A stretch of DNA of 48,262 nucleotides from Candidatus Methanoperedens sp. (GTDB lineage Archaea > Halobacteriota > Methanosarcinia > Methanosarcinales > Methanoperedenaceae): positions 1-48,262 of the forward strand of contig JAGFND010000004.1 of NCBI GenBank assembly GCA_021409285.1. Reading direction: 5' to 3'. Below the pieces are notes generated by a model. The model was not told where the DNA came from. It searched no databases and saw only the letters and a program-made list of their open reading frames with translations. Of this stretch, positions 1 through 48,262 are shown piece after piece. Made by a program: the position numbers and the translations under genes. Each line of letters begins with the position of its first letter. The stretch's first letter is position 1.

Positions 1-593
1 AATCTCTGGATCTCACCCCAGATTTGGTTTTCGTCTTCTTTGAGTGAACCCATAAGCAGGTTCCTGACAATCTCTTTCTGGTCGGTAGTTGAAGAACCAG
101 AGAGTACTGCAAGCATTCCTGATACGAATTTCTCTTCTCTCCAATCCTTCTGGTAGAACTTCTTAAAATCGGAAACCCTCTTTTTATTATCAAAGAATTT
201 AGAATATTTTTCAAGGAATTTATCAAGATAGAAATCTTCAATGCCAATCTCACATTTGATATCCGATATCTTACTGTTCTCGAATTTTGTGGAATAAAGC
301 TGTATATCAAGAAGCCAGTTGCATTTATGTTCTCGTTCTGCAGCAGGTGAATAAATAAGATAACTTGATGTTGTATCATCATGCTCAAGGAGTTTTTTTG
401 TCTCGAAGAAGTTGTTGTTCAAGTTATGTGTTTTTATGCCTTTTTCAGCAAGAGCAAATTTGATGGACTCAAGACCTTCAGCATTCGCTGTCCTGTCCCT
501 GTCATACCAGAAGACGATCTTTCTTTTCTCATAATCATCCTTAACTTCGAACTTTTTGAGTATGCTCTGGATTGTCTTTTCTGTGTTTAGCAT
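1..593 (-). CDS. pglZ: BREX alkaline-phosphatase-domain protein PglZ, N-terminal part (runs off window)
   Basis: An open frame of about 197 codons reads from ATG at 593 to the window edge without a stop. It is preceded by a good Shine-Dalgarno (TGGAGA, about 12 bases upstream). The N-terminus contains KIVFWYDRDRTANAEGL, then LIYSPAAERE, NWLLDIQLYS and a KFLEKYSKFFDNKKR stretch. This layout is that of the N-terminal region of PglZ from BREX phage-exclusion systems, where the acidic FWYD segment and the LIYSP/LLDI blocks recur. The catalytic phosphatase core would lie to the left of the window. The gene reads away from the island's other BREX scraps in the canonical order (brxB, brxC, pglX, pglZ). 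Whether the full gene is intact cannot be seen here. Confidence 0.8.
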   Translation of the reverse strand, partial: MLNTEKTIQSILKKFEVKDDYEKRKIVFWYDRDRTANAEGLESIKFALAEKGIKTHNLNNNFFETKKLLEHDDTTSSYLIYSPAAEREHKCNWLLDIQLYSTKFENSKISDIKCEIGIEDFYLDKFLEKYSKFFDNKKRVSDFKKFYQKDWREEKFVSGMLAVLSGSSTTDQKEIVRNLLMGSLKEDENQIWGEIQR

Positions 594-618
594 TTTAGAT
601 CAAATCTCCATAATATAC

Positions 619-711
619 TTATTCTCCACAATGCTGGCAGGGTAATGTTACCCCGTATGTACATTTATTACAATTTTCGCAGTGGATTCTTATAACAGGA
701 ACACCGGCAAT
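619..711 (-). other. Short zinc-ribbon-like reading frame, possible relic
   Basis: A 30-codon stop-to-stop frame has two Cys clusters (CENCNKC and CQHCGE) and ends at a TAA. It contains no ATG, GTG or TTG; the only plausible initiator is ATT. The cysteine spacing resembles a treble-clef or zinc-ribbon scrap. It lies in the 160-base space between pglZ and a TPR gene. It may be the tail of a lost gene, or chance. Confidence 0.25.
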
Positions 712-755
712 TTATAAATCCTTATTTACAGTTGCAATTATAATTCTTTGTCATT

Positions 756-1547
756 TTATCCTATTGTAATATCGGCAAAAAGAATTTCCTTCAATTTAAA
801 AAAGTTGTCGTAATCCGCATCGTCTGGATCTCCAAACATGGTTTTTCGATCTAAATATAAATATTCTGCTTTTAATTGCTCAAATTGACGTCTTTTCAGT
901 TTGGCGGGAATCTCGAAATCATCGTTATCAGAATCACCGTCATCAAACTCTTCTTTATCAACTTTTGATTTAGGATAATTTTGTTTATAAAGTTCACAAT
1001 ATAGTTTATATGGGTCCATATTTGAATATTTCTCATAATATTTATCCCAAATCTCTTCTATGAATTTTAAATCCTTTTCATTGAATAATGCTTTGATCTC
1101 TTTTTCGTATTCATGTTGATCAAATGATTTTTCTAAATCTTCAGTTATCCATTTATCGAATTTTTCGACAAATTTTTTCTTATCTCCTTTTTTCAGATAT
1201 GCAAAAGCGATAAATAGACCATTGCTATAATCATGTCCATTAACTTCAAAATCCTTTAAGTGTTCAATCGCCTTTTCATAATTATTTATAAATAAATAAG
1301 CTTTCCCAAGATCATTGTCCCAGATAAATTTGAATTTATCTTTCAAATCAATAATTCTTTGATATGTCTTGATTGTATTTTCAATATCATCCATTCCAAG
1401 ATACAATTCTGCTATATCTGTAAGTGGGTTCATACACTCAGGATATTCCAAAGCCACTTTTTCTAATCCTTTAATTCTTTCTTTATTGTCTTTTTCTGTA
1501 TCCCAGATATTATGAGTTGCATCTTTACATTCTTCTTCACGACCCAT
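756..1547 (-). CDS. Tetratricopeptide-repeat protein of unknown function
   Basis: The protein has 263 residues, is acidic and soluble, and has no signal peptide. Helical repeats in the first 150 residues (PLTDIAELYLGMDDIENTIK, then DLGKAYLFINNYEKAIEHL and GLFIAFAYLKKGDKKKF) match the TPR pattern. The C-terminal third is charged, with a DDGDSDNDD stretch. No catalytic motif is visible. Its place among pglZ and HEPN/MNT genes makes a defence or toxin-antitoxin link plausible, but nothing in the protein shows it. The start at 1547 has an AGGAATC-like Shine-Dalgarno on the minus strand. Confidence 0.6.
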   Translation of the reverse strand: MGREEECKDATHNIWDTEKDNKERIKGLEKVALEYPECMNPLTDIAELYLGMDDIENTIKTYQRIIDLKDKFKFIWDNDLGKAYLFINNYEKAIEHLKDFEVNGHDYSNGLFIAFAYLKKGDKKKFVEKFDKWITEDLEKSFDQHEYEKEIKALFNEKDLKFIEEIWDKYYEKYSNMDPYKLYCELYKQNYPKSKVDKEEFDDGDSDNDDFEIPAKLKRRQFEQLKAEYLYLDRKTMFGDPDDADYDNFFKLKEILFADITIG

Positions 1548-1604
1548 ATGATTCCTCCATTTTTATTTGTATTTAAATTTTCTCTAAGTTTTTCGGAAAC
1601 TTTT

Positions 1605-1997
1605 CTATTTTAGCATCTCCATCATATCTTGATATACTTTATTCATAAAATTATAATAATCTTTGATTTTTGAATGAATTTCCTCTGCCACTTTTTCATG
1701 ATAGGTATGTGAAGTAAGGTTTCTGTCATCAGTCATTTCAAGTGCTTTTATTGTCTCTTCTTCAGTTAGTAATTTCACATTAAAAGCTTCCCTGAAGCAT
1801 GATTTTGGGGAATTGCATATTATCCCTTCATTCACTTTCAGATATTCCTTTAATAATTTCCAGAATATCTCAAAGCTGTACTCAAACCTCTGTATCGCAG
1901 CATCTCGAACTATTACAGAGTAACGCTCTTCTGTTATCTCTCTTAATGTTTTTAGTGCTTTTCCCGTATCTTCTGCAATTAATCCCAGCTTTTCCAT
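1605..1997 (-). CDS. HEPN-domain protein, HI0074 family (MNT partner)
   Basis: This is a 130-residue all-helical protein of the family annotated as 'nucleotidyltransferase substrate binding, HI0074 type', which are HEPN proteins. The HEPN R-x4-H motif is present as RNLTSH near residue 92. The pattern RFEYSFEIFWKLLKEYL followed by SPKSCFREAF is typical of the family. It overlaps the upstream MNT gene by 19 bases, so the two are translationally coupled. In characterised pairs the HEPN protein is an RNase toxin that is adenylylated and silenced by the MNT partner; that role is inferred here from family and arrangement. Confidence 0.85.
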   Translation of the reverse strand: MEKLGLIAEDTGKALKTLREITEERYSVIVRDAAIQRFEYSFEIFWKLLKEYLKVNEGIICNSPKSCFREAFNVKLLTEEETIKALEMTDDRNLTSHTYHEKVAEEIHSKIKDYYNFMNKVYQDMMEMLK

Positions 1998-2290
1998 AAC
2001 TTCCCTTCCTTCAACGCTTTTTCTCTGAAAATCTGCGAAACTTTAGAAATATCCACTACATCAACTTTATAAGGGATATTCATATCTTCAAGTTTTTCTT
2101 TCAAAATAGTTAATTTCTTCTTATTGCATTCATTCTTTGGCAATAAACCTATATCAATATCAGAAAATTTATTAAAATCTTCTCGTGCTCTTGAACCGAA
2201 CAATATGATCTGGATATCCTCTCCTCTAAAGATATCGAGTACAGTTCTTTTTACTTGATTTAGACTATTTTCATAAATATTGTATTTCAT
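1979..2290 (-). CDS. MNT-type nucleotidyltransferase (antitoxin of HEPN/MNT pair)
   Basis: This 103-residue minimal nucleotidyltransferase has the GS-x10-D-x-D signature (GSRAREDFNKFSDIDIG, about residues 32-48) and a later acidic VDVVDIS strand that supplies the third carboxylate. It overlaps the downstream HEPN gene by 19 bases, the usual gene order for this toxin-antitoxin class. Its start lies five bases from a 63-base exact repeat that contains a pglX scrap. Recombination therefore placed a foreign sequence immediately upstream, and the original promoter may be lost. Confidence 0.87.
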   Translation of the reverse strand: MKYNIYENSLNQVKRTVLDIFRGEDIQIILFGSRAREDFNKFSDIDIGLLPKNECNKKKLTILKEKLEDMNIPYKVDVVDISKVSQIFREKALKEGKLWKSWD

Positions 2291-2294
2291 ATAA

Positions 2295-2357
2295 GAATAT
2301 TCTTAAACTTAACCTTGATTTCATCCATACCCCCTACCCTTCCCGGATGTGAAGAGC
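2295..2357. repeat. 63-bp exact direct repeat, copy 1
   Basis: Bases 2295-2357 are identical to 4733-4795 by eye. The part from about 2330 onward encodes, on the minus strand, LFTSGKGRG of PglX. The first 35 bases (AATATTCTTAAACTTAACC...) are not from that gene. Having the same breakpoint joined to the same non-pglX flank twice means one rearranged piece was duplicated after it formed. Confidence 0.9.
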
Positions 2358-2404
2358 CAGTAAATGGATCTTTTTTGGTAAGTCCTGGCGTGGTCTTTAA
2401 ATAA
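2330..2404 (-). pseudogene. pglX: pglX internal fragment (scrap 1)
   Basis: Read on the minus strand this encodes [20 protein letters not shown] and GRG. It is nearly the same as bases 5595-5669 inside the larger pglX remnant ([20 protein letters not shown]). It is about 25 codons with no start of its own, and the frame ends shortly after the motif. It lies between the MNT gene and the AlbA_2 gene. Confidence 0.85.
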
Positions 2405-2450
2405 TTCTTCGTTGCTCATTTAGTTTTTATCTCTCTTTTTATTCAGTTAT

Positions 2451-3254
2451 TTAATTTATATCAGATGGCGTCTTTATGGCGTCATTGTGGCGTCTTTGGC
2501 GTCTTAGACTGTACGCTGTACCTTTCCCGGTAATACCGATCTGTTCAAATAATCCTGATGATACCAGTTCTGCCAGATCCCGTGAAGAGGTTCTTTCAGA
2601 TGTATTGCAGACTTCCTGATATTCTTTATTTGTAATGTTTCCATTCTTTTTGACATACATCACAGCTTTGATCTGCCTTTCATTCAAATTCAGGCTGCTC
2701 AAATAATCTTCATTATAAATATCCTTTCTAAATATTACCTGAAAACCCTGATATTCCTCAAATATCGGTTCGGGTAGTCCAGCATTAAGGCAATACTTTT
2801 GCATTTTGTCTATGCCGCTTCCCCATTGTTCGATCAGTTCAGTATCATAGAAAACTTCTGCCAGTCCTTTATTTCGAAGGGTTGATGAATGAGGTTTATA
2901 AAGTTCTTCAAGAGGATAATCCCATATCTGGTCTCTTTCTGGTCTGCCTGTCATTACAAATTCGAGATTTATATTTTTATGAATGAAATCCATACCTTCA
3001 TCGATCTGTATCTTTTCAATTTCAGGGATGAGCCTGGGTTCAGTGCCTTGAGATATCTGGTTTACCCACTGGTTGATGGTTTCTTTTCCGATATTTATTC
3101 CTTTGATATTGTTTTTATCGGATACGCCTATGAAAATGACACCGCCTCTTGTGTTGGCAAAAGCTACCAAGGATTCAATGCATCGCTCATCGAACTTTTC
3201 TTTGAATTCGACGGTTTCTGATTCTCCTGTTTTGATGAGGTCTTGTAGGTTCAT
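2451..3254 (-). pseudogene. AlbA_2 (Schlafen-like) transcriptional regulator with internal deletions
   Basis: The N-terminal AlbA_2 block is clear (ESETVEFKEKF, then LVAFANTRGGVIFIGVSD), as is the family's C-terminal part (YKPHSSTLRNKGLAEVFYDT, IEQWGSGIDKM, GLPEPIFEE, then a winged helix). Two segments normally between them are absent. PEIEKIQIDEG jumps to MDFIHKNIN, and WDYPLEEL jumps directly to YKPHSS, omitting the NA-HRDY and iW-NPG region (about 50-60 residues). The frame stays open through both gaps. At 267 residues it is far shorter than the usual 400-480. It is probably non-functional for the central ATPase-like module, although the HTH could still fold. The C-terminal RRHNDAIKTPSDIN is a natural tail. 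Confidence 0.75.
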
Positions 3255-3282
3255 TTTCGGATTGTTTCATTAATTGGTGTAT

Positions 3283-4152
3283 CTATCTGGATTTCGAATT
3301 AACTCCTTTTAGTAACTTATTTGCATCAACATTAAAACCACACGATTGAAGCTCTTTCACCATTTCCAATTCCCACCCATTTTTAAAAGGCGTGAACAAT
3401 ATTCCCAGTATATCCGAAGGCAGCTCAAAATCGTCTTCCTCTTTAAAAAGAACAAGTACATTATTTCGCCCAAGCTTGCCAATAAAATAACCCAATTCCA
3501 ATATCACATTTTGGCGAGTTCTTAATTTTGAAGACCCTGGAAAGTTTTTTACTTCACAACCTTTATCCTCAGGTGAAAGAAGAACAATCGCAAATGGAAT
3601 GTCTTCGGAACAATCTTCGAACTTTTCTATGATTGTTCTTCCTTTGTTTGGTTGTTCATGCAAAATGATCGGTTCTAAATCTAATTTTTCGAGTGATCTG
3701 GCAACCGCCAGTTTCATTTCCCCATCGTGACCATGAACTACAAAAACTTTTTTGGTTTTAGAGATAATCTCCTTTTTTTTGCTACTTTTTTTTATATTTT
3801 CAGATCTTTTATATCCTGGAGGACCTTTGATTAATTCATCAGTTATATCTTCACCCTTATCAGTAACATACCATTCATCAGAAATTCCTAAAACTATGTC
3901 GTTACTTGCTTTTCTTTCAGTTATTATTTTTGGTAATAATCCTGCTGATTTTTCAGCAGTTCTATTTATTTTAATTCTAATTATATCATTAGGCTTAATT
4001 GGCTTTCCATTGACTGTGATAATATCTCCATTTTCATAAGGATTCAAAAATCTCTCAGTCAATTGTCCTTTTGATAAATCCAACTTTATTTCGTCACCCC
4101 AAGAATTGGATTCTGTTGTGATCCTGACATGATAATACTCTTCTTTGCTCAT
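3283..4152 (-). CDS. TIR-like (PF10137-type) effector with N-terminal extension
   Basis: The protein has 289 residues. The C-terminal domain from about residue 134 has KVFVVHGHDGEMKLAVARSL, ILHEQPNKGRTIIEKFE, FAIVLLSPEDKG, RQNVILELGYFIGKLGR and ELPSDILGI. This is the predicted nucleotide-binding TIR-like family (CAP12/PCTIR type). TIR domains of this kind cleave NAD+ or related nucleotides in anti-phage systems; the activity here is inferred. Residues 1-120 form a separate, unrecognised, beta-rich-looking domain that probably senses or tethers. The ATG overlaps, as ATGA, the stop of a pglX 3'-end scrap at 4149-4199, showing it was translated from an operon with pglX. A second copy of its 5' end follows the larger pglX remnant at 5275-5311. 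Confidence 0.85.
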   Translation of the reverse strand: MSKEEYYHVRITTESNSWGDEIKLDLSKGQLTERFLNPYENGDIITVNGKPIKPNDIIRIKINRTAEKSAGLLPKIITERKASNDIVLGISDEWYVTDKGEDITDELIKGPPGYKRSENIKKSSKKKEIISKTKKVFVVHGHDGEMKLAVARSLEKLDLEPIILHEQPNKGRTIIEKFEDCSEDIPFAIVLLSPEDKGCEVKNFPGSSKLRTRQNVILELGYFIGKLGRNNVLVLFKEEDDFELPSDILGILFTPFKNGWELEMVKELQSCGFNVDANKLLKGVNSKSR

Positions 4153-4199
4153 ACCTCCTCCACCAGCCCCTCAAACTTCACATAATTCACCGCCACCAT
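4149..4199 (-). pseudogene. pglX: pglX 3'-end fragment (scrap 2), coupled to the TIR gene
   Basis: Sixteen codons plus stop encode MVAVNYVKFEGLVEEV, closely matching the C-terminus [15 protein letters not shown] of the larger pglX remnant. The TGA stop overlaps the TIR gene's ATG. The other side ends exactly at the stop codon of the RelE gene (4200), so the RelE/antitoxin cassette sits where the rest of pglX should be. Confidence 0.85.
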
Positions 4200-4514
4200 C
4201 TACAATCCCCCGATGCCACTCAATGCTTTTCTAATTTCACGGGCGCCATGCATTACCTCAAGAATCTCAATATTGCTGTCTGGTTCAATGATTCTATAAA
4301 CAATTCTGTAATTATAATAAACAATTTCCCTAAATCCATAACTTTCAAGTTCCGGCACGATGCGACCGCAAAAGGGCATTGTTTCAAGTTTTATAGTTGC
4401 ACCTATAAGTGATTTAATAAATCGAGTAGCGTATATCTTTGAGTCTCTGGCAATATATTTGTGAATCGCCTCTAAATCACCACTTGCCTTTTCAGTCCAT
4501 TTTATTTTGACCAT
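4200..4514 (-). CDS. RelE/ParE-family toxin
   Basis: This 104-residue protein begins VKIKWTEKASGDLEAIHKYI and contains TIKLETMPFCGRIVPE, YGFREIVYYNYRIVYRI and VMHGAREIRKAL. These are typical of the ParE/RelE toxin fold (type II toxin-antitoxin, plasmid-stabilisation family). ParE members target gyrase and RelE members cleave ribosome-bound mRNA; which applies cannot be told. It overlaps the antitoxin gene by 13 bases. Its stop codon directly abuts a pglX scrap. Confidence 0.88.
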   Translation of the reverse strand: MVKIKWTEKASGDLEAIHKYIARDSKIYATRFIKSLIGATIKLETMPFCGRIVPELESYGFREIVYYNYRIVYRIIEPDSNIEILEVMHGAREIRKALSGIGGL

Positions 4515-4687
4515 TTGTCAACTCTTTTTAGGAGTTCTTCCGTGGATATCAATTTCCCATTTTCAGCATCTTGAAGCCCTTTGAAAACCTGTGCAACAAA
4601 GTCAATTTCATACATAATGTCTTCAAGCGATGAGTCATCAGGCAATCGTTTTATTGTTTCTATGCTTACTTCTTTCAGTAAAGCCAT
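4502..4687 (-). CDS. Antitoxin for the RelE/ParE toxin
   Basis: This 61-residue protein (MALLKEVSIETIKRLPDDSS then LEDIMYEIDFVAQVFKGLQD and LISTEELLKRVDKW) belongs to the small antitoxin family habitually encoded upstream of ParE-type toxins. The residue pattern with a short terminal LKRVDKW helix fits toxin wrapping. It overlaps the toxin start, so the pair is co-translated. A 63-base repeat containing a pglX scrap lies 46 bases upstream. Confidence 0.8.
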   Translation of the reverse strand: MALLKEVSIETIKRLPDDSSLEDIMYEIDFVAQVFKGLQDAENGKLISTEELLKRVDKWSK

Positions 4688-4732
4688 TTTCTACACCTCA
4701 AATTTTAAACATTGAACTTTTAGATTTATATG

Positions 4733-4795
4733 GAATATTCTTAAACTTAACCTTGATTTCATCCATACCCCCTACCCTTCCCGGATGTGAAGAGC
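4733..4795. repeat. 63-bp exact direct repeat, copy 2 (contains pglX scrap 3)
   Basis: Identical to 2295-2357. Bases 4752-4795 encode LFTSGKGRG of PglX on the minus strand. The repeat lies between the antitoxin start and the stop of the second MNT gene. Scrap 3 (internal pglX) and scrap 2 (pglX 3' end) flank the toxin-antitoxin pair in the order expected if the pair had been inserted into, or replaced the middle of, one pglX copy. Confidence 0.9.
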
Positions 4796-4805
4796 TTCCA
4801 GAAAG

Positions 4806-5237
4806 CTATAGCAAAATCTCTGAACAAATCAGCGGAATGTCCCAAAGCCTATCACCTTCATAATATTTTATTTTTGTTTTCTCAATTCTTTTTATAAATT
4901 CCTTTAACTGTTCTTTGAAAAAAGCGTTCTTATCATAGAATATTTCCATTCCAAGAACCAGTGTGGCAAAGAGAGGCGATATATTGTTGAAATTTTGTAA
5001 GGCATCATTTCTGGTAAGACATATGGTATCTATCTTTTTACTGAATTTTATGATGAAATCAATCCTCAGATTCCTTATAATTTCTTCACCTCCTTCTCTT
5101 TCCAATATAATAATAAAATCTATATCTGATCTTGCAGTGGCAGTACCTCTTGACCTTGAACCAAAAAGTACCACACTTACTAAATTTTCACCAAACTTTT
5201 CAATACATTTTATAGTAAAATATTCAGCTTCGATCAT
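4806..5237 (-). CDS. MNT-family nucleotidyltransferase without visible HEPN partner
   Basis: The protein has 143 residues with GSRSRGTATARSDIDFII (GS-x10-D-x-D, about residues 26-43) and a third acidic strand at LRIDFIIK. It differs from the MNT at 1979-2290 in length and sequence. A C-terminal helical part (FFKEQLKEFIKRIEKTKIKY) follows. No HEPN gene is adjacent; the 3' side runs into the 63-base repeat. A partner may have been lost, or it may be a self-contained enzyme. Confidence 0.8.
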   Translation of the reverse strand: MIEAEYFTIKCIEKFGENLVSVVLFGSRSRGTATARSDIDFIIILEREGGEEIIRNLRIDFIIKFSKKIDTICLTRNDALQNFNNISPLFATLVLGMEIFYDKNAFFKEQLKEFIKRIEKTKIKYYEGDRLWDIPLICSEILL

Positions 5238-5274
5238 ATACCACCTGAATTTGAAAACATTGAATAGGATTTAA

Positions 5275-5311
5275 TTGTTATCCTGACATGATAATACTCT
5301 TCTTTATTCAT
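5275..5311 (-). pseudogene. 5' fragment of a second TIR-effector gene
   Basis: From ATG at 5311 the frame reads [12 protein letters not shown] before diverging, against MSKEEYYHVRITTES in the full TIR gene at 4152. The ATG overlaps the TGA of the pglX remnant (ATGA), the same coupling seen for scrap 2. It is about twelve codons long and shows that a pglX-TIR junction existed in two copies. Confidence 0.85.
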
Positions 5312-6123
5312 ATCCCCTCCACCAGCCCTTCAAACTTCGCATAATTCACAGCCACCCCATCATCAAGATCAATATCAATAAACCCAAGCGCCTTATTGTT
5401 CAGCTTTTCATCATACGCCACAAGCTCCTGCATCAATTTCCCGAGCCTCTCTTTCTCCTGCTTATCCCGCGCCGACTCAGATGACAGCATAGCGATCCTT
5501 GCATCAAGCTTTGCCTCAAGTTCAAGCAGATAATCTGTCCTCATCTTTGCCAGCAGCGTCTTATCATACCTGTGCATATACACCAGCGCATTGAACCCCC
5601 TGCCCTTCCCGGATGTGAACAGCCAGTAAATGGGTCTTTTCTGGTAAGTCCTGGCGTGGTCTTTGAATAACGACTTCAGGAAGTAGTTCCGTATGATCTT
5701 CTCAGATGACTCGCCGCCCTTTTTTGTTTTTGAGAGCGCCCCTGCTATGAAATCAAGGTTCTCTGCAAGGCTCTCAGATCCGAATGTAACCTTGAGGAAT
5801 TCCTTGAACCTTGATACAATGTCATCTTTGAAGTATTCATCCTCAAGCACAGGAATGATGTTATCATCGTCAGGCATAAACGACGGCGCCCCATTTGAAT
5901 GAGTAATCTCTACTTTTTCCGCTGTTGCGGAAAGTCCATTATTATAGGCAAGAAACATATGGGGTTCGTCAATTATTGTTTTTCTGACCCCCCTGTTGAC
6001 ATTTCCCCTGACCTGTTTGAAACGATTTGTCATATTTAAGATCCATCTACATTTGATTATCCTACAGCCATTTTTGCAGTTTCTTTCCAGATGTATGGGG
6101 GGATTGGTACCTGTAAACCCCAT
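5308..6123 (-). pseudogene. pglX: Mosaic frame: AIPR fragment fused to PglX C-terminus
   Basis: This 271-codon frame is assembled from unlike parts. Residues 1-30 ([16 protein letters not shown]...) are the helicase 3' end read in another frame. Residues about 30-77 ([35 protein letters not shown]) match the AIPR abortive-infection family, whose NNG-s block is characteristic, but the following VNGGQT region is missing. From about residue 85 ([76 protein letters not shown]) it is the C-terminal part of the BREX adenine methyltransferase PglX. The catalytic methyltransferase domain is absent. The junctions are in frame, but a working protein is unlikely. Confidence 0.85.
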
Positions 6124-7463
6124 TTAATGCTCATTGGTTTTGAGCCATAGTGTTCTATGTAGTATACATGCCCTAAAAAAACATAAGACATTGTGTTTCC
6201 AAATTCATCATACTCTGGTCTTGCGTTTCCAACAAAATCTAATACGGTTAAACATTCTTTATTCTCTGCTAATCTTAGCCCTCTACCTAATTGCTGCAAG
6301 AAAATAGTTAAACTTTCAGTTGGTCTTAAAAACAATACTGTATCTATTTCAGGTATATCAACACCTTCATTGTAAATATCAACAACAAATAAATAATTGA
6401 TTTCCTTTTTTTGAAATTTCGATTTAATGCTTTCCCTTAAATCATCCCTTCCATTACCACTAACTATAAAGTCGGCCTTTAAACCAGCTAAGACAAACTT
6501 TTCAGCCATATAAGATGCATGATCTTTTGTTACGCAAAATCCTATGGCTCTAACATCTTCAAAGTCTCTTAGATAGCTTTTGCATTTCTGAATTATCTCA
6601 CCAACTCTTATATCGTTTTGTGCATAAAACCTTGAAAGTTCACTTGATAAATATCTACCATTTTGCCACGTTGCATTTGACAAATCAACGCTATCACTTA
6701 TACCAAAGTATTGAAATGGGCATAGAAGTTTTCTATTTAATGCTTCCGGTAATCTAATTTCAGCAGCAATTGTGTTACAAAAATCGTTTAAAATATTTCC
6801 TCCACTCCTTCTTTCAGGAGTTGCCGTTAATCCCAATAATATTTCTGGCTTGAATTTATCTAAAATGGGTCTGTAACTAATTGCAGCTATATGATGAACT
6901 TCATCAATAATAATAAAATCATAATAGTTTTCTGTTAGTTGTAACTGACCTATTCTATTTTTTAAGGTCATAACAGAAGCAAATACAGCTTTATGATTAC
7001 TTGGCTCCTCTCCGTCAACCCATAATTCACCAAAATTATTCTCTCTCAATACACCTGCAAACATTGTTCTTGCTTGAATCAAGATTTCCTTTCTATGAGC
7101 AACAAAAAGAAGTTTTGCATTTGGATTTTTCTTTCGATAATTCTTGAAATCAAAGGCTGAAATAATGGTTTTACCTGTTCCTGTTGCAGCTACTAAAAGA
7201 TTTTTATTTCTATGATGAATTGTTCTTTCTACTTCTAATTTTTCAAGTATTTCTTGTTGAAATGGAAATGGTTTGATTTCAAAATAGAATGTTGCTTCAG
7301 TTCGATCATTTTGTCTCTCTTTTTTTAAAGCTTTACGTAATTTTTCAATATGCTCTTCTTTAATAAAAGTTTCAAACTCGTTATCCTGCCAATACGTTTC
7401 AAATGTTTTTTCAAACTTATCAATAATGTGTCCAATTTCTTTTGTCGTTATTTTAAATTCCAT
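6057..7463 (-). CDS. DEAD/DEAH superfamily-2 helicase, C-terminal part of PLD-helicase
   Basis: The frame has 468 residues with SF2 motifs in order: Q-like FPFQQEIL, Walker A AATGTGKT (about 92-99), DEVHH (about 186-190), LTATPER (about 212-218), and motif [10 protein letters not shown] (about 391-398). It ends [20 protein letters not shown]... near the family's natural end. It lacks a proper N-terminus. [17 protein letters not shown] directly continues the sequence [10 protein letters not shown] that ends the preceding frame (7448-8080), so the two were one protein of about 670 residues. Such PLD-nuclease/helicases are common in restriction and defence islands and probably act on foreign DNA. 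Confidence 0.87.
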
Positions 7464-8080
7464 TCTAAACCACTCGTTAAAGCACTTCTTGAAATATTCG
7501 AGGAGCCAATATATCCAGTATGAAAACCTGTATTTCTAAAAAATAAATAGGATTTAGCATGCAGCCTTTCATTTTCTGTATTGTAAGATATTTTCACTTC
7601 ATTATTTGGCAATCCTGATAGAAACTCAACGGCTTTCAAATCGGTTGCTCCCATATATGAAGTTGTTATTACTTTCAATTTGTTTCCCTTTTGAGTAAAC
7701 TCTCTCAATTCGTTTTCAAAAATCCTTATACCAGACCATTTTATGAATGAAACTAAAAAATAAATTTTATCTGACGAAAGAATCTCTTTCTTCATTTCAC
7801 TTTCCAGTGAAATACCAATGTTTGAACCTGTAAATAATTCGCTTTGAGTAAGCCGTGTAAATGGTGTAATTTTTTTCCAATGATCGTCATAATTTACCAC
7901 ACCTGAATCCAATTTTGAAAAAATAGCATTTAATATTTTTCCATTTACGGCTATCAAATCATCCTCAAAATCGATATCTTTTAACTCATCCCTTAAAAGT
8001 CGAATAATTTTGTTTGAAACTTCTATTTGCTGCTCAATGCTGTTTTCATCTGTAATCAAACCCAAAGCACGGTTAATCAC
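7448..8080 (-). CDS. PLD-nuclease-like N-terminal part of PLD-helicase
   Basis: The frame has 210 residues starting with GTG (VINRALGLI). The HKD phosphodiesterase motif is present as HAKSYLFFR...GSSNISRSAL near the C-terminus (about residues 174-203). The family normally continues with EWN-K-T and an SF2 helicase. Here the frame stops at LEWNLK and the helicase continues one frame back. The GTG overlaps the stop of the truncated methyltransferase (GTGA). The start may be internal to an older fusion, since the upstream gene is itself a fragment. Confidence 0.8.
   Translation of the reverse strand: MINRALGLITDENSIEQQIEVSNKIIRLLRDELKDIDFEDDLIAVNGKILNAIFSKLDSGVVNYDDHWKKITPFTRLTQSELFTGSNIGISLESEMKKEILSSDKIYFLVSFIKWSGIRIFENELREFTQKGNKLKVITTSYMGATDLKAVEFLSGLPNNEVKISYNTENERLHAKSYLFFRNTGFHTGYIGSSNISRSALTSGLEWNLK
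7451..7457 (-). other. Slippery heptamer T-TTA-AAA before stop, frame junction of PLD and helicase
   Basis: On the minus strand the zero frame reads TGG AAT TTA AAA TAA. The heptamer T TTA AAA fits the X XXY YYZ rule in the correct phase, with the stop as the next codon. A -1 slip gives [16 protein letters not shown], the uninterrupted family sequence. It is either programmed frameshifting or a one-base indel in an A/T run. Confidence 0.55.
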
Positions 8081-8295
8081 TTCACCCCCTTCAAATATTC
8101 ATAATATATGTCCAGCATATCATTATTTTTTAGAGCATGATAAAGAGCACGTGTTTCCAGAGTTTTTGAAGCAAGTTTGTCTTTTTCAATATGTGCTATG
8201 AAGTTGAAACCATTTCTGAAAAAACCCTCTGATAAGCCTCCGGCTCCTGCAAACATATCGAGAACCATAATTCCACTTTCATTTCCATATTGCAT
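8077..8295 (-). pseudogene. Cytosine-5 DNA methyltransferase, N-terminal fragment
   Basis: Up to 72 codons, probably starting at 8268 (MVLDMFAGAGGLSEGF). This is motif I of C5 methyltransferases (the SAM-binding FAGAGG), followed by AHIEKDKLASKTLETRALYH (motif II region). The family normally has 350 or more residues with PCQ and ENV motifs, all missing. The frame stops in YYEYLKGVK and overlaps the PLD gene by four bases. It is truncated and certainly not an active methylase. Confidence 0.85.
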
Positions 8296-8369
8296 ACAAT
8301 ATTTTTATTCCATCAGAGATTTCCTAATTTATATTTCATGGAGGCTACTTATAATAATGTTCATTTCTC

Positions 8370-8525
8370 TTATAAAGTATTAGGTGAGCATAAACCCAGC
8401 ATTTCCCTGTGCTCTTCTTTCTTAGCCAGTATCCTCCTTTTAATAACCTCATCCACATTGGCACTTGATAAGCTGAGTCTCGTATCAAAACGCCCCTGTA
8501 TCTTGGAAAAATCATTACCTTTGAT
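8370..8525 (-). pseudogene. brxC: brxC fragment (BREX P-loop ATPase)
   Basis: With no start codon, the minus frame reads IKGNDFSKIQGRFDTRLSLS, then SANVDEVIKRRILAKK. This matches the conserved stretch of BrxC/PglY, where KIQGRF-TRLSLSSANVDEVI follows the ATPase core. About 50 codons survive of a gene normally over 1,000 codons long. It is fused out of frame at its upstream side to the brxB-like fragment. Confidence 0.75.
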
Positions 8526-8694
8526 TTTCAAACTCTAATATCTTTTCAGCACTTATTTTATCTTCTAATAATTCAAGGCAGATTTCATATAAATCAATAA
8601 CAGGGACATTAACCGATCTTTTTTTTAGGGTTGCAGTCATCTTATCGATTGTTTCACGTACAAGCAGCTCTTTTTCGGGGGGATAGTCAACTAT
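8515..8694 (-). pseudogene. brxB: brxB-like (DUF1788) fragment
   Basis: This stop-to-stop piece reads VDYPPEKELLVRETIDKM, then VNVPVIDLYEICLELLED. The YPPEKEL-VRE block is characteristic of DUF1788/BrxB as I recall the family. The remainder of the roughly 200-residue protein is missing on both sides. Its position just upstream of the brxC scrap reproduces the normal BREX order. The assignment is less certain than those for brxC, pglX and pglZ. Confidence 0.6.
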
Positions 8695-8792
8695 TCAATA
8701 TATAAATTACTATATTAACGCTATGGTTTTGACTTATTGAATTTATCTTATCCTATTCCACATTTCCGTCACATATCCCAGGATCGCAGGAA

Positions 8793-8803
8793 GAAATATT
8801 TAA
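8793..8803 (+). promoter_or_regulatory. Archaeal TATA box for pycA
   Basis: AAATATTTAAG lies 26-35 bases upstream of the pycA ATG (8829), the spacing expected for TBP-directed initiation at or next to the start codon. No Shine-Dalgarno precedes the ATG, so the transcript is probably leaderless. The site also marks the boundary between the decayed island and the housekeeping genes. Confidence 0.6.
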
Positions 8804-8828
8804 GCCTCCAGGACAATAAGAGTTTTTG

Positions 8829-10310
8829 ATGTTCAAAAAGGTCCTTATAGCAAACCGCAGTGAGATCGCCATCCGTATCATGCGCGCATGCAGGGAACTT
8901 GATGTTAGAACAGTAGCAGTTTATTCCGAGGTCGATAAGAACGCGCTATTTGCAAAATATGCGGATGAGGCTTATTTGATAGGTCCGGCGCCATCAGGCC
9001 AGAGCTATCTGAACATGGACAATATCCTTGATGTGGCACATAAAACAGGTTCAGAAGCGATACATCCTGGTTATGGTTTCCTTTCCGAGAACGAGGTTTT
9101 TGCGGAAAGGTGCGAGAAAGAAGGGATAATTTTCATAGGCCCGTCAGGCAAAACCATAGAAAGCGTGGGCAGCAAGATCGCCGCCAAGAAGACCATGAAT
9201 GAAGCGGGCATACCGGTCATACCAGGAAGCGAGAACGGCATCGAGGATCTTGATACTGCTGTTGATGTCTCAGAAGGGATAGGTTATCCTGTGATCGTGA
9301 AAGCTTCAGCAGGCGGCGGCGGTATCGGCATGAAGGTGGTACGAAAAACACAGGAGTTGAGAGAGACCATCGAATCCACGCGCAGGGTCGCAAAATCATC
9401 ATTCGGGGACGCTACTGTTTTCATTGAGAAATACCTTGAAGAGCCTCGCCACATAGAATTCCAGATACTTGCGGATTCTTATGGCAATATCATCCATGTT
9501 GGCGATCGTGAGTGTTCAATCCAGAGAAGGCATCAGAAACTCATCGAAGAGTCGCCTTCTCCTATAATGACACCGGAATTGCGGGAACGAATGGGCAGTG
9601 ACGCAGTAAAAGCCGCTGCTGCTGTAAATTATACAAATGCAGGAACGATCGAGTTTCTTTATTCAAAAGGAGATTACTATTTCCTTGAAATGAATACACG
9701 GCTTCAGGTGGAACATCCGATAACCGAGATCGTGACAGGGGTTGACCTCGCAAAGGAACAGTTAAGGATCGCAGCCGGAGAACGATTAAGCTACGAACAA
9801 AAAAATATACAGCAGCGAGGGTGGGCCATCGAGTGCCGCCTGAACGCGGAAGATCCACTTAACAACTTTACTCCGTCACCCGGAAAACTCAGGAGATACC
9901 GCTCATCGGGCGGCCCTGGCGTCCGTGTGGACAGCGGGGTACACACAGGATTTACCATAACCCCATTTTATGATTCACTCATCTCAAAACTCACGGTATG
10001 GGGAAGGGACAGGGACGAGGCCATAGCAAGAATGAAACGGGCATTGTATGAATATATCATAGTCGGTGTGACCACAAACATACCTTTTCACAAAGCGGTG
10101 ATGAACAATGCATATTTCAGGCGCGGTGAACTGACAACACATTTCATAGAAGACCATAATATTATAAGAGAGGTCGAGAAAATAATTGAGGCGGAAAAAG
10201 AGAAAGGCGCAACCCTTGCATCTGCGCTTGGGGCTGATGACAAGAAAGTAGCGGCAATAACGGCTGCTGTTGGCACATATATCCAGAATGTGAAAGCTGG
10301 CGGAACATAA
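8829..10310 (+). CDS. pycA: Pyruvate carboxylase subunit A (biotin carboxylase)
   Basis: The protein has 493 residues from ATG 8829 ([17 protein letters not shown]); a TTG one codon earlier is less likely. It carries the biotin carboxylase N-domain, the ATP-grasp glycine loop [14 protein letters not shown], the catalytic [14 protein letters not shown] segment and the C-domain. It carboxylates biotin on the partner BCCP with ATP and bicarbonate. In methanogenic archaea the two-subunit pyruvate carboxylase (PycA/PycB) feeds oxaloacetate synthesis. PycB, the carboxyltransferase with the biotin domain, is not adjacent and must be elsewhere. The stop overlaps the birA start (TAATG), consistent with one operon coupling carboxylase and biotinylating enzyme. 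Confidence 0.93.
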
Positions 10311-11308
10311 TGAATACGAAGTACAACATAAATGATACCATAAAAGAAAAGATACTTGAGAAACTAAAATCAAGTAAAGGCAAATCTGTATCTGGCGAGC
10401 TTCTTGCCAATGAACTTTCAGTTTCAAGGGCAGCGATCTGGAAACAGGTGCATGTGTTAATTGGGGAGGGATATATGATAGAATCGTCAACCAATTCAGG
10501 ATATAAACTTATGGGCTCGCCCGATAAACTGACCCCCGGGGAGATCAAAGCCGGATTAAAAACTGAATTTATTGGAAAGAATATCCAGTATTTTAAAGAA
10601 ACTGAAAGCACGAACATTATCGCGAGTGAGATAGCAAAAACGGTTGAAGAAGGAACCATTGTAATAGCGGAATCACAGACCGGTGGACGTGGACGATTGG
10701 GGAGGAAGTGGATCTCACCGGAAGGCGGTATATGGTTTTCGGTAATATTAAAACCCAAAATGCAGCCTTTATTTGCATCAAGGATAACGCTCCTTGCAGG
10801 TGTCTCTGTTGCAAAAACGATAAGGACATATGGGATTCCTGCAAAGATAAAATGGCCAAATGATGTGCTTATTAATGGAAAGAAAGTATGCGGGATACTC
10901 ACAGAAATAGGGGCTGAGATGGACGCGATAGATTACCTCGTTGTGGGCATCGGGATAGATGCAAATGTGGATACAGGATATTTCCCTGATGAGATAAGAG
11001 ATACTTCAACATCCCTCAAAAAAGAACTTGGCACGGAAATAAACCGGGTCGAATTTGTCCAGAAGCTCCTTATGGAACTTGAGACAGTTTATTTGAATTT
11101 CCAGAAAGGCGGCTTCGCGCCTATACTTGAAGAATGGAGGAACCTGTCGGCGACGATAGGCGAATGGGTAAAGATAACAACAGGAACAAGGACGATCTAT
11201 GGAGAAGCCATCGGAGTTGATACCGAAGGTGCTCTTATCATTGAGACTGGTGAGGGTCAGCTTGAGAAAATATTAGCGGGGAACTGCGAACACCTGAGGA
11301 AACCATGA
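10310..11308 (+). CDS. birA: Biotin-protein ligase / biotin operon repressor BirA
   Basis: The protein has 332 residues. Residues 1-65 form a winged-helix domain (VSGELLANELSVSRAAIWKQ), so this is the bifunctional BirA type. The ligase domain shows ESQTGGRGRLGRKWISP (biotinyl-AMP loop), IKWPNDVLINGKKVCGIL, and the small SH3-like C-terminal domain (YGEAIGVDTEGALII). It activates biotin to biotinyl-AMP and attaches it to a lysine of the carboxylase biotin carrier. The start overlaps pycA's stop, so the substrate pathway and ligase are co-transcribed. The HTH suggests it also represses biotin-related genes, possibly its own operon; no operator can be defined by eye. Confidence 0.93.
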   Translation: MNTKYNINDTIKEKILEKLKSSKGKSVSGELLANELSVSRAAIWKQVHVLIGEGYMIESSTNSGYKLMGSPDKLTPGEIKAGLKTEFIGKNIQYFKETESTNIIASEIAKTVEEGTIVIAESQTGGRGRLGRKWISPEGGIWFSVILKPKMQPLFASRITLLAGVSVAKTIRTYGIPAKIKWPNDVLINGKKVCGILTEIGAEMDAIDYLVVGIGIDANVDTGYFPDEIRDTSTSLKKELGTEINRVEFVQKLLMELETVYLNFQKGGFAPILEEWRNLSATIGEWVKITTGTRTIYGEAIGVDTEGALIIETGEGQLEKILAGNCEHLRKP

Positions 11309-11369
11309 AAGCAAGGATAATAAATAAATCCGTGAAAATCCATTATTCATAAAGGCAAGGTGGCATTAT

Positions 11370-13145
11370 ATGAAAAACTGGAGGATCAGCAGGCGCAGAT
11401 TCATGAGCATGTGCGGAAAGGCAGCGCTTCTTTCCGCAGGTATCGGGCTTTCAGGGTGTCTTGAGGCTTCAAAGGACAATTCTAAGAATTCAACGGCTGG
11501 AGTGTCCAGACCGGGTGGGACTTTTTTCGAAGGTGCATCTGGTGCCGATGCCGAGACTTTGAACTGGATCCTTGCGGCTGATGGTACATCCCTCGGATAT
11601 ATCGGGGTTGCTCTTGATGGTTTAATGACCTATGATAACAAATTCAATATTGTCAATCGCTGGCTAAAGAATGATATCAAGGTATCTGAGGAAGGATTAT
11701 CCTATGCCGTAACTATCCGTGACGATCTTGAATGGAGTGATGGCAAGCCTGTTACAGCAGATGATTTTGTTTATACCATGAAAAACCTGATGTTTTCCGA
11801 CTGGATGGCATATACTTATGCAGGAGACTGGATTGAGGAGGTTGACGGCAAGAATGTTTACGTAGAACCCATAGTAGAGAATGAAACCACTTTCACCATT
11901 AATAGAAAGACCGTTGATCCTGAGTTCCTGTACACTGTGACTGACCTGCTTGTTTACCCGAAACATCTGGTCTCAAAATATGAGGGCGATGTGAAAGGAT
12001 TCACGCAGGCTCCTGAGCTGAATGATCTGTCTTATACGGGAAATCTTGGTCCTTATCGATACAAAGAGTGGATACGCAATGACAAGATCGTTTTTGAGCG
12101 AAATCCTGATTATTATCTGGGAAAACAAAAAGGAGAGCCGTATTTCGAAAAATATGTGGTAAAAATATTCGGTACATCAGCGGCCCGGCATGCGGCAATG
12201 GAAGCGGGGGATATTACATCTACAGTTATTGATCCAGAACAGGTCATGAAATTCAAAGCTTTACCTGCCGTCCAGGTTTTTACGGTACCGACATCCCAGT
12301 ACCGGGTGCTTCAATATAATATGAGGGATAATGGGTGGCCGGGTTTGCGGGAAAAGAAAGTAAGACAGGCGCTTTCCATGGCGATAAGCAAGGAAAAAAT
12401 AATCCAGCAGGTATTGCTTGGTTTTGGCGAGTCTGCATTCAGTTTCATACCAGAGGTCTCACCATGGTATAATGAAGAAGGACTTTCTATGCTCGGTATT
12501 GGCAGCCTGTACGACAAGAACAGGGCAAAACAATTGATGAAAGAAGCAGGCTACGGTACCGAGAAAAATGGAGTTATCCAGGTTATTGATAAGAACGGCG
12601 GGAAGATAAAATTAAAATTTTTCACGATTACGGGAAGCACAGTCCATGAGTCAATGGCCTATCTTATAAAACAGGAATTGGGGGATATAGGAATTGAACT
12701 GGATATTAAGTTTGTTCCCTGGGAAATAATGCTGCGGAAATATTACATGAATAAAGTTCCTGGCAGTGACCAGGCTGGAAGGAACAATAATGGCCCCCGG
12801 GCAGTGAGCGAAGAACCATGGGATCTCATCTATGCCGGGCAGGGGACAGACCCGCTGCAGCCTTCCGGAACTGAGATCTTCTTTGTCACGGATGGAGGCC
12901 TGAATACGTATGGATACTCAAATCCGGAAGTTGATGCCCTTTTCAAGAGGGCACGCTCAAAAGAAGCGCTCGATATAAATGCCAGGAAAAAGATATACTC
13001 TGAGCTTTCAAAGATCATTTCCGAGGACCAGCCCCTTGATTTCCTGGCATACCCGGCAGAAAATGTTGCTTTTTCGGCAAATGTCAGAGGAATAGAACCC
13101 GGTATAAGCATGAGCTATAATTACCAGGAATGGTATTTTGGGTGA
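11370..13145 (+). CDS. Oligopeptide ABC transporter, substrate-binding lipoprotein (family SBP_bac_5)
   Basis: The protein has 591 residues. The N-terminus SRRRFMSMCGKAALLSAGIG carries a twin-arginine (RRRF) motif and then LSGC, a lipobox-like cysteine at about residue 30, so it is probably exported by Tat and lipid-anchored on the outer face of the membrane. The mature part has the SBP_bac_5 signature (LEWSDGKPVTADDFVYTMKN) and C-terminal features of peptide-binding proteins. It captures peptides and hands them to the two permeases encoded next. A Shine-Dalgarno AAGGTGG precedes ATG 11370. Ligand range cannot be told; nickel or other dipeptide-type substrates are alternatives. Confidence 0.92.
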   Translation: MKNWRISRRRFMSMCGKAALLSAGIGLSGCLEASKDNSKNSTAGVSRPGGTFFEGASGADAETLNWILAADGTSLGYIGVALDGLMTYDNKFNIVNRWLKNDIKVSEEGLSYAVTIRDDLEWSDGKPVTADDFVYTMKNLMFSDWMAYTYAGDWIEEVDGKNVYVEPIVENETTFTINRKTVDPEFLYTVTDLLVYPKHLVSKYEGDVKGFTQAPELNDLSYTGNLGPYRYKEWIRNDKIVFERNPDYYLGKQKGEPYFEKYVVKIFGTSAARHAAMEAGDITSTVIDPEQVMKFKALPAVQVFTVPTSQYRVLQYNMRDNGWPGLREKKVRQALSMAISKEKIIQQVLLGFGESAFSFIPEVSPWYNEEGLSMLGIGSLYDKNRAKQLMKEAGYGTEKNGVIQVIDKNGGKIKLKFFTITGSTVHESMAYLIKQELGDIGIELDIKFVPWEIMLRKYYMNKVPGSDQAGRNNNGPRAVSEEPWDLIYAGQGTDPLQPSGTEIFFVTDGGLNTYGYSNPEVDALFKRARSKEALDINARKKIYSELSKIISEDQPLDFLAYPAENVAFSANVRGIEPGISMSYNYQEWYFG

Positions 13146-13170
13146 TGTGAATTGAGTGAAATAAGTTCAA

Positions 13171-14136
13171 ATGTCAATGAAATCCTACATCATTAAAAGG
13201 CTTCTTCATACCCTTATTATAGCATGGGGTGTTATGACAGCGGCCTTTTTCCTGATGAGGATAGGTCCGCATTCTCCTGCAGATAAATATCTTGCAACTC
13301 TTGGAGCAGGTCATAATGTAAGCCAGGTCACTGCTGCTATCGAATCCCGTTATGGCGTTGACCGGCCGCTGTATGAGCAGTATTTCAACTACATCAGTTC
13401 TCTTCTTCATGGTGATTGGGGGTGGTCTTTTAGCACATCAATGCCAGTCAGTGACCTTATCCGGACCCACTGGGTATATTCATTCCAACTTATTCTTCTG
13501 AGTTCGATAATTGCGATATTGTTCGGCATAACACTTGGAATATTTACAGCATCAAAGAAAAACACCAGAGCAGACCACATAGCAACATTTTTTTCATTCG
13601 CTGGCTTATCCATCCCGAATTTCTGGCTTGGGATGATGCTTATCCTTATATTCTCTGTTAAACTTGGCTGGTTCAAAACATATTACGATACAGGGCTTCA
13701 TATGTTCTCATTTTCTAACCTTTATGCCCTGATATTACCTGTTATAACTCTTGCTGCAGGCATGGTGGCAGGTTATAGCAGGTATGTAAGAAGTTCAATG
13801 CTTGAAAATATGAACAAGGATTTTGTAAGAACGGCAAGAGCCAAAGGCCTCCCGGAAAGCATAATTTTAAGAAAACATGTATTTCGCAATGCCCTCCTTC
13901 CTGTCGTTACGATAATCATGCTTGACATGAGCAGCATCTTCTTCGGAGGAGCATATATTACCGAGGTGATTTTTGGGATACCGGGTCTTGGATGGATGTC
14001 CCTCAAAGCAGTTTTTTCCGATGATTATTCTGTTGTACTGGCTGTTACATTGATAGGAGCGTTTATGACATTATTATTTAACCTGATCGCAGATATCGCA
14101 TATACATATTTAGATCCCAGGATAAGGTACGAATAA
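13171..14136 (+). CDS. dppB: Peptide ABC transporter permease, DppB/OppB type
   Basis: The protein has 321 residues with six predicted membrane segments. The first follows YIIKRLLHTLIIAWGVMTAA. The large periplasm-side loop (VDRPLYEQYFNYISSLLHGD WGWSFSTS) is typical of the DppB family. The EAA loop that contacts the ATPase is RTARAKGLPESIILRKHVFR (about residues 223-242). It starts 25 bases after the binding-protein gene and six bases before the next permease gene, so it is part of one operon. Confidence 0.92.
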   Translation: MSMKSYIIKRLLHTLIIAWGVMTAAFFLMRIGPHSPADKYLATLGAGHNVSQVTAAIESRYGVDRPLYEQYFNYISSLLHGDWGWSFSTSMPVSDLIRTHWVYSFQLILLSSIIAILFGITLGIFTASKKNTRADHIATFFSFAGLSIPNFWLGMMLILIFSVKLGWFKTYYDTGLHMFSFSNLYALILPVITLAAGMVAGYSRYVRSSMLENMNKDFVRTARAKGLPESIILRKHVFRNALLPVVTIIMLDMSSIFFGGAYITEVIFGIPGLGWMSLKAVFSDDYSVVLAVTLIGAFMTLLFNLIADIAYTYLDPRIRYE

Positions 14137-14141
14137 CCAAT

Positions 14142-15044
14142 ATGAAGCTGATAACATATTATTGGGAACGCGTAAAAAGACACAGCATGGCAATGTCTGG
14201 ACTGGCATTCATTATTTTTCTCATTTTGATTGCCGCTATTGGCCCATTTTTTACTGTAAGCCCGACTGAAGTGAATTTTGATGAAAAGAACCTTCCTCCT
14301 ATTGGATTTTCCATGGAACAATCAAGATACAGCCCTGAAGCGGGAGGTTTAATTTCAACTTATGCCAGCGGTATATGGAAACATCCTTTCGGGACTGACG
14401 GCATGGGGAGGGATTTGCTTTCACAGCTCATTTCAGGAGCAAGGGTTTCTTTGTTTGTAGGTTTGTTCGCTACGGGTATTGCGATAATAATAGGTGCAAT
14501 GATAGGTGTTTCCTCGGCTTATTTCGGAGGAATTGTAGATATTATCATGATGAGATTCACAGACATTATGATGACTTTTCCGTTCCTTCTTCTCCTTATA
14601 CTTATCGTTTATATGTTCGGCTCGAGTCTGACCTTAATAATACTTACCATAGGTCTCACAGGCTGGACAGGAACGGCGAGGCTTGTAAGGAGCGAAACGC
14701 TTTCTCTTCGGACGAGGGAATTCGTAATAGCATCAAAAGCTCTCGGAGCCAGCGATCTTCGGATAATTTTTTATCACCTCCTTCCAAACACGATAAGTTC
14801 GATAATCGTTCTTGCAACCCTTTCAATCCCGGGCGCAATTCTTGCTGAATCGGCTTTGAGTTTCATAGGTCTTGGCGATCCGCAGGTAGCAAGCTGGGGA
14901 AATATTCTGAATGCGGGACAGAATGACATCCAGACCGCATGGTGGATCGCGGTTGAGCCAGGGTTCATGTTATTCCTTACTATCATTTCATTTAATTTTA
15001 TCGGGGAAGGGCTTCGCGATGCTTTTGATCCAGAAAGTGAATGA
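14142..15044 (+). CDS. dppC: Peptide ABC transporter permease, DppC/OppC type
   Basis: The protein has 300 residues. It has the DppC N-terminal extension (short cytoplasmic part, one helix, a soluble loop with KHPFGTDGMGRDLLSQLI), then five helices. The EAA loop is FVIASKALGASDLRIIFYHL. The ESALSFIGLG DPQVASWGN stretch is a strong family marker. It pairs with DppB to form the pore. Its stop overlaps the first ATPase gene's ATG. Confidence 0.92.
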   Translation: MKLITYYWERVKRHSMAMSGLAFIIFLILIAAIGPFFTVSPTEVNFDEKNLPPIGFSMEQSRYSPEAGGLISTYASGIWKHPFGTDGMGRDLLSQLISGARVSLFVGLFATGIAIIIGAMIGVSSAYFGGIVDIIMMRFTDIMMTFPFLLLLILIVYMFGSSLTLIILTIGLTGWTGTARLVRSETLSLRTREFVIASKALGASDLRIIFYHLLPNTISSIIVLATLSIPGAILAESALSFIGLGDPQVASWGNILNAGQNDIQTAWWIAVEPGFMLFLTIISFNFIGEGLRDAFDPESE

Positions 15045-16030
15045 TGAGGATGAATATGGAATCAATCCTGTCTGTGAAGAATCTCAGGACATGTTTTTTC
15101 ACACGAAAAGGAACAGTAAATGCGGTAGATGATATATCATTTGACCTTCAAAAAGGAGAATTGATGTGCATAGTGGGCGAATCCGGCTCCGGAAAAACCA
15201 TAACAGCATTGTCGATCATGCGACTCATCGAAAGTCCTGGTAAAATAATTGAAGGGAAAATAATCTTCAATGGAGAAAACCTTCTTGAACTTTCATCTGA
15301 AAAAATGCAGGATGTGCGTGGAAATAAGATTGCGATGGTATTCCAGGACCCGCATTCATCACTCAATCCTGTCCTGACAATAGGATATCAGATAGTTGAG
15401 GCAATGACCGCGCATAAAAGCCAAAATGAAAAGGAAGCTTATTCACATGCGATCGAACTTCTGGAACTTGTGGGAATTCCGACGGCTAAAGAGCGATATC
15501 ATGATTATCCCCACCAGTTTTCAGGCGGGATGAAACAGAGAGTGGTTATTGCAATGGCGCTGGCATGCCATCCCATGTTGTTGATAGCGGATGAGCCCAC
15601 AACTGCTCTTGACCTGACTGTTCAGGCACAGATTCTTGACCTGTTTATAGAGCTTCGCAAAAATTTTTTCATGTCAATTATTTATATAACGCATGATCTT
15701 GGCGTAGTATCCGAAATAGCGGACAGCGTTGTGGTTATGTATGCAGGAAAAATCATGGAAAAAGGGAGCAGGGATGATATTCTAAATAATCCATTGCACC
15801 CATATACAACAGGATTAATAGGGTGCATGCCTTCGGATAATGGAAAAATCGTTCCTATCCCGGGAACGATTCCGAGTCTGGTAAATCTCCAGGAGGGATG
15901 TGTTTTTCATCCAAGATGTATTCATACAATGGATATTTGCAGGAAGAGGGGACCGCCTGTATATCTGATGGGAGAAGGGCATTATGTCACCTGCTTTCTT
16001 AAGGGGAATATTCATGACAGGACTTATTGA
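15041..16030 (+). CDS. dppD: Peptide ABC transporter ATPase, DppD/OppD type
   Basis: The protein has up to 329 residues; ATG 15041 overlaps dppC, and an internal ATG at 15056 (MESILSVKNL) is an equally good start. Walker A is GESGSGKT, the signature is FSGGMKQRV, Walker B is LLIADEPTTALD, and the H-loop is ITHDLG. The C-terminal oligopeptide-transporter extension with Cys residues (GCVFHPRCIHTMDICRK) is seen, a region known in some OppD/F-type ATPases to bind an Fe-S cluster. It powers import together with the following ATPase. Confidence 0.92.
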   Translation: MMRMNMESILSVKNLRTCFFTRKGTVNAVDDISFDLQKGELMCIVGESGSGKTITALSIMRLIESPGKIIEGKIIFNGENLLELSSEKMQDVRGNKIAMVFQDPHSSLNPVLTIGYQIVEAMTAHKSQNEKEAYSHAIELLELVGIPTAKERYHDYPHQFSGGMKQRVVIAMALACHPMLLIADEPTTALDLTVQAQILDLFIELRKNFFMSIIYITHDLGVVSEIADSVVVMYAGKIMEKGSRDDILNNPLHPYTTGLIGCMPSDNGKIVPIPGTIPSLVNLQEGCVFHPRCIHTMDICRKRGPPVYLMGEGHYVTCFLKGNIHDRTY

Positions 16031-16961
16031 AATACAGAACCTCAGAAAATATTATCATGTCTATCACGGTTTTTTTTCAAAAAAAAATGACGAAGTCAAA
16101 GCTGTTGACGGGATTTCGTTTTCAATCCGGGATGGTGAGACACTTGGCCTTGCAGGCGAATCCGGATGCGGCAAATCCACATTAGGACGAACCGTTTTGA
16201 AGCTTGAAGAGCCGGATTCCGGAAAGATACTATTCAGAGGCAGCGATATTACAAATTCCAGAAAAGATCAATTAAAAGAGTTCAGAAAAGAGTGCCAGAT
16301 AATATTCCAGGATCCAAAATCCAGTCTTGACCCAAGGATGACAGCAGGGAATTCGATAGAGGAGGCACTGGTCATTCATAATATTGGCAAAAGGGAAAAG
16401 CGTGAAAGTATTGTGAGGGAGCTGCTCTTAAAAGTTGGTCTTGAGCCGGATTTTATCACAAGATATCCGCATGAGTTAAGCGGAGGACAGCAGCAAAGGA
16501 TCGGTATTGCAAGAGCTCTTGCGGTCAACCCGAAGCTGATCGTTGCCGATGAGCCTGTAAGTGCTCTGGATGTTTCAGTCCAGGCCCAGATTTTGAACCT
16601 GCTTATGGAGCTAAAAAAAGAGTTAAAACTCTCATATTTATTCATTGCCCATAATCTCTATGTTATCCGCTATATATCTGACAGGGTGGCTATCATGTAT
16701 CTTGGAAAGATCGTAGAGCTTGCTGATAAGGATGAGCTTTTTGAAAATCCGCTGCATCCATATACTTCGGCATTATTGTCTTCACTTCCCAGCAGTAAGA
16801 ACCGGAAAGTGTTAAAGGGTGAAGTTCCTTCTCCAGTAGACCTGCCGCATGGGTGCAGATTTCATACCCGGTGTGAAAAAAAGATGGATATTTGTGAAAG
16901 AATCGAACCGGAAATGAGGGAAATCAGGAGAGGACATTCTGTCATGTGCCATCTGTACTGA
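16014..16961 (+). CDS. dppF: Peptide ABC transporter ATPase, DppF/OppF type
   Basis: The protein has 315 residues from ATG 16014, chosen because AAGGGG precedes it and MTGLIEIQNLRKYY matches the family start. A longer reading from 15984 is unlikely. Walker A is GESGCGKST, the signature LSGGQQQRIGIARAL, Walker B LIVADEPVSALD. The C-terminal extension again carries a cysteine cluster (GCRFHTRCEKKMDICERI). It overlaps dppD by 17 bases. It is the last gene of the transporter operon. Confidence 0.92.
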   Translation: MTGLIEIQNLRKYYHVYHGFFSKKNDEVKAVDGISFSIRDGETLGLAGESGCGKSTLGRTVLKLEEPDSGKILFRGSDITNSRKDQLKEFRKECQIIFQDPKSSLDPRMTAGNSIEEALVIHNIGKREKRESIVRELLLKVGLEPDFITRYPHELSGGQQQRIGIARALAVNPKLIVADEPVSALDVSVQAQILNLLMELKKELKLSYLFIAHNLYVIRYISDRVAIMYLGKIVELADKDELFENPLHPYTSALLSSLPSSKNRKVLKGEVPSPVDLPHGCRFHTRCEKKMDICERIEPEMREIRRGHSVMCHLY

Positions 16962-17101
16962 GAATTTTACCATACCGTCATGATTCGCTTGGATTAACGC
17001 AGAAAGGCGTTGTTTATGACAACGTACATGGTGTCTCGGAGGACATAGATGCGGCAAATCCACAGGTGATCGGAGGCGGCAGTATCGTAATCCACAAATA
17101 G
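16946..17101 (+). other. Unidentified short frame after the transporter operon, possible relic
   Basis: From GTG 16946 an open frame of 51 codons reads through LPYRHDSLGLTQKGVVYDNV and ends VIGGGSIVIHK. Its composition is protein-like, but I recognise no family. The start overlaps the 3' end of dppF. It may be the tail of a deleted gene. The 325 bases from 16962 to 17286 hold only this and the PIN-like scrap. Confidence 0.3.
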
Positions 17102-17121
17102 ACTTTAGTAAAGGACTTAGG

Positions 17122-17245
17122 CTAAGATTTGGGGCGATACTTGACATACACCCCAATATCTTTTTTTTCTAATTCTTCCAGAAGTCTCTCATAAAATCCA
17201 AGATCACGAGTGAAAAATGTGGGATATCCTAATTGATGTAACGGG
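17122..17245 (-). pseudogene. C-terminal scrap of a PIN-like/DUF5615-type toxin
   Basis: On the minus strand, after a stop codon at its 5' side, the frame reads LHQLGYPTFFTRDLGFYERL and ends YVKYRPKS. The TFFTRD-FYE pattern resembles the second half of PIN-fold nucleases found beside small antitoxins. No start and no antitoxin are seen. It lies just downstream of argG. Confidence 0.4.
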
Positions 17246-17286
17246 GGGTATTATTTCATCATCCTTCATACCCAGAAATCCGACTA

Positions 17287-18456
17287 TCATAATTTCTTGA
17301 ACAGACGCGCCTGGAATCCGTGATATTTACAGAACCCTTCCGCATCTTTCTGGTCAATTGATTTGCTGTCAAAAGATGACAGGTCTGCGCAATAAAGTGA
17401 AAATGGTGAATTTCTTGCCACGATCTTTGCGCTTCCCTTATAAAGTCTCAATTTTACATTCCCTGTAACCCTTTTCTGGGTATTATCGATAAATGCGTTA
17501 AGATCAGCATAGAGGGGTTCATCCACAAGCCCTTTATATGCAAGCTCGCTCCATGTTTCATCAACGACCGCCTTGAAGCGCAGTTCATCTCTTGTTAGTA
17601 CAAGTTTTTCAAGGTCTTTGTGCGCGGTCAAAATTATCGTCGCCGCTGGATGCTCATAGTTCTCTCTTGCTTTAAGACCGAGCACCCTGTCCTCGATCAT
17701 ATCCATGCGGCCGACACCGTGAGCGCCTCCGATCTTGTTGAGTTCCTTTATCAATGTGATGCCGTCAAGTGTTTTGCCGTTTATGGAAACCGGGATGCCT
17801 TCTTCAAAACCGATATCTATGATCCGGGCATCTGGCCCTTTTTCTGGTGATACCGTCCATTCGAATATCTCTTCAGGGGGGATAAAATCGGGTTCCTCAA
17901 GCCGCCCGCCCTCGATGCTGCGGCTCCAGATATTTTCATCCACGCTCCATGGTTTTGATTTTGTCGCCGCCACCGATATACCGTGCTTTTTTGCGTATTC
18001 CATTTCCCATTCGCGGGTGAGATTCATATCCCTCATTGGAGCTATGACCTCAAGAGAAGTACTTCTAAATACAGCTTCAAACCGTAACTGGTCATTTCCT
18101 TTCCCTGTGCAACCATGTGCGAGGACATGAGCTTTTTCTTTATTTGCCACTTCCACGACTTTTTTTGCGATCAGAGGACGCGCAATGGATGTGCCAAGAA
18201 CATATCCTTCATAGCTGCCGTTTGCTTTTATAAGGGGGAAGATATAATCCTTTACAAACTCTTCTTTTGCATCTATCGTATAATGTTTCTGGCTTATTTT
18301 TTCAGCTTTTTTCTCCGCCTGCTCTATATCTTTTTGAGGCTGCCCGACGTCAACTGTGACCGTGATAATATAATCGCAATCGTATTTCTCTTTTAAAAGG
18401 GGTATGCACACCGAAGTGTCAAGTCCTCCTGAATACGCAAGTGCCGCTTTTTTCAT
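17287..18456 (-). CDS. argG: Argininosuccinate synthase
   Basis: The protein has 389 residues from ATG 18456 ([20 protein letters not shown]); upstream codons in frame are not conserved in the family. The SGGLDTS PP-loop binds ATP, followed by [13 protein letters not shown] and [16 protein letters not shown], both hallmark blocks. It condenses citrulline and aspartate to argininosuccinate in arginine synthesis. It stands alone, divergent from the HerA-like gene with 55 bases between starts. The argH partner is not in the window. Confidence 0.95.
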
Positions 18457-18511
18457 AGTTGTGGCTAAATAGTGCAGAAAGATTAATAGTTTTTGATTCA
18501 TATTGACCATT
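18457..18511. promoter_or_regulatory. Compact divergent promoter of argG and the HerA-like gene
   Basis: Only 55 bases separate the two start codons. On the minus strand AAAAACTATTAATC lies about 25-35 bases from argG's ATG and could be its TATA region; on the plus strand AT-rich TTAATAGTTT precedes the HerA ATG (18512). Both transcripts would be nearly leaderless. Confidence 0.4.
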
Positions 18512-19798
18512 ATGGAAAAGATCATCGCTCAGGATCTGAGAAAATCCGGCGTTACAGGGAAACAATACATACTCGGACGGAGAGATGCCGGCATCGGTAC
18601 CGGGAATTTGAACATAGGAAAGTATCTTGCGTTAGATAAGTCCATGGGAGCGGAAGTCTATATTGATGCATTAAGACCTCATATTATTCTTATTTGTGGG
18701 AAACGCGGTTATGGAAAATCCTATACAATGGGAACATTCATTGAAGAGATCGCATCGCTTGGCGATGATATTCGAATGAATATTGCATGCCTTGTAATTG
18801 ATACGATGGGCATATTCTGGAGCTTGAAATATGCAAATACAAAGGAAAAAAAAATTTTATCTGGATGGGGTATGTCGCCGATCGGTTTTGATGCTGCTGT
18901 TCTTGTCCCGGCCGGGAATGTTGAACAATATACAAAAATGAACATAGATGTCGTTCCATTTTCCATTTCGGCTTCAGAGATTTCAGGTTATGACTGGTGC
19001 ACATTGTTTCAAATTGAACCAATAAGTGGTCTTGGGGTTTTCCTGATAAAAACCGTAGAAGATATAAGAGAAATAAGAACTAAATTTTCACTTGATGTCA
19101 TTATTGATGCAATTCACAAAAGCAAGGAATCTGAAAAAACTACGGTAGATGCGGCTTTAAATTATTTCCGTGTGGCCCATTCATGGGGTATCTTCGGGAA
19201 AAAACCGGTAAGTATTCATGAAATGATAAAACCGGGTTCAATAACTGTACTTGATATCAGTTCACTGGATGACCTGAATATCAGGGGTATCGTGGTCAGG
19301 ATAATGGCTAAGAAAATTTATGATGAGCGAATAAAAGCAAGACGTTCTTATGAAAAGAGGGAAATGGGAGACTATTCCATTAAGAAAGGTATCCCCATGG
19401 TCTGGATGTTCATTGATGAAGCACATATGTTCTTGCCCGGGGAAGGAGAGACACAGGCGACCAGAGTTCTTGTTAATGAATGGCTGAGGCAGGGCCGGCA
19501 ACCGGGTTTATCTGCAGTTCTTGCGACCCAGAGACCTTCATCGCTTCATTCTGATGTAATGTCACAGAGCGATATAATAATCTGCCATCGTCTGACAGCA
19601 CAGGATGATATAAATGCGCTTGAGGCCATACATCCTACTTATATGCGAGAGGGTATAGCGGATTCTTTGAAAAAGATGGGGGCGGAAAAAGGAGTGGCCC
19701 TGATAATCGACGATACTTCTGAGGCATCCCATATTGTACGGATGCGCCCCAGAAAAAGCTGGCACGGTGGAGATGAACCATCAGCAATGAGGGGGTGA
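18512..19798 (+). CDS. HerA-like P-loop ATPase (DUF87/DUF853 type)
   Basis: The protein has 428 residues from ATG 18512 (MEKIIAQDL); a TTG three codons earlier is less likely. Walker A is [12 protein letters not shown] (about residues 67-78), Walker [13 protein letters not shown], and the arginine-finger-like region includes [16 protein letters not shown]. This places it in the FtsK/HerA superfamily of hexameric motors. HerA proper works with NurA in DNA-end resection, but no nurA is adjacent, so a role in DNA translocation is inferred only from the fold. Neighbours are housekeeping genes, not defence genes. Confidence 0.85.
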
Positions 19799-19843
19799 TC
19801 TCAAGAATAGTGGCGCGATTTTGTCTCTTTCAGAAATATCATA

Positions 19844-19918
19844 TGGGGCCGCTGAGATTTGAACTCAGGTCTCATGCACCCCAAGCATGAAGGATGGACC
19901 AGGCTACCCTACGGCCCC
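19844..19918 (-). tRNA. tRNA-Pro (anticodon GGG)
   Basis: The 75-base minus-strand sequence folds as a cloverleaf. The acceptor GGGGCCG pairs with CGGCCCC, with discriminator A. The anticodon stem CATGC/GCATG encloses loop TTGGGGT, giving anticodon GGG. The T arm is CTGAG-TTCAAAT-CTCAG. There is no intron and CCA is not encoded. An AT-rich stretch (TTATCGTTGTATAAC on the minus strand) 20-40 bases upstream is a likely TATA region. Confidence 0.95.
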
Positions 19919-20020
19919 AGGGTGCGCAGCCTAAGTTGTTATACAACGATAAAAAACTATGCATAAAAATAATCAATCTATTAAGAAACCTATAAACCAA
20001 TTAAGTCAAATCTAATTATC

Positions 20021-22603
20021 ATGAATTTCCAGGTCATTGATGCCGATTACACTTACATCGATAACAAACCCGTGGTGAGACTTTACGGTAGAGATGAATC
20101 AGGGAACAGTGTATGCTGCTCAATACCTGATTTTGAACCTTATTTTTATGCGAAAGCTGCGCCGGAAATGGCAGGTCTGCTGAAGGAGAAGTTCAGGGAA
20201 CATATAAAAAAGATCGAACAAGTTGAGAGGTTCGAACCGATCGGTTATTTCGAAAAACCTGTCAGCATGCTCAAAATAGCACTTTATGACCCTAAAGGTG
20301 TCCCTGTCATTCGCGAGGATGTAAGAAAAATGGTAGAAGATATTTATGAAACCGATATCCTTTTCAGGAACAGGTTCATGGTGGATAACGGGATTGGAGG
20401 AATGAGCTGGGCAAAAGCAGAACCGGAAGGAATGCCTGCGGGTAATGATGTCTTAAGTGGAATCAAGATCATATCAAGAAAAGTCGAACCTCTGGATCTC
20501 CTGAAGAATGCGTCTCTGCGGCATCTTGCATTTGATATCGAATGCCTGCCGACAAATGGCCAGATGCCCACTGCTGAGAATTCGCCTATTATACTCATAA
20601 GTCTTGCTTTTGCGCCAGATTTCAAACGAAAGAAAACACTTGTACTGGTGGGAAAACAAATCACTATGGGCGGGGATGTTGAAAGCTGCGGCAGCGAAGA
20701 AGCTATGCTTCGGAGGTTCTTTGGGATCATAAAAGAGTTTGATCCCGATATCCTTGTTGGATACAACTCAAATAGTTTTGATATCCCGTATATAGTTGAC
20801 AGGATAAGAGTTCTCAATAAAAAAGGAGCGAGAATCGAATCCCTTGCCGGGAGGGATGGACGATCGCTCTACTACAGGAAAATAGGGAATGTAACACGAG
20901 TAAGCGTAATGGGGCGCATTGCTGTGGATGTACTGCCTCTCCTTAGAAAGGAGTTTTCCCTAAAGCAGTACACTCTCAGGAATGCAGCAAAGGAGCTGCT
21001 CACTTTAGAAAAACTTGATATCCCGTTCCTTGAAATGGAAGCTTACTGGAATGATAATGGTGAGAAGCTGTCAAAATTCATTGAATATTCAAGGCGCGAT
21101 TCAGAACTTGCGCTCCTTTTCCTTCTGAAGTTGAGACTCATTGATAAATACATAGCTCTTGCAAGGGTAAGCGGGACGCTGTTGCAGGATATTCTCGATG
21201 GGGGACAGACCCAGATGGTCGAGAACCTGATCCTTCGCGAGTACATGAAACATGATCGCGTACTGCCTGCAAGACCAACGGGCGAGGTGTCTGAAGAGCG
21301 TTTCGATGAAGGAGAGGAGCTTGTGGGCGCAGAAGTACTTCCGCCGAAAAAGGGTTTGCTTGAGAATATTGTAATACTTGATTACAAATCACTTTACCCG
21401 ACGATCATGATGGCGCATAATCTCTGCTATACTACAGAAGTGGTTGGCGAAAGACCAGCCGATGTAATAAAAGCGCCTACCGGAGGTGGAGTCTTTGTTT
21501 CCCAGAAAATTGTAAAAGGAATAGTTCCTTCAATACTTGAAGAACTTTTGAACCGCAGGCAGGCAACCCGCGCAAGAATGAAAACAGGAAACGAAGAAGA
21601 ATACAGGGTGCTTGATGCCACGCAACTTGCTCTTAAGATACTTCTTAACAGTTTCTATGGCTATTCAGGTTACACAAGGGCGCGGCTTTATAGCTTGACA
21701 CTTGCAAGCGCCGTTACAAGCTTCGGGCGTGAGAATATCCTGAAAACCAAAACCCTTATCGAGGAAAACATGAAGGAACTTGTCCTGAAAGACGCAAAGG
21801 TTTTCAGGAGTAATGAAGCAAAAGGGAAGCACATAGGCCTTTCAGTTGTCTATGGAGATACCGATAGCGTTTTTGTGCATCTTCTTGATAAAGAGATAAC
21901 TTTTGATGAAGCGCAGCTTGTGGGAAATTGCATTGCAGATACTGTAACAACTTCACTTGTCAAGCCAATGGAACTTGTTTTTGACTCCTTTGCCAGGCGT
22001 GCTATTTTCCTTGCAAAGAAACGCTATGCTCTCCTCATACAGGAGAAAACTGCAGAGGGCATGAAAGAAAAGATTAAAGTGAAGGGAATGGAAACCGTCA
22101 GGCGCGACTGGTGCGAGCTTACAACGAAGACTATTGAAAATGTCCTTGAACTTGTGCTTAAGGAAGGGAAAGTGGATGATGCCGTTCTTCTTGTAAAGAA
22201 CACTATTAACAGCATAAAAACGGTAGATGCAAACAGTGAATTATTTGATGACCTGATACTTACAAGGCAATATACTAAGAAAGTTGAGAGCTACAAAAAC
22301 AGGCAGCCCCACATAACAGTCATAGAAAAAATGCAAAAAAGAGGCATAATAGCCAATGTTGGCGATAGAATTCCTTTTGTTATCATTGCAGGAAATGCAA
22401 TTTTTGTTGACCGCGCTGAGGATCCTGAATACGCGAAAAAGAAAAACCTGCCTATTGACGTTGATTATTATATCAATAAACAGATCCTTCCGCCTGTTGA
22501 AAGGATCTTATCTGATTTTGGTGTGACGAGGGAAATGTTAAGAGGAATGGGAGAAAGAAAGGTAATGACTGAAACCAAACAAAAACAATTGTTCGAATTT
22601 TAG
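20021..22603 (+). CDS. polB: DNA polymerase family B
   Basis: The protein has 860 residues. The 3'-5' exonuclease motifs are Exo I AFDIECLP, Exo II NSFDIPYI and Exo III YSRRDSELAL. Polymerase motif A is DYKSLYPTIM, motif B KILLNSFYGYSGY and motif C YGDTDSVFV. All catalytic carboxylates are present, and there is no intein. It would be a replicative or repair polymerase with proofreading. A TATA-like CTATAAACC lies about 30 bases upstream of ATG 20021 and no Shine-Dalgarno is seen, so it is probably leaderless. The downstream DUF89 gene follows after eight bases. Confidence 0.95.
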   Translation: MNFQVIDADYTYIDNKPVVRLYGRDESGNSVCCSIPDFEPYFYAKAAPEMAGLLKEKFREHIKKIEQVERFEPIGYFEKPVSMLKIALYDPKGVPVIREDVRKMVEDIYETDILFRNRFMVDNGIGGMSWAKAEPEGMPAGNDVLSGIKIISRKVEPLDLLKNASLRHLAFDIECLPTNGQMPTAENSPIILISLAFAPDFKRKKTLVLVGKQITMGGDVESCGSEEAMLRRFFGIIKEFDPDILVGYNSNSFDIPYIVDRIRVLNKKGARIESLAGRDGRSLYYRKIGNVTRVSVMGRIAVDVLPLLRKEFSLKQYTLRNAAKELLTLEKLDIPFLEMEAYWNDNGEKLSKFIEYSRRDSELALLFLLKLRLIDKYIALARVSGTLLQDILDGGQTQMVENLILREYMKHDRVLPARPTGEVSEERFDEGEELVGAEVLPPKKGLLENIVILDYKSLYPTIMMAHNLCYTTEVVGERPADVIKAPTGGGVFVSQKIVKGIVPSILEELLNRRQATRARMKTGNEEEYRVLDATQLALKILLNSFYGYSGYTRARLYSLTLASAVTSFGRENILKTKTLIEENMKELVLKDAKVFRSNEAKGKHIGLSVVYGDTDSVFVHLLDKEITFDEAQLVGNCIADTVTTSLVKPMELVFDSFARRAIFLAKKRYALLIQEKTAEGMKEKIKVKGMETVRRDWCELTTKTIENVLELVLKEGKVDDAVLLVKNTINSIKTVDANSELFDDLILTRQYTKKVESYKNRQPHITVIEKMQKRGIIANVGDRIPFVIIAGNAIFVDRAEDPEYAKKKNLPIDVDYYINKQILPPVERILSDFGVTREMLRGMGERKVMTETKQKQLFEF

Positions 22604-22611
22604 GAGATAAC

Positions 22612-23472
22612 TTGAAAATTCATCCAAGATGCGCACCGTGCTTATTATCCAGAGTACAATTTGAGGCCGAACTATCCACAAAAGATATTGAATTGCAAAA
22701 GAAGGCTGTACTTGTGGGGATCGAAGTGCTCAGGCGATACCTTGCTGACGGCGCACCTGCAACGCATCTTTCCACCAGGATCCACAGGGAAGCTTACAGG
22801 GTGCTCGGAGATATTGATCCGTATCGAGAGAAAAAGCAGCAAAGCAACGAAGCAGCAATGAGGCTCTTGCCGTTCGCAGTGGATTTTGTATCTGAAAAAG
22901 ACTCATTCAGGCGCGCGATACTTGTATCGATTATCGGCAACTCGTTTGATTTTGGAGTTCTCGGGTTTGACGCGGATAAAGCAACAGCCAGGGAAGCGAT
23001 GCAAAAGCAGATCGAGCACGGGCTTGATGTTGATGATAGCGACAAAATAAGATCGATACTGGATAACGTTGTCTATCTTGCGGATAATTGCGGTGAAATT
23101 GTTTTTGATACACTTTTATTCGAGGAGATAAAAAAGCAGAGAGGAAGGATCACGCTTGTTGTAAGGGGTGCGCCGATCCTGAATGATGTTACATTGAAAG
23201 AATTATTAGATCTTGGCATCGATAAAAAGGTTGATAGGGTACTCACTACAGGCTCCAATGCGATCGGAGTCTGCCTGAAAGAGGCGCCGCCTGAACTGGT
23301 TGAGGCACTGCGTGGAGCATCGCTTATTATTAGCAAAGGGATGGCGAATTATGAGACGATGTCGGAGTACGATTTCAGGCCGATAGCATATCTTCTGAAG
23401 ACGAAGTGCGAGTCGGTTGCAGAAGCGATGGGGTTGCAGAAAAATATGAATGTGGCGAGGCTGGAGGAGTAA
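22612..23472 (+). CDS. DUF89 (ARMT1-like) damage-control phosphatase family protein
   Basis: The protein has 286 residues beginning at TTG (KIHPRCAPCLLSRV); a GGAG Shine-Dalgarno stands in place, and the Cys-containing start is conserved in archaeal members. The metal-binding DNCGEIVFDT (about residues 160-169) and ISKGMANYET (about 240-249) motifs are clear. DUF89 proteins are metal-dependent phosphatases thought to remove damaged or excess phosphometabolites; the exact substrate is unknown. It is co-transcribed with polB. Confidence 0.88.
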   Translation: MKIHPRCAPCLLSRVQFEAELSTKDIELQKKAVLVGIEVLRRYLADGAPATHLSTRIHREAYRVLGDIDPYREKKQQSNEAAMRLLPFAVDFVSEKDSFRRAILVSIIGNSFDFGVLGFDADKATAREAMQKQIEHGLDVDDSDKIRSILDNVVYLADNCGEIVFDTLLFEEIKKQRGRITLVVRGAPILNDVTLKELLDLGIDKKVDRVLTTGSNAIGVCLKEAPPELVEALRGASLIISKGMANYETMSEYDFRPIAYLLKTKCESVAEAMGLQKNMNVARLEE

Positions 23473-23696
23473 AGGAATGCACTGGAGGCATGAAAAAATG
23501 ACTTGCCAGGCTGATAACTATTAAAACACGCATCAAGGATTCCTGAAAAAGCGTTTCTAAACCAATCTTCATATAATGGAAACAAGAAGGAGGGAAAAAT
23601 ATATCTCAAACCGAATATCTTGGATATGTCAATCCAGAATACCTACAAACCGTTGCTCTAAAAATTAAGCCGCTTAAAGAACGCAGTTATGAATTA

Positions 23697-24416
23697 ATGC
23701 ATTTACAGACTGGGTACCAGATTGTCGACCTGGGTTGTGGTCCGGGAACGGATACAATTCCATTAGCTGAATTTATTGGTACTACCGGCAAAGTAATCGG
23801 AGTGGATATCGATAACCAGATGATAATAACCGCTAACAAAAATGCAAAGGAAGCCGGTGTTGCGGATCGGGTAATACATAAGCATTATGACGCAATGTCG
23901 CTTCCCTTTGACTCTGACTGCTTTGACGCCTGCCGTACTGAACGTTTATTTCAACACGTGTTAAACCCTGAGAAAGTCTTAACGGAGCTGGTCAGGATTA
24001 CCAGGCCAGGAGGATGGATCGTAGCAGCAGATACAGACCATAGTACATTGAGCATAGATAATTCTGTTATTGATATTGAGTGGAGATTGCGCCGCTTCCG
24101 CACAGACAAATTTAAAGGCGGCTATGCAGGTCGTCAATTGTATCGCTTATACAAACAGCAGAACATTTCAGATATCATCGTTGAAATATTCCCGTTTTTT
24201 TCAACTGACTATGCCTTGACACGATATTTTACATTATTGGATGAAGCTGAGCGTGAAGCTATTGTCGCTGGTATTATCACTAAAGAAGAACTGCAACACT
24301 GGCACACGAATCTTGAAAAAGCTGATGAAGAGGGTGTGTTTTTTTCCAGTTTCACCATGATAATGGTGGCGGGTCGTAAAAATTCTTTAAGTCCAAATAC
24401 TGAGACACAACGCTGA
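23697..24416 (+). CDS. SAM-dependent methyltransferase (class I), N-terminus probably frameshifted
   Basis: The protein has 239 residues from ATG 23697. SAM-binding motif I is IVDLGCGPGTDT, followed by GVDIDNQM and a Methyltransf_11-type FDACRTERLFQHV. The substrate is unknown. In frame upstream, conserved-looking sequence (ISQTEYLGYVNPEYL, LKERSYEL) extends to about 23601 with no ATG, GTG or TTG. An ATG at 23576 (METRRRE) sits one frame away. Deleting one A from the five-A run at 23595-23599 would join them into one start. So there is either a sequencing indel or a mutation; the enzyme core is whole. Confidence 0.8.
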   Translation: MHLQTGYQIVDLGCGPGTDTIPLAEFIGTTGKVIGVDIDNQMIITANKNAKEAGVADRVIHKHYDAMSLPFDSDCFDACRTERLFQHVLNPEKVLTELVRITRPGGWIVAADTDHSTLSIDNSVIDIEWRLRRFRTDKFKGGYAGRQLYRLYKQQNISDIIVEIFPFFSTDYALTRYFTLLDEAEREAIVAGIITKEELQHWHTNLEKADEEGVFFSSFTMIMVAGRKNSLSPNTETQR

Positions 24417-24508
24417 CTTAATAGGAATGGTTTTAATTTGGTAAAATGAATGATTTATTATTTAGTAGGTTTTAGTAGGTTTAATTTGTTGTTCTGGCAG
24501 TTTTCCAT

Positions 24509-25156
24509 TCATTTCGACTCATACCGCCCTCCTGCAATCTCCCTTATCCTGTCCGCGATCCTTGACCCGACACGCTCCACTTTCATAAGTTCCTCTTGCG
24601 GCGCAGTCATGATATTTTCCACGCTGCCAAAGTGCGTGAGCAAATTCTTTGCAGCAACAGGTCCAATGCCCGGGAGCGATGACACGATATATTCTTTTAC
24701 CTCGCTTTGCGAGAGGCGGCTGCGTTTTCCATGAAAAGAGACAGGCCTGTTTTTGTCTGCCTGCTCTTTTCTTGCGATCATACTGATGACCTGCGATGTC
24801 TCTGCTTCATTGAGCGTGTAGAGAGTGGGAATACGCATGAGGGCGATCGCATTAAGGAATCCCTGTATCGCCATGGGATTTACCCTCCGGCTTGAATGGA
24901 AAAACGGATCTCCACCCTCGATAATAAGAATTGGCAACCTGTAAGATCTCGATAGATCAAAAAGTTGTGAAAATAGCTCCCGGCGTTCAAGCAGGGTTGC
25001 AAAAATGTCATCAACTGTCTTTCTCTCGAATGCCACGCGATCGCTTACAACATAGTCACCGACCTCCAGAGTGGCGATCTCAATATTTGCGCCAAGCTTA
25101 ACGAGCGATTCTGCCACCCTGGAGCGTATTTCCCTGTGATCAATTACTATTTTCAT
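24509..25156 (-). CDS. ERCC4/XPF-family nuclease with HhH domain
   Basis: The protein has 215 residues. The nuclease domain has DHREIRS, then GDYVVSDRVAFERKTVDD, the XPF GDY-ERK active-site pattern. The C-terminal helix-hairpin-helix pair is LPGIGPVAAKNLLTHFG and VERVGSRIADRIR. It lacks the SF2 helicase of Hef and so is the short stand-alone XPF type that cuts branched DNA such as 3' flaps, usually with PCNA. A C-terminal PIP box is not obvious. It is single, convergent with the methyltransferase. Confidence 0.92.
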   Translation of the reverse strand: MKIVIDHREIRSRVAESLVKLGANIEIATLEVGDYVVSDRVAFERKTVDDIFATLLERRELFSQLFDLSRSYRLPILIIEGGDPFFHSSRRVNPMAIQGFLNAIALMRIPTLYTLNEAETSQVISMIARKEQADKNRPVSFHGKRSRLSQSEVKEYIVSSLPGIGPVAAKNLLTHFGSVENIMTAPQEELMKVERVGSRIADRIREIAGGRYESK

Positions 25157-25280
25157 TTATTATACCTCTTCGAATGGCCGGTAGTTCAGCAAATGAAACG
25201 ATATAGTAATGCAGAGTGTAAAGTGAAAGTATTGGATGCGATATTGACCAGCGTGGAATGAACTAATATGACCGAGAGTA

Positions 25281-25805
25281 TTAATATAATTCAGGATTAT
25301 CGATCTGTATCCTTGCCATCTCAACTGCGATCTTTGTATAATCTTTCCTGTTGATCCTTCCTTTTGTAAGCCAGCCGATAATACCTTCCTCATACCCGAT
25401 ATCTGGTTTACGGGAAATAGACGAAAATGCTTCCGAGATGGTTACTCCTTCAGTCACGACCTTTTCACTGCTGACAGGTGGATACTCAAAAGCAGGCCCC
25501 AGACCGGGATATATCCTTTTCCCGTCATAAATGGCGCAGCAGCAAAAATTCATGTATCCGCTTATTGTTTCCGGAACTTCTGCGATCCCATCCTCAATCC
25601 CCACAGAGAATTCGCAATCCCCAAAAACCGATCTTGCCCTGAAGATAGCGCCCTTAATGATCTCTGGAAGGCCTATGGGCTGCTCCCTGACACCTGAGAT
25701 GCAGGAAATACCTTCTACGATATATGACGGAAAAGCCTCTTTTACCGCAATGATCTTATTTTTATTCAACGAGGCAACGTGGATTCGTTTTATCTTATCT
25801 GGCAT
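25281..25805 (-). CDS. Inosine/xanthosine triphosphatase family (DUF84)
   Basis: The protein has 174 residues with VASLNKNKIIAVKEAF at the N-terminus (the phosphate-binding SxNx(K)K pattern), FSVGIEDGIAEV in the middle, and GIIGWLTKGRINRKDYTKIA. These match the YjjX/DUF84 family that hydrolyses deaminated NTPs such as ITP and XTP. It lies eight bases downstream of an unknown gene and may share its transcript. Confidence 0.88.
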   Translation of the reverse strand: MPDKIKRIHVASLNKNKIIAVKEAFPSYIVEGISCISGVREQPIGLPEIIKGAIFRARSVFGDCEFSVGIEDGIAEVPETISGYMNFCCCAIYDGKRIYPGLGPAFEYPPVSSEKVVTEGVTISEAFSSISRKPDIGYEEGIIGWLTKGRINRKDYTKIAVEMARIQIDNPELY

Positions 25806-25813
25806 AAATTACT

Positions 25814-26332
25814 TTACTTCATCTTAACTTTAAAGAACTTTATAAAATACTTCCATCCAGTCTTACAAAGATATTTTCTTCTTTTGGGATCTTCTCTTAT
25901 CCAGTCAACAAGATAGAAAAACTGAGCTTTATATTCATCAACAGTTCCTTCAACTATTGCTGGAGGGTTCGGAACGCCCAGGCTACAAAGATATCTGATG
26001 AACAATTGTTCTCCCCTTTCCTGGGCAAGTCCGTCAATTTTCATGACAGTGAATTTATAGCCTTCATTTCTCAGCCATTCTGCTGTCTCATCATGGATGC
26101 AGCCAGAACATATCTCTATATCTTCCTCTTTTCCCACCTTCAATTTGGCAAAACCCTGTTCCACTATTCCTCTTGCACTTGAGAGATACTTCTTCTTTTT
26201 GAAGGTCTCCAGATTGAAATCCTCTATCGGCACAATGTCATAATGCAGCTCCTCTGTTTCCTTACGTATCACGATGATACCCACTCCTCCCACAGGTGTT
26301 CCCCAGCCCTGGTCATCTATCTGGATCGTCAT
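25814..26332 (-). CDS. Uncharacterised archaeal protein adjoining the radical SAM gene
   Basis: This 172-residue soluble protein begins MTIQIDDQGWGTPVGGVGII and ends LCKTGWKYFIKFFKVKMK. The acidic start and GxG pattern recall a conserved family seen across archaea whose function I do not know. Middle parts (ICSGCIHDETAEWLRNEG) show a lone CxxC. It overlaps the radical SAM gene by 20 bases, so the two are translationally coupled and probably act together. A catalytic partner in precursor processing is one possibility; nothing proves it. Confidence 0.55.
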   Translation of the reverse strand: MTIQIDDQGWGTPVGGVGIIVIRKETEELHYDIVPIEDFNLETFKKKKYLSSARGIVEQGFAKLKVGKEEDIEICSGCIHDETAEWLRNEGYKFTVMKIDGLAQERGEQLFIRYLCSLGVPNPPAIVEGTVDEYKAQFFYLVDWIREDPKRRKYLCKTGWKYFIKFFKVKMK

Positions 26333-27644
26333 TTATCAGGAATTCCCGGTCCATTAACTTTCTAATTGTAGGAATTACTTCTTGACTGGCTATATCTATT
26401 AGAAAGCCATCCAACATATCTTCATTTTGACCAACCTGAGTAATTTTTTGTGCGTAAATCTCCATGACCTCCCCAATAGTCCTCTTTCCATCAAAAAGGT
26501 TAAGTAAATGCTCCATTAACGGGTTGATTTCTAACATTTCCTTATTTTTAAGTGAAAGTATTAGAGACGTATCAGGAATCTCATACTTTCTTATTTCAAT
26601 TTCTTCTGACAATTTTGGCTTCATATAGACGATTTCTTCGTCGGTTATCTCCACTGGCATTTTATTTAATTCCATGTACTTAGAAGTAGAAAATCCTAAG
26701 CAACCTCCCTGGCATAAACCCTCCCTGCCATATTTACAATCATAACACTTTTTCATGGGAAAAACTTTGGATTTAAAAGGTTTAAATATCATTTCATAGT
26801 ATTCATAGACCTCGTTTAGAGAGTTAAATTCCTCCAATCTCTTATTAAAAAGGCCTGATGTTCCGAAACATCTCCACACAGATAGATCAGGCCCTATATC
26901 AATAGCTGGAAAGCATGTGAAGTTCCTGCGACGGTCAAGCACTTCCTTTAGCAATAGTTCTCCGAGTTCATCGGGCGAGAGCATACAAAGAGGCACTGTG
27001 TTATCCATCCTGACGCAAACGCCTGAAGCCTCAGCTCTCCTCACGAAATTCATAACAAAAGGCGTTAGAGCACTGTAATCTTCAATTGGAAGGTAGATAT
27101 TCCTGGATTTACCAAAAAGAACAGGCATTGAGAAACTGAGCCTGATATTCGTGAAGCTGTGCTTTGATACTATATCAAATATATATTCACATTGAGGCAC
27201 TTTTTCAAAAATGTTAAAGCTAAGAGTAACGTTTCCTCTCCCCTCTAATGCGAACAGGTTCTCTTCGATTCTCTCCAGATCCCCTGGTCCATAAGTGCCT
27301 GGATGATCTATGTTTAATAAGAAACCGACTTTTGTAGGCGATATATTTGAGAAGAGTTTATTTTTTTCATGGTTCCATAAAGCATTGCTTAATACGTTTA
27401 CATATATGCCTTTTCCTAATATTTTTATCAGTATCTCCTCGAATTTCGGGTGTATTGTGGGCTCACCCCCTGCCAATTGGAGGGAACTGCTCTTGGTTTT
27501 TGCAAGAAAGTCCAGAACTCTATCCAGATCATGAATCGTAATATCAGTGTGGCTTGCTGAACCTCCGGACGAATATATCTTCTCCTTGGCAAAGCAATAA
27601 CCACAGGAGCGGTTACACCTCGTGGTTATTAATAGATTAACCAT
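26313..27644 (-). CDS. Radical SAM/SPASM peptide maturase with PqqD-like C-terminal domain
   Basis: The protein has 443 residues. The radical SAM cluster motif is CNRSCGYC (Cys 10, 14, 17), followed by SLQLAGGEPTIHP, the typical GGEP strand. The SPASM-type C-terminal cysteines include CFGTSG, CYDCKYGREGLCQGGC. The last 80 residues (EINPLMEHLLNLFDGKRTIG, then MDREFLIN) resemble the PqqD-like recognition element that binds RiPP leader peptides. The neighbouring 27692 gene encodes a nitrile-hydratase-type leader peptide, making this a likely ribosomal-peptide maturase. The chemistry (epimerisation, thioether or carbon crosslink) cannot be read; the precursor lacks cysteine, so a Cys-thioether is excluded for it. 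Confidence 0.85.
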   Translation of the reverse strand: MVNLLITTRCNRSCGYCFAKEKIYSSGGSASHTDITIHDLDRVLDFLAKTKSSSLQLAGGEPTIHPKFEEILIKILGKGIYVNVLSNALWNHEKNKLFSNISPTKVGFLLNIDHPGTYGPGDLERIEENLFALEGRGNVTLSFNIFEKVPQCEYIFDIVSKHSFTNIRLSFSMPVLFGKSRNIYLPIEDYSALTPFVMNFVRRAEASGVCVRMDNTVPLCMLSPDELGELLLKEVLDRRRNFTCFPAIDIGPDLSVWRCFGTSGLFNKRLEEFNSLNEVYEYYEMIFKPFKSKVFPMKKCYDCKYGREGLCQGGCLGFSTSKYMELNKMPVEITDEEIVYMKPKLSEEIEIRKYEIPDTSLILSLKNKEMLEINPLMEHLLNLFDGKRTIGEVMEIYAQKITQVGQNEDMLDGFLIDIASQEVIPTIRKLMDREFLINDDPDR

Positions 27645-27691
27645 AGCCCCCCTTCAAAAAAAAGATGGGGGAATGTCTTTAAATGGATCGG

Positions 27692-28039
27692 TCACTCTCG
27701 CCCTTGGAAAACAACCCCAATATCTTCGAATGGATAAACATTCGGTCTAAATCTTATACGACGGCCTAAAAAACTCAGTGCCCTTCCCATTTCAACTTCT
27801 CTCCAATGACCCAGAATTGGATCTAATGGATAGTAGATTGGGCCTGGCGGCAGCCTGATATCAGTCAGCGAATCTATGAACATGGCTGTTCTTTTAATTT
27901 TTTCAATATGCTCGTCACCTAAAGATACACCATTTTTTTTGCCTACTCCTGCAGGATCCTTAAGAAATTCATCTCGAAAATTTCTGTCTTTTGTAGCTTT
28001 TATAAGAAGCTCTCTCAGCCTTTTATCGTCATTTTCCAT
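27692..28039 (-). CDS. NHLP-type leader-peptide protein, candidate RiPP precursor
   Basis: The protein has 115 residues from ATG 28039, chosen because a strong GGAGGAA Shine-Dalgarno precedes it; an in-frame ATG further up is not conserved-looking. Residues 1-52 (LRELLIKATKDRNFRDEFLK, DPAGVGKKNGVSL) have the nitrile-hydratase-alpha leader pattern used by many RiPPs. The rest is Cys-free and rich in Pro, Tyr and Arg (LPPGPIYYPLDPILGHW, FLGRRIRFRPNVYPFEDIG). It is oriented toward, and 47 bases from, the radical SAM gene. No double-Gly cleavage site is plain. It could instead be a small enzyme-associated protein. Confidence 0.7.
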   Translation of the reverse strand: MENDDKRLRELLIKATKDRNFRDEFLKDPAGVGKKNGVSLGDEHIEKIKRTAMFIDSLTDIRLPPGPIYYPLDPILGHWREVEMGRALSFLGRRIRFRPNVYPFEDIGVVFQGRE

Positions 28040-28115
28040 AAATATTTCCTCCCAACATTTAAATGGAACTTCGATATACATATAGTTAATGGTAAAATGG
28101 CATAAAGGAGGAATT

Positions 28116-28682
28116 ATGAAAAAGTCTTTAGGTGCTAAAACTCTTGTTTATCCTGTCCCTGTATGGGTGATAGGAACGTATGACAATGAAAGAAAACCAA
28201 ATGTAGCGACCATAGCATGGGGAGGGATATGTTGCTCCCAACCACCGTGTGTGGCGATCTCTCTTCGGAAAGCCACATATTCGTATGGAAATATTATGGA
28301 CCGAAAAGCGTTCACGGTAAATGTTCCTTCCGAAAAGTACGTAAAGGAAGCAGATTATTTCGGTACTGTATCGGGTAGAAATGTGGACAAGTTCAGTGAA
28401 TCCGGGCTTACGAGCGTTAAGAGCGAACAGGTCGATGCTCCATACTTGAAAGAATTTCCCCTCGTCCTTGAGTGCAAACTGATCCGCATTATTGAAATAG
28501 GATTGCACACGCAATTTATCGGCGAGATCATGGACGTCAAGGCAGATGAACTCGTTATCGGAGAAAATGGACTTACTGATATTGAAAAATTGAAACCGGT
28601 CATATATGCTACGGATACTTCCAGCTATTATGGGATCGGAAAATGTCTTGGAGAGGCATTTTCTATTGGAAAAAAGAGATAG
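28116..28682 (+). CDS. Flavin reductase-like protein (FMN-binding split barrel, flavoredoxin type)
   Basis: The protein has 188 residues from ATG 28116, preceded by AAAGGAGG. The family hallmarks [35 protein letters not shown] and [18 protein letters not shown] are present. It has the CC-type loop found in archaeal members and should bind FMN and pass electrons in an unknown route. It is divergent from the RiPP precursor gene, with 76 bases between starts. A longer start at 28089 lacks a ribosome site. Confidence 0.87.
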
Positions 28683-28737
28683 CTCCGAAATAAATATTAT
28701 CCATGAAGTCTTGAAATATGGATATATAAAGGTTCAA

Positions 28738-29271
28738 ATGGCACTAAAGAAAAATATCGAGAAACAAAGTATTCTAATATCGGCTATCGTATTGATTATC
28801 TCAGTACTTCTATTGATAGATAAATTGCTGGCGACAGCGCCGATACAGTTAATTTTAGAGAACGGCAAGGCAGTACCGATAGAGGGAGCGTCATATTTTT
28901 CATTAAATGAAGTGGTATTTTTTATCATAATTGCATGGCTTGGGGGTATGTCTTTTCTTTATATACTTATGTTCTCCAAGGAAAAACAAATACCTGAATC
29001 CAAAGACGGAAAAATATCTGAATCAAGAATAGATCGCTCAGAAATCCCTGAAAGCAAAAACACTGCCATGTTGGCAGCCAATCTTCTAAACGGTGATGAG
29101 AAAGTATTATTCCAGAAGATACTCGACAATGATATGATATTACAGAGGGATCTGGTTTTCAAAACAGGTTTTTCAGAGCCGAAGGTAAGCAGGCTTCTTG
29201 ACAGGCTTGAAGGGAGAGGTCTCATTGTACGACAAAGAGATGGGATGGGAAATAGGGTATTGATGAAATAG
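28738..29271 (+). CDS. Membrane-anchored winged-helix regulator
   Basis: The protein has 177 residues from ATG 28738; a longer in-frame reading from 28606 runs into the upstream gene and is unlikely. Two membrane segments (ILISAIVLIISVLLLI and NEVVFFIIIAWLGGMSFLYI) flank a short loop outside. A charged linker follows, then a C-terminal winged helix (LQRDLVFKTGFSEPKVSRLL, DRLEGRGLIVRQRDGMGN) of the MarR/COG2512 kind. Such one-component archaeal regulators sit in the membrane and may sense envelope state. Its targets are unknown; the neighbouring export operon is a natural candidate. Confidence 0.75.
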   Translation: MALKKNIEKQSILISAIVLIISVLLLIDKLLATAPIQLILENGKAVPIEGASYFSLNEVVFFIIIAWLGGMSFLYILMFSKEKQIPESKDGKISESRIDRSEIPESKNTAMLAANLLNGDEKVLFQKILDNDMILQRDLVFKTGFSEPKVSRLLDRLEGRGLIVRQRDGMGNRVLMK

Positions 29272-29293
29272 GATAAAAACAATTAGGTATAAA

Positions 29294-29303
29294 CTATATA
29301 AAA
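29294..29303 (+). promoter_or_regulatory. TATA box of the first PHP gene
   Basis: CTATATAAAA lies about 45-50 bases upstream of ATG 29346, leaving a leader of about 20 bases that contains the ribosome site GGGAG. A very similar arrangement precedes the paralogue at 33945, so the promoter was duplicated with the gene. Confidence 0.55.
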
Positions 29304-29345
29304 TCAGTTCTGATCAGCAAATAAAAATAAACAGGGAGCAAAAAT

Positions 29346-30227
29346 ATGCAAGGAATGGGAGTTGTTGATATTCATACTCACACCATATATTCAGGTTTTT
29401 CTAAATTTTCCTTTATATCATATCCGGATAGTGTAACCACTCCCAGGACATCAGTTAAGGTTGCCGAGAAACTGGGGCTCGATATTCTCTGCATAACTGA
29501 TCACAACACGATCAAAGGCGCTGTACAAGCAAAGAAGTTCAATAAGGAACTGGTGGTGATAGGTGAAGAGATTTCCTCTGTTGACGGGGAAATAATCGGG
29601 TTGTTCCTCCAGGAGAATATAGATCCCGGCCTGAGCGGGGAAGAAACTATAGAACAAATACATGGACAGGATGGGATAGCCATTGCTCCACATCCATTCA
29701 GTGGATATTGCTCATGTGTGGGCAGAAAAATGAATTCATTAAGGTTGGATGGGATAGAAGTATTCAATGCTTTGCACAGGGATGGATATTCAAACGCTCT
29801 TGCACTTGAAAAATGTAATGGTCATGCAAAGCTTGGAGGAAGCGACGCGCACGCCAGTTTCATGATAGGGAATGGTTTTACTTTATTTGATGGAAGTTCT
29901 CAGGAAGATTTCCGTACAGGAATAAAAAATAAACAAACAATGTATGGTGGAAAAGTCACATCTCTTTCAGACTTCATATATTGCAGTTCACGTGTCGCAT
30001 ATGAATCGTCAAAGGCCATTCTGAATTCTAATGGCGTGGATTGCCCCCTGTCTGCCAGAATCTCCGAAACAAGATATTCACGGAAGATATTATATTTTCT
30101 GGGGTCTATATTATATGCATTTTCACCACTGCCGGTTGTATGTACCCTTATTGGCAATAGAATATTGAAAAATGAAGGACTCAGAATATGGAGAGATGAA
30201 CACTGTTTCCCTCTGAAAAAGGAGTGA
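29346..30227 (+). CDS. PHP-domain metal-dependent phosphoesterase, paralogue 1
   Basis: The protein has 293 residues. PHP metal ligands appear as DIHTHTIYS (HxH), CITDHNTIKG, GEEIS, IAPHPF and GGSDAHAS in the family order. The catalytic part ends near residue 220, followed by a hydrophobic segment (KILYFLGSILYAFSPLPVVC) that could be membrane-associated. Members hydrolyse phosphate esters or nucleotide phosphates; the substrate is unknown. It is about three-quarters identical, by eye, to the gene at 33945. Both stand before surface or export genes. Confidence 0.88.
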   Translation: MQGMGVVDIHTHTIYSGFSKFSFISYPDSVTTPRTSVKVAEKLGLDILCITDHNTIKGAVQAKKFNKELVVIGEEISSVDGEIIGLFLQENIDPGLSGEETIEQIHGQDGIAIAPHPFSGYCSCVGRKMNSLRLDGIEVFNALHRDGYSNALALEKCNGHAKLGGSDAHASFMIGNGFTLFDGSSQEDFRTGIKNKQTMYGGKVTSLSDFIYCSSRVAYESSKAILNSNGVDCPLSARISETRYSRKILYFLGSILYAFSPLPVVCTLIGNRILKNEGLRIWRDEHCFPLKKE

Positions 30228-30322
30228 TTTCATTTTTTTGAAATTGCTTTCATAAGATCTCAAAACTACTTTCAGGGGGATTTCAGGGAATTCATAAATG
30301 GTCTTTCATCTCAGGAGGAAAC

Positions 30323-30721
30323 ATGAACAAGTTAAAAATATTTGCTCTGGCTATGATCTGTCTGCTCATTATTGCTGCAGGGCTCAGGTTCGTATATTTG
30401 GATACACATTCATTCAAACTTAATGAGGATCAAAAAGTCTTCGCAATAAATGCCGCACAGAAGGGATTAAAAGATGAAATGGCAAATAACAATTATAATG
30501 CTACTGTCCAGGAACACGGGAGGATCGTGCCTTCCACAAATGGTGATAAAAAAGTTGTTCGTGTTGTTCTCACTAATGGAAATACAACATGGACCGCTCT
30601 TGTTGACATGGATACGGGGAATATAGTGGAAAAAAGCATGGTGGAACATAGTGGATGGATGACAGAGCCCGGAGAAGAAGATACCAATCACTGGGGTCAT
30701 CACGGTATATTCAACCGGTGA
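30323..30721 (+). CDS. Small membrane-anchored exported protein, PepSY-like
   Basis: The protein has 132 residues. The N-terminal hydrophobic segment (IFALAMICLLIIAAGLRFVY) anchors it; the outside part has VVRVVLTNGNTTWTALVDMD TGNIVE, resembling a PepSY-type beta unit, and ends with a His-rich NHWGHHGIF. It sits immediately before the MacB-type ATPase, with two bases between stop and start. A Shine-Dalgarno (CAGGAGGAA) precedes ATG 30323. It probably modulates or supplies the transport system. Confidence 0.6.
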   Translation: MNKLKIFALAMICLLIIAAGLRFVYLDTHSFKLNEDQKVFAINAAQKGLKDEMANNNYNATVQEHGRIVPSTNGDKKVVRVVLTNGNTTWTALVDMDTGNIVEKSMVEHSGWMTEPGEEDTNHWGHHGIFNR

Positions 30722-30722
30722 T

Positions 30723-31403
30723 ATGATGAAAACTTTGATGGAACTGCAGGGCGTCTGGAAAATCTATCGGATGGGGGGGACTGACGTGCCTGCACTTGCG
30801 GGAATAGACCTGACAATAAAAGAAAATGAATTTACGGCTATAACAGGACCAAGCGGATGCGGCAAATCAACAATGCTGAATATGATAGGTTGTCTGGATA
30901 TGCCCACACGTGGAAAGATTCTGCTTGAAGGAAAGGATGTATCGGAATTAAAAAGCAATGATCTTGCACGTATAAGAGGTAAAAAGATCGGGTTCATATT
31001 CCAGACTTTTAATCTGTATCCCACGCTGACGGCTCTTGAAAATATTCAACTGCCAATGAAGATCCATGAATTTTCGGAAAAAAAGATAGAAGACACATCA
31101 ACTAAACTTTTGGTTACTGTTGGATTGGCTGAACGTGGAGCTCATTTCCCTGCCCAGTTGTCCGGAGGACAGCAGCAGAGGGTCGCGGTAGCAAGAGCGC
31201 TCTCTACATCTCCTTCTATTCTCCTTGCAGATGAACCCACAGGGAATCTTGACACCAAATCGGGAGGCGAAGTAATGGACGTTTTTAAACGCTTAAACAG
31301 TGAGGGATTAACTATAGTTATGATAACGCATGACCCCAGAATTGCAGGATATGCAGAAAGAATAGTGAAAATGCTTGATGGAAAAATAGTAGGTGAAACA
31401 TGA
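30723..31403 (+). CDS. MacB/LolD-type ABC transporter ATPase, system 1
   Basis: The protein has 226 residues. Walker A is GPSGCGKST, Q-loop FIFQTFNLYP, signature LSGGQQQRVAVARAL, Walker B ILLADEPTGNLD, H-loop MITHDP. It belongs to the ATPase class that drives type VII ABC systems (MacB, LolCDE, FtsEX), which transmit force rather than pump through the membrane. It overlaps the exoprotein gene by four bases. Partner permease is at 32610. Confidence 0.93.
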   Translation: MMKTLMELQGVWKIYRMGGTDVPALAGIDLTIKENEFTAITGPSGCGKSTMLNMIGCLDMPTRGKILLEGKDVSELKSNDLARIRGKKIGFIFQTFNLYPTLTALENIQLPMKIHEFSEKKIEDTSTKLLVTVGLAERGAHFPAQLSGGQQQRVAVARALSTSPSILLADEPTGNLDTKSGGEVMDVFKRLNSEGLTIVMITHDPRIAGYAERIVKMLDGKIVGET

Positions 31404-32623
31404 AAAAATTCATTTTGATCTTAATGATCGTATCGACATTATTGTTCGCAGAGGTAGCATCCGCAACCTCTGGTTATCTTGTTACTGAAAGCGCACCGGT
31501 TTATCCAGGAGATATGACTTATGTCTATGTACCGATAAAGAACATGGGATTTGGCTCATATATGGAAGATGTATCGGTCAGACTTGTACCCAAAGATAAT
31601 GCTTCAGCAACTGCTGTGACTATCCTTAACGATGTTTATTCATTGGGGACTATAAACGACTGGGGTGACCAGAGGACAGCAAAGTTCAGGGTCCACGTAA
31701 ATCCTGAGGCTGTGGAAGGGGATTATTATTTCAATATCTATATTACCTTTATGGGGCAGCAAATAAGCAGTGGAACTCCGGCAACTCCAATGACCACCAA
31801 ACTCGAGGACCAGATATTGACAATCAAAGGCAAGCCGTTAATAGTGCTCCTCAATTCTACTATCAGTACGATAGCGCCGATGAGTATCAATAAGGAGACG
31901 CTCATTTTCAAGAATACAGGTACAGGCACGGTACAGAACGCCGTAGCAGAGATAAATCTTGCAGGAGCGAATTCAGTGTTCTCTGTTCTGGGCGGAGGAT
32001 CTCAATCTTCCCTCGGCAATCTGAAAGCAGGTGATGAAGTCGATATTACTTTTGACCTTGCCGTAGATATTGCTGCCCGTCCTGGCGTATATAACATACC
32101 TCTGAAAATTACCGGCATGAATAATTATTCTTCTACAGATTATATCGGAGTTGTTGTTGCAGGGACTACTGATTTTGAGATAAGTTACCAGGAGAGTCTG
32201 GGCTCATTTTCCCTCAATGTGCTAAACATAGGGGTTAATGAGGCCAGTGCAGTTGCTGTCAGCCTGCCACGTCAGAAGAATTTTTCTTTAACAGGAACTA
32301 ATTCATCCGTTCTTGGTAATTTAAATCCCGGTGATTACACGTCCGCAATATTCCAGATCACAAAAACCCCTGGAACAGGAAACATCCTTGAATTGGCGAT
32401 ACAATATACTGACACAAGCGGAAAACGATATACACTGGCAAAACAGCTCACTGTTGAGCTAACAAGCGGCGGTGGGCAGACCGGAACAAGAACAACAGGA
32501 ACGAACTATACGGTATGGGCACTTGTAATTGTGGCAATCCTTATCCTTTTCTGGCAGAGGAAAAAGATCCCGGGTTTGATTAAAAAACAAAAAATAACAG
32601 GCGAAACTAATGAGAATCTTTGA
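31400..32623 (+). CDS. COG1361-type exoprotein with CARDB-like repeats, system 1
   Basis: The protein has 407 residues. It has a signal peptide (FILILMIVSTLLFAEVASA), then three Ig-like beta domains of the CARDB/NEW3 type (PVYPGDMTYVYVPIKNMGF; SINKETLIFKNTGTGTVQNA; FSLNVLNIGVNEASAVAVSL). A C-terminal membrane helix (VWALVIVAILILFW) and a basic tail RKKIPG follow. It should sit outside, tethered, and contact the permease's outer domain as MacA does in bacteria; this comparison is inference. It overlaps both neighbouring genes. Confidence 0.82.
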   Translation: MKKFILILMIVSTLLFAEVASATSGYLVTESAPVYPGDMTYVYVPIKNMGFGSYMEDVSVRLVPKDNASATAVTILNDVYSLGTINDWGDQRTAKFRVHVNPEAVEGDYYFNIYITFMGQQISSGTPATPMTTKLEDQILTIKGKPLIVLLNSTISTIAPMSINKETLIFKNTGTGTVQNAVAEINLAGANSVFSVLGGGSQSSLGNLKAGDEVDITFDLAVDIAARPGVYNIPLKITGMNNYSSTDYIGVVVAGTTDFEISYQESLGSFSLNVLNIGVNEASAVAVSLPRQKNFSLTGTNSSVLGNLNPGDYTSAIFQITKTPGTGNILELAIQYTDTSGKRYTLAKQLTVELTSGGGQTGTRTTGTNYTVWALVIVAILILFWQRKKIPGLIKKQKITGETNENL

Positions 32624-33863
32624 TATTTTCAGTCTGTCACTGAGTCACGTTAAAAAAAGCAAAATGCGAAGCTGGCTCACCATAATAGGTATTGTAATAG
32701 GTGTGGCTGCGGTCGTCTCTATAATTTCCATAGGTGAGGGGATGCAGGAAAGTGTTCAATCCCGTCTTGGAAGTCTTGGAGCTGACCTGATCACTGTTAC
32801 TCCTGGTTTTTCGAGGGCAACCGGCGGCGGTTTTGAAGGGGGGAGATCAGCTCCAGGTGCCAGTATTAACCTTACTGATAAAGATGTGAACGTTATCAGG
32901 CAGGTACCCGGTGTGCTATATGTAAACGGTATGGTTTCGGGCAGGTCAGATATGGTATCAGGTACAGAAAAGACATCAGTATCCATAAGTGGGGTTGATA
33001 CTGCTGTCTGGCGCTCAATGGTCACTACACAACTTGAATCTGGCAGATATCTTCAGCCAGGTGACTCGAACTCAGTGGTCATCGGTTACTCACTGGCCCA
33101 TGAGACTTTCTTGCAGCCTTTAACCCTGAATAGACCAATCATAATAGGAGACAAGACTTTCAAGGTCGCCGGAATCTTTGTTCAATCAGGAGGGGGTTTC
33201 GGAGGAGGAGGAGGAGATAATGCAGTTTTTATGACTGCTGATTACGCCAGGGATGTGATAACGACGAATATATCCAGAAACACATTTAGTTCGATCATGG
33301 TTAAGGTATCAGATCCCACGCTCGCAGATAAAGTGGCTGGAGATATCATACTAAAACTTATGCCGTCAAGGCATGTGAATCAAAGAACCAGAGATTTTAC
33401 AGTCACAGCATTTGCCACAATACAGGCTCAGATAACAAGTGTGGTCCAGACCATATCGATGTTCCTTGCCGCGATAGCAGCGGTTTCGCTTATTGTAGGC
33501 GCTGTGGGCATAGCGAATACCATGTTCATGTCGGTTATGGAACGCACCAGGCAGATAGGATTGCTCAAGGCTCTTGGGGCTACAGATAATGAAGTGATGG
33601 AACTGTTCCTTATAGAATCCGGATTATTCGGATTTATCGGAGGAGTGATCGGAATAATAACCGGAATATTGATATCGGTCTTAATATCCGAAATAGGCCT
33701 TCGTGCAATAGGGCCTGGAGGGGCAATGAACGCAGTTGTCACTCCTCAACTTGTTGTATTTTCACTTGTATTCTCTGTATTCATTGGCGTGATCTCAGGT
33801 GTTGCGCCTGCAAGGTCAGCGGCAAAGATGAATCCGGTGGATGCATTGAGGTTTGAACAGTAG
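32610..33863 (+). CDS. MacB/FtsX-type permease, system 1
   Basis: The protein has 417 residues. The first membrane helix is in the SWLTIIGIVIGVAAVVSIIS region, followed by a large outside MacB_PCD domain (MQESVQSRLGSLGADLITVT, up to about residue 270) with a Gly-rich loop GGGFGGGGGD. Three C-terminal helices follow, starting FLAAIAAVSLIVGAVGIANT and with MERTRQIGLLKALGA. This is the standard MacB/FtsX layout. With ATPase and COG1361 protein it forms one operon. Confidence 0.92.
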   Translation: MRIFDIFSLSLSHVKKSKMRSWLTIIGIVIGVAAVVSIISIGEGMQESVQSRLGSLGADLITVTPGFSRATGGGFEGGRSAPGASINLTDKDVNVIRQVPGVLYVNGMVSGRSDMVSGTEKTSVSISGVDTAVWRSMVTTQLESGRYLQPGDSNSVVIGYSLAHETFLQPLTLNRPIIIGDKTFKVAGIFVQSGGGFGGGGGDNAVFMTADYARDVITTNISRNTFSSIMVKVSDPTLADKVAGDIILKLMPSRHVNQRTRDFTVTAFATIQAQITSVVQTISMFLAAIAAVSLIVGAVGIANTMFMSVMERTRQIGLLKALGATDNEVMELFLIESGLFGFIGGVIGIITGILISVLISEIGLRAIGPGGAMNAVVTPQLVVFSLVFSVFIGVISGVAPARSAAKMNPVDALRFEQ

Positions 33864-33902
33864 GAGATTTATCTGCAACATGAAATTAAACAATACTAAA
33901 AT

Positions 33903-33912
33903 CTTTATACTA
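33903..33912 (+). promoter_or_regulatory. TATA box of the second PHP gene
   Basis: CTTTATACTA lies about 35-40 bases before ATG 33945, with a CAGGGGG ribosome site in between. The pattern matches the promoter of the paralogue at 29346. Confidence 0.5.
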
Positions 33913-33944
33913 TAGGGACTAATACTAGAAGCAGGGGGCAAAAT

Positions 33945-34820
33945 ATGCAGGATATAGGAGTCGCGGATATTCATACACACACCATGTATTCAGGTTTCTC
34001 GAAATATTCGTTTTTATCATTCCCGGATAGTGTAACCACTCCCAGGAAATCAATTAAGGCTGCCGAAAAACTGGGACTCAATATTCTATGCATAACTGAT
34101 CACAACACGATTAAAGGTGCACTTGTTGCTCAAAAGTACAATAAGGATCTGGTTGTGATCGGTGAAGAGATATCTTCAAACGACGGTGAAATATTGGGAT
34201 TGTTCCTTCAAGAGCAAGTCGATCCCGGCTTAAGTGCCGAAGAAACAATTAAACAAATACATAGTCAGGATGGGATAGCCATTGCTCCCCATCCTTATAG
34301 TGTATATTGTTCGTGTGTGGGTGAAAAAATGAACGCATTGAAGTTTGACGGGATCGAAGTATTCAATTCATTACACAGGGATGGATATTCAAATGCTCTT
34401 GCACTGGAGAATTGTAATGGGCATGCGAAGCTTGGCGGAAGTGACGCGCATGCAAGTTATATGATAGGAAACGGTTATACGTTATTTAATGGAAATTCTC
34501 AGGAAGATTTTCGTAATGCCATCAAGAATAGAAAAACAATTTATGGTGGAAAAGTCGCATCTCTTATGGATTTTGTCAATTATAGTGCACGGGTAGCTTA
34601 TGAATCCTCAAAGACGATCCTTAAGTTCAACAGCGTAGATTGCCCCATGTCTGCCAGAATATCCAGGGTAAGAAATTCACGCAAGATATCATATCTGCTG
34701 GGTTCTCTCGCCTTTGCATTTTCACCTCTGCCTGTTGTTTGCACCCTGATAGGCGATAGGGTGTTGAAACATAAAGGACTTAAAATATGGAGAGATGTAC
34801 ACCGTTTTCCTTTGAGATAA
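33945..34820 (+). CDS. PHP-domain metal-dependent phosphoesterase, paralogue 2
   Basis: The protein has 291 residues. All metal-ligand blocks of the first paralogue are kept (DIHTHTMYS, ITDHNTIKG, GEEIS, APHPYS, GGSDAHAS), together with the hydrophobic C-terminal segment (SYLLGSLAFAFSPLPVVC). Its position directly after the first export operon suggests a tandem duplication of a block. It is convergent with the CorA-fusion gene, 14 bases apart. Confidence 0.87.
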   Translation: MQDIGVADIHTHTMYSGFSKYSFLSFPDSVTTPRKSIKAAEKLGLNILCITDHNTIKGALVAQKYNKDLVVIGEEISSNDGEILGLFLQEQVDPGLSAEETIKQIHSQDGIAIAPHPYSVYCSCVGEKMNALKFDGIEVFNSLHRDGYSNALALENCNGHAKLGGSDAHASYMIGNGYTLFNGNSQEDFRNAIKNRKTIYGGKVASLMDFVNYSARVAYESSKTILKFNSVDCPMSARISRVRNSRKISYLLGSLAFAFSPLPVVCTLIGDRVLKHKGLKIWRDVHRFPLR

Positions 34821-34834
34821 GGATGGATTCTCAA

Positions 34835-36268
34835 CTACTTTAACCAGCCGCGCCTGTAAAAGGCATATACTGACAGGAGCATTAGAGATAACTCAAGAAA
34901 AAATAGCTCAGTGATACTGACTGGATACGGGCTATCCACCAGATTCACTCCAAAGAGCCCGCTGATGATTGAGGGGATAAGCCCAATGCTGGTGATCACT
35001 GCAAGAATTCTCATGACGCTGTTTAACCCGATAGATACCGTATTTATATGAAACTCTATCAATGAGATCAAATTGTCTCTAACATTTTCCGATGTTTCAG
35101 ACAGATAGGTTGACTCATCATAGAGAATGCCAAAGAGGGGAAGATACCCATCTTTTGAACCGGCAAATAATAGCTTCCCACTACTTATAGCTTTGAGCAC
35201 CTGCGTAAAATGCCAGAGATTGCCGTGGATTTTCTGGATCTCTTTCTTGAAGTGGAAAGTATCCTCCAGAAATGAAGGACGCGCCATGCCTGCAGGATTT
35301 TCTTCCATTGCGATTTCTTTTTGTTCAAGGAGCCGCACAACCTCATCATAATCCACGATTTTTCCTCTGAAAATTGAGTACAGGATGCTAACAATAAACT
35401 TCTCTTTTTTTTCCATAACCTGGCCATCGCTGATCAGCTGATCAAATAGCTCACTTTTACCAGCGGAAATTGTGGCGATATAGTTGCCTCTGAGGATAAT
35501 CAGCATTTTGTTTATTGAGAAATCGATATCCTTGATACCCGCACCTTCTGATTGCAGTTTCATATCCCTGATGAATATTGAGGTAAAGTCCTTAAAGAAG
35601 TCAATCTTTGGATAGGATTCTTTGATGATTTTACTTATTAGCAAAAACGAGGGGATTTTTAGGGCATCACTGATGATATCAATATCAGGCTCTGAAACCT
35701 CCTGTAAATCGACCCATCGATACGCAAAATCAGCCAGATGGCCAGAGAGATCTTCCTTCAATGCGCCTTTTATTGTCTTTCCATCCGTAAGAATGTTGAT
35801 CTTCATCCGCGAGACCAGCGGCCCGGTTCTCTTTATGGGTCTTACCGGGATGGCCCGTTTGACCGTTCTACCCGCTACAGCAAATATCCTGGTAACCCTG
35901 AGGAGTCTGAGCAGGGGTGATGTTCTTCCGATTCCCCCAAATGGAATCCATGGGATGAAGGTTGGTAAAGTCAGGGCAACGATCAAAAGATCAAGGATAT
36001 GCCACGGATTTGTGGCATATGCCCTCCTCGAATCTGCTACATACAACTTTGAAAAGTACTCAAGTGCAAAGATTACAATAATAATATAGTTCACAACTCT
36101 GAATAAGACTATCATGAAGTGTGAAAATATAAATAAAAAAGGTAAGAATATGGTCGGAATTAACAGCAATGCAAGCACTATCATCAGATGGTCTGTGAAT
36201 ATCTGATATACAGGGTCTCTCAACCTGAGGCGTAGCGGCAGTTTTTTCCCTGTGGATTGTGACTGCAT
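34835..36268 (-). CDS. Voltage-sensor-like domain fused to CorA-family metal channel
   Basis: The protein has 477 residues. Residues about 25-145 hold four membrane segments of the ion-channel voltage-sensor type: S1 (LMIVLALLLIPTIFLPF), S2 with an acidic ALEYFSKLYV, S3 NPWHILDLLIVALTLP, and S4 with arginines every third residue (LLRLLRVTRIF). No S5-pore-S6 follows. Instead a CorA-type cytoplasmic domain runs to about residue 415, with the two CorA helices at the end (MRILAVITSIGLIPSIISG and LFFLELSLMLLSVYAF). The selectivity motif is GVN (GLFGVNL) in place of GMN. It probably moves divalent cations; voltage gating is inferred from the fusion. Confidence 0.82.
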   Translation of the reverse strand: MQSQSTGKKLPLRLRLRDPVYQIFTDHLMIVLALLLIPTIFLPFLFIFSHFMIVLFRVVNYIIIVIFALEYFSKLYVADSRRAYATNPWHILDLLIVALTLPTFIPWIPFGGIGRTSPLLRLLRVTRIFAVAGRTVKRAIPVRPIKRTGPLVSRMKINILTDGKTIKGALKEDLSGHLADFAYRWVDLQEVSEPDIDIISDALKIPSFLLISKIIKESYPKIDFFKDFTSIFIRDMKLQSEGAGIKDIDFSINKMLIILRGNYIATISAGKSELFDQLISDGQVMEKKEKFIVSILYSIFRGKIVDYDEVVRLLEQKEIAMEENPAGMARPSFLEDTFHFKKEIQKIHGNLWHFTQVLKAISSGKLLFAGSKDGYLPLFGILYDESTYLSETSENVRDNLISLIEFHINTVSIGLNSVMRILAVITSIGLIPSIISGLFGVNLVDSPYPVSITELFFLELSLMLLSVYAFYRRGWLK

Positions 36269-36352
36269 ATAAACTTTAATAGTATCCTGATGGGAAATAT
36301 CCTTGGATTTCCTTCATGGATTTCTATCAATTGAAGTCGGTCTTGAAAATTA

Positions 36353-36637
36353 TTATAACTCAAATTCTTCAATAAAACCCAGTATTAATTTGTATTTATC
36401 CAGATATCTAAATCCTTTATCAGTCAATGTCAGGAACTTCCTTTCATTTTCATCAGTAATCTCCTTGATCAAACCCTTTTCTAATAATTCATTAAAGTAT
36501 TCTGAAAAACTTTGTGACGATAGATTCGAATGTCTGAGCAAAGGAGTAGGCTTTATAGAATTATGATGATTTCTAATAATATTTAAAATATCAAATATCA
36601 TCTCCAGACGATCTCTTTTGCGCTTTATTTTGTCCAT
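36353..36637 (-). CDS. Winged-helix regulator, archaeal HTH_45 type
   Basis: The protein has 94 residues (RLEMIFDILNIIRNHHNSIK, then TPLLRHSNLSSQSFSEYFNE LLEKGLI, and LTLTDKGFRYLDKY). This is the archaeal helical-winged-helix type (PF14947). It overlaps by 13 bases the preceding membrane-protein gene, so it is co-translated with it and may regulate the divergent secreted-protein operon at 37407. Confidence 0.8.
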   Translation of the reverse strand: MDKIKRKRDRLEMIFDILNIIRNHHNSIKPTPLLRHSNLSSQSFSEYFNELLEKGLIKEITDENERKFLTLTDKGFRYLDKYKLILGFIEEFEL

Positions 36638-37290
36638 CTGGACACCTTTTGGTAGATTATTCCGATCACTGCAATAGATATTATCTCTAAGATAGTATGT
36701 ATTTCAAATGGAATAAATCTTCGTGGACCTAAGGCGAGGAGATTAACTATCCAGAACAGGAAAAACAAAAAATATAAAATAAAAAGCTGGGAGATCTTTC
36801 TTGATCTGCTGTAAATATATATAGCCATTATTATTGTGAAAATGAGTAACACTGCCTGTGCTTCTATAAGAAGATCCGATGATCTTGAAAAAAATGTGAT
36901 TCCGGATATTATAATGGCAACAGCATTTGATAATATTAACACATGTTTGATCTGCAGCTCCTTCCAGATCATGCTGTAAGTCAATGAGAGAATACCCATT
37001 GTGCTAAAATATCCATTAAAAACCAAAGGAAATATCCTGAAAATATATCTTGAAATATCGATATCAAATGTCATTCCCATTAGCATCACAAAAACAGATA
37101 AAAATCTAAACAGAAAGGCCAGACCGAAGAATAAAAAAGTGATCCTGAAATATTTTATTCCCTCATACTTTGTAAGATCATATATTTCTCTTGTTTTATA
37201 ATATATTGAAAAACAAATAAATACAACTATTAATGTGTAGCTAAGTTCTACGAGCAGTCTCGTTGGGTCAATCAGATGATATGGGGACAT
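36625..37290 (-). CDS. Seven-helix membrane protein of unknown function
   Basis: The protein has 221 residues, nearly all hydrophobic, with about seven membrane segments (LLVELSYTLIVVFICFSIYY at the start, AVAIIISGITFF, AQAVLLIFTIIMAIYIY, LFILYFLFFLFWIVNLLAL, near the end). No channel, transporter or signalling motif stands out. Paired with a winged-helix gene, it resembles archaeal sensor/regulator pairs; this is only context. It is divergent from the 37407 gene with a 116-base shared promoter region. Confidence 0.6.
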   Translation of the reverse strand: MSPYHLIDPTRLLVELSYTLIVVFICFSIYYKTREIYDLTKYEGIKYFRITFLFFGLAFLFRFLSVFVMLMGMTFDIDISRYIFRIFPLVFNGYFSTMGILSLTYSMIWKELQIKHVLILSNAVAIIISGITFFSRSSDLLIEAQAVLLIFTIIMAIYIYSRSRKISQLFILYFLFFLFWIVNLLALGPRRFIPFEIHTILEIISIAVIGIIYQKVSRWTK

Positions 37291-37406
37291 ATATGATCTA
37301 TATTTTTCCTGAACATTGATAAAAAAAGTGGACTTGTAGTGTACATTTTACCTTCTCTTCTCTTATAAGTGTGTTCTGATAATATAGTGTTCGAGGTGAC
37401 TCAAAA

Positions 37407-37934
37407 ATGAATAGAAAAAAATTATATGGTTTGCTGGCTATCACAATAGTTGTAGCAACCATCGGGTCAGTCGCGGCATATGGAGGGAAATTCCCAGGAA
37501 TTAATCCCCAGAGCAGAGATAATATAACAAATGCTATAAAAACAAACAACTACAATGCCTGGCAAGCAGAGATGTCCGCACAATTGACGCAGGACAATTT
37601 CAATAAGCTTGTGCAGAGATATCAGACAATGTCCCAGAAGTATGGAAACATGTCTGAAAAGCAAGGAACAAGGTTTTATGGAAGACAAGCCTTGAATGCA
37701 GAAATGATCCAGGCGATAAAAGATGGAAAGTACGATGCATGGAAAACAGCTGCAGTGAATTCGAAATCTCCGCTGGTATCAAAGATTACCAATCAGGATG
37801 AGTTCAATATACTTGTTCAGCTTTATCAGGCAAAACAAGACGGAAATAAGACGAAAGTAATGGAACTAAGTCAACAGCTTGGATTGCCCGCAGGAAATGG
37901 CAATCATAAAATGTACAGGCATTTTGGAAGATGA
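37407..37934 (+). CDS. Secreted repeat protein of unknown function
   Basis: The protein has 175 residues. It has a signal peptide (LYGLLAITIVVATIGSVAAY), then two similar halves: ITNAIKTNNYNAWQAEMSAQ ... FNKLVQRYQTM, and IQAIKDGKYDAWKTAAVNSK ... FNILVQLYQAK. The AIK-xx-Y-AW core and FN-LVQ-Y spacing recur. The repeat unit is about 70 residues. A Gly/His-rich tail (NGNHKMYRHFGR) ends it. A GAGGTGAC Shine-Dalgarno precedes ATG 37407. It is followed by the cytochrome gene and the second export system, suggesting a surface role. Confidence 0.7.
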   Translation: MNRKKLYGLLAITIVVATIGSVAAYGGKFPGINPQSRDNITNAIKTNNYNAWQAEMSAQLTQDNFNKLVQRYQTMSQKYGNMSEKQGTRFYGRQALNAEMIQAIKDGKYDAWKTAAVNSKSPLVSKITNQDEFNILVQLYQAKQDGNKTKVMELSQQLGLPAGNGNHKMYRHFGR

Positions 37935-37996
37935 AGGTTGATAAATCACAACCTTCTCATGTTATTGTATGATTCACCGGAAAGGAAATCTGATAT

Positions 37997-38512
37997 ATGA
38001 TTAAAAAAACATTAATATTATTACTTTTTCTTGCAATAGCAATTCTGTCAGTAGTCCCGGAGTCTTTTGCACGGCCCCAGTATGTTGCAAATCTAACAAC
38101 AGTATATGGCGATGATTCATGCAGCACCTGCCATGTCATAGCTTCAGGCAGTGGAATGCGCGACTCCAATGGAACATTCGGACAGCAAAACCCTAACGGG
38201 ACTTATGTCCCACGCAATACCAACAGAACACCAGGGCAGCGTCGCTCAAATGGAACGTTCGGAATGCGTAACTCAAACAGAACGTTCCCGCGCAACTCGT
38301 ATGGGACCTTATTTGAGAACCAGCCTGACCATGCTACTGATCCCGGTGCAGCCCTGATAGCTATCGGGCAGCCACCTGCAGCAACGGCAATCCCCCCTGC
38401 AGATACAGCAGTGACGGCCACAGGGACTAAAGCGGCTCCAGGACTCGGAATTGTGTTATCCCTTGTCGGATTATTTACATGTGCTCTCCTGGCCAGGCGG
38501 CATAATAAATGA
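37997..38512 (+). CDS. Exported monoheme c-type cytochrome with sequon-rich linker and membrane-anchor tail
   Basis: The protein has 171 residues. It has a signal peptide (ILILLLFLAIAILSVVPESF), then one heme-binding CSTCH motif (about residues 42-46), with a Met in SGSGM as possible sixth ligand. Next is a linker with repeated SNGTFG and NRT units carrying six N-x-T sequons, then an Ala/Pro/Thr stretch. The tail APGLGIVLSLVGLFTCALLA RRHNK resembles the PGF-CTERM sorting signal read by archaeosortase, suggesting lipid anchoring and S-layer placement. It directly precedes and overlaps by four bases the second MacB-type ATPase gene. It could carry electrons to or from outside proteins. Confidence 0.75.
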   Translation: MIKKTLILLLFLAIAILSVVPESFARPQYVANLTTVYGDDSCSTCHVIASGSGMRDSNGTFGQQNPNGTYVPRNTNRTPGQRRSNGTFGMRNSNRTFPRNSYGTLFENQPDHATDPGAALIAIGQPPAATAIPPADTAVTATGTKAAPGLGIVLSLVGLFTCALLARRHNK

Positions 38513-39216
38513 TGGAAACTATAATGGAACTGCAGGATGTCTGGAAAATTTACAGGATGGGCGAAGTGGAAGTTCCAGCACTGAAAGGAATAAGTGTTAA
38601 GATAAAGAAAGGCGACTTTGTGGCTATCATAGGTGCATCGGGAAGCGGCAAGTCCACAATGATGAACCTGATAGGCTGTCTTGATATTCCCTCAAGAGGG
38701 AATATCTATCTCAAATCGCAGGATATAAGCTCTTTAGGCGAATCTGACCTGGCATCATTCAGAGGTAGGACTATTGGTTTCATTTTCCAGCAATACAACC
38801 TGATCCAATCAATGTCTGCTTTTGAGAACGTGATGCTTCCACTGGAATTTTTGGAGTATAATGACCAGAAAGCAGCGACAAGAACAAGAGAAATTTTGAC
38901 ACTTGTGGGACTGGGCGATAAGATGCATCACAGGCCAACACAACTTTCTGGAGGTCAGCAGCAAAGAGTGTCCATAGCAAGATCCCTTGTGAGTGATCCT
39001 GAAATAATTCTTGCCGATGAACCGACTGGAGCCCTGGACAGTGTTACAGGCAGAGAAGTCCTGGATATGCTTCGCAGATTATGGGAAGAGCAGGGAAAAA
39101 CGATCATCATGGTCACTCATGATCTTAATCTGGCGAAATATGCTCACACAAGAATTGAACTGAAAGATGGGGAGATTTTGAAAATATCTGAAAATAATGA
39201 GGTAAATAAGAAATGA
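38509..39216 (+). CDS. MacB/LolD-type ABC transporter ATPase, system 2
   Basis: The protein has 235 residues. Walker A is GASGSGKST, Q-loop FIFQQYNLIQ, signature LSGGQQQRVSIARSL, Walker B IILADEPTGALD, H-loop VTHDLN. It is a paralogue of the ATPase at 30723 (shared start ELQDVWKIYRMGEVEVPAL against ELQGVWKIYRMGG). It overlaps the cytochrome and exoprotein genes by four bases each, so the whole set is one translation-coupled operon. Confidence 0.93.
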   Translation: MMETIMELQDVWKIYRMGEVEVPALKGISVKIKKGDFVAIIGASGSGKSTMMNLIGCLDIPSRGNIYLKSQDISSLGESDLASFRGRTIGFIFQQYNLIQSMSAFENVMLPLEFLEYNDQKAATRTREILTLVGLGDKMHHRPTQLSGGQQQRVSIARSLVSDPEIILADEPTGALDSVTGREVLDMLRRLWEEQGKTIIMVTHDLNLAKYAHTRIELKDGEILKISENNEVNKK

Positions 39217-40586
39217 AAAAAATAATGTTCCCAGTTATGCTAATACTGGTATTGATGGCTTACGCACCTGCAGTTAATGCGGCGCTGGCAGACTCGACAG
39301 TACTATCGATAAGCCTTGCAAACTATGACCCCAATCCTGCTATCGCAGGAGATACTGTAGATGTACGCATAGGTATCCAGAATATCGGCGGTACCACTAC
39401 TAACGATCTTATGCTGGAAATTGTACCAGAGTATCCTTTTGAGCTTGTACCAGGTGAAAACGCCGTCCAGGATGTAGGAATAGTTCAAGAGTATCAGGCG
39501 GATTCTACTCAAAATATAAAAGTCGTAACGTACCATATGCAAATAAACAAAAACGCTCCGGCAGGAAGTTACGAACTCAAAGTTAAGTATTATGAGCAGG
39601 GTTCAAACGAGGTGACTCAGAAAAGCCTGTCCCTTGAAGTAAAAAGCAAGGAAAGCGCTGAAGTTATACACATTGACCAGACGATGCTCGTTCCTGGAAA
39701 GCAAAGCAGCTTAAAATTCACAATCAATAATGTCGGGAATGCTCCATTGAGGGATTTGACTTTCAGCTGGGCGAATGATGATAAGATAATCCTTCCAGTC
39801 GGAAGTGACAATACCAAATATATCAGGTATATTGATATTGGCAATGGCACTGACCTGGAATACCAGGTGATGGCAGATACTAATGCACAGCCGGGATTAT
39901 ATAAACTGAACTTATACCTGACTTATGAAGATTCAATGTCAAATCAAACGAAAACAATAAGCACATTTGCCGGAGTTTATGTTGGCGGAGGAACAGATTT
40001 CGATGTGGCATTCTCGGATAATACAAATGGCCAAATGTCTTTCAGCGTCGCAAATATTGGAAGCAATCCTGCAAACTCGGTATCAGTGGTTATTCCCGAT
40101 CAGCCAGGCTGGAGTGCAAGCGGTTCAAATTCAGTTATCATAGGCAATCTGAACAAAGGAGACTATACGGTTGCAAGCTTCAAGTTGCAGTCCATGATAA
40201 GTAATATGACTTCCATGACTTCCCAGAATAGATCCTTCAGAAACAATACCAACTTCCAGGGAAGGTCTATGCAAAGACAAACAAATAGTTCATCTGATAC
40301 ATTGCTCATACAAATAGCTTACACCGATACCAGGGGAGAAAGAAATGTCGTTGAAAAATATGTCAAAATCGGACTGCAAAACATCGCATCTGCTGATGGA
40401 CAAGCCGGTTTTCAGGGACGAAGAGGAGCCGCACAACAAACAAGTTTTCTCTCTAATAACATGCTGTATTTCCTGGGAATAACGGTGCTTGTTGGTGCTG
40501 TTGTAGTCCACAGGAAGTACAAGAGCCGCAAACTGCTTGATCCTGGTTTCAAAATGAAGGATTTATTCAAACACCAGAAGAAATGA
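39213..40586 (+). CDS. COG1361-type exoprotein, system 2
   Basis: The protein has 457 residues. It has a signal peptide (MLILVLMAYAPAVNAAL), then CARDB-like beta domains (PNPAIAGDTVDVRIGIQNIG; MLVPGKQSSLKFTINNVGNA; GQMSFSVANIGSNPANSVSV). An Asn/Thr/Ser-rich insert (MTSMTSQNRSFRNNTNFQGR) with sequons follows, then a C-terminal helix (MLYFLGITVLVGAVVVH). It is a paralogue of the 31400 gene with the same order of parts but a longer third section. It would be tethered outside the membrane beside the permease. Confidence 0.82.
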   Translation: MKKIMFPVMLILVLMAYAPAVNAALADSTVLSISLANYDPNPAIAGDTVDVRIGIQNIGGTTTNDLMLEIVPEYPFELVPGENAVQDVGIVQEYQADSTQNIKVVTYHMQINKNAPAGSYELKVKYYEQGSNEVTQKSLSLEVKSKESAEVIHIDQTMLVPGKQSSLKFTINNVGNAPLRDLTFSWANDDKIILPVGSDNTKYIRYIDIGNGTDLEYQVMADTNAQPGLYKLNLYLTYEDSMSNQTKTISTFAGVYVGGGTDFDVAFSDNTNGQMSFSVANIGSNPANSVSVVIPDQPGWSASGSNSVIIGNLNKGDYTVASFKLQSMISNMTSMTSQNRSFRNNTNFQGRSMQRQTNSSSDTLLIQIAYTDTRGERNVVEKYVKIGLQNIASADGQAGFQGRRGAAQQTSFLSNNMLYFLGITVLVGAVVVHRKYKSRKLLDPGFKMKDLFKHQKK

Positions 40587-40605
40587 TAATTTCCTGCAGG
40601 TTAAA

Positions 40606-41847
40606 ATGAAGCTTAAGAAATGTTCTAAACATGCATTCAATATGGTTCTGCACAGCAAGCTGCGAAGCTGGCTGACTATAACTGGCATAGTTATAGGTGT
40701 TGCTGCGGTTATTGCGATCGTATCAATAGGCGATGGGATGCAACAAACGCTGAATGCGCAACTGAACACTCTTGGGGGAGATATTGTGACGATCTCGCCA
40801 GGCGCTGAACGGGGCGGGGGCATGTTCGGCATGAGAGGCGGCGGGGGAGGAGGCGGTTCTTCCGGACCTCAGGCAACGACCAAAGAAATAGTATTAGGCA
40901 GGAGTGATCTCCAGGCTTTGAAGGGTTTATCGGATATTGCTCTCATAGACACAAATATCAGAGGTAGCGTGAATATATCCTATTTTGGTAAAACAGGCAA
41001 AGTATCTGTAACAGGCGTTGACCAGAAAGTATGGTCTCAAATCACGACCTCTACTATACAAACTGGCAGGACGCTTGATTCTGCTGATCAGAATGTCATA
41101 GTTATCGGGGGAAATCTCGCATCCTCTTATTTTGACCAGCCAATCGGGATCAATAAGATGGTAACGATAAACTCCGCTGCCTTCAGGGTTGTGGGAATTC
41201 TTGATGACCAGACCACCAGTGTTTACATGCCGATCCAGATGGCATACCAGGTGATCCCTGACAAGACGACGGATATCTACGACACACTTGTTGTAAAGAT
41301 CAAGGACCAAAATCAGTTAGACGCATCAATCTCGAATATCCAGGACAAACTTATGATCTCAAGACATGTTACTCAGAATAAGATGGATTTTTCAGTCACT
41401 TCAAGAAAGGAAATGCAGCAGGCAAGAGCAGCTACGATGAATTCAATGAGTACTTTTCTTCTTGCCATAGCAGCAGTTTCATTGATCGTAGGTTCCATAG
41501 GGATAGCAAATACTATGTTCACTTCTGTCCTTGAGAAGACTAAAGAAATTGGAATAATGAAAGCTATCGGTGCACGTAATCAAGATATTCTGCTCATATT
41601 CCTGTTCAATGCAGCATTTATAGGACTCGTAGGAGGGATCCTGGGCATAATCCTTGGAACAATGCTTTCAGGCTTCATGCCTGCTCTTATGGGAGGTCTG
41701 CCAATGGCAAGAGGGACCGCAATAGTCACATTAAACTCGATAACTATGGCATTGTCTGTATCGGTTTCAGTAGGAATACTTGCAGGAATAATTCCTGCGT
41801 ACCAGGCATCAAAATTGAAGCCTGTTGATGCGTTGAGATATGAATAA
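40606..41847 (+). CDS. MacB/FtsX-type permease, system 2
   Basis: The protein has 413 residues. It has the first helix at LRSWLTITGIVIGVAAVIAI, an outside MacB_PCD domain (MQQTLNAQLNTLGGDIVTIS) with a GGGGGGGSS loop, and three C-terminal helices (FLLAIAAVSLIVGSIGIANT; ILLIFLFNAAFIGLVGGILG; LSVSVSVGILAGIIPAYQ). It is closely related to the 32610 permease. The gene starts 19 bases after the exoprotein stop. TATA-like AACTTTATGTAA lies shortly after its stop, marking the next transcription unit. Confidence 0.92.
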   Translation: MKLKKCSKHAFNMVLHSKLRSWLTITGIVIGVAAVIAIVSIGDGMQQTLNAQLNTLGGDIVTISPGAERGGGMFGMRGGGGGGGSSGPQATTKEIVLGRSDLQALKGLSDIALIDTNIRGSVNISYFGKTGKVSVTGVDQKVWSQITTSTIQTGRTLDSADQNVIVIGGNLASSYFDQPIGINKMVTINSAAFRVVGILDDQTTSVYMPIQMAYQVIPDKTTDIYDTLVVKIKDQNQLDASISNIQDKLMISRHVTQNKMDFSVTSRKEMQQARAATMNSMSTFLLAIAAVSLIVGSIGIANTMFTSVLEKTKEIGIMKAIGARNQDILLIFLFNAAFIGLVGGILGIILGTMLSGFMPALMGGLPMARGTAIVTLNSITMALSVSVSVGILAGIIPAYQASKLKPVDALRYE

Positions 41848-41918
41848 TTGTTAATAATTATAAACAATGACAAACTTTATGTAATAAAAATTCGTAATAT
41901 AACGAACAAGGACTCACT

Positions 41919-42929
41919 ATGGATTTCGTTGAACGCGTGAGAACAAATCTGGAAGGAAAGCTGCGGATAGAGGACGGTAACTGCGGAACCACCCACAAAG
42001 TCTTAAAAGAGATATCTCTGCTTGGAGGAAAAGCGGTAACCTGGGAGAGACCCGATGGTGTAGCATCAAAGATATATGACGACATGGGAAATGTTGTGGG
42101 CGAAGGTGAAGGGATTACCTGGCCTCCTGCCATCCTTTTTGCAATGGTTGAAGGAGGTTTCTTCCCGGATGCCATAGAATCTGAATTGATCAAATCCCTG
42201 CAATGCATCATCGATATGGAAAAAGTTGCTGATATCTACGGTTACGGCAGGGTTGTCACACCGGTAGCTGCCGCTTATAATCAGGTCTGGAAAGATGGCG
42301 GATATGTCACTATCCGGCGAAATTCGTGGGGCGTCGAAGTAGTATTCATAGATAAAGATAATAAAGAGATGGCTGTCGGGCCGATTTCCTACTGCCCCAC
42401 ATGCGGCACTGCTGCCACTATACCTCGCGCTCCAGCTCTTGCTGCAAAGATAAAAGAAGAACTGAAAGATAAACGCAATACCGGAAAAGACAAATTCGAG
42501 CGCGGGATGGAGAACTGGTTTTTCATCAAGAACGACAGGGTGTGCTGTGAGATAAAAGAACAGGGCAAAGTGATCGGGAGAGCCATGAAATGCTGCATCG
42601 CTTATGCCGGTGTTGTAGCTGAAGTTCATGCAGGGATCGCAGGACCGAAATGGAGTGCATTATTTAAGGAATATTGTAAGATATGCCCTACAAAACTTTG
42701 CAGGAAAGGAAAAAATGCAGGACAGGAGGGAAATAATCTACTTACAGCACTTGAAAAGAAGAATATCAGGACCGATGTCAGGATGGACACATATATTACG
42801 GCGCTTGCGAAAAAAGACAATGAACTTATAGGACGCGGTATCGGAACGGTTTGTGCTTTTTCTTCTTTAATGTATGCGGCTGCAAAATGCATCCAGTTAA
42901 GGTCTGAGATCGAAGTGGTCAGGGACTGA
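41919..42929 (+). CDS. Uncharacterised cysteine-rich protein before hypA
   Basis: This 336-residue soluble protein has no membrane segment. Cysteines occur in groups: NCGTTHK near residue 22, YCPTCGTAA (CxxC) in the middle, VCCEIK, MKCCIAYAG, and YCKICPTKLCRKG (CxxCxxxxC) near residue 250. It ends with a helical KKDNELIGRGIGTVCAFSSL. I recognise no named family. Groups like this suggest Fe-S or zinc binding. It is six bases upstream of hypA, so it may take part in metal-centre assembly; this is context only. Confidence 0.6.
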   Translation: MDFVERVRTNLEGKLRIEDGNCGTTHKVLKEISLLGGKAVTWERPDGVASKIYDDMGNVVGEGEGITWPPAILFAMVEGGFFPDAIESELIKSLQCIIDMEKVADIYGYGRVVTPVAAAYNQVWKDGGYVTIRRNSWGVEVVFIDKDNKEMAVGPISYCPTCGTAATIPRAPALAAKIKEELKDKRNTGKDKFERGMENWFFIKNDRVCCEIKEQGKVIGRAMKCCIAYAGVVAEVHAGIAGPKWSALFKEYCKICPTKLCRKGKNAGQEGNNLLTALEKKNIRTDVRMDTYITALAKKDNELIGRGIGTVCAFSSLMYAAAKCIQLRSEIEVVRD

Positions 42930-42935
42930 AAAACG

Positions 42936-43301
42936 ATGCATGAGATATCAATAGCAGGAGCCATCTTTGATGCTGTTATTGATGCTGCCGGCAAGAATAA
43001 TGCTACCAGGGTGAAAGAGATTTTTATTGAGATAGGTGAATTGACCGCATTAAATCCCGGGCAATTGAAGTTCATCTTTGAAACTATCTCAAAAGGAACC
43101 GTGGCAGAAGACGCAAAATACGATATCAAGGTCATTAAACCATTGATAAATTGCCGGAAATGTTCCTATAATGGTCAGATCGAATTTTTTGAACGGCTTC
43201 ATTTTTTCCTTCCTGTAATAAAATGTCCTCAGTGCGGTGACATTGATGTTGTATTAAAGGAAGGAAGAGAGTGCTGTGTTAAGAAGATCAGGATAGATTA
43301 A
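42936..43301 (+). CDS. hypA: Hydrogenase nickel insertion protein HypA
   Basis: The protein has 121 residues. MHEISIA supplies the N-terminal His2 nickel site. The zinc ribbon is CRKC...CPQC (about residues 69-72 and 98-101). The pattern EIGELTALNPGQLKFIFETI fits the HypA fold. It delivers nickel to [NiFe]-hydrogenase maturation with HypB. No hypB or hydrogenase genes are present in the window. Four bases separate it from the NIF3-family gene. Confidence 0.92.
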   Translation: MHEISIAGAIFDAVIDAAGKNNATRVKEIFIEIGELTALNPGQLKFIFETISKGTVAEDAKYDIKVIKPLINCRKCSYNGQIEFFERLHFFLPVIKCPQCGDIDVVLKEGRECCVKKIRID

Positions 43302-43304
43302 AAA

Positions 43305-44039
43305 ATGGAACTAAAAGAGATAATTTCGATCCTTGAGGGATTGGCGCCTCCTGATCTGGCTGAGGATTTTGATACGGATCGCATTGGACTTGTTCTTGAT
43401 AGGGGGAACCGGGTAAAAAAAATTGCCGTGGCCGTTGATCCGACCGATGCTGTTCTGAAAGAGGCGAAGCGTCTTCATTGTGATCTTTTGATTACACATC
43501 ATACATTGATATTTGATCCGGTGAACCTTATCTCAAAAAGACTATCTGATTCATTGAAGATCGCTATAGATAACGATATTTCCATATACACGATGCATAC
43601 GAATTATGATAAAGTAGCAGGCGGAGTAAATGACATACTTGCAGGCCTGCTTGGCCTAAGCAATATAATTTCTCTACCACTTGGACGTATAGGCGAAATA
43701 GAGCCCTGCAATGCAAATGAATTTGCCAATTTTATTTCAAAAAAATTGGATACACATGTTCAGTTCACCGGAGAGGGTACGATCGGGAAAGTAATGGTCG
43801 TCGGAGGAAGTGGATTTCGAATAAAATACATCGACATTGCACATGAATATTGTGTAGATGCTCTTGTGTCAGGTGAGCTGCGCCATGACGCGATCCTTTA
43901 CAGGGAAAAACTCTGTTTTTTCGACGCCACCCATTATGCGACCGAAGCGCCGGCCATGAAAAAATTATGTGAAAGGCTGCCTCTGGAATCGTTCTTCATT
44001 GAAGACAGGCCTGTGGTGAACGTACTGTCCCACATGTAG
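43305..44039 (+). CDS. NIF3-family dinuclear metal-binding protein (DUF34)
   Basis: The protein has 244 residues with LITHHTLIFDP (HH motif), YTMHTNYDKVAGGVNDILA, and a C-terminal VSGELRHDAILYREKLCFFD ATHYATE. These are the metal-ligand blocks of the NIF3/YbgI family, recently also linked to GTP cyclohydrolase-like or metal-insertion roles. Function is not settled. Co-transcription with hypA fits a metal-handling role. Confidence 0.9.
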   Translation: MELKEIISILEGLAPPDLAEDFDTDRIGLVLDRGNRVKKIAVAVDPTDAVLKEAKRLHCDLLITHHTLIFDPVNLISKRLSDSLKIAIDNDISIYTMHTNYDKVAGGVNDILAGLLGLSNIISLPLGRIGEIEPCNANEFANFISKKLDTHVQFTGEGTIGKVMVVGGSGFRIKYIDIAHEYCVDALVSGELRHDAILYREKLCFFDATHYATEAPAMKKLCERLPLESFFIEDRPVVNVLSHM

Positions 44040-44144
44040 CCCTCACTTTTATAAATTTTAATATGCAGTGGTAGGGGGTATCAAAGCTGTATTCCAAGAA
44101 AGTAGTATAGAATATGACAATCTACGGTTCTGTCCTATACATTA

Positions 44145-44154
44145 GTTATATAAG
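44145..44154 (+). promoter_or_regulatory. TATA box for the 44226 gene
   Basis: GTTATATAAG is followed by TTTGAATGTGTATTTGTGCT. A related unit, TTATATATAA then GTGTGTTTGTGCCTTGTGT, occurs at 44921-44955. The predicted leader before ATG 44226 would be about 45 bases and contains AAAGGAGTCAAC. Confidence 0.5.
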
Positions 44155-44225
44155 GTTTGAATGTGTATTTGTGCTTGTGTGTTTGGCTGCTACCAAACAT
44201 AAATAAAAAAGGAGTCAACATAAAT

Positions 44226-44741
44226 ATGGCTACACTGAAAGTAACGAAGGGAATTAATACGACTGTTTTGGAATATGATGGCACTTCAGATGAAGTAAAA
44301 GAGATGATGATCAGCATACTTGATTTACAACCAAAAAGTATTGTGCCAATAAAAGTAGAGCAGATTAAATCAATCGAGTCAAGTCCTATAATACCTGTTG
44401 ATAGAGCTAAAGTGCAACTCCCTACCAAAGATGAAGTGATAACATACCTATCTACTAAGCCCGATTTTGAACACAACTATGCTGATTTACAACAAAAATT
44501 TTTGGGTAAACGACTTAGTTCGAGAGGTACTGACAAAAAACTGTATCTTGCGTTTGACGGAATTGTAAGACGTGCTAAAGATCAGATAGCTAAAGAGCAT
44601 AATTCCGAATGGAAAGTAACAGGGCATATTGATTTAGGCTTTAAAACCCATATTTCTATATTTAAACTTGTTAAATCAGAAGGAGCTCAACCAAGTATCC
44701 AAACTCCACAAAATTTAGAAGAACAAACACATCCCAATTAG
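44226..44741 (+). CDS. Hypothetical protein upstream of tRNA-Leu
   Basis: The protein has 171 residues from ATG 44226 (MATLKVTKGINTTVLEYDGT), with AAGGAG at good distance. A longer reading from 44157 includes the promoter's transcribed leader and is unlikely. The middle part (DEVITYLSTKPDFEHNYADL QQKFLGKRLSSRG) is helical and might be a winged-helix or restriction-associated module. A low-complexity Gln/Pro tail ends it. I do not recognise it. It is 26 bases from a tRNA gene, and its composition is like the accessory region to its right. Confidence 0.5.
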   Translation: MATLKVTKGINTTVLEYDGTSDEVKEMMISILDLQPKSIVPIKVEQIKSIESSPIIPVDRAKVQLPTKDEVITYLSTKPDFEHNYADLQQKFLGKRLSSRGTDKKLYLAFDGIVRRAKDQIAKEHNSEWKVTGHIDLGFKTHISIFKLVKSEGAQPSIQTPQNLEEQTHPN

Positions 44742-44767
44742 ATAAGTGGGTATAAAATCATAAGAAA

Positions 44768-44855
44768 GCCGCCGTAGCCAAGAGGCCAAAAGCGATCGAC
44801 TTAAGATCGGTTTTTCCCTGCCAGGAAATCGAGGGTTCAAATCCCTCCGGCGGCG
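44768..44855 (+). tRNA. tRNA-Leu (anticodon TAA)
   Basis: This class II tRNA has 88 bases. The acceptor GCCGCCG pairs with CGGCGGC; the anticodon stem ATCGA/TCGGT encloses loop CTTAAGA, anticodon TAA. A long variable arm (TTTTCCCTGCCAGGAAAT region) and T arm GAGGG-TTCAAAT-CCCTC are present. The discriminator position reads G, unusual for leucine tRNA. No CCA is encoded and there is no intron. The genes to its right are accessory, so it may serve as an integration site, although no repeated 3' end was found in the window. Confidence 0.92.
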
Positions 44856-44920
44856 CTCTCTTATTTCCAAAAAAGTGTTTTGGAGTCAACTTTCTTGGTA
44901 CAAGTAGCAATAGTGATTAT

Positions 44921-44955
44921 TTATATATAAAGGTGTGTTTGTGCCTTGTGTTTTT
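44921..44955 (+). promoter_or_regulatory. Second copy of the TATA plus GTGT-rich promoter element
   Basis: TTATATATAA followed by GGTGTGTTTGTGCCTTGTGT resembles the promoter at 44145-44184. No plus-strand gene begins soon after it; the next plus-strand start is at 45243, behind a minus-strand gene. It is possibly an orphan promoter left by insertion of the zinc ribbon/transposase block. Confidence 0.35.
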
Positions 44956-44993
44956 AAGTAGTGTTTAGGTACCTCGTTCATAACCATATGAGC

Positions 44994-45131
44994 TTATTGT
45001 TTACCCTTCTTCGGTACATTCCAATAAGGGCTTTTGCATTTAGGGCATACTCTTGGTTCTTCTTCGCCTCTAGCTACCCATTCATGATTGCATCGTTCAC
45101 ATTTAAATCCATCAAGTGTAATTTTTGCCAT
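44994..45131 (-). CDS. Small zinc-ribbon protein
   Basis: The protein has 45 residues from ATG 45131 (MAKITLDGFKCERCNHEWVA), then VCPKCKSPYWNVPKKGK. Two CxxC pairs form a zinc ribbon common in small archaeal proteins often found beside toxin-antitoxin or mobile genes. A TATA-like TTATATATC about 25 bases before the ATG suggests a leaderless transcript. Function is unknown; nucleic-acid binding is likely. Confidence 0.75.
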   Translation of the reverse strand: MAKITLDGFKCERCNHEWVARGEEEPRVCPKCKSPYWNVPKKGKQ

Positions 45132-45195
45132 ACCGATGTGTATATTATTATTGATATATAACTTTAACGGTATTACCAAAAAGTATTTATAGATT

Positions 45196-45228
45196 ACTTA
45201 CCTAATAGTATATTACTATAAAGTAAGT
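45196..45228. repeat. 33-bp two-arm dyad upstream of the transposase
   Basis: ACTTAC and GTAAGT, and inside them ATAGTA and TACTAT, are arranged symmetrically around base 45212. It ends 15 bases before the transposase ATG and overlaps where the promoter should be, so it may be an operator or part of a mobile-element end. Confidence 0.6.
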
Positions 45229-45242
45229 TTAAGGTGATTAAA

Positions 45243-46401
45243 ATGTTAAACAATACAACATATCCGCACGTCATAGGCACAAGGGAAGACAGAGGAAAAG
45301 CAATTGCAGAAAAAGACGGGACAGATAAAACGAATTGACGACTACAACTATAAAGTAAAATCGCAATCAAAAGACATACCTTACAACGTGATCTTAACAA
45401 CAACTATCGGATGGAAATGCACATGCCCAGATCATGAGACAAGAGGTGTAAAGTGCAAACACATATTTGCGGTTGAGTTCAGTTTTAACTTGAGACAAGA
45501 AGTCAAGAAAAGCGTTGTAATTGAACCAATAGTAATATCAGATTGCCCTATCTGTAATTCAACCAACCTTAAGAAGTTCGGTATCAGACACAACAAAAGC
45601 GGAGATATCCAGAGATTTGTATGCAGTGATTGTAATAAGACCTTCAGCATTAACATAGGCTTTGAGAGGATGAAACATAATCCACAAGCAGTAACAACAG
45701 CAATGCAACTATATTTCAGTGGTAAATCGCTCAGGAATACAAAGAATTCACTCAAACTGCTTGGTGTTCATGTATCGCATCAGACTGTTCTTAATTGGAT
45801 AGGCAAGTACACACAGTTGATGAAAAAGTACGTGGATAAATTGAAACCGCAAGTTTCCGATACTTGGAGAGCCGATGAAGTGTTTATCAAATTCAGTGGA
45901 AATATGAAATACTTGTTTGCTTTGATGGACGATGAACCAAAATATTGGATTGCTCAGGAAGTCGCTGATACAAAGGATATGCACGATGCGAGACATCTAT
46001 TTCATGCAGGTAAAGAGGTGACAGGGAAGAGACCTAACACTCTAATAACCGATGGATTACCAGCTTATCACAATGCATTTAACAAGGAATTCTATACCAA
46101 ATCACGCCCTCAATCCAAACACATCAATGCAATAAAACTTGATGGGGATATGAATAATAACACAATGGAAAGAGCCAACGGGGAAGTACGAGATAGGGAG
46201 AAGGTCATGAGAGGATTAAAGGTGACGGATACTTCGATTCTTCCAGGCTATCAAATATTCCATAACTTCATGAGACCACATCAGAGCTTAAAAGGTAAAA
46301 CACCTGCTGAAGCGTGTGGGATTACAGTTGAAGGGGAGAATAAGTGGATAACATTGATTCAGAATGCATCTGAACATAATAAAAATAATTGTGTTCAGTA
46401 A
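45243..46401 (+). pseudogene. DDE transposase with SWIM zinc finger, frameshifted near the N-terminus
   Basis: The first frame from ATG 45243 (MLNNTTYPHVIGTREDRGKA IAEKDG) stops at 45338. The rest continues in the +1 frame from about 45320 (GQIKRIDDYNYKVKSQS). Removing one A in GGGACAG at 45318-45324 restores a protein of about 385 residues. A SWIM zinc finger (CTCPDHETRGVKCKHI) and a second zinc ribbon (CPICNSTN...CSDCNKTF) precede an IS6-like DDE domain: WRADEVFIKF (first Asp), LITDGLPAYHNAF (second Asp), and NNTMERANGEVRDREK (Glu). It ends with the HNFMRPHQSLKGKTPAEA block. Candidate imperfect ends are AACTTTAACGGTA at 45160 and TACCGCCCAAAGTT at 46411, not firm. Confidence 0.8.
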
Positions 46402-46516
46402 AAAATATTTTACCGCCCAAAGTTGTTGTTATATTTTGAATATTTTGCAAGGCAGTTTATAAATCGTTATACTTAGCATCATTCTACTAAAATATATCTG
46501 TCGCATAAAATGAATG

Positions 46517-46526
46517 TTTATATACT
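46517..46526 (+). promoter_or_regulatory. TATA box of the RelA/SpoT-domain gene
   Basis: TTTATATACT lies 21-30 bases upstream of ATG 46547, and no Shine-Dalgarno is present, so the transcript is probably leaderless. Confidence 0.55.
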
Positions 46527-46546
46527 ATAGTCACATTAGTAGATTC

Positions 46547-47626
46547 ATGACAATTTGGTTAAAACCAAAATATTCTAAATCCGCGGTAAATCATGCAGGA
46601 GATGTTTTAATTCGGAAGAATAAAACAATAGATGAACTATTTGAAGAAAGTGAAGCATTAGAAATTTTAGATAATTGGAGATCAATTCATAGCTATCCAA
46701 TGCATGTTTTTAAGATAAGGTTAAAGAGAAAAGCGATGATAGTGGATAAAAATGCGTTAACTGTACAACGTCTAAAGCGTGTTCCTGCGATTACTAAAAA
46801 ATTACAGAGGGAATATAACGGACGCCCTGCAACAATGACACTCTCTCAAATGCAAGACATCGGTGGGTGTAGAGCTATTTTATCGAATGTTACTTTAGCA
46901 AGAAGACTATGTGATTTTTATTACATGAAAGGGGATTTGAAGCATAAACGAGTAAAAGTAAATGATTATATCACAAATCCGAAAAACGATGGATATCGGA
47001 GTATTCATTTGATTTATAAGTATTTATCCAACAAACAAGGAAAGAAAGATTATAATGGATTACTTATCGAAGTTCAAATAAGATCAAAACTACAGCATCT
47101 ATGGGCAACGGCTATTGAGACGGTGGATTTATATACTCGCCAAGCAATTAAATCCAGTGAAGGAGAAGAAGAGTGGATGGAATTCTTTAGATTAGTCAGT
47201 TCTGCATTTGCTCAAATAGAAAATTGTCCGCGTGTTCCAAAAACTCCAATCAATGAAAAAGAATTATATTTAGAAATCAAGAGAAGACAAGCAGAATTAA
47301 AAGTCATATCAGTAATGACGGGTTGGATGAAAGCAATCAAAATTCTTGAAGAAAGGGTAAAACAAACCCCTAAATTGCAATATTTTTTATTAGAATTAGA
47401 TATTGTGGGAAGCAAACTTAGTATTTCTTCTTATACGAAAGATCAAGAAGAACAAGCGATCAAAGATTACGCAACTTCTGAAAAGAAAATTAGTGGTAAA
47501 CGAGAATATGATGTTGTTCTTGTCGGGGCAGACAAAAGCGCAGATTTGAGAAAAGCATATCCAAATTACTTTGTAGATGGAACAGAGTTTTTAATAAATC
47601 TTCAGAAAATTATAAGTAAATATTAA
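46547..47626 (+). CDS. RelA/SpoT nucleotidyltransferase-domain protein
   Basis: The protein has 359 residues from ATG 46547. The synthetase domain has MQDIGGCRAILSNVTLARRL, YITNPKNDGYRSIHLIYKYL, and LIEVQIRSKLQHLWATAIET, the G-loop and EVQIR blocks of (p)ppGpp synthetase-type proteins. No HD hydrolase and no TGS/ACT regulatory domains are seen. The C-terminal 150 residues are unrecognised. Stand-alone members include small alarmone synthetases and toxSAS toxins such as the CapRel family; such enzymes are uncommon in archaea. Next to a TIR gene and a transposase, a defence or toxin role is more likely than stringent response, but this is inferred. Confidence 0.82.
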   Translation: MTIWLKPKYSKSAVNHAGDVLIRKNKTIDELFEESEALEILDNWRSIHSYPMHVFKIRLKRKAMIVDKNALTVQRLKRVPAITKKLQREYNGRPATMTLSQMQDIGGCRAILSNVTLARRLCDFYYMKGDLKHKRVKVNDYITNPKNDGYRSIHLIYKYLSNKQGKKDYNGLLIEVQIRSKLQHLWATAIETVDLYTRQAIKSSEGEEEWMEFFRLVSSAFAQIENCPRVPKTPINEKELYLEIKRRQAELKVISVMTGWMKAIKILEERVKQTPKLQYFLLELDIVGSKLSISSYTKDQEEQAIKDYATSEKKISGKREYDVVLVGADKSADLRKAYPNYFVDGTEFLINLQKIISKY

Positions 47627-48007
47627 TTATACTAAATCCATCAACCGAGTTTTGACAGTCTTCCCGAACAACCGACAACTTGACAGAACCCTTTGTCCGC
47701 AAAATATATCTATGGACAAATTAGATAGGTTGTTATTCTGCTTTCAATTCAAATAAATAGTAAAGTGAAATTTTTTTTAAACAGGCCTTGGCCTTAAGTC
47801 CGAGGTTTTGACTGCACCCACGCTCGTTCTCATGCTCGGTTTAAGACGATTCAAATTTAAAGCAGCAATTTTCAAATTTCAAATAGGCGCTAACAATAAC
47901 GAATATATTAATAGCCTGCGTATACTATTAAACAAAAAGTATATGGAAAGTAGTATAAGAATAAAATCCCAGAAATAAAAAGTTTTTAACTATCCAATGG
48001 AAATAAT
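47627..48007. other. 381-base intergenic stretch without a clear gene
   Basis: I see no reading frame of protein character. A GC-richer patch at 47787-47830 (GGCCTTGGCCTTAAGTCCGA) contrasts with AT-rich flanks. The short GAAAGTAGTATAAGAATA at 47947-47964 resembles GAAAGTAGTATAGAATAT at 44097-44114, which also stands in a leader region. ACTATTAAAC/AAAAAGTATA motifs could belong to the TIR gene's promoter. Confidence 0.4.
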
Positions 48008-48187
48008 ATGAACATCGTTTACTTCTCGCACAGCTATAGAGAAGAAGATAGAGGCTTAGTTGAATATTTCGGTGAGCTTATCCAAAGTCAGGGTCTTATT
48101 CCGAGCTTAGATCCACCCTCGGATTCAGTAAATGCGGCAAAACTTGAAAGACATTTAAATAATAGCGATGGAACAATACCTTCGCCA
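48008..48187 (+). CDS. TIR-domain protein, N-terminal part, cut by the window's end
   Basis: From ATG 48008 the frame reads MNIVYFSHSYREEDRGLVEY FGELIQSQGL, then LDPPSDSVNAAKLERHLNNS. FSHSYREED is the first TIR strand, and the DPPSDSVNAAKLERHL block is typical of a family of prokaryotic TIR proteins. The family normally continues after NNSDG; here the frame remains open but changes abruptly to unrelated residues at about 48175-48190. The gene is incomplete and its C-terminal partner domain unknown. It lies about 380 bases after the RelA/SpoT gene, on the same strand. Confidence 0.75.
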
Positions 48188-48262
48188 TTAATCAGCCTCG
48201 ATGGACGCGTAGCGCCTGGGCATCCGGCCGGCGAGGCCGCGCTGCTCGCGGATCCACTCGTC
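48188..48262 (-). other. GC-rich terminal segment, probably foreign (assembly chimera)
   Basis: The last 75 bases are strikingly GC-rich against about 35-40% around them. On the minus strand they read DEWIREQRGLAGRMPRRYAS IEAD then TAA, a natural-looking protein C-terminus with high-GC codon use. It interrupts the TIR frame. It is best explained as a misjoined read from a high-GC bacterium at a contig end. Confidence 0.65.

Follow-up and report, generated by a model that had tools for sequence, protein, structure and literature searches.

A candidate two-gene NHLP-type RiPP cassette with a radical SAM maturase carrying a PqqD-like tail in Candidatus Methanoperedens

Three neighboring genes on a contig of the methane-oxidizing archaeon Candidatus Methanoperedens sp. 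(JAGFND010000004.1) raise the question of whether a RiPP is encoded here and, if so, which of the three genes contribute to it. The window, meaning the whole stretch of 48,262 nucleotides that was analyzed, contains ORFs for a small Cys-free protein, a radical SAM enzyme, and a 172-residue protein, all of which were confirmed on the minus strand. The initial annotation had joined them into one three-gene unit. The reading preferred here, with a probability of about 0.68, is narrower: the first two genes would form a laterally acquired NHLP (proteusin-like) RiPP cassette of a precursor and a radical SAM maturase with a PqqD-like tail. The features discussed are the following.

27692-28039, minus strand: encoded precursor protein, 115 residues, Cys-free (ORF; NF038399 E 2.8e-7; TIGR03793 E 8e-5; GGGAGGAAATATTT before the ATG)
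27890-28021, minus strand: NHLP/Os1348-type leader stretch, residues 7-50 (NF038399 match in the whole-genome search, E 6.1e-7)
27695-27868, minus strand: putative core, approximately residues 58-115, Pro/Tyr/Arg-rich (sequence past the leader profile; presumed boundary)
26313-27644, minus strand: radical SAM maturase, 443 residues (Pfam Radical_SAM E 1.7e-10; relatives in Chlorohelix and Thiodictyon)
27594-27617, minus strand: CxxxCxxC [4Fe-4S]-SAM motif, C10/C14/C17 (invariant in three aligned relatives)
26700-26987, minus strand: SPASM-like auxiliary-cluster Cys region, C220, C244, C259, C300, C303, C311, and C315 (seven Cys invariant in a three-sequence alignment; TIGR04085 E 0.0015)
26373-26543, minus strand: PqqD-like RRE tail, approximately residues 368-424 of the maturase (TIGR03859 E 0.0029, profile positions 24-80 of 81)
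26313-26332, minus strand: 20-nt junction overlap (the conserved 5′ end of the gene for the 172-residue protein, read in another frame, supplies the final maturase codons and stop)
25814-26332, minus strand: gene of the 172-residue "partner," a core-genome protein with an RNase H-like predicted fold, excluded from the unit (70-82% identity in 28 Methanoperedens contigs that lack both other genes)
26333-41918, no strand: 15.6-kb segment between two loci that are near neighbors in eight relatives, with the precursor–maturase pair at one edge (position of hypA/hyp in relatives)

The precursor and the maturase

The 115-residue protein, which contains LPPGPIYYPLDPILGHW, begins with a stretch that resembles the leaders of the Os1348-family NHLP clan. 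It scores 30.5 bits against NF038399 (E 2.8e-7 per protein; curated cut-off 40) and 22.4 bits against TIGR03793 (E 8e-5; cut-off 50.9), whereas the Pfam family Frankia_peptide matches more weakly than NF038399 (E 0.03). In a six-frame search of its own genome, the precursor is the sole NF038399 match at E ≤ 1e-3. Hence, the nitrile-hydratase-type leader that the initial annotation had proposed is a match beyond chance, although still below the curated cut-off. The remainder of the protein, the putative core, is long (approximately 58 residues), and its homologues were absent from approximately 300 Halobacteriota genomes, plasmids, and IMG/VR contigs, where solely leader-like matches appeared. 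The precursor has no GG cleavage site. An apparent internal core repeat (PIYYPLDPI / PNVYPFEDI) was rejected, as 509 of 3000 shuffled sequences score equally well.

The maturase gene starts 47 nt downstream of the precursor gene in the same direction. Both genes are preceded by a purine-rich ribosome-binding tract, which for the maturase is the Shine-Dalgarno-like GGGGGG. A promoter scan with exclusively bacterial models yielded no excess over shuffled sequences. The GC contents of precursor (39.9%) and maturase (38.4%) are slightly below those of most neighbors, and the GC3 of the precursor is low (0.29); these values are indecisive for lateral gain.

The match of the maturase to Radical_SAM (PF04055) lies above the cut-off. 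Its middle part and tail, scanned apart, match SPASM (TIGR04085; 18.9 bits, cut-off 27) and PqqD (TIGR03859) weakly and below the curated cut-offs, each at the expected place. The putative SPASM domain is degenerate. The radical SAM enzyme with SPASM cysteines and a PqqD-like tail described earlier is thus supported beside the precursor, with weak scores for both of these regions. The AlphaFold single-sequence model of the maturase, with a mean pLDDT of 42, does not confirm the RRE fold. None of the NCBIfam equivalogs is approached: the best is viperin-like, with 47 of 180 bits and within the first 90 residues only. As to a grouping with anaerobic sulfatase maturases or heme-pathway enzymes (AhbC/D, NirJ), which the initial annotation had named as a refutation, no equivalog fits; the AhbC profile reaches 26 of 650 bits in the N-terminal radical SAM part only, and a sulfatase maturase profile is absent from the best 25 matches.

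Among RiPPs, the class with NHLP leaders is that of the proteusins. Like NHLP (proteusin/Os1348-clan) precursors of the NF038399/TIGR03793 type, the window precursor combines a putative helical N-terminal leader with an adjoining maturase that has a PqqD-like domain. However, it differs from them by its sub-cut-off scores, the missing GG site, and a long, Cys-free, Pro/Tyr/Arg-rich C-terminal part. C-terminally fused RRE domains have been described for proteusins (PMC7470986). As none of the 115 residues is a Cys, the precursor does not belong to the sactipeptides or ranthipeptides with their Cys thioethers, and the earlier statement that sactipeptide-type links are ruled out in the precursor holds. 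PlpXY-type splicease systems are defined by a core with an XYG splice motif together with a PlpY-type partner. The window pair is not a member of this group either, since the precursor has no YG and no third RiPP gene stands beside the maturase.

The 172-residue protein and the genomic setting

Homologues of the 172-residue protein with 70-82% identity are encoded on 28 Methanoperedens contigs, and on none of these does a maturase or precursor gene stand ahead of the homologue's gene. Instead, a DUF84 NTPase gene (inosine/xanthosine triphosphatase family) follows on its 3′ side in nearly all sufficiently long contigs. The proposed co-occurrence of three genes is therefore not seen, and the three-gene unit of the initial annotation falls away: its supposed partner is a genus-wide core gene paired with DUF84. 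In the window, this pair of RNase H-like protein and DUF84 family protein occupies 25281-26332 and is possibly a nucleic-acid quality-control pair. Distant homologues of the 172-residue protein occur in four other Halobacteriota genomes and on a Geosporobacter plasmid. On the latter (Geosporobacter ferrireducens, NZ_CP017270.1), the 38% homologue lies at 22623-23120, where the PLSDB gene table has no feature.

Conservation extends along the full length of the 172-residue protein (mean column identity 82%), which is the enzyme-like pattern that the initial annotation had named as a refutation for the small protein. Its predicted structure (pLDDT 76, pTM 0.73) best matches the catalytic cores of integrases (105-119 residues, with Z as high as 11) and the RNase HII of Archaeoglobus (Z 9.1, 154 residues). 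The fold predicted by the model is thus RNase H-like; such a fold alone shows no function. As a RiPP factor, the protein is not worth pursuing, and the comparison averts a false lead.

The sequence ATGACGATCCAGATAGATGACCAG at the start of the 172-residue protein's gene is conserved in relatives without the maturase, and the stop of the maturase, TGA, lies within this conserved start. Hence, the overlap with the maturase gene is secondary.

In the wider setting, the precursor–maturase pair occupies the inner border of a segment that relatives lack at this place. A hypA/hyp pair, with hypA-like names assigned by eye, is located at 41919-43301 of the window, 15.6 kb from the gene of the 172-residue protein. 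In eight relatives, a hypA-like pair of 69-86% identity is found near this gene, in most of them approximately 0.7-1.4 kb upstream; in other relatives, the genes upstream of it vary. The flavin reductase gene on the other side is present in 16 of 31 genus genomes, also in ones without the precursor–maturase pair. The segment also encodes MacB-type ABC transporters (30.7-33.9 kb and 38.5-41.8 kb); they are on the opposite strand and show no sign of a connection to the pair. Reading the window by eye, no protease or dedicated peptide exporter was recognized next to it. The precursor–maturase pair was probably gained laterally, which its patchy occurrence fits.

Relatives of the maturase and NHLP systems in other archaea

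The maturase is found in one of 31 genus genomes and in one of 392 Halobacteriota genomes at E ≤ 1e-10; the second match within the genus, in G008, is to another radical SAM enzyme. Relatives of the precursor were found neither in the 30 other genus genomes nor in approximately 300 Halobacteriota genomes. Pattern scans of genome contigs and viral contigs returned no maturase relative, and phage records match the maturase over its first 90 residues only.

For bacteria, the search covered mainly plasmids, and the closest relatives found are encoded there: WP_341472204.1 of Candidatus Chlorohelix allophototropha (28% identity over 79% of the maturase, E 1e-28) and WP_100922708.1 of Thiodictyon syntrophicum (24% identity over 71%, E 8e-16). 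In the alignment of these three sequences, the SAM motif, GGEPT, and seven Cys on the C-terminal side are invariant. The Thiodictyon enzyme shares with the maturase the MNLL start, CxxxCxxC, GGEPT, the seven auxiliary Cys, and a C-terminal PqqD-like tail, which matches the lasso PqqD chaperone profile with E 6.6e-5. Its cluster differs in that it comprises an upstream PqqD-radical SAM protein, an amidohydrolase, YcaO, and TfuA, and no NHLP precursor was recognized in it. The Chlorohelix enzyme has the same Cys pattern but is devoid of the C-terminal tail. Just before its gene, a separate 98-residue protein is encoded, which may take the place of the tail domain; it looks PqqD-like by eye, yet had no hmmscan match. 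Two PapB-like radical SAM genes flank this locus, and proteins with Cys-rich C termini are also among the neighbors. With PapB-like, PqqD-radical SAM, and YcaO/TfuA proteins as neighbors, the best-related enzymes thus occupy RiPP-type surroundings.

NHLP leaders are present in 7 of 392 Halobacteriota genomes. Five NHLP regions besides the window have radical SAM neighbors, which belong to other families than the maturase. PapB-like radical SAM enzymes stand beside NHLP precursors in G186, G173, and G293. Full-length RiPP C-methyltransferases (TIGR03975, 576-594 bits) do so in G293 and G361, both of which encode two tandem NHLP precursors with these full-scoring radical SAM enzymes; the region of G361 additionally contains a daptide/epipeptide-type HExxH protease gene. 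The loci of G293 and G361 are convincing archaeal NHLP RiPP clusters. G008, another Methanoperedens species, encodes a 94-residue, Cys-containing NHLP precursor together with a YydG-epimerase-like and a second radical SAM gene (L006:1399-2700 and L093:6642-9092). No radical SAM gene was recognized in the NHLP region of G301, and a weak NF038399 match in G028 (L004) was rejected, being 261 residues long and unlike a precursor.

The systems of G186, G173, G293, G361, and G008 resemble the window pair in that a radical SAM enzyme adjoins a precursor whose leader belongs to the same family. They differ from it in the radical SAM families involved and in that the fully read precursors have Cys near the C terminus. 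As NHLP leaders adjoin radical SAM genes elsewhere in Halobacteriota, the pairing is recurrent though rare in archaea, and the window pair is one variant of it. Predicted radical-SAM-modified RiPP clusters are widespread in Euryarchaeota (PMC12144867). Together with the NHLP/radical SAM neighbors in other Halobacteriota, this makes the earlier remark that RiPPs are little known in methanogen-type archaea an overstatement. Among the papers searched, none ties Ca. Methanoperedens to RiPP biology.

Two further radical SAM loci were observed in the same genome. At G000:C169 (L078:1855-7205), a 230-residue protein with repeated EPVH/EPAH motifs (WMEPVH, IEPVH, MEPVHRPH, MEPVHF, and WLEPAHW) is flanked by radical SAM/SPASM and B12-type radical SAM genes on one side and by a YydG-epimerase-like gene on the other. 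It is a candidate multi-core RiPP precursor, with no family match and no relative within the genus. At G000:C112 (L077:1631-3802), a 723-residue B12-type radical SAM protein matches the RiPP C-methyltransferase family TIGR03975 (E 7e-37) and has a C-terminal PqqD-like domain. Its gene adjoins the 3′ end of an mcrA-like gene (methyl-coenzyme M reductase alpha, by eye), and the protein might modify methyl-coenzyme M reductase.

Weighing of the readings and proposed mechanism

Some radical SAM/SPASM enzymes act on proteins in place, as with sulfatases and QhpC. By this precedent, the 115-residue protein could be a small substrate protein or subunit, e.g., a protein cofactor or electron carrier, that keeps a leader-like helix and is radically modified without being cut. 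The long, charged C-terminal part and the lack of a recognizable cleavage motif, exporter, or protease in the window agree with this. However, the NHLP leader family serves RiPP precursors, and related archaea have such leaders beside peptide maturases, in G361 also with the HExxH protease gene, so that we regard modification in place as unlikely. Still less probable is a decaying or orphan cassette, i.e., a non-functional piece of a larger RiPP cluster that arrived from bacteria. A precursor and a maturase are indeed all that is present, in a single genome of the 31, and the stop codon borrowed from the start of the downstream gene suggests an edited junction. Against decay, both ORFs are intact and have ribosome-binding sites, the full set of radical SAM and auxiliary Cys is retained, and the PqqD-like region stops ahead of the junction. 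A system in which the 172-residue protein cooperates as an accessory would draw on the shared strand and the 20-nt overlap; it is highly improbable given that this gene is genus-wide, occurs in every relative without the other two and normally before DUF84, has homologues on the Geosporobacter plasmid and in other Halobacteriota, and encodes a predicted RNase H-like fold.

For the preferred two-gene cassette, the sequence of events that we infer, from RRE function and leader binding through the chemistry to release and a biological role, would start at the tail of the maturase. Its PqqD-like domain would bind the leader of the precursor and thereby bring the core, which lacks Cys, into the active site of the radical SAM enzyme. 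There, the SAM cluster would generate a 5′-deoxyadenosyl radical, this radical would take a hydrogen atom off the core, and the electron would pass to one or two auxiliary clusters, completing the oxidation. Since the core contains no Cys, the product could not be a thioether within the precursor. With a SPASM-type enzyme and no Cys, the chemistry would most likely be crosslinking of the aromatic/Pro-rich core through a C-C (or C-O) bond, with epimerization in second place.

A more far-reaching proposal, which is unlikely, is that an uncharted radical SAM subfamily with an N-terminal SAM core, seven auxiliary Cys, and a C-terminal RRE is thinly spread over Chloroflexota, Gammaproteobacteria, and this anaerobic methane-oxidizing archaeon, and that it crosslinks an NHLP precursor without Cys by a bond other than a thioether, giving a new archaeal peptide class. 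The kind of system is already known; its novelty lies in an archaeal host, a radical SAM subfamily that is not classified, and a substrate without Cys. With only two genes and a fused predicted leader-binding domain, co-expression would be easy. The maturase indicates a radical SAM subfamily that none of the NCBIfam equivalogs covers, and, if the preferred reading is right, a compact precursor–maturase pair would be added to Ca. Methanoperedens.

Follow-up and report, generated by a model that had tools for sequence, protein, structure and literature searches.

A gene on the minus strand of the DNA analyzed here, a 48,262 nt stretch from Candidatus Methanoperedens (hereafter, the window), encodes an S1-S4 voltage-sensor domain (VSD) joined to a CorA domain within a single open reading frame. 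Altogether, 28 distinct full-length fusions of this kind were detected across three archaeal families. On balance, we lean towards reading the protein as a pentameric CorA-type divalent-cation channel that is gated by membrane potential and carries one VSD per subunit. The architecture, its conservation and the common ancestry of the fusions are established by the sequences; the pentamer, the passage of Mg2+ or a comparable ion, the voltage gating and the coupling path are what we infer in this proposal.

The Pfam profile Ion_trans (PF00520) matches residues 29–148 of the window protein (E = 2.8e-12; 46.8 bits, cut-off 25). This match spans profile positions 6–125 of 241, that is, S1-S4 only, and ends before S5. 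The Pfam profile CorA (PF01544) matches residues 183–465 (E = 2.2e-30; 106.4 bits, cut-off 27). Thus, both domains score above their curated cut-offs in one ORF, as proposed in the first-pass annotation, which had described an S1-S4 bundle in front of a CorA domain with no S5-pore-S6. The protein is not a P-loop channel by its Pfam architecture, in which S4 is followed by CorA. When solved structures were searched with phmmer, the C-terminal part retrieved the CorA proteins of Thermotoga and Methanocaldococcus, and the N-terminal part a T-type Ca2+ channel (5.9e-6). Hydropathy and charges of S1-S4 fit an N-in/C-in topology. S4 runs into a strongly basic linker, GRTVKRAIPVRPIKR, which enters the cytoplasmic alpha/beta domain of CorA, followed in order by the stalk helix, TM1, the GxN loop and TM2 (Table 1). 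AlphaFold2 models had a pLDDT of 37 and a pTM of 0.23 for the full protein with a three-sequence alignment, and a pLDDT of 62 and a pTM of 0.34 for the VSD alone, with S1 and S2 merged; both models were too poor to serve as evidence.

Table 1. Features of the VSD-CorA fusion gene, in window positions.
Feature	Position	Strand	Residues and basis
VSD-CorA fusion gene, 477 aa	34835..36268	-	single ORF (ATG at 36268, stop at 34835); Pfam Ion_trans and CorA; 28 distinct full-length homologues
S1	36125..36190	-	residues 27-48; hydropathy, Pfam match
S2	36041..36097	-	residues 58-76; F67, E70, K74 of the charge-transfer centre
S3	35951..36004	-	residues 89-106; carries D93
S4	35852..35920	-	residues 117-139; R121-R124-R127, then R134-K137-R138
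CorA domain	34838..35794	-	residues 159-477; PF01544, profile match to TmCorA/MjCorA
TM1, pore helix	34952..35026	-	residues 415-439 (about 413-439 by hydropathy); N416 = N288 of TmCorA
GxN motif, here GVN	34943..34951	-	residues 440-442
TM2	34856..34912	-	residues 453-471 (about 450-471 by hydropathy); CorA profile alignment to TmCorA

Other Methanoperedens genomes carry this fusion as a single open frame (66–79% identity), and two public records encode it at 66–67% identity. Within the genus, the fusion is present in eight of the 31 genomes, with one copy being partial. The whole-genome search covered one archaeal phylum, and a profile search of its 394 genomes added two further families with full-length fusions, at E-values between 1e-84 and 1e-57. 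In family f7, matches were found in 14 of the 40 genomes, 13 of them full-length (one with an internal stop codon) and one broken. Family f15 contributed matches in 12 of 108 genomes, some of them partial and located at contig ends, and a class-wide search added one frame-split copy from a fourth family, f24. Across families, the fusions share only 21–32% identity. No relative was found among the viral contigs or plasmids searched.

A sequencing or frame error that joined two adjacent genes, the objection that the first-pass annotation had raised against its own reading, is practically negligible as an explanation. The search for further S1-S4/CorA fusions, also suggested there, showed the same one-frame junction in all 28 distinct sequences from the three families, including genomes in one or few contigs, and the fusion-bearing contigs include two of 2,478,101 and 2,542,943 bases. 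The recurrence of the fusion in one open frame across families speaks against a frame error and equally against a chance S4-like pattern. The artefact is ruled out by the homologues, and nothing was found in its favour. The conservation of the architecture over three archaeal families argues for a function.

Several copies deviate from the intact form. Those designated L038/L076 (genome G398), L069 (G438) and G535:C173 are broken after S4, interrupted close to the end by an in-frame TGA, or frame-split, and could represent either decaying genes or sequencing errors. In family f7 (L027–L031), the open frame reaches 25–390 residues further upstream than the fusion's probable start; these extensions showed no sign of translation. 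The 570-aa open frame L128, which matched the sensor, was considered as a second kind of fusion and was rejected, being an ordinary 6TM TVGYGD channel that ends a long frame.

The sensor half retains the signature residues of an S1-S4 voltage sensor. The charge-transfer centre in S2 is invariant among the 28 full-length fusions (F67, E70 and K/R74, 28/28 each), as is W89 in S3, and D93 is present in 25, the three sequences lacking it all being from f15. In S4, R121 is found in all fusions and R124 and R127 in 20–21 of the 28; every fusion has two to four S4 arginines at three-residue spacing. The R121-R124-R127 series is retained in Methanoperedens, in f7 and in L033, and L074 is without a three-residue stretch there. 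In the remaining seven f15 sequences, R118-R121 is found together with Gln at positions 124 and 127 and, in five of the seven, with R115; their charges are shifted outward by about two helical turns, with the three-residue spacing retained. The first-pass description of an acidic S2, an Asp in S3 and an S4 with Arg at every third residue is matched in the window protein by E70, D93 and R121-LL-R124-VT-R127. A search with the VSD profile against the PDB yielded 163 chains at E ≤ 0.01. The 60 top-ranking ones were all voltage-gated Na+/Ca2+/K+ channels or prokaryotic ion-transport proteins. Judged by homology, charge-transfer centre and S4 spacing, the assignment of the N-terminal half as a true S1-S4 voltage-sensor domain is fully supported at the sequence level.

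The fusions share one origin. In the CorA tree, the fusions form one side of a branch with an SH-aLRT support of 99. In the VSD tree, they form one group (90), and the group beside it (80) consists of archaeal 6TM K+ channels that have TVGYGD filters. The three clades f1, f7 and f15 are recovered in the trees of both halves alike; the branches are long, so that the placement is unsure, whereas the grouping is not. A wide gap was also seen in the phylum-wide VSD search, with E < 1e-47 for the fusions and 1e-14 for the next-best 6TM channels. This pattern is consistent with a single ancient event in which a K+-channel-type sensor became fused to a CorA, the two halves then being passed on together. 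Over 11 close pairs, dN/dS was 0.12–0.28 for the VSD and 0.13–0.36 for the CorA part, indicating that purifying selection keeps both halves. Among the 6TM K+ channels themselves, two from other members of the phylum (L123 and L133, with TVGFGD filters) have a Cys-rich tail, CPNCGLS..CKACGH, that looks like a zinc ribbon.

The CorA half matched TmCorA and MjCorA over nearly the full length in the profile search, with E-values of about 1e-28 to 1e-27. By its Pfam domain, the GxN ending TM1 and two C-terminal TM helices, the window protein belongs to the CorA superfamily (2-TM-GxN); CorA in the strict sense has GMN and the M1 metal site, both lacking here, and a higher score with the TIGR00383 equivalog (80.7 bits for the fusion, cut-off 200.75). 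The first-pass annotation had emphasized GVN in place of GMN. This motif is indeed present in the window protein, but it is not a trait of the family: only G and N are fixed (28/28), and the middle position is M in 14, T in six, E in five, V in two and S in one of the fusions. The idea of GVN as a special selectivity motif was therefore rejected. Of other TmCorA residues, S284 and M291 are conserved in 28/28 and the pore Asn N288 in 25/28. Further along TM1, T295 is replaced by Ala and T299 by Ala or Ser in all fusions, A298 by Thr or Ser in 27 of the 28, and the proline at position 303 in sensor-less CorA is at 304 in 28/28. With a polar pore track unlike that of TmCorA, conduction may differ or be poor.

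Another consistent difference concerns the M1 site. The two residues that form this intersubunit metal site in TmCorA, D89 and D253, which have been tied to regulation or stability of the channel (PMC3629940), are each found in 0/28 fusions. Among sensor-less CorA-family proteins, D89 is present in 71/75 and D253 in 75/75, in a comparison set that consists of 75 proteins of the same phylum, taken best matches first (one without GxN), mostly Thermotoga-like and not the nearest possible sister group, CorA sequences being mutually distant. Going by the alignments, the absence of the M1 residues from every fusion strengthens the case for voltage gating. It need not mean that ligand gating was lost, because M1 mutants of TmCorA are still able to close (PMC8865849) and Mg2+ in MjCorA is bound elsewhere than at M1 (PMC3629940).

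The behaviour of these mutants is also in line with a different reading, in which S1-S4 was acquired from a K+ channel as a structural module only, for anchoring, assembly or lipid contact, with voltage gating lost and the CorA part constitutive or metal-gated. The loss of D93 in three f15 members, two of which have only two spaced S4 arginines, points in the same direction. An anchor, however, would hardly require F67, E70, K/R74 and R121 in 28/28 sequences at 21–32% identity across families, and the Arg spacing is retained although the S4 charges shift. We regard this explanation as unlikely, though worth serious attention. Clearly less probable is a reversal of roles, in which S1-S4 either conducts, as an Hv1-like proton or cation leak, or is the output, with CorA serving as metal sensor or non-conducting scaffold. 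Isolated VSDs such as Hv1 can conduct (PMC13095418), and the fusion pore helix is unlike TmCorA at the polar track; yet GxN, S284, M291, N288 and the TM helices are retained, and the M1 site, which would be expected of such a metal-sensing part, is exactly what is missing.

The genomic setting says little about function. In the window, the fusion gene has a PHP-domain gene on one side and a winged-helix gene on the other. No gene neighbourhood is conserved across families, the fusion alone being common to all 13 loci, and no metal-specific genes were found beside these 13 loci. Some other features of the window were noted. In the regions 29346–34820 and 38509–41847, on the two sides of the fusion gene, lie duplicate ABC cassettes (ATPase, large exported protein and MacB/FtsX permease) and two PHP-domain genes; the same ABC cassettes flank the fusion L055 in genome G027. 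The region 36353–37290, which precedes the fusion gene and shares its strand, encodes the winged-helix protein (HTH_45), the start of which overlaps the end of a gene for a 221-aa membrane protein without a Pfam match. These two are possibly a sensor-regulator pair.

In the window assembly, which is 97% complete, PF01544 detected one other protein, on contig C13. It lacks GxN, which leaves the fusion as the only GxN CorA seen there. This second CorA-family protein (L104, G000:C13:8946-9851) has TVFSNPAYNMG in place of GxN, and almost every genome in the genus has a match of comparable score and length. A search of the assembly with PF00520 gave no other S1-S4 protein, only a match to the pore region. 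Within the genus, a canonical CorA is present in two of the eight fusion genomes and 12 of the 23 others, a difference that is not significant (Fisher p = 0.24), so that mutual exclusion of fusion and canonical CorA is unsupported. A voltage-gated channel of this kind might instead be dedicated to a cation other than Mg2+, for example, Co2+, Ni2+, Zn2+ or Fe2+. The variable middle of GxN (M, T, E, V or S) and the differences from the sampled sensor-less CorA at TM1 positions 295, 298 and 299 and at the proline would accord with this, and TmCorA, MjCorA and ZntB each carry Mg2+, Co2+, Ni2+ and Zn2+ (PMC6972854). On the other side, metal-specific neighbours are absent, and with no other GxN CorA in the window assembly a housekeeping Mg2+ role is possible; we consider a dedicated non-Mg2+ channel very improbable.

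If the fusion is a voltage-gated CorA, its N-in/C-in S1-S4 bundle would preserve the topology required by CorA, and S4 would lead through the basic linker directly to the part of CorA that moves the pore helix, its cytoplasmic alpha/beta domain. When the potential changes, S4 would shift past the charge-transfer centre (F67, E70 and D93) and thereby push or release the cytoplasmic domain, the movement of which would turn the stalk/TM1 helix and open or close the pentameric pore. For TmCorA, it has been proposed that metal binding in the cytoplasmic domain drives a rotation of helix 7/TM1 that gates the pore (PMC3629940); a voltage-driven S4 shift could use the same lever. Voltage control would then replace or override the M1-site metal feedback of the Thermotoga-type CorA. 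Opening on depolarisation and opening on hyperpolarisation are both compatible with the sequence. CorA transport without a sensor is already stimulated by membrane potential (PMC6972854), so that gating must be separated from driving force. The complete scenario, a VSD-gated pentameric divalent-metal channel with a non-P-loop pore that arose by one ancient fusion and in which voltage control superseded the M1 site, has in our estimate slightly less than an even chance of being correct.

Like TmCorA and MjCorA, the fusion has the PF01544 domain, the cytoplasmic domain followed by TM1-GxN-TM2, the pore Asn N288 and the Gly and Asn of GxN; it differs from them by four additional N-terminal TM helices, the lack of D89/D253, the replacement of T295/T299 and the variable middle of GxN. 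The archaeal 6TM K+ channels (TVGYGD) have the same S1-S4 family and include its closest VSD relatives in the tree, but continue into S5-pore-S6 where the fusions have the CorA domain. VSP and Hv1 also have S1-S4 without S5-S6. The S4 of VSP connects straight to its cytoplasmic effector, which is an enzyme, and Hv1 has no effector. The sperm Na+/H+ exchanger SLC9C1 likewise combines a VSD with a transporter from a different superfamily (PMC6052114, PMC10620092) and offers an earlier example of a non-P-loop transporter driven by a VSD (PMC10620092). In contrast to the fusion, it is a eukaryotic exchanger, and its VSD comes behind the transport domain and ahead of a cyclic-nucleotide domain. A 2023 paper named SLC9C1 as the only known VSD-regulated transporter (PMC10620092), and a voltage-sensor review of 2024 treats channels, Hv1, SLC9C1 and VSP, with nothing relevant on CorA or magnesium in its text (PMC13095418). 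Searches of open-access full text found no VSD-CorA protein. Both parts are of known kinds, and their joint is, as far as searchable, undescribed in open-access full text.

Known voltage sensors belong to P-loop channels, a phosphatase or a single exchanger, or stand by themselves, as in Hv1. Voltage gating of the CorA fusion is directly testable, and the protein is small. If this reading is correct, the sensor domain would be portable to an unrelated pore that is thought to be five-fold, and the fusion would provide a prokaryotic system for sensor-effector coupling. In methanogens and methane oxidisers, the entry of Mg or another divalent metal would then be tied to the energisation of the membrane.
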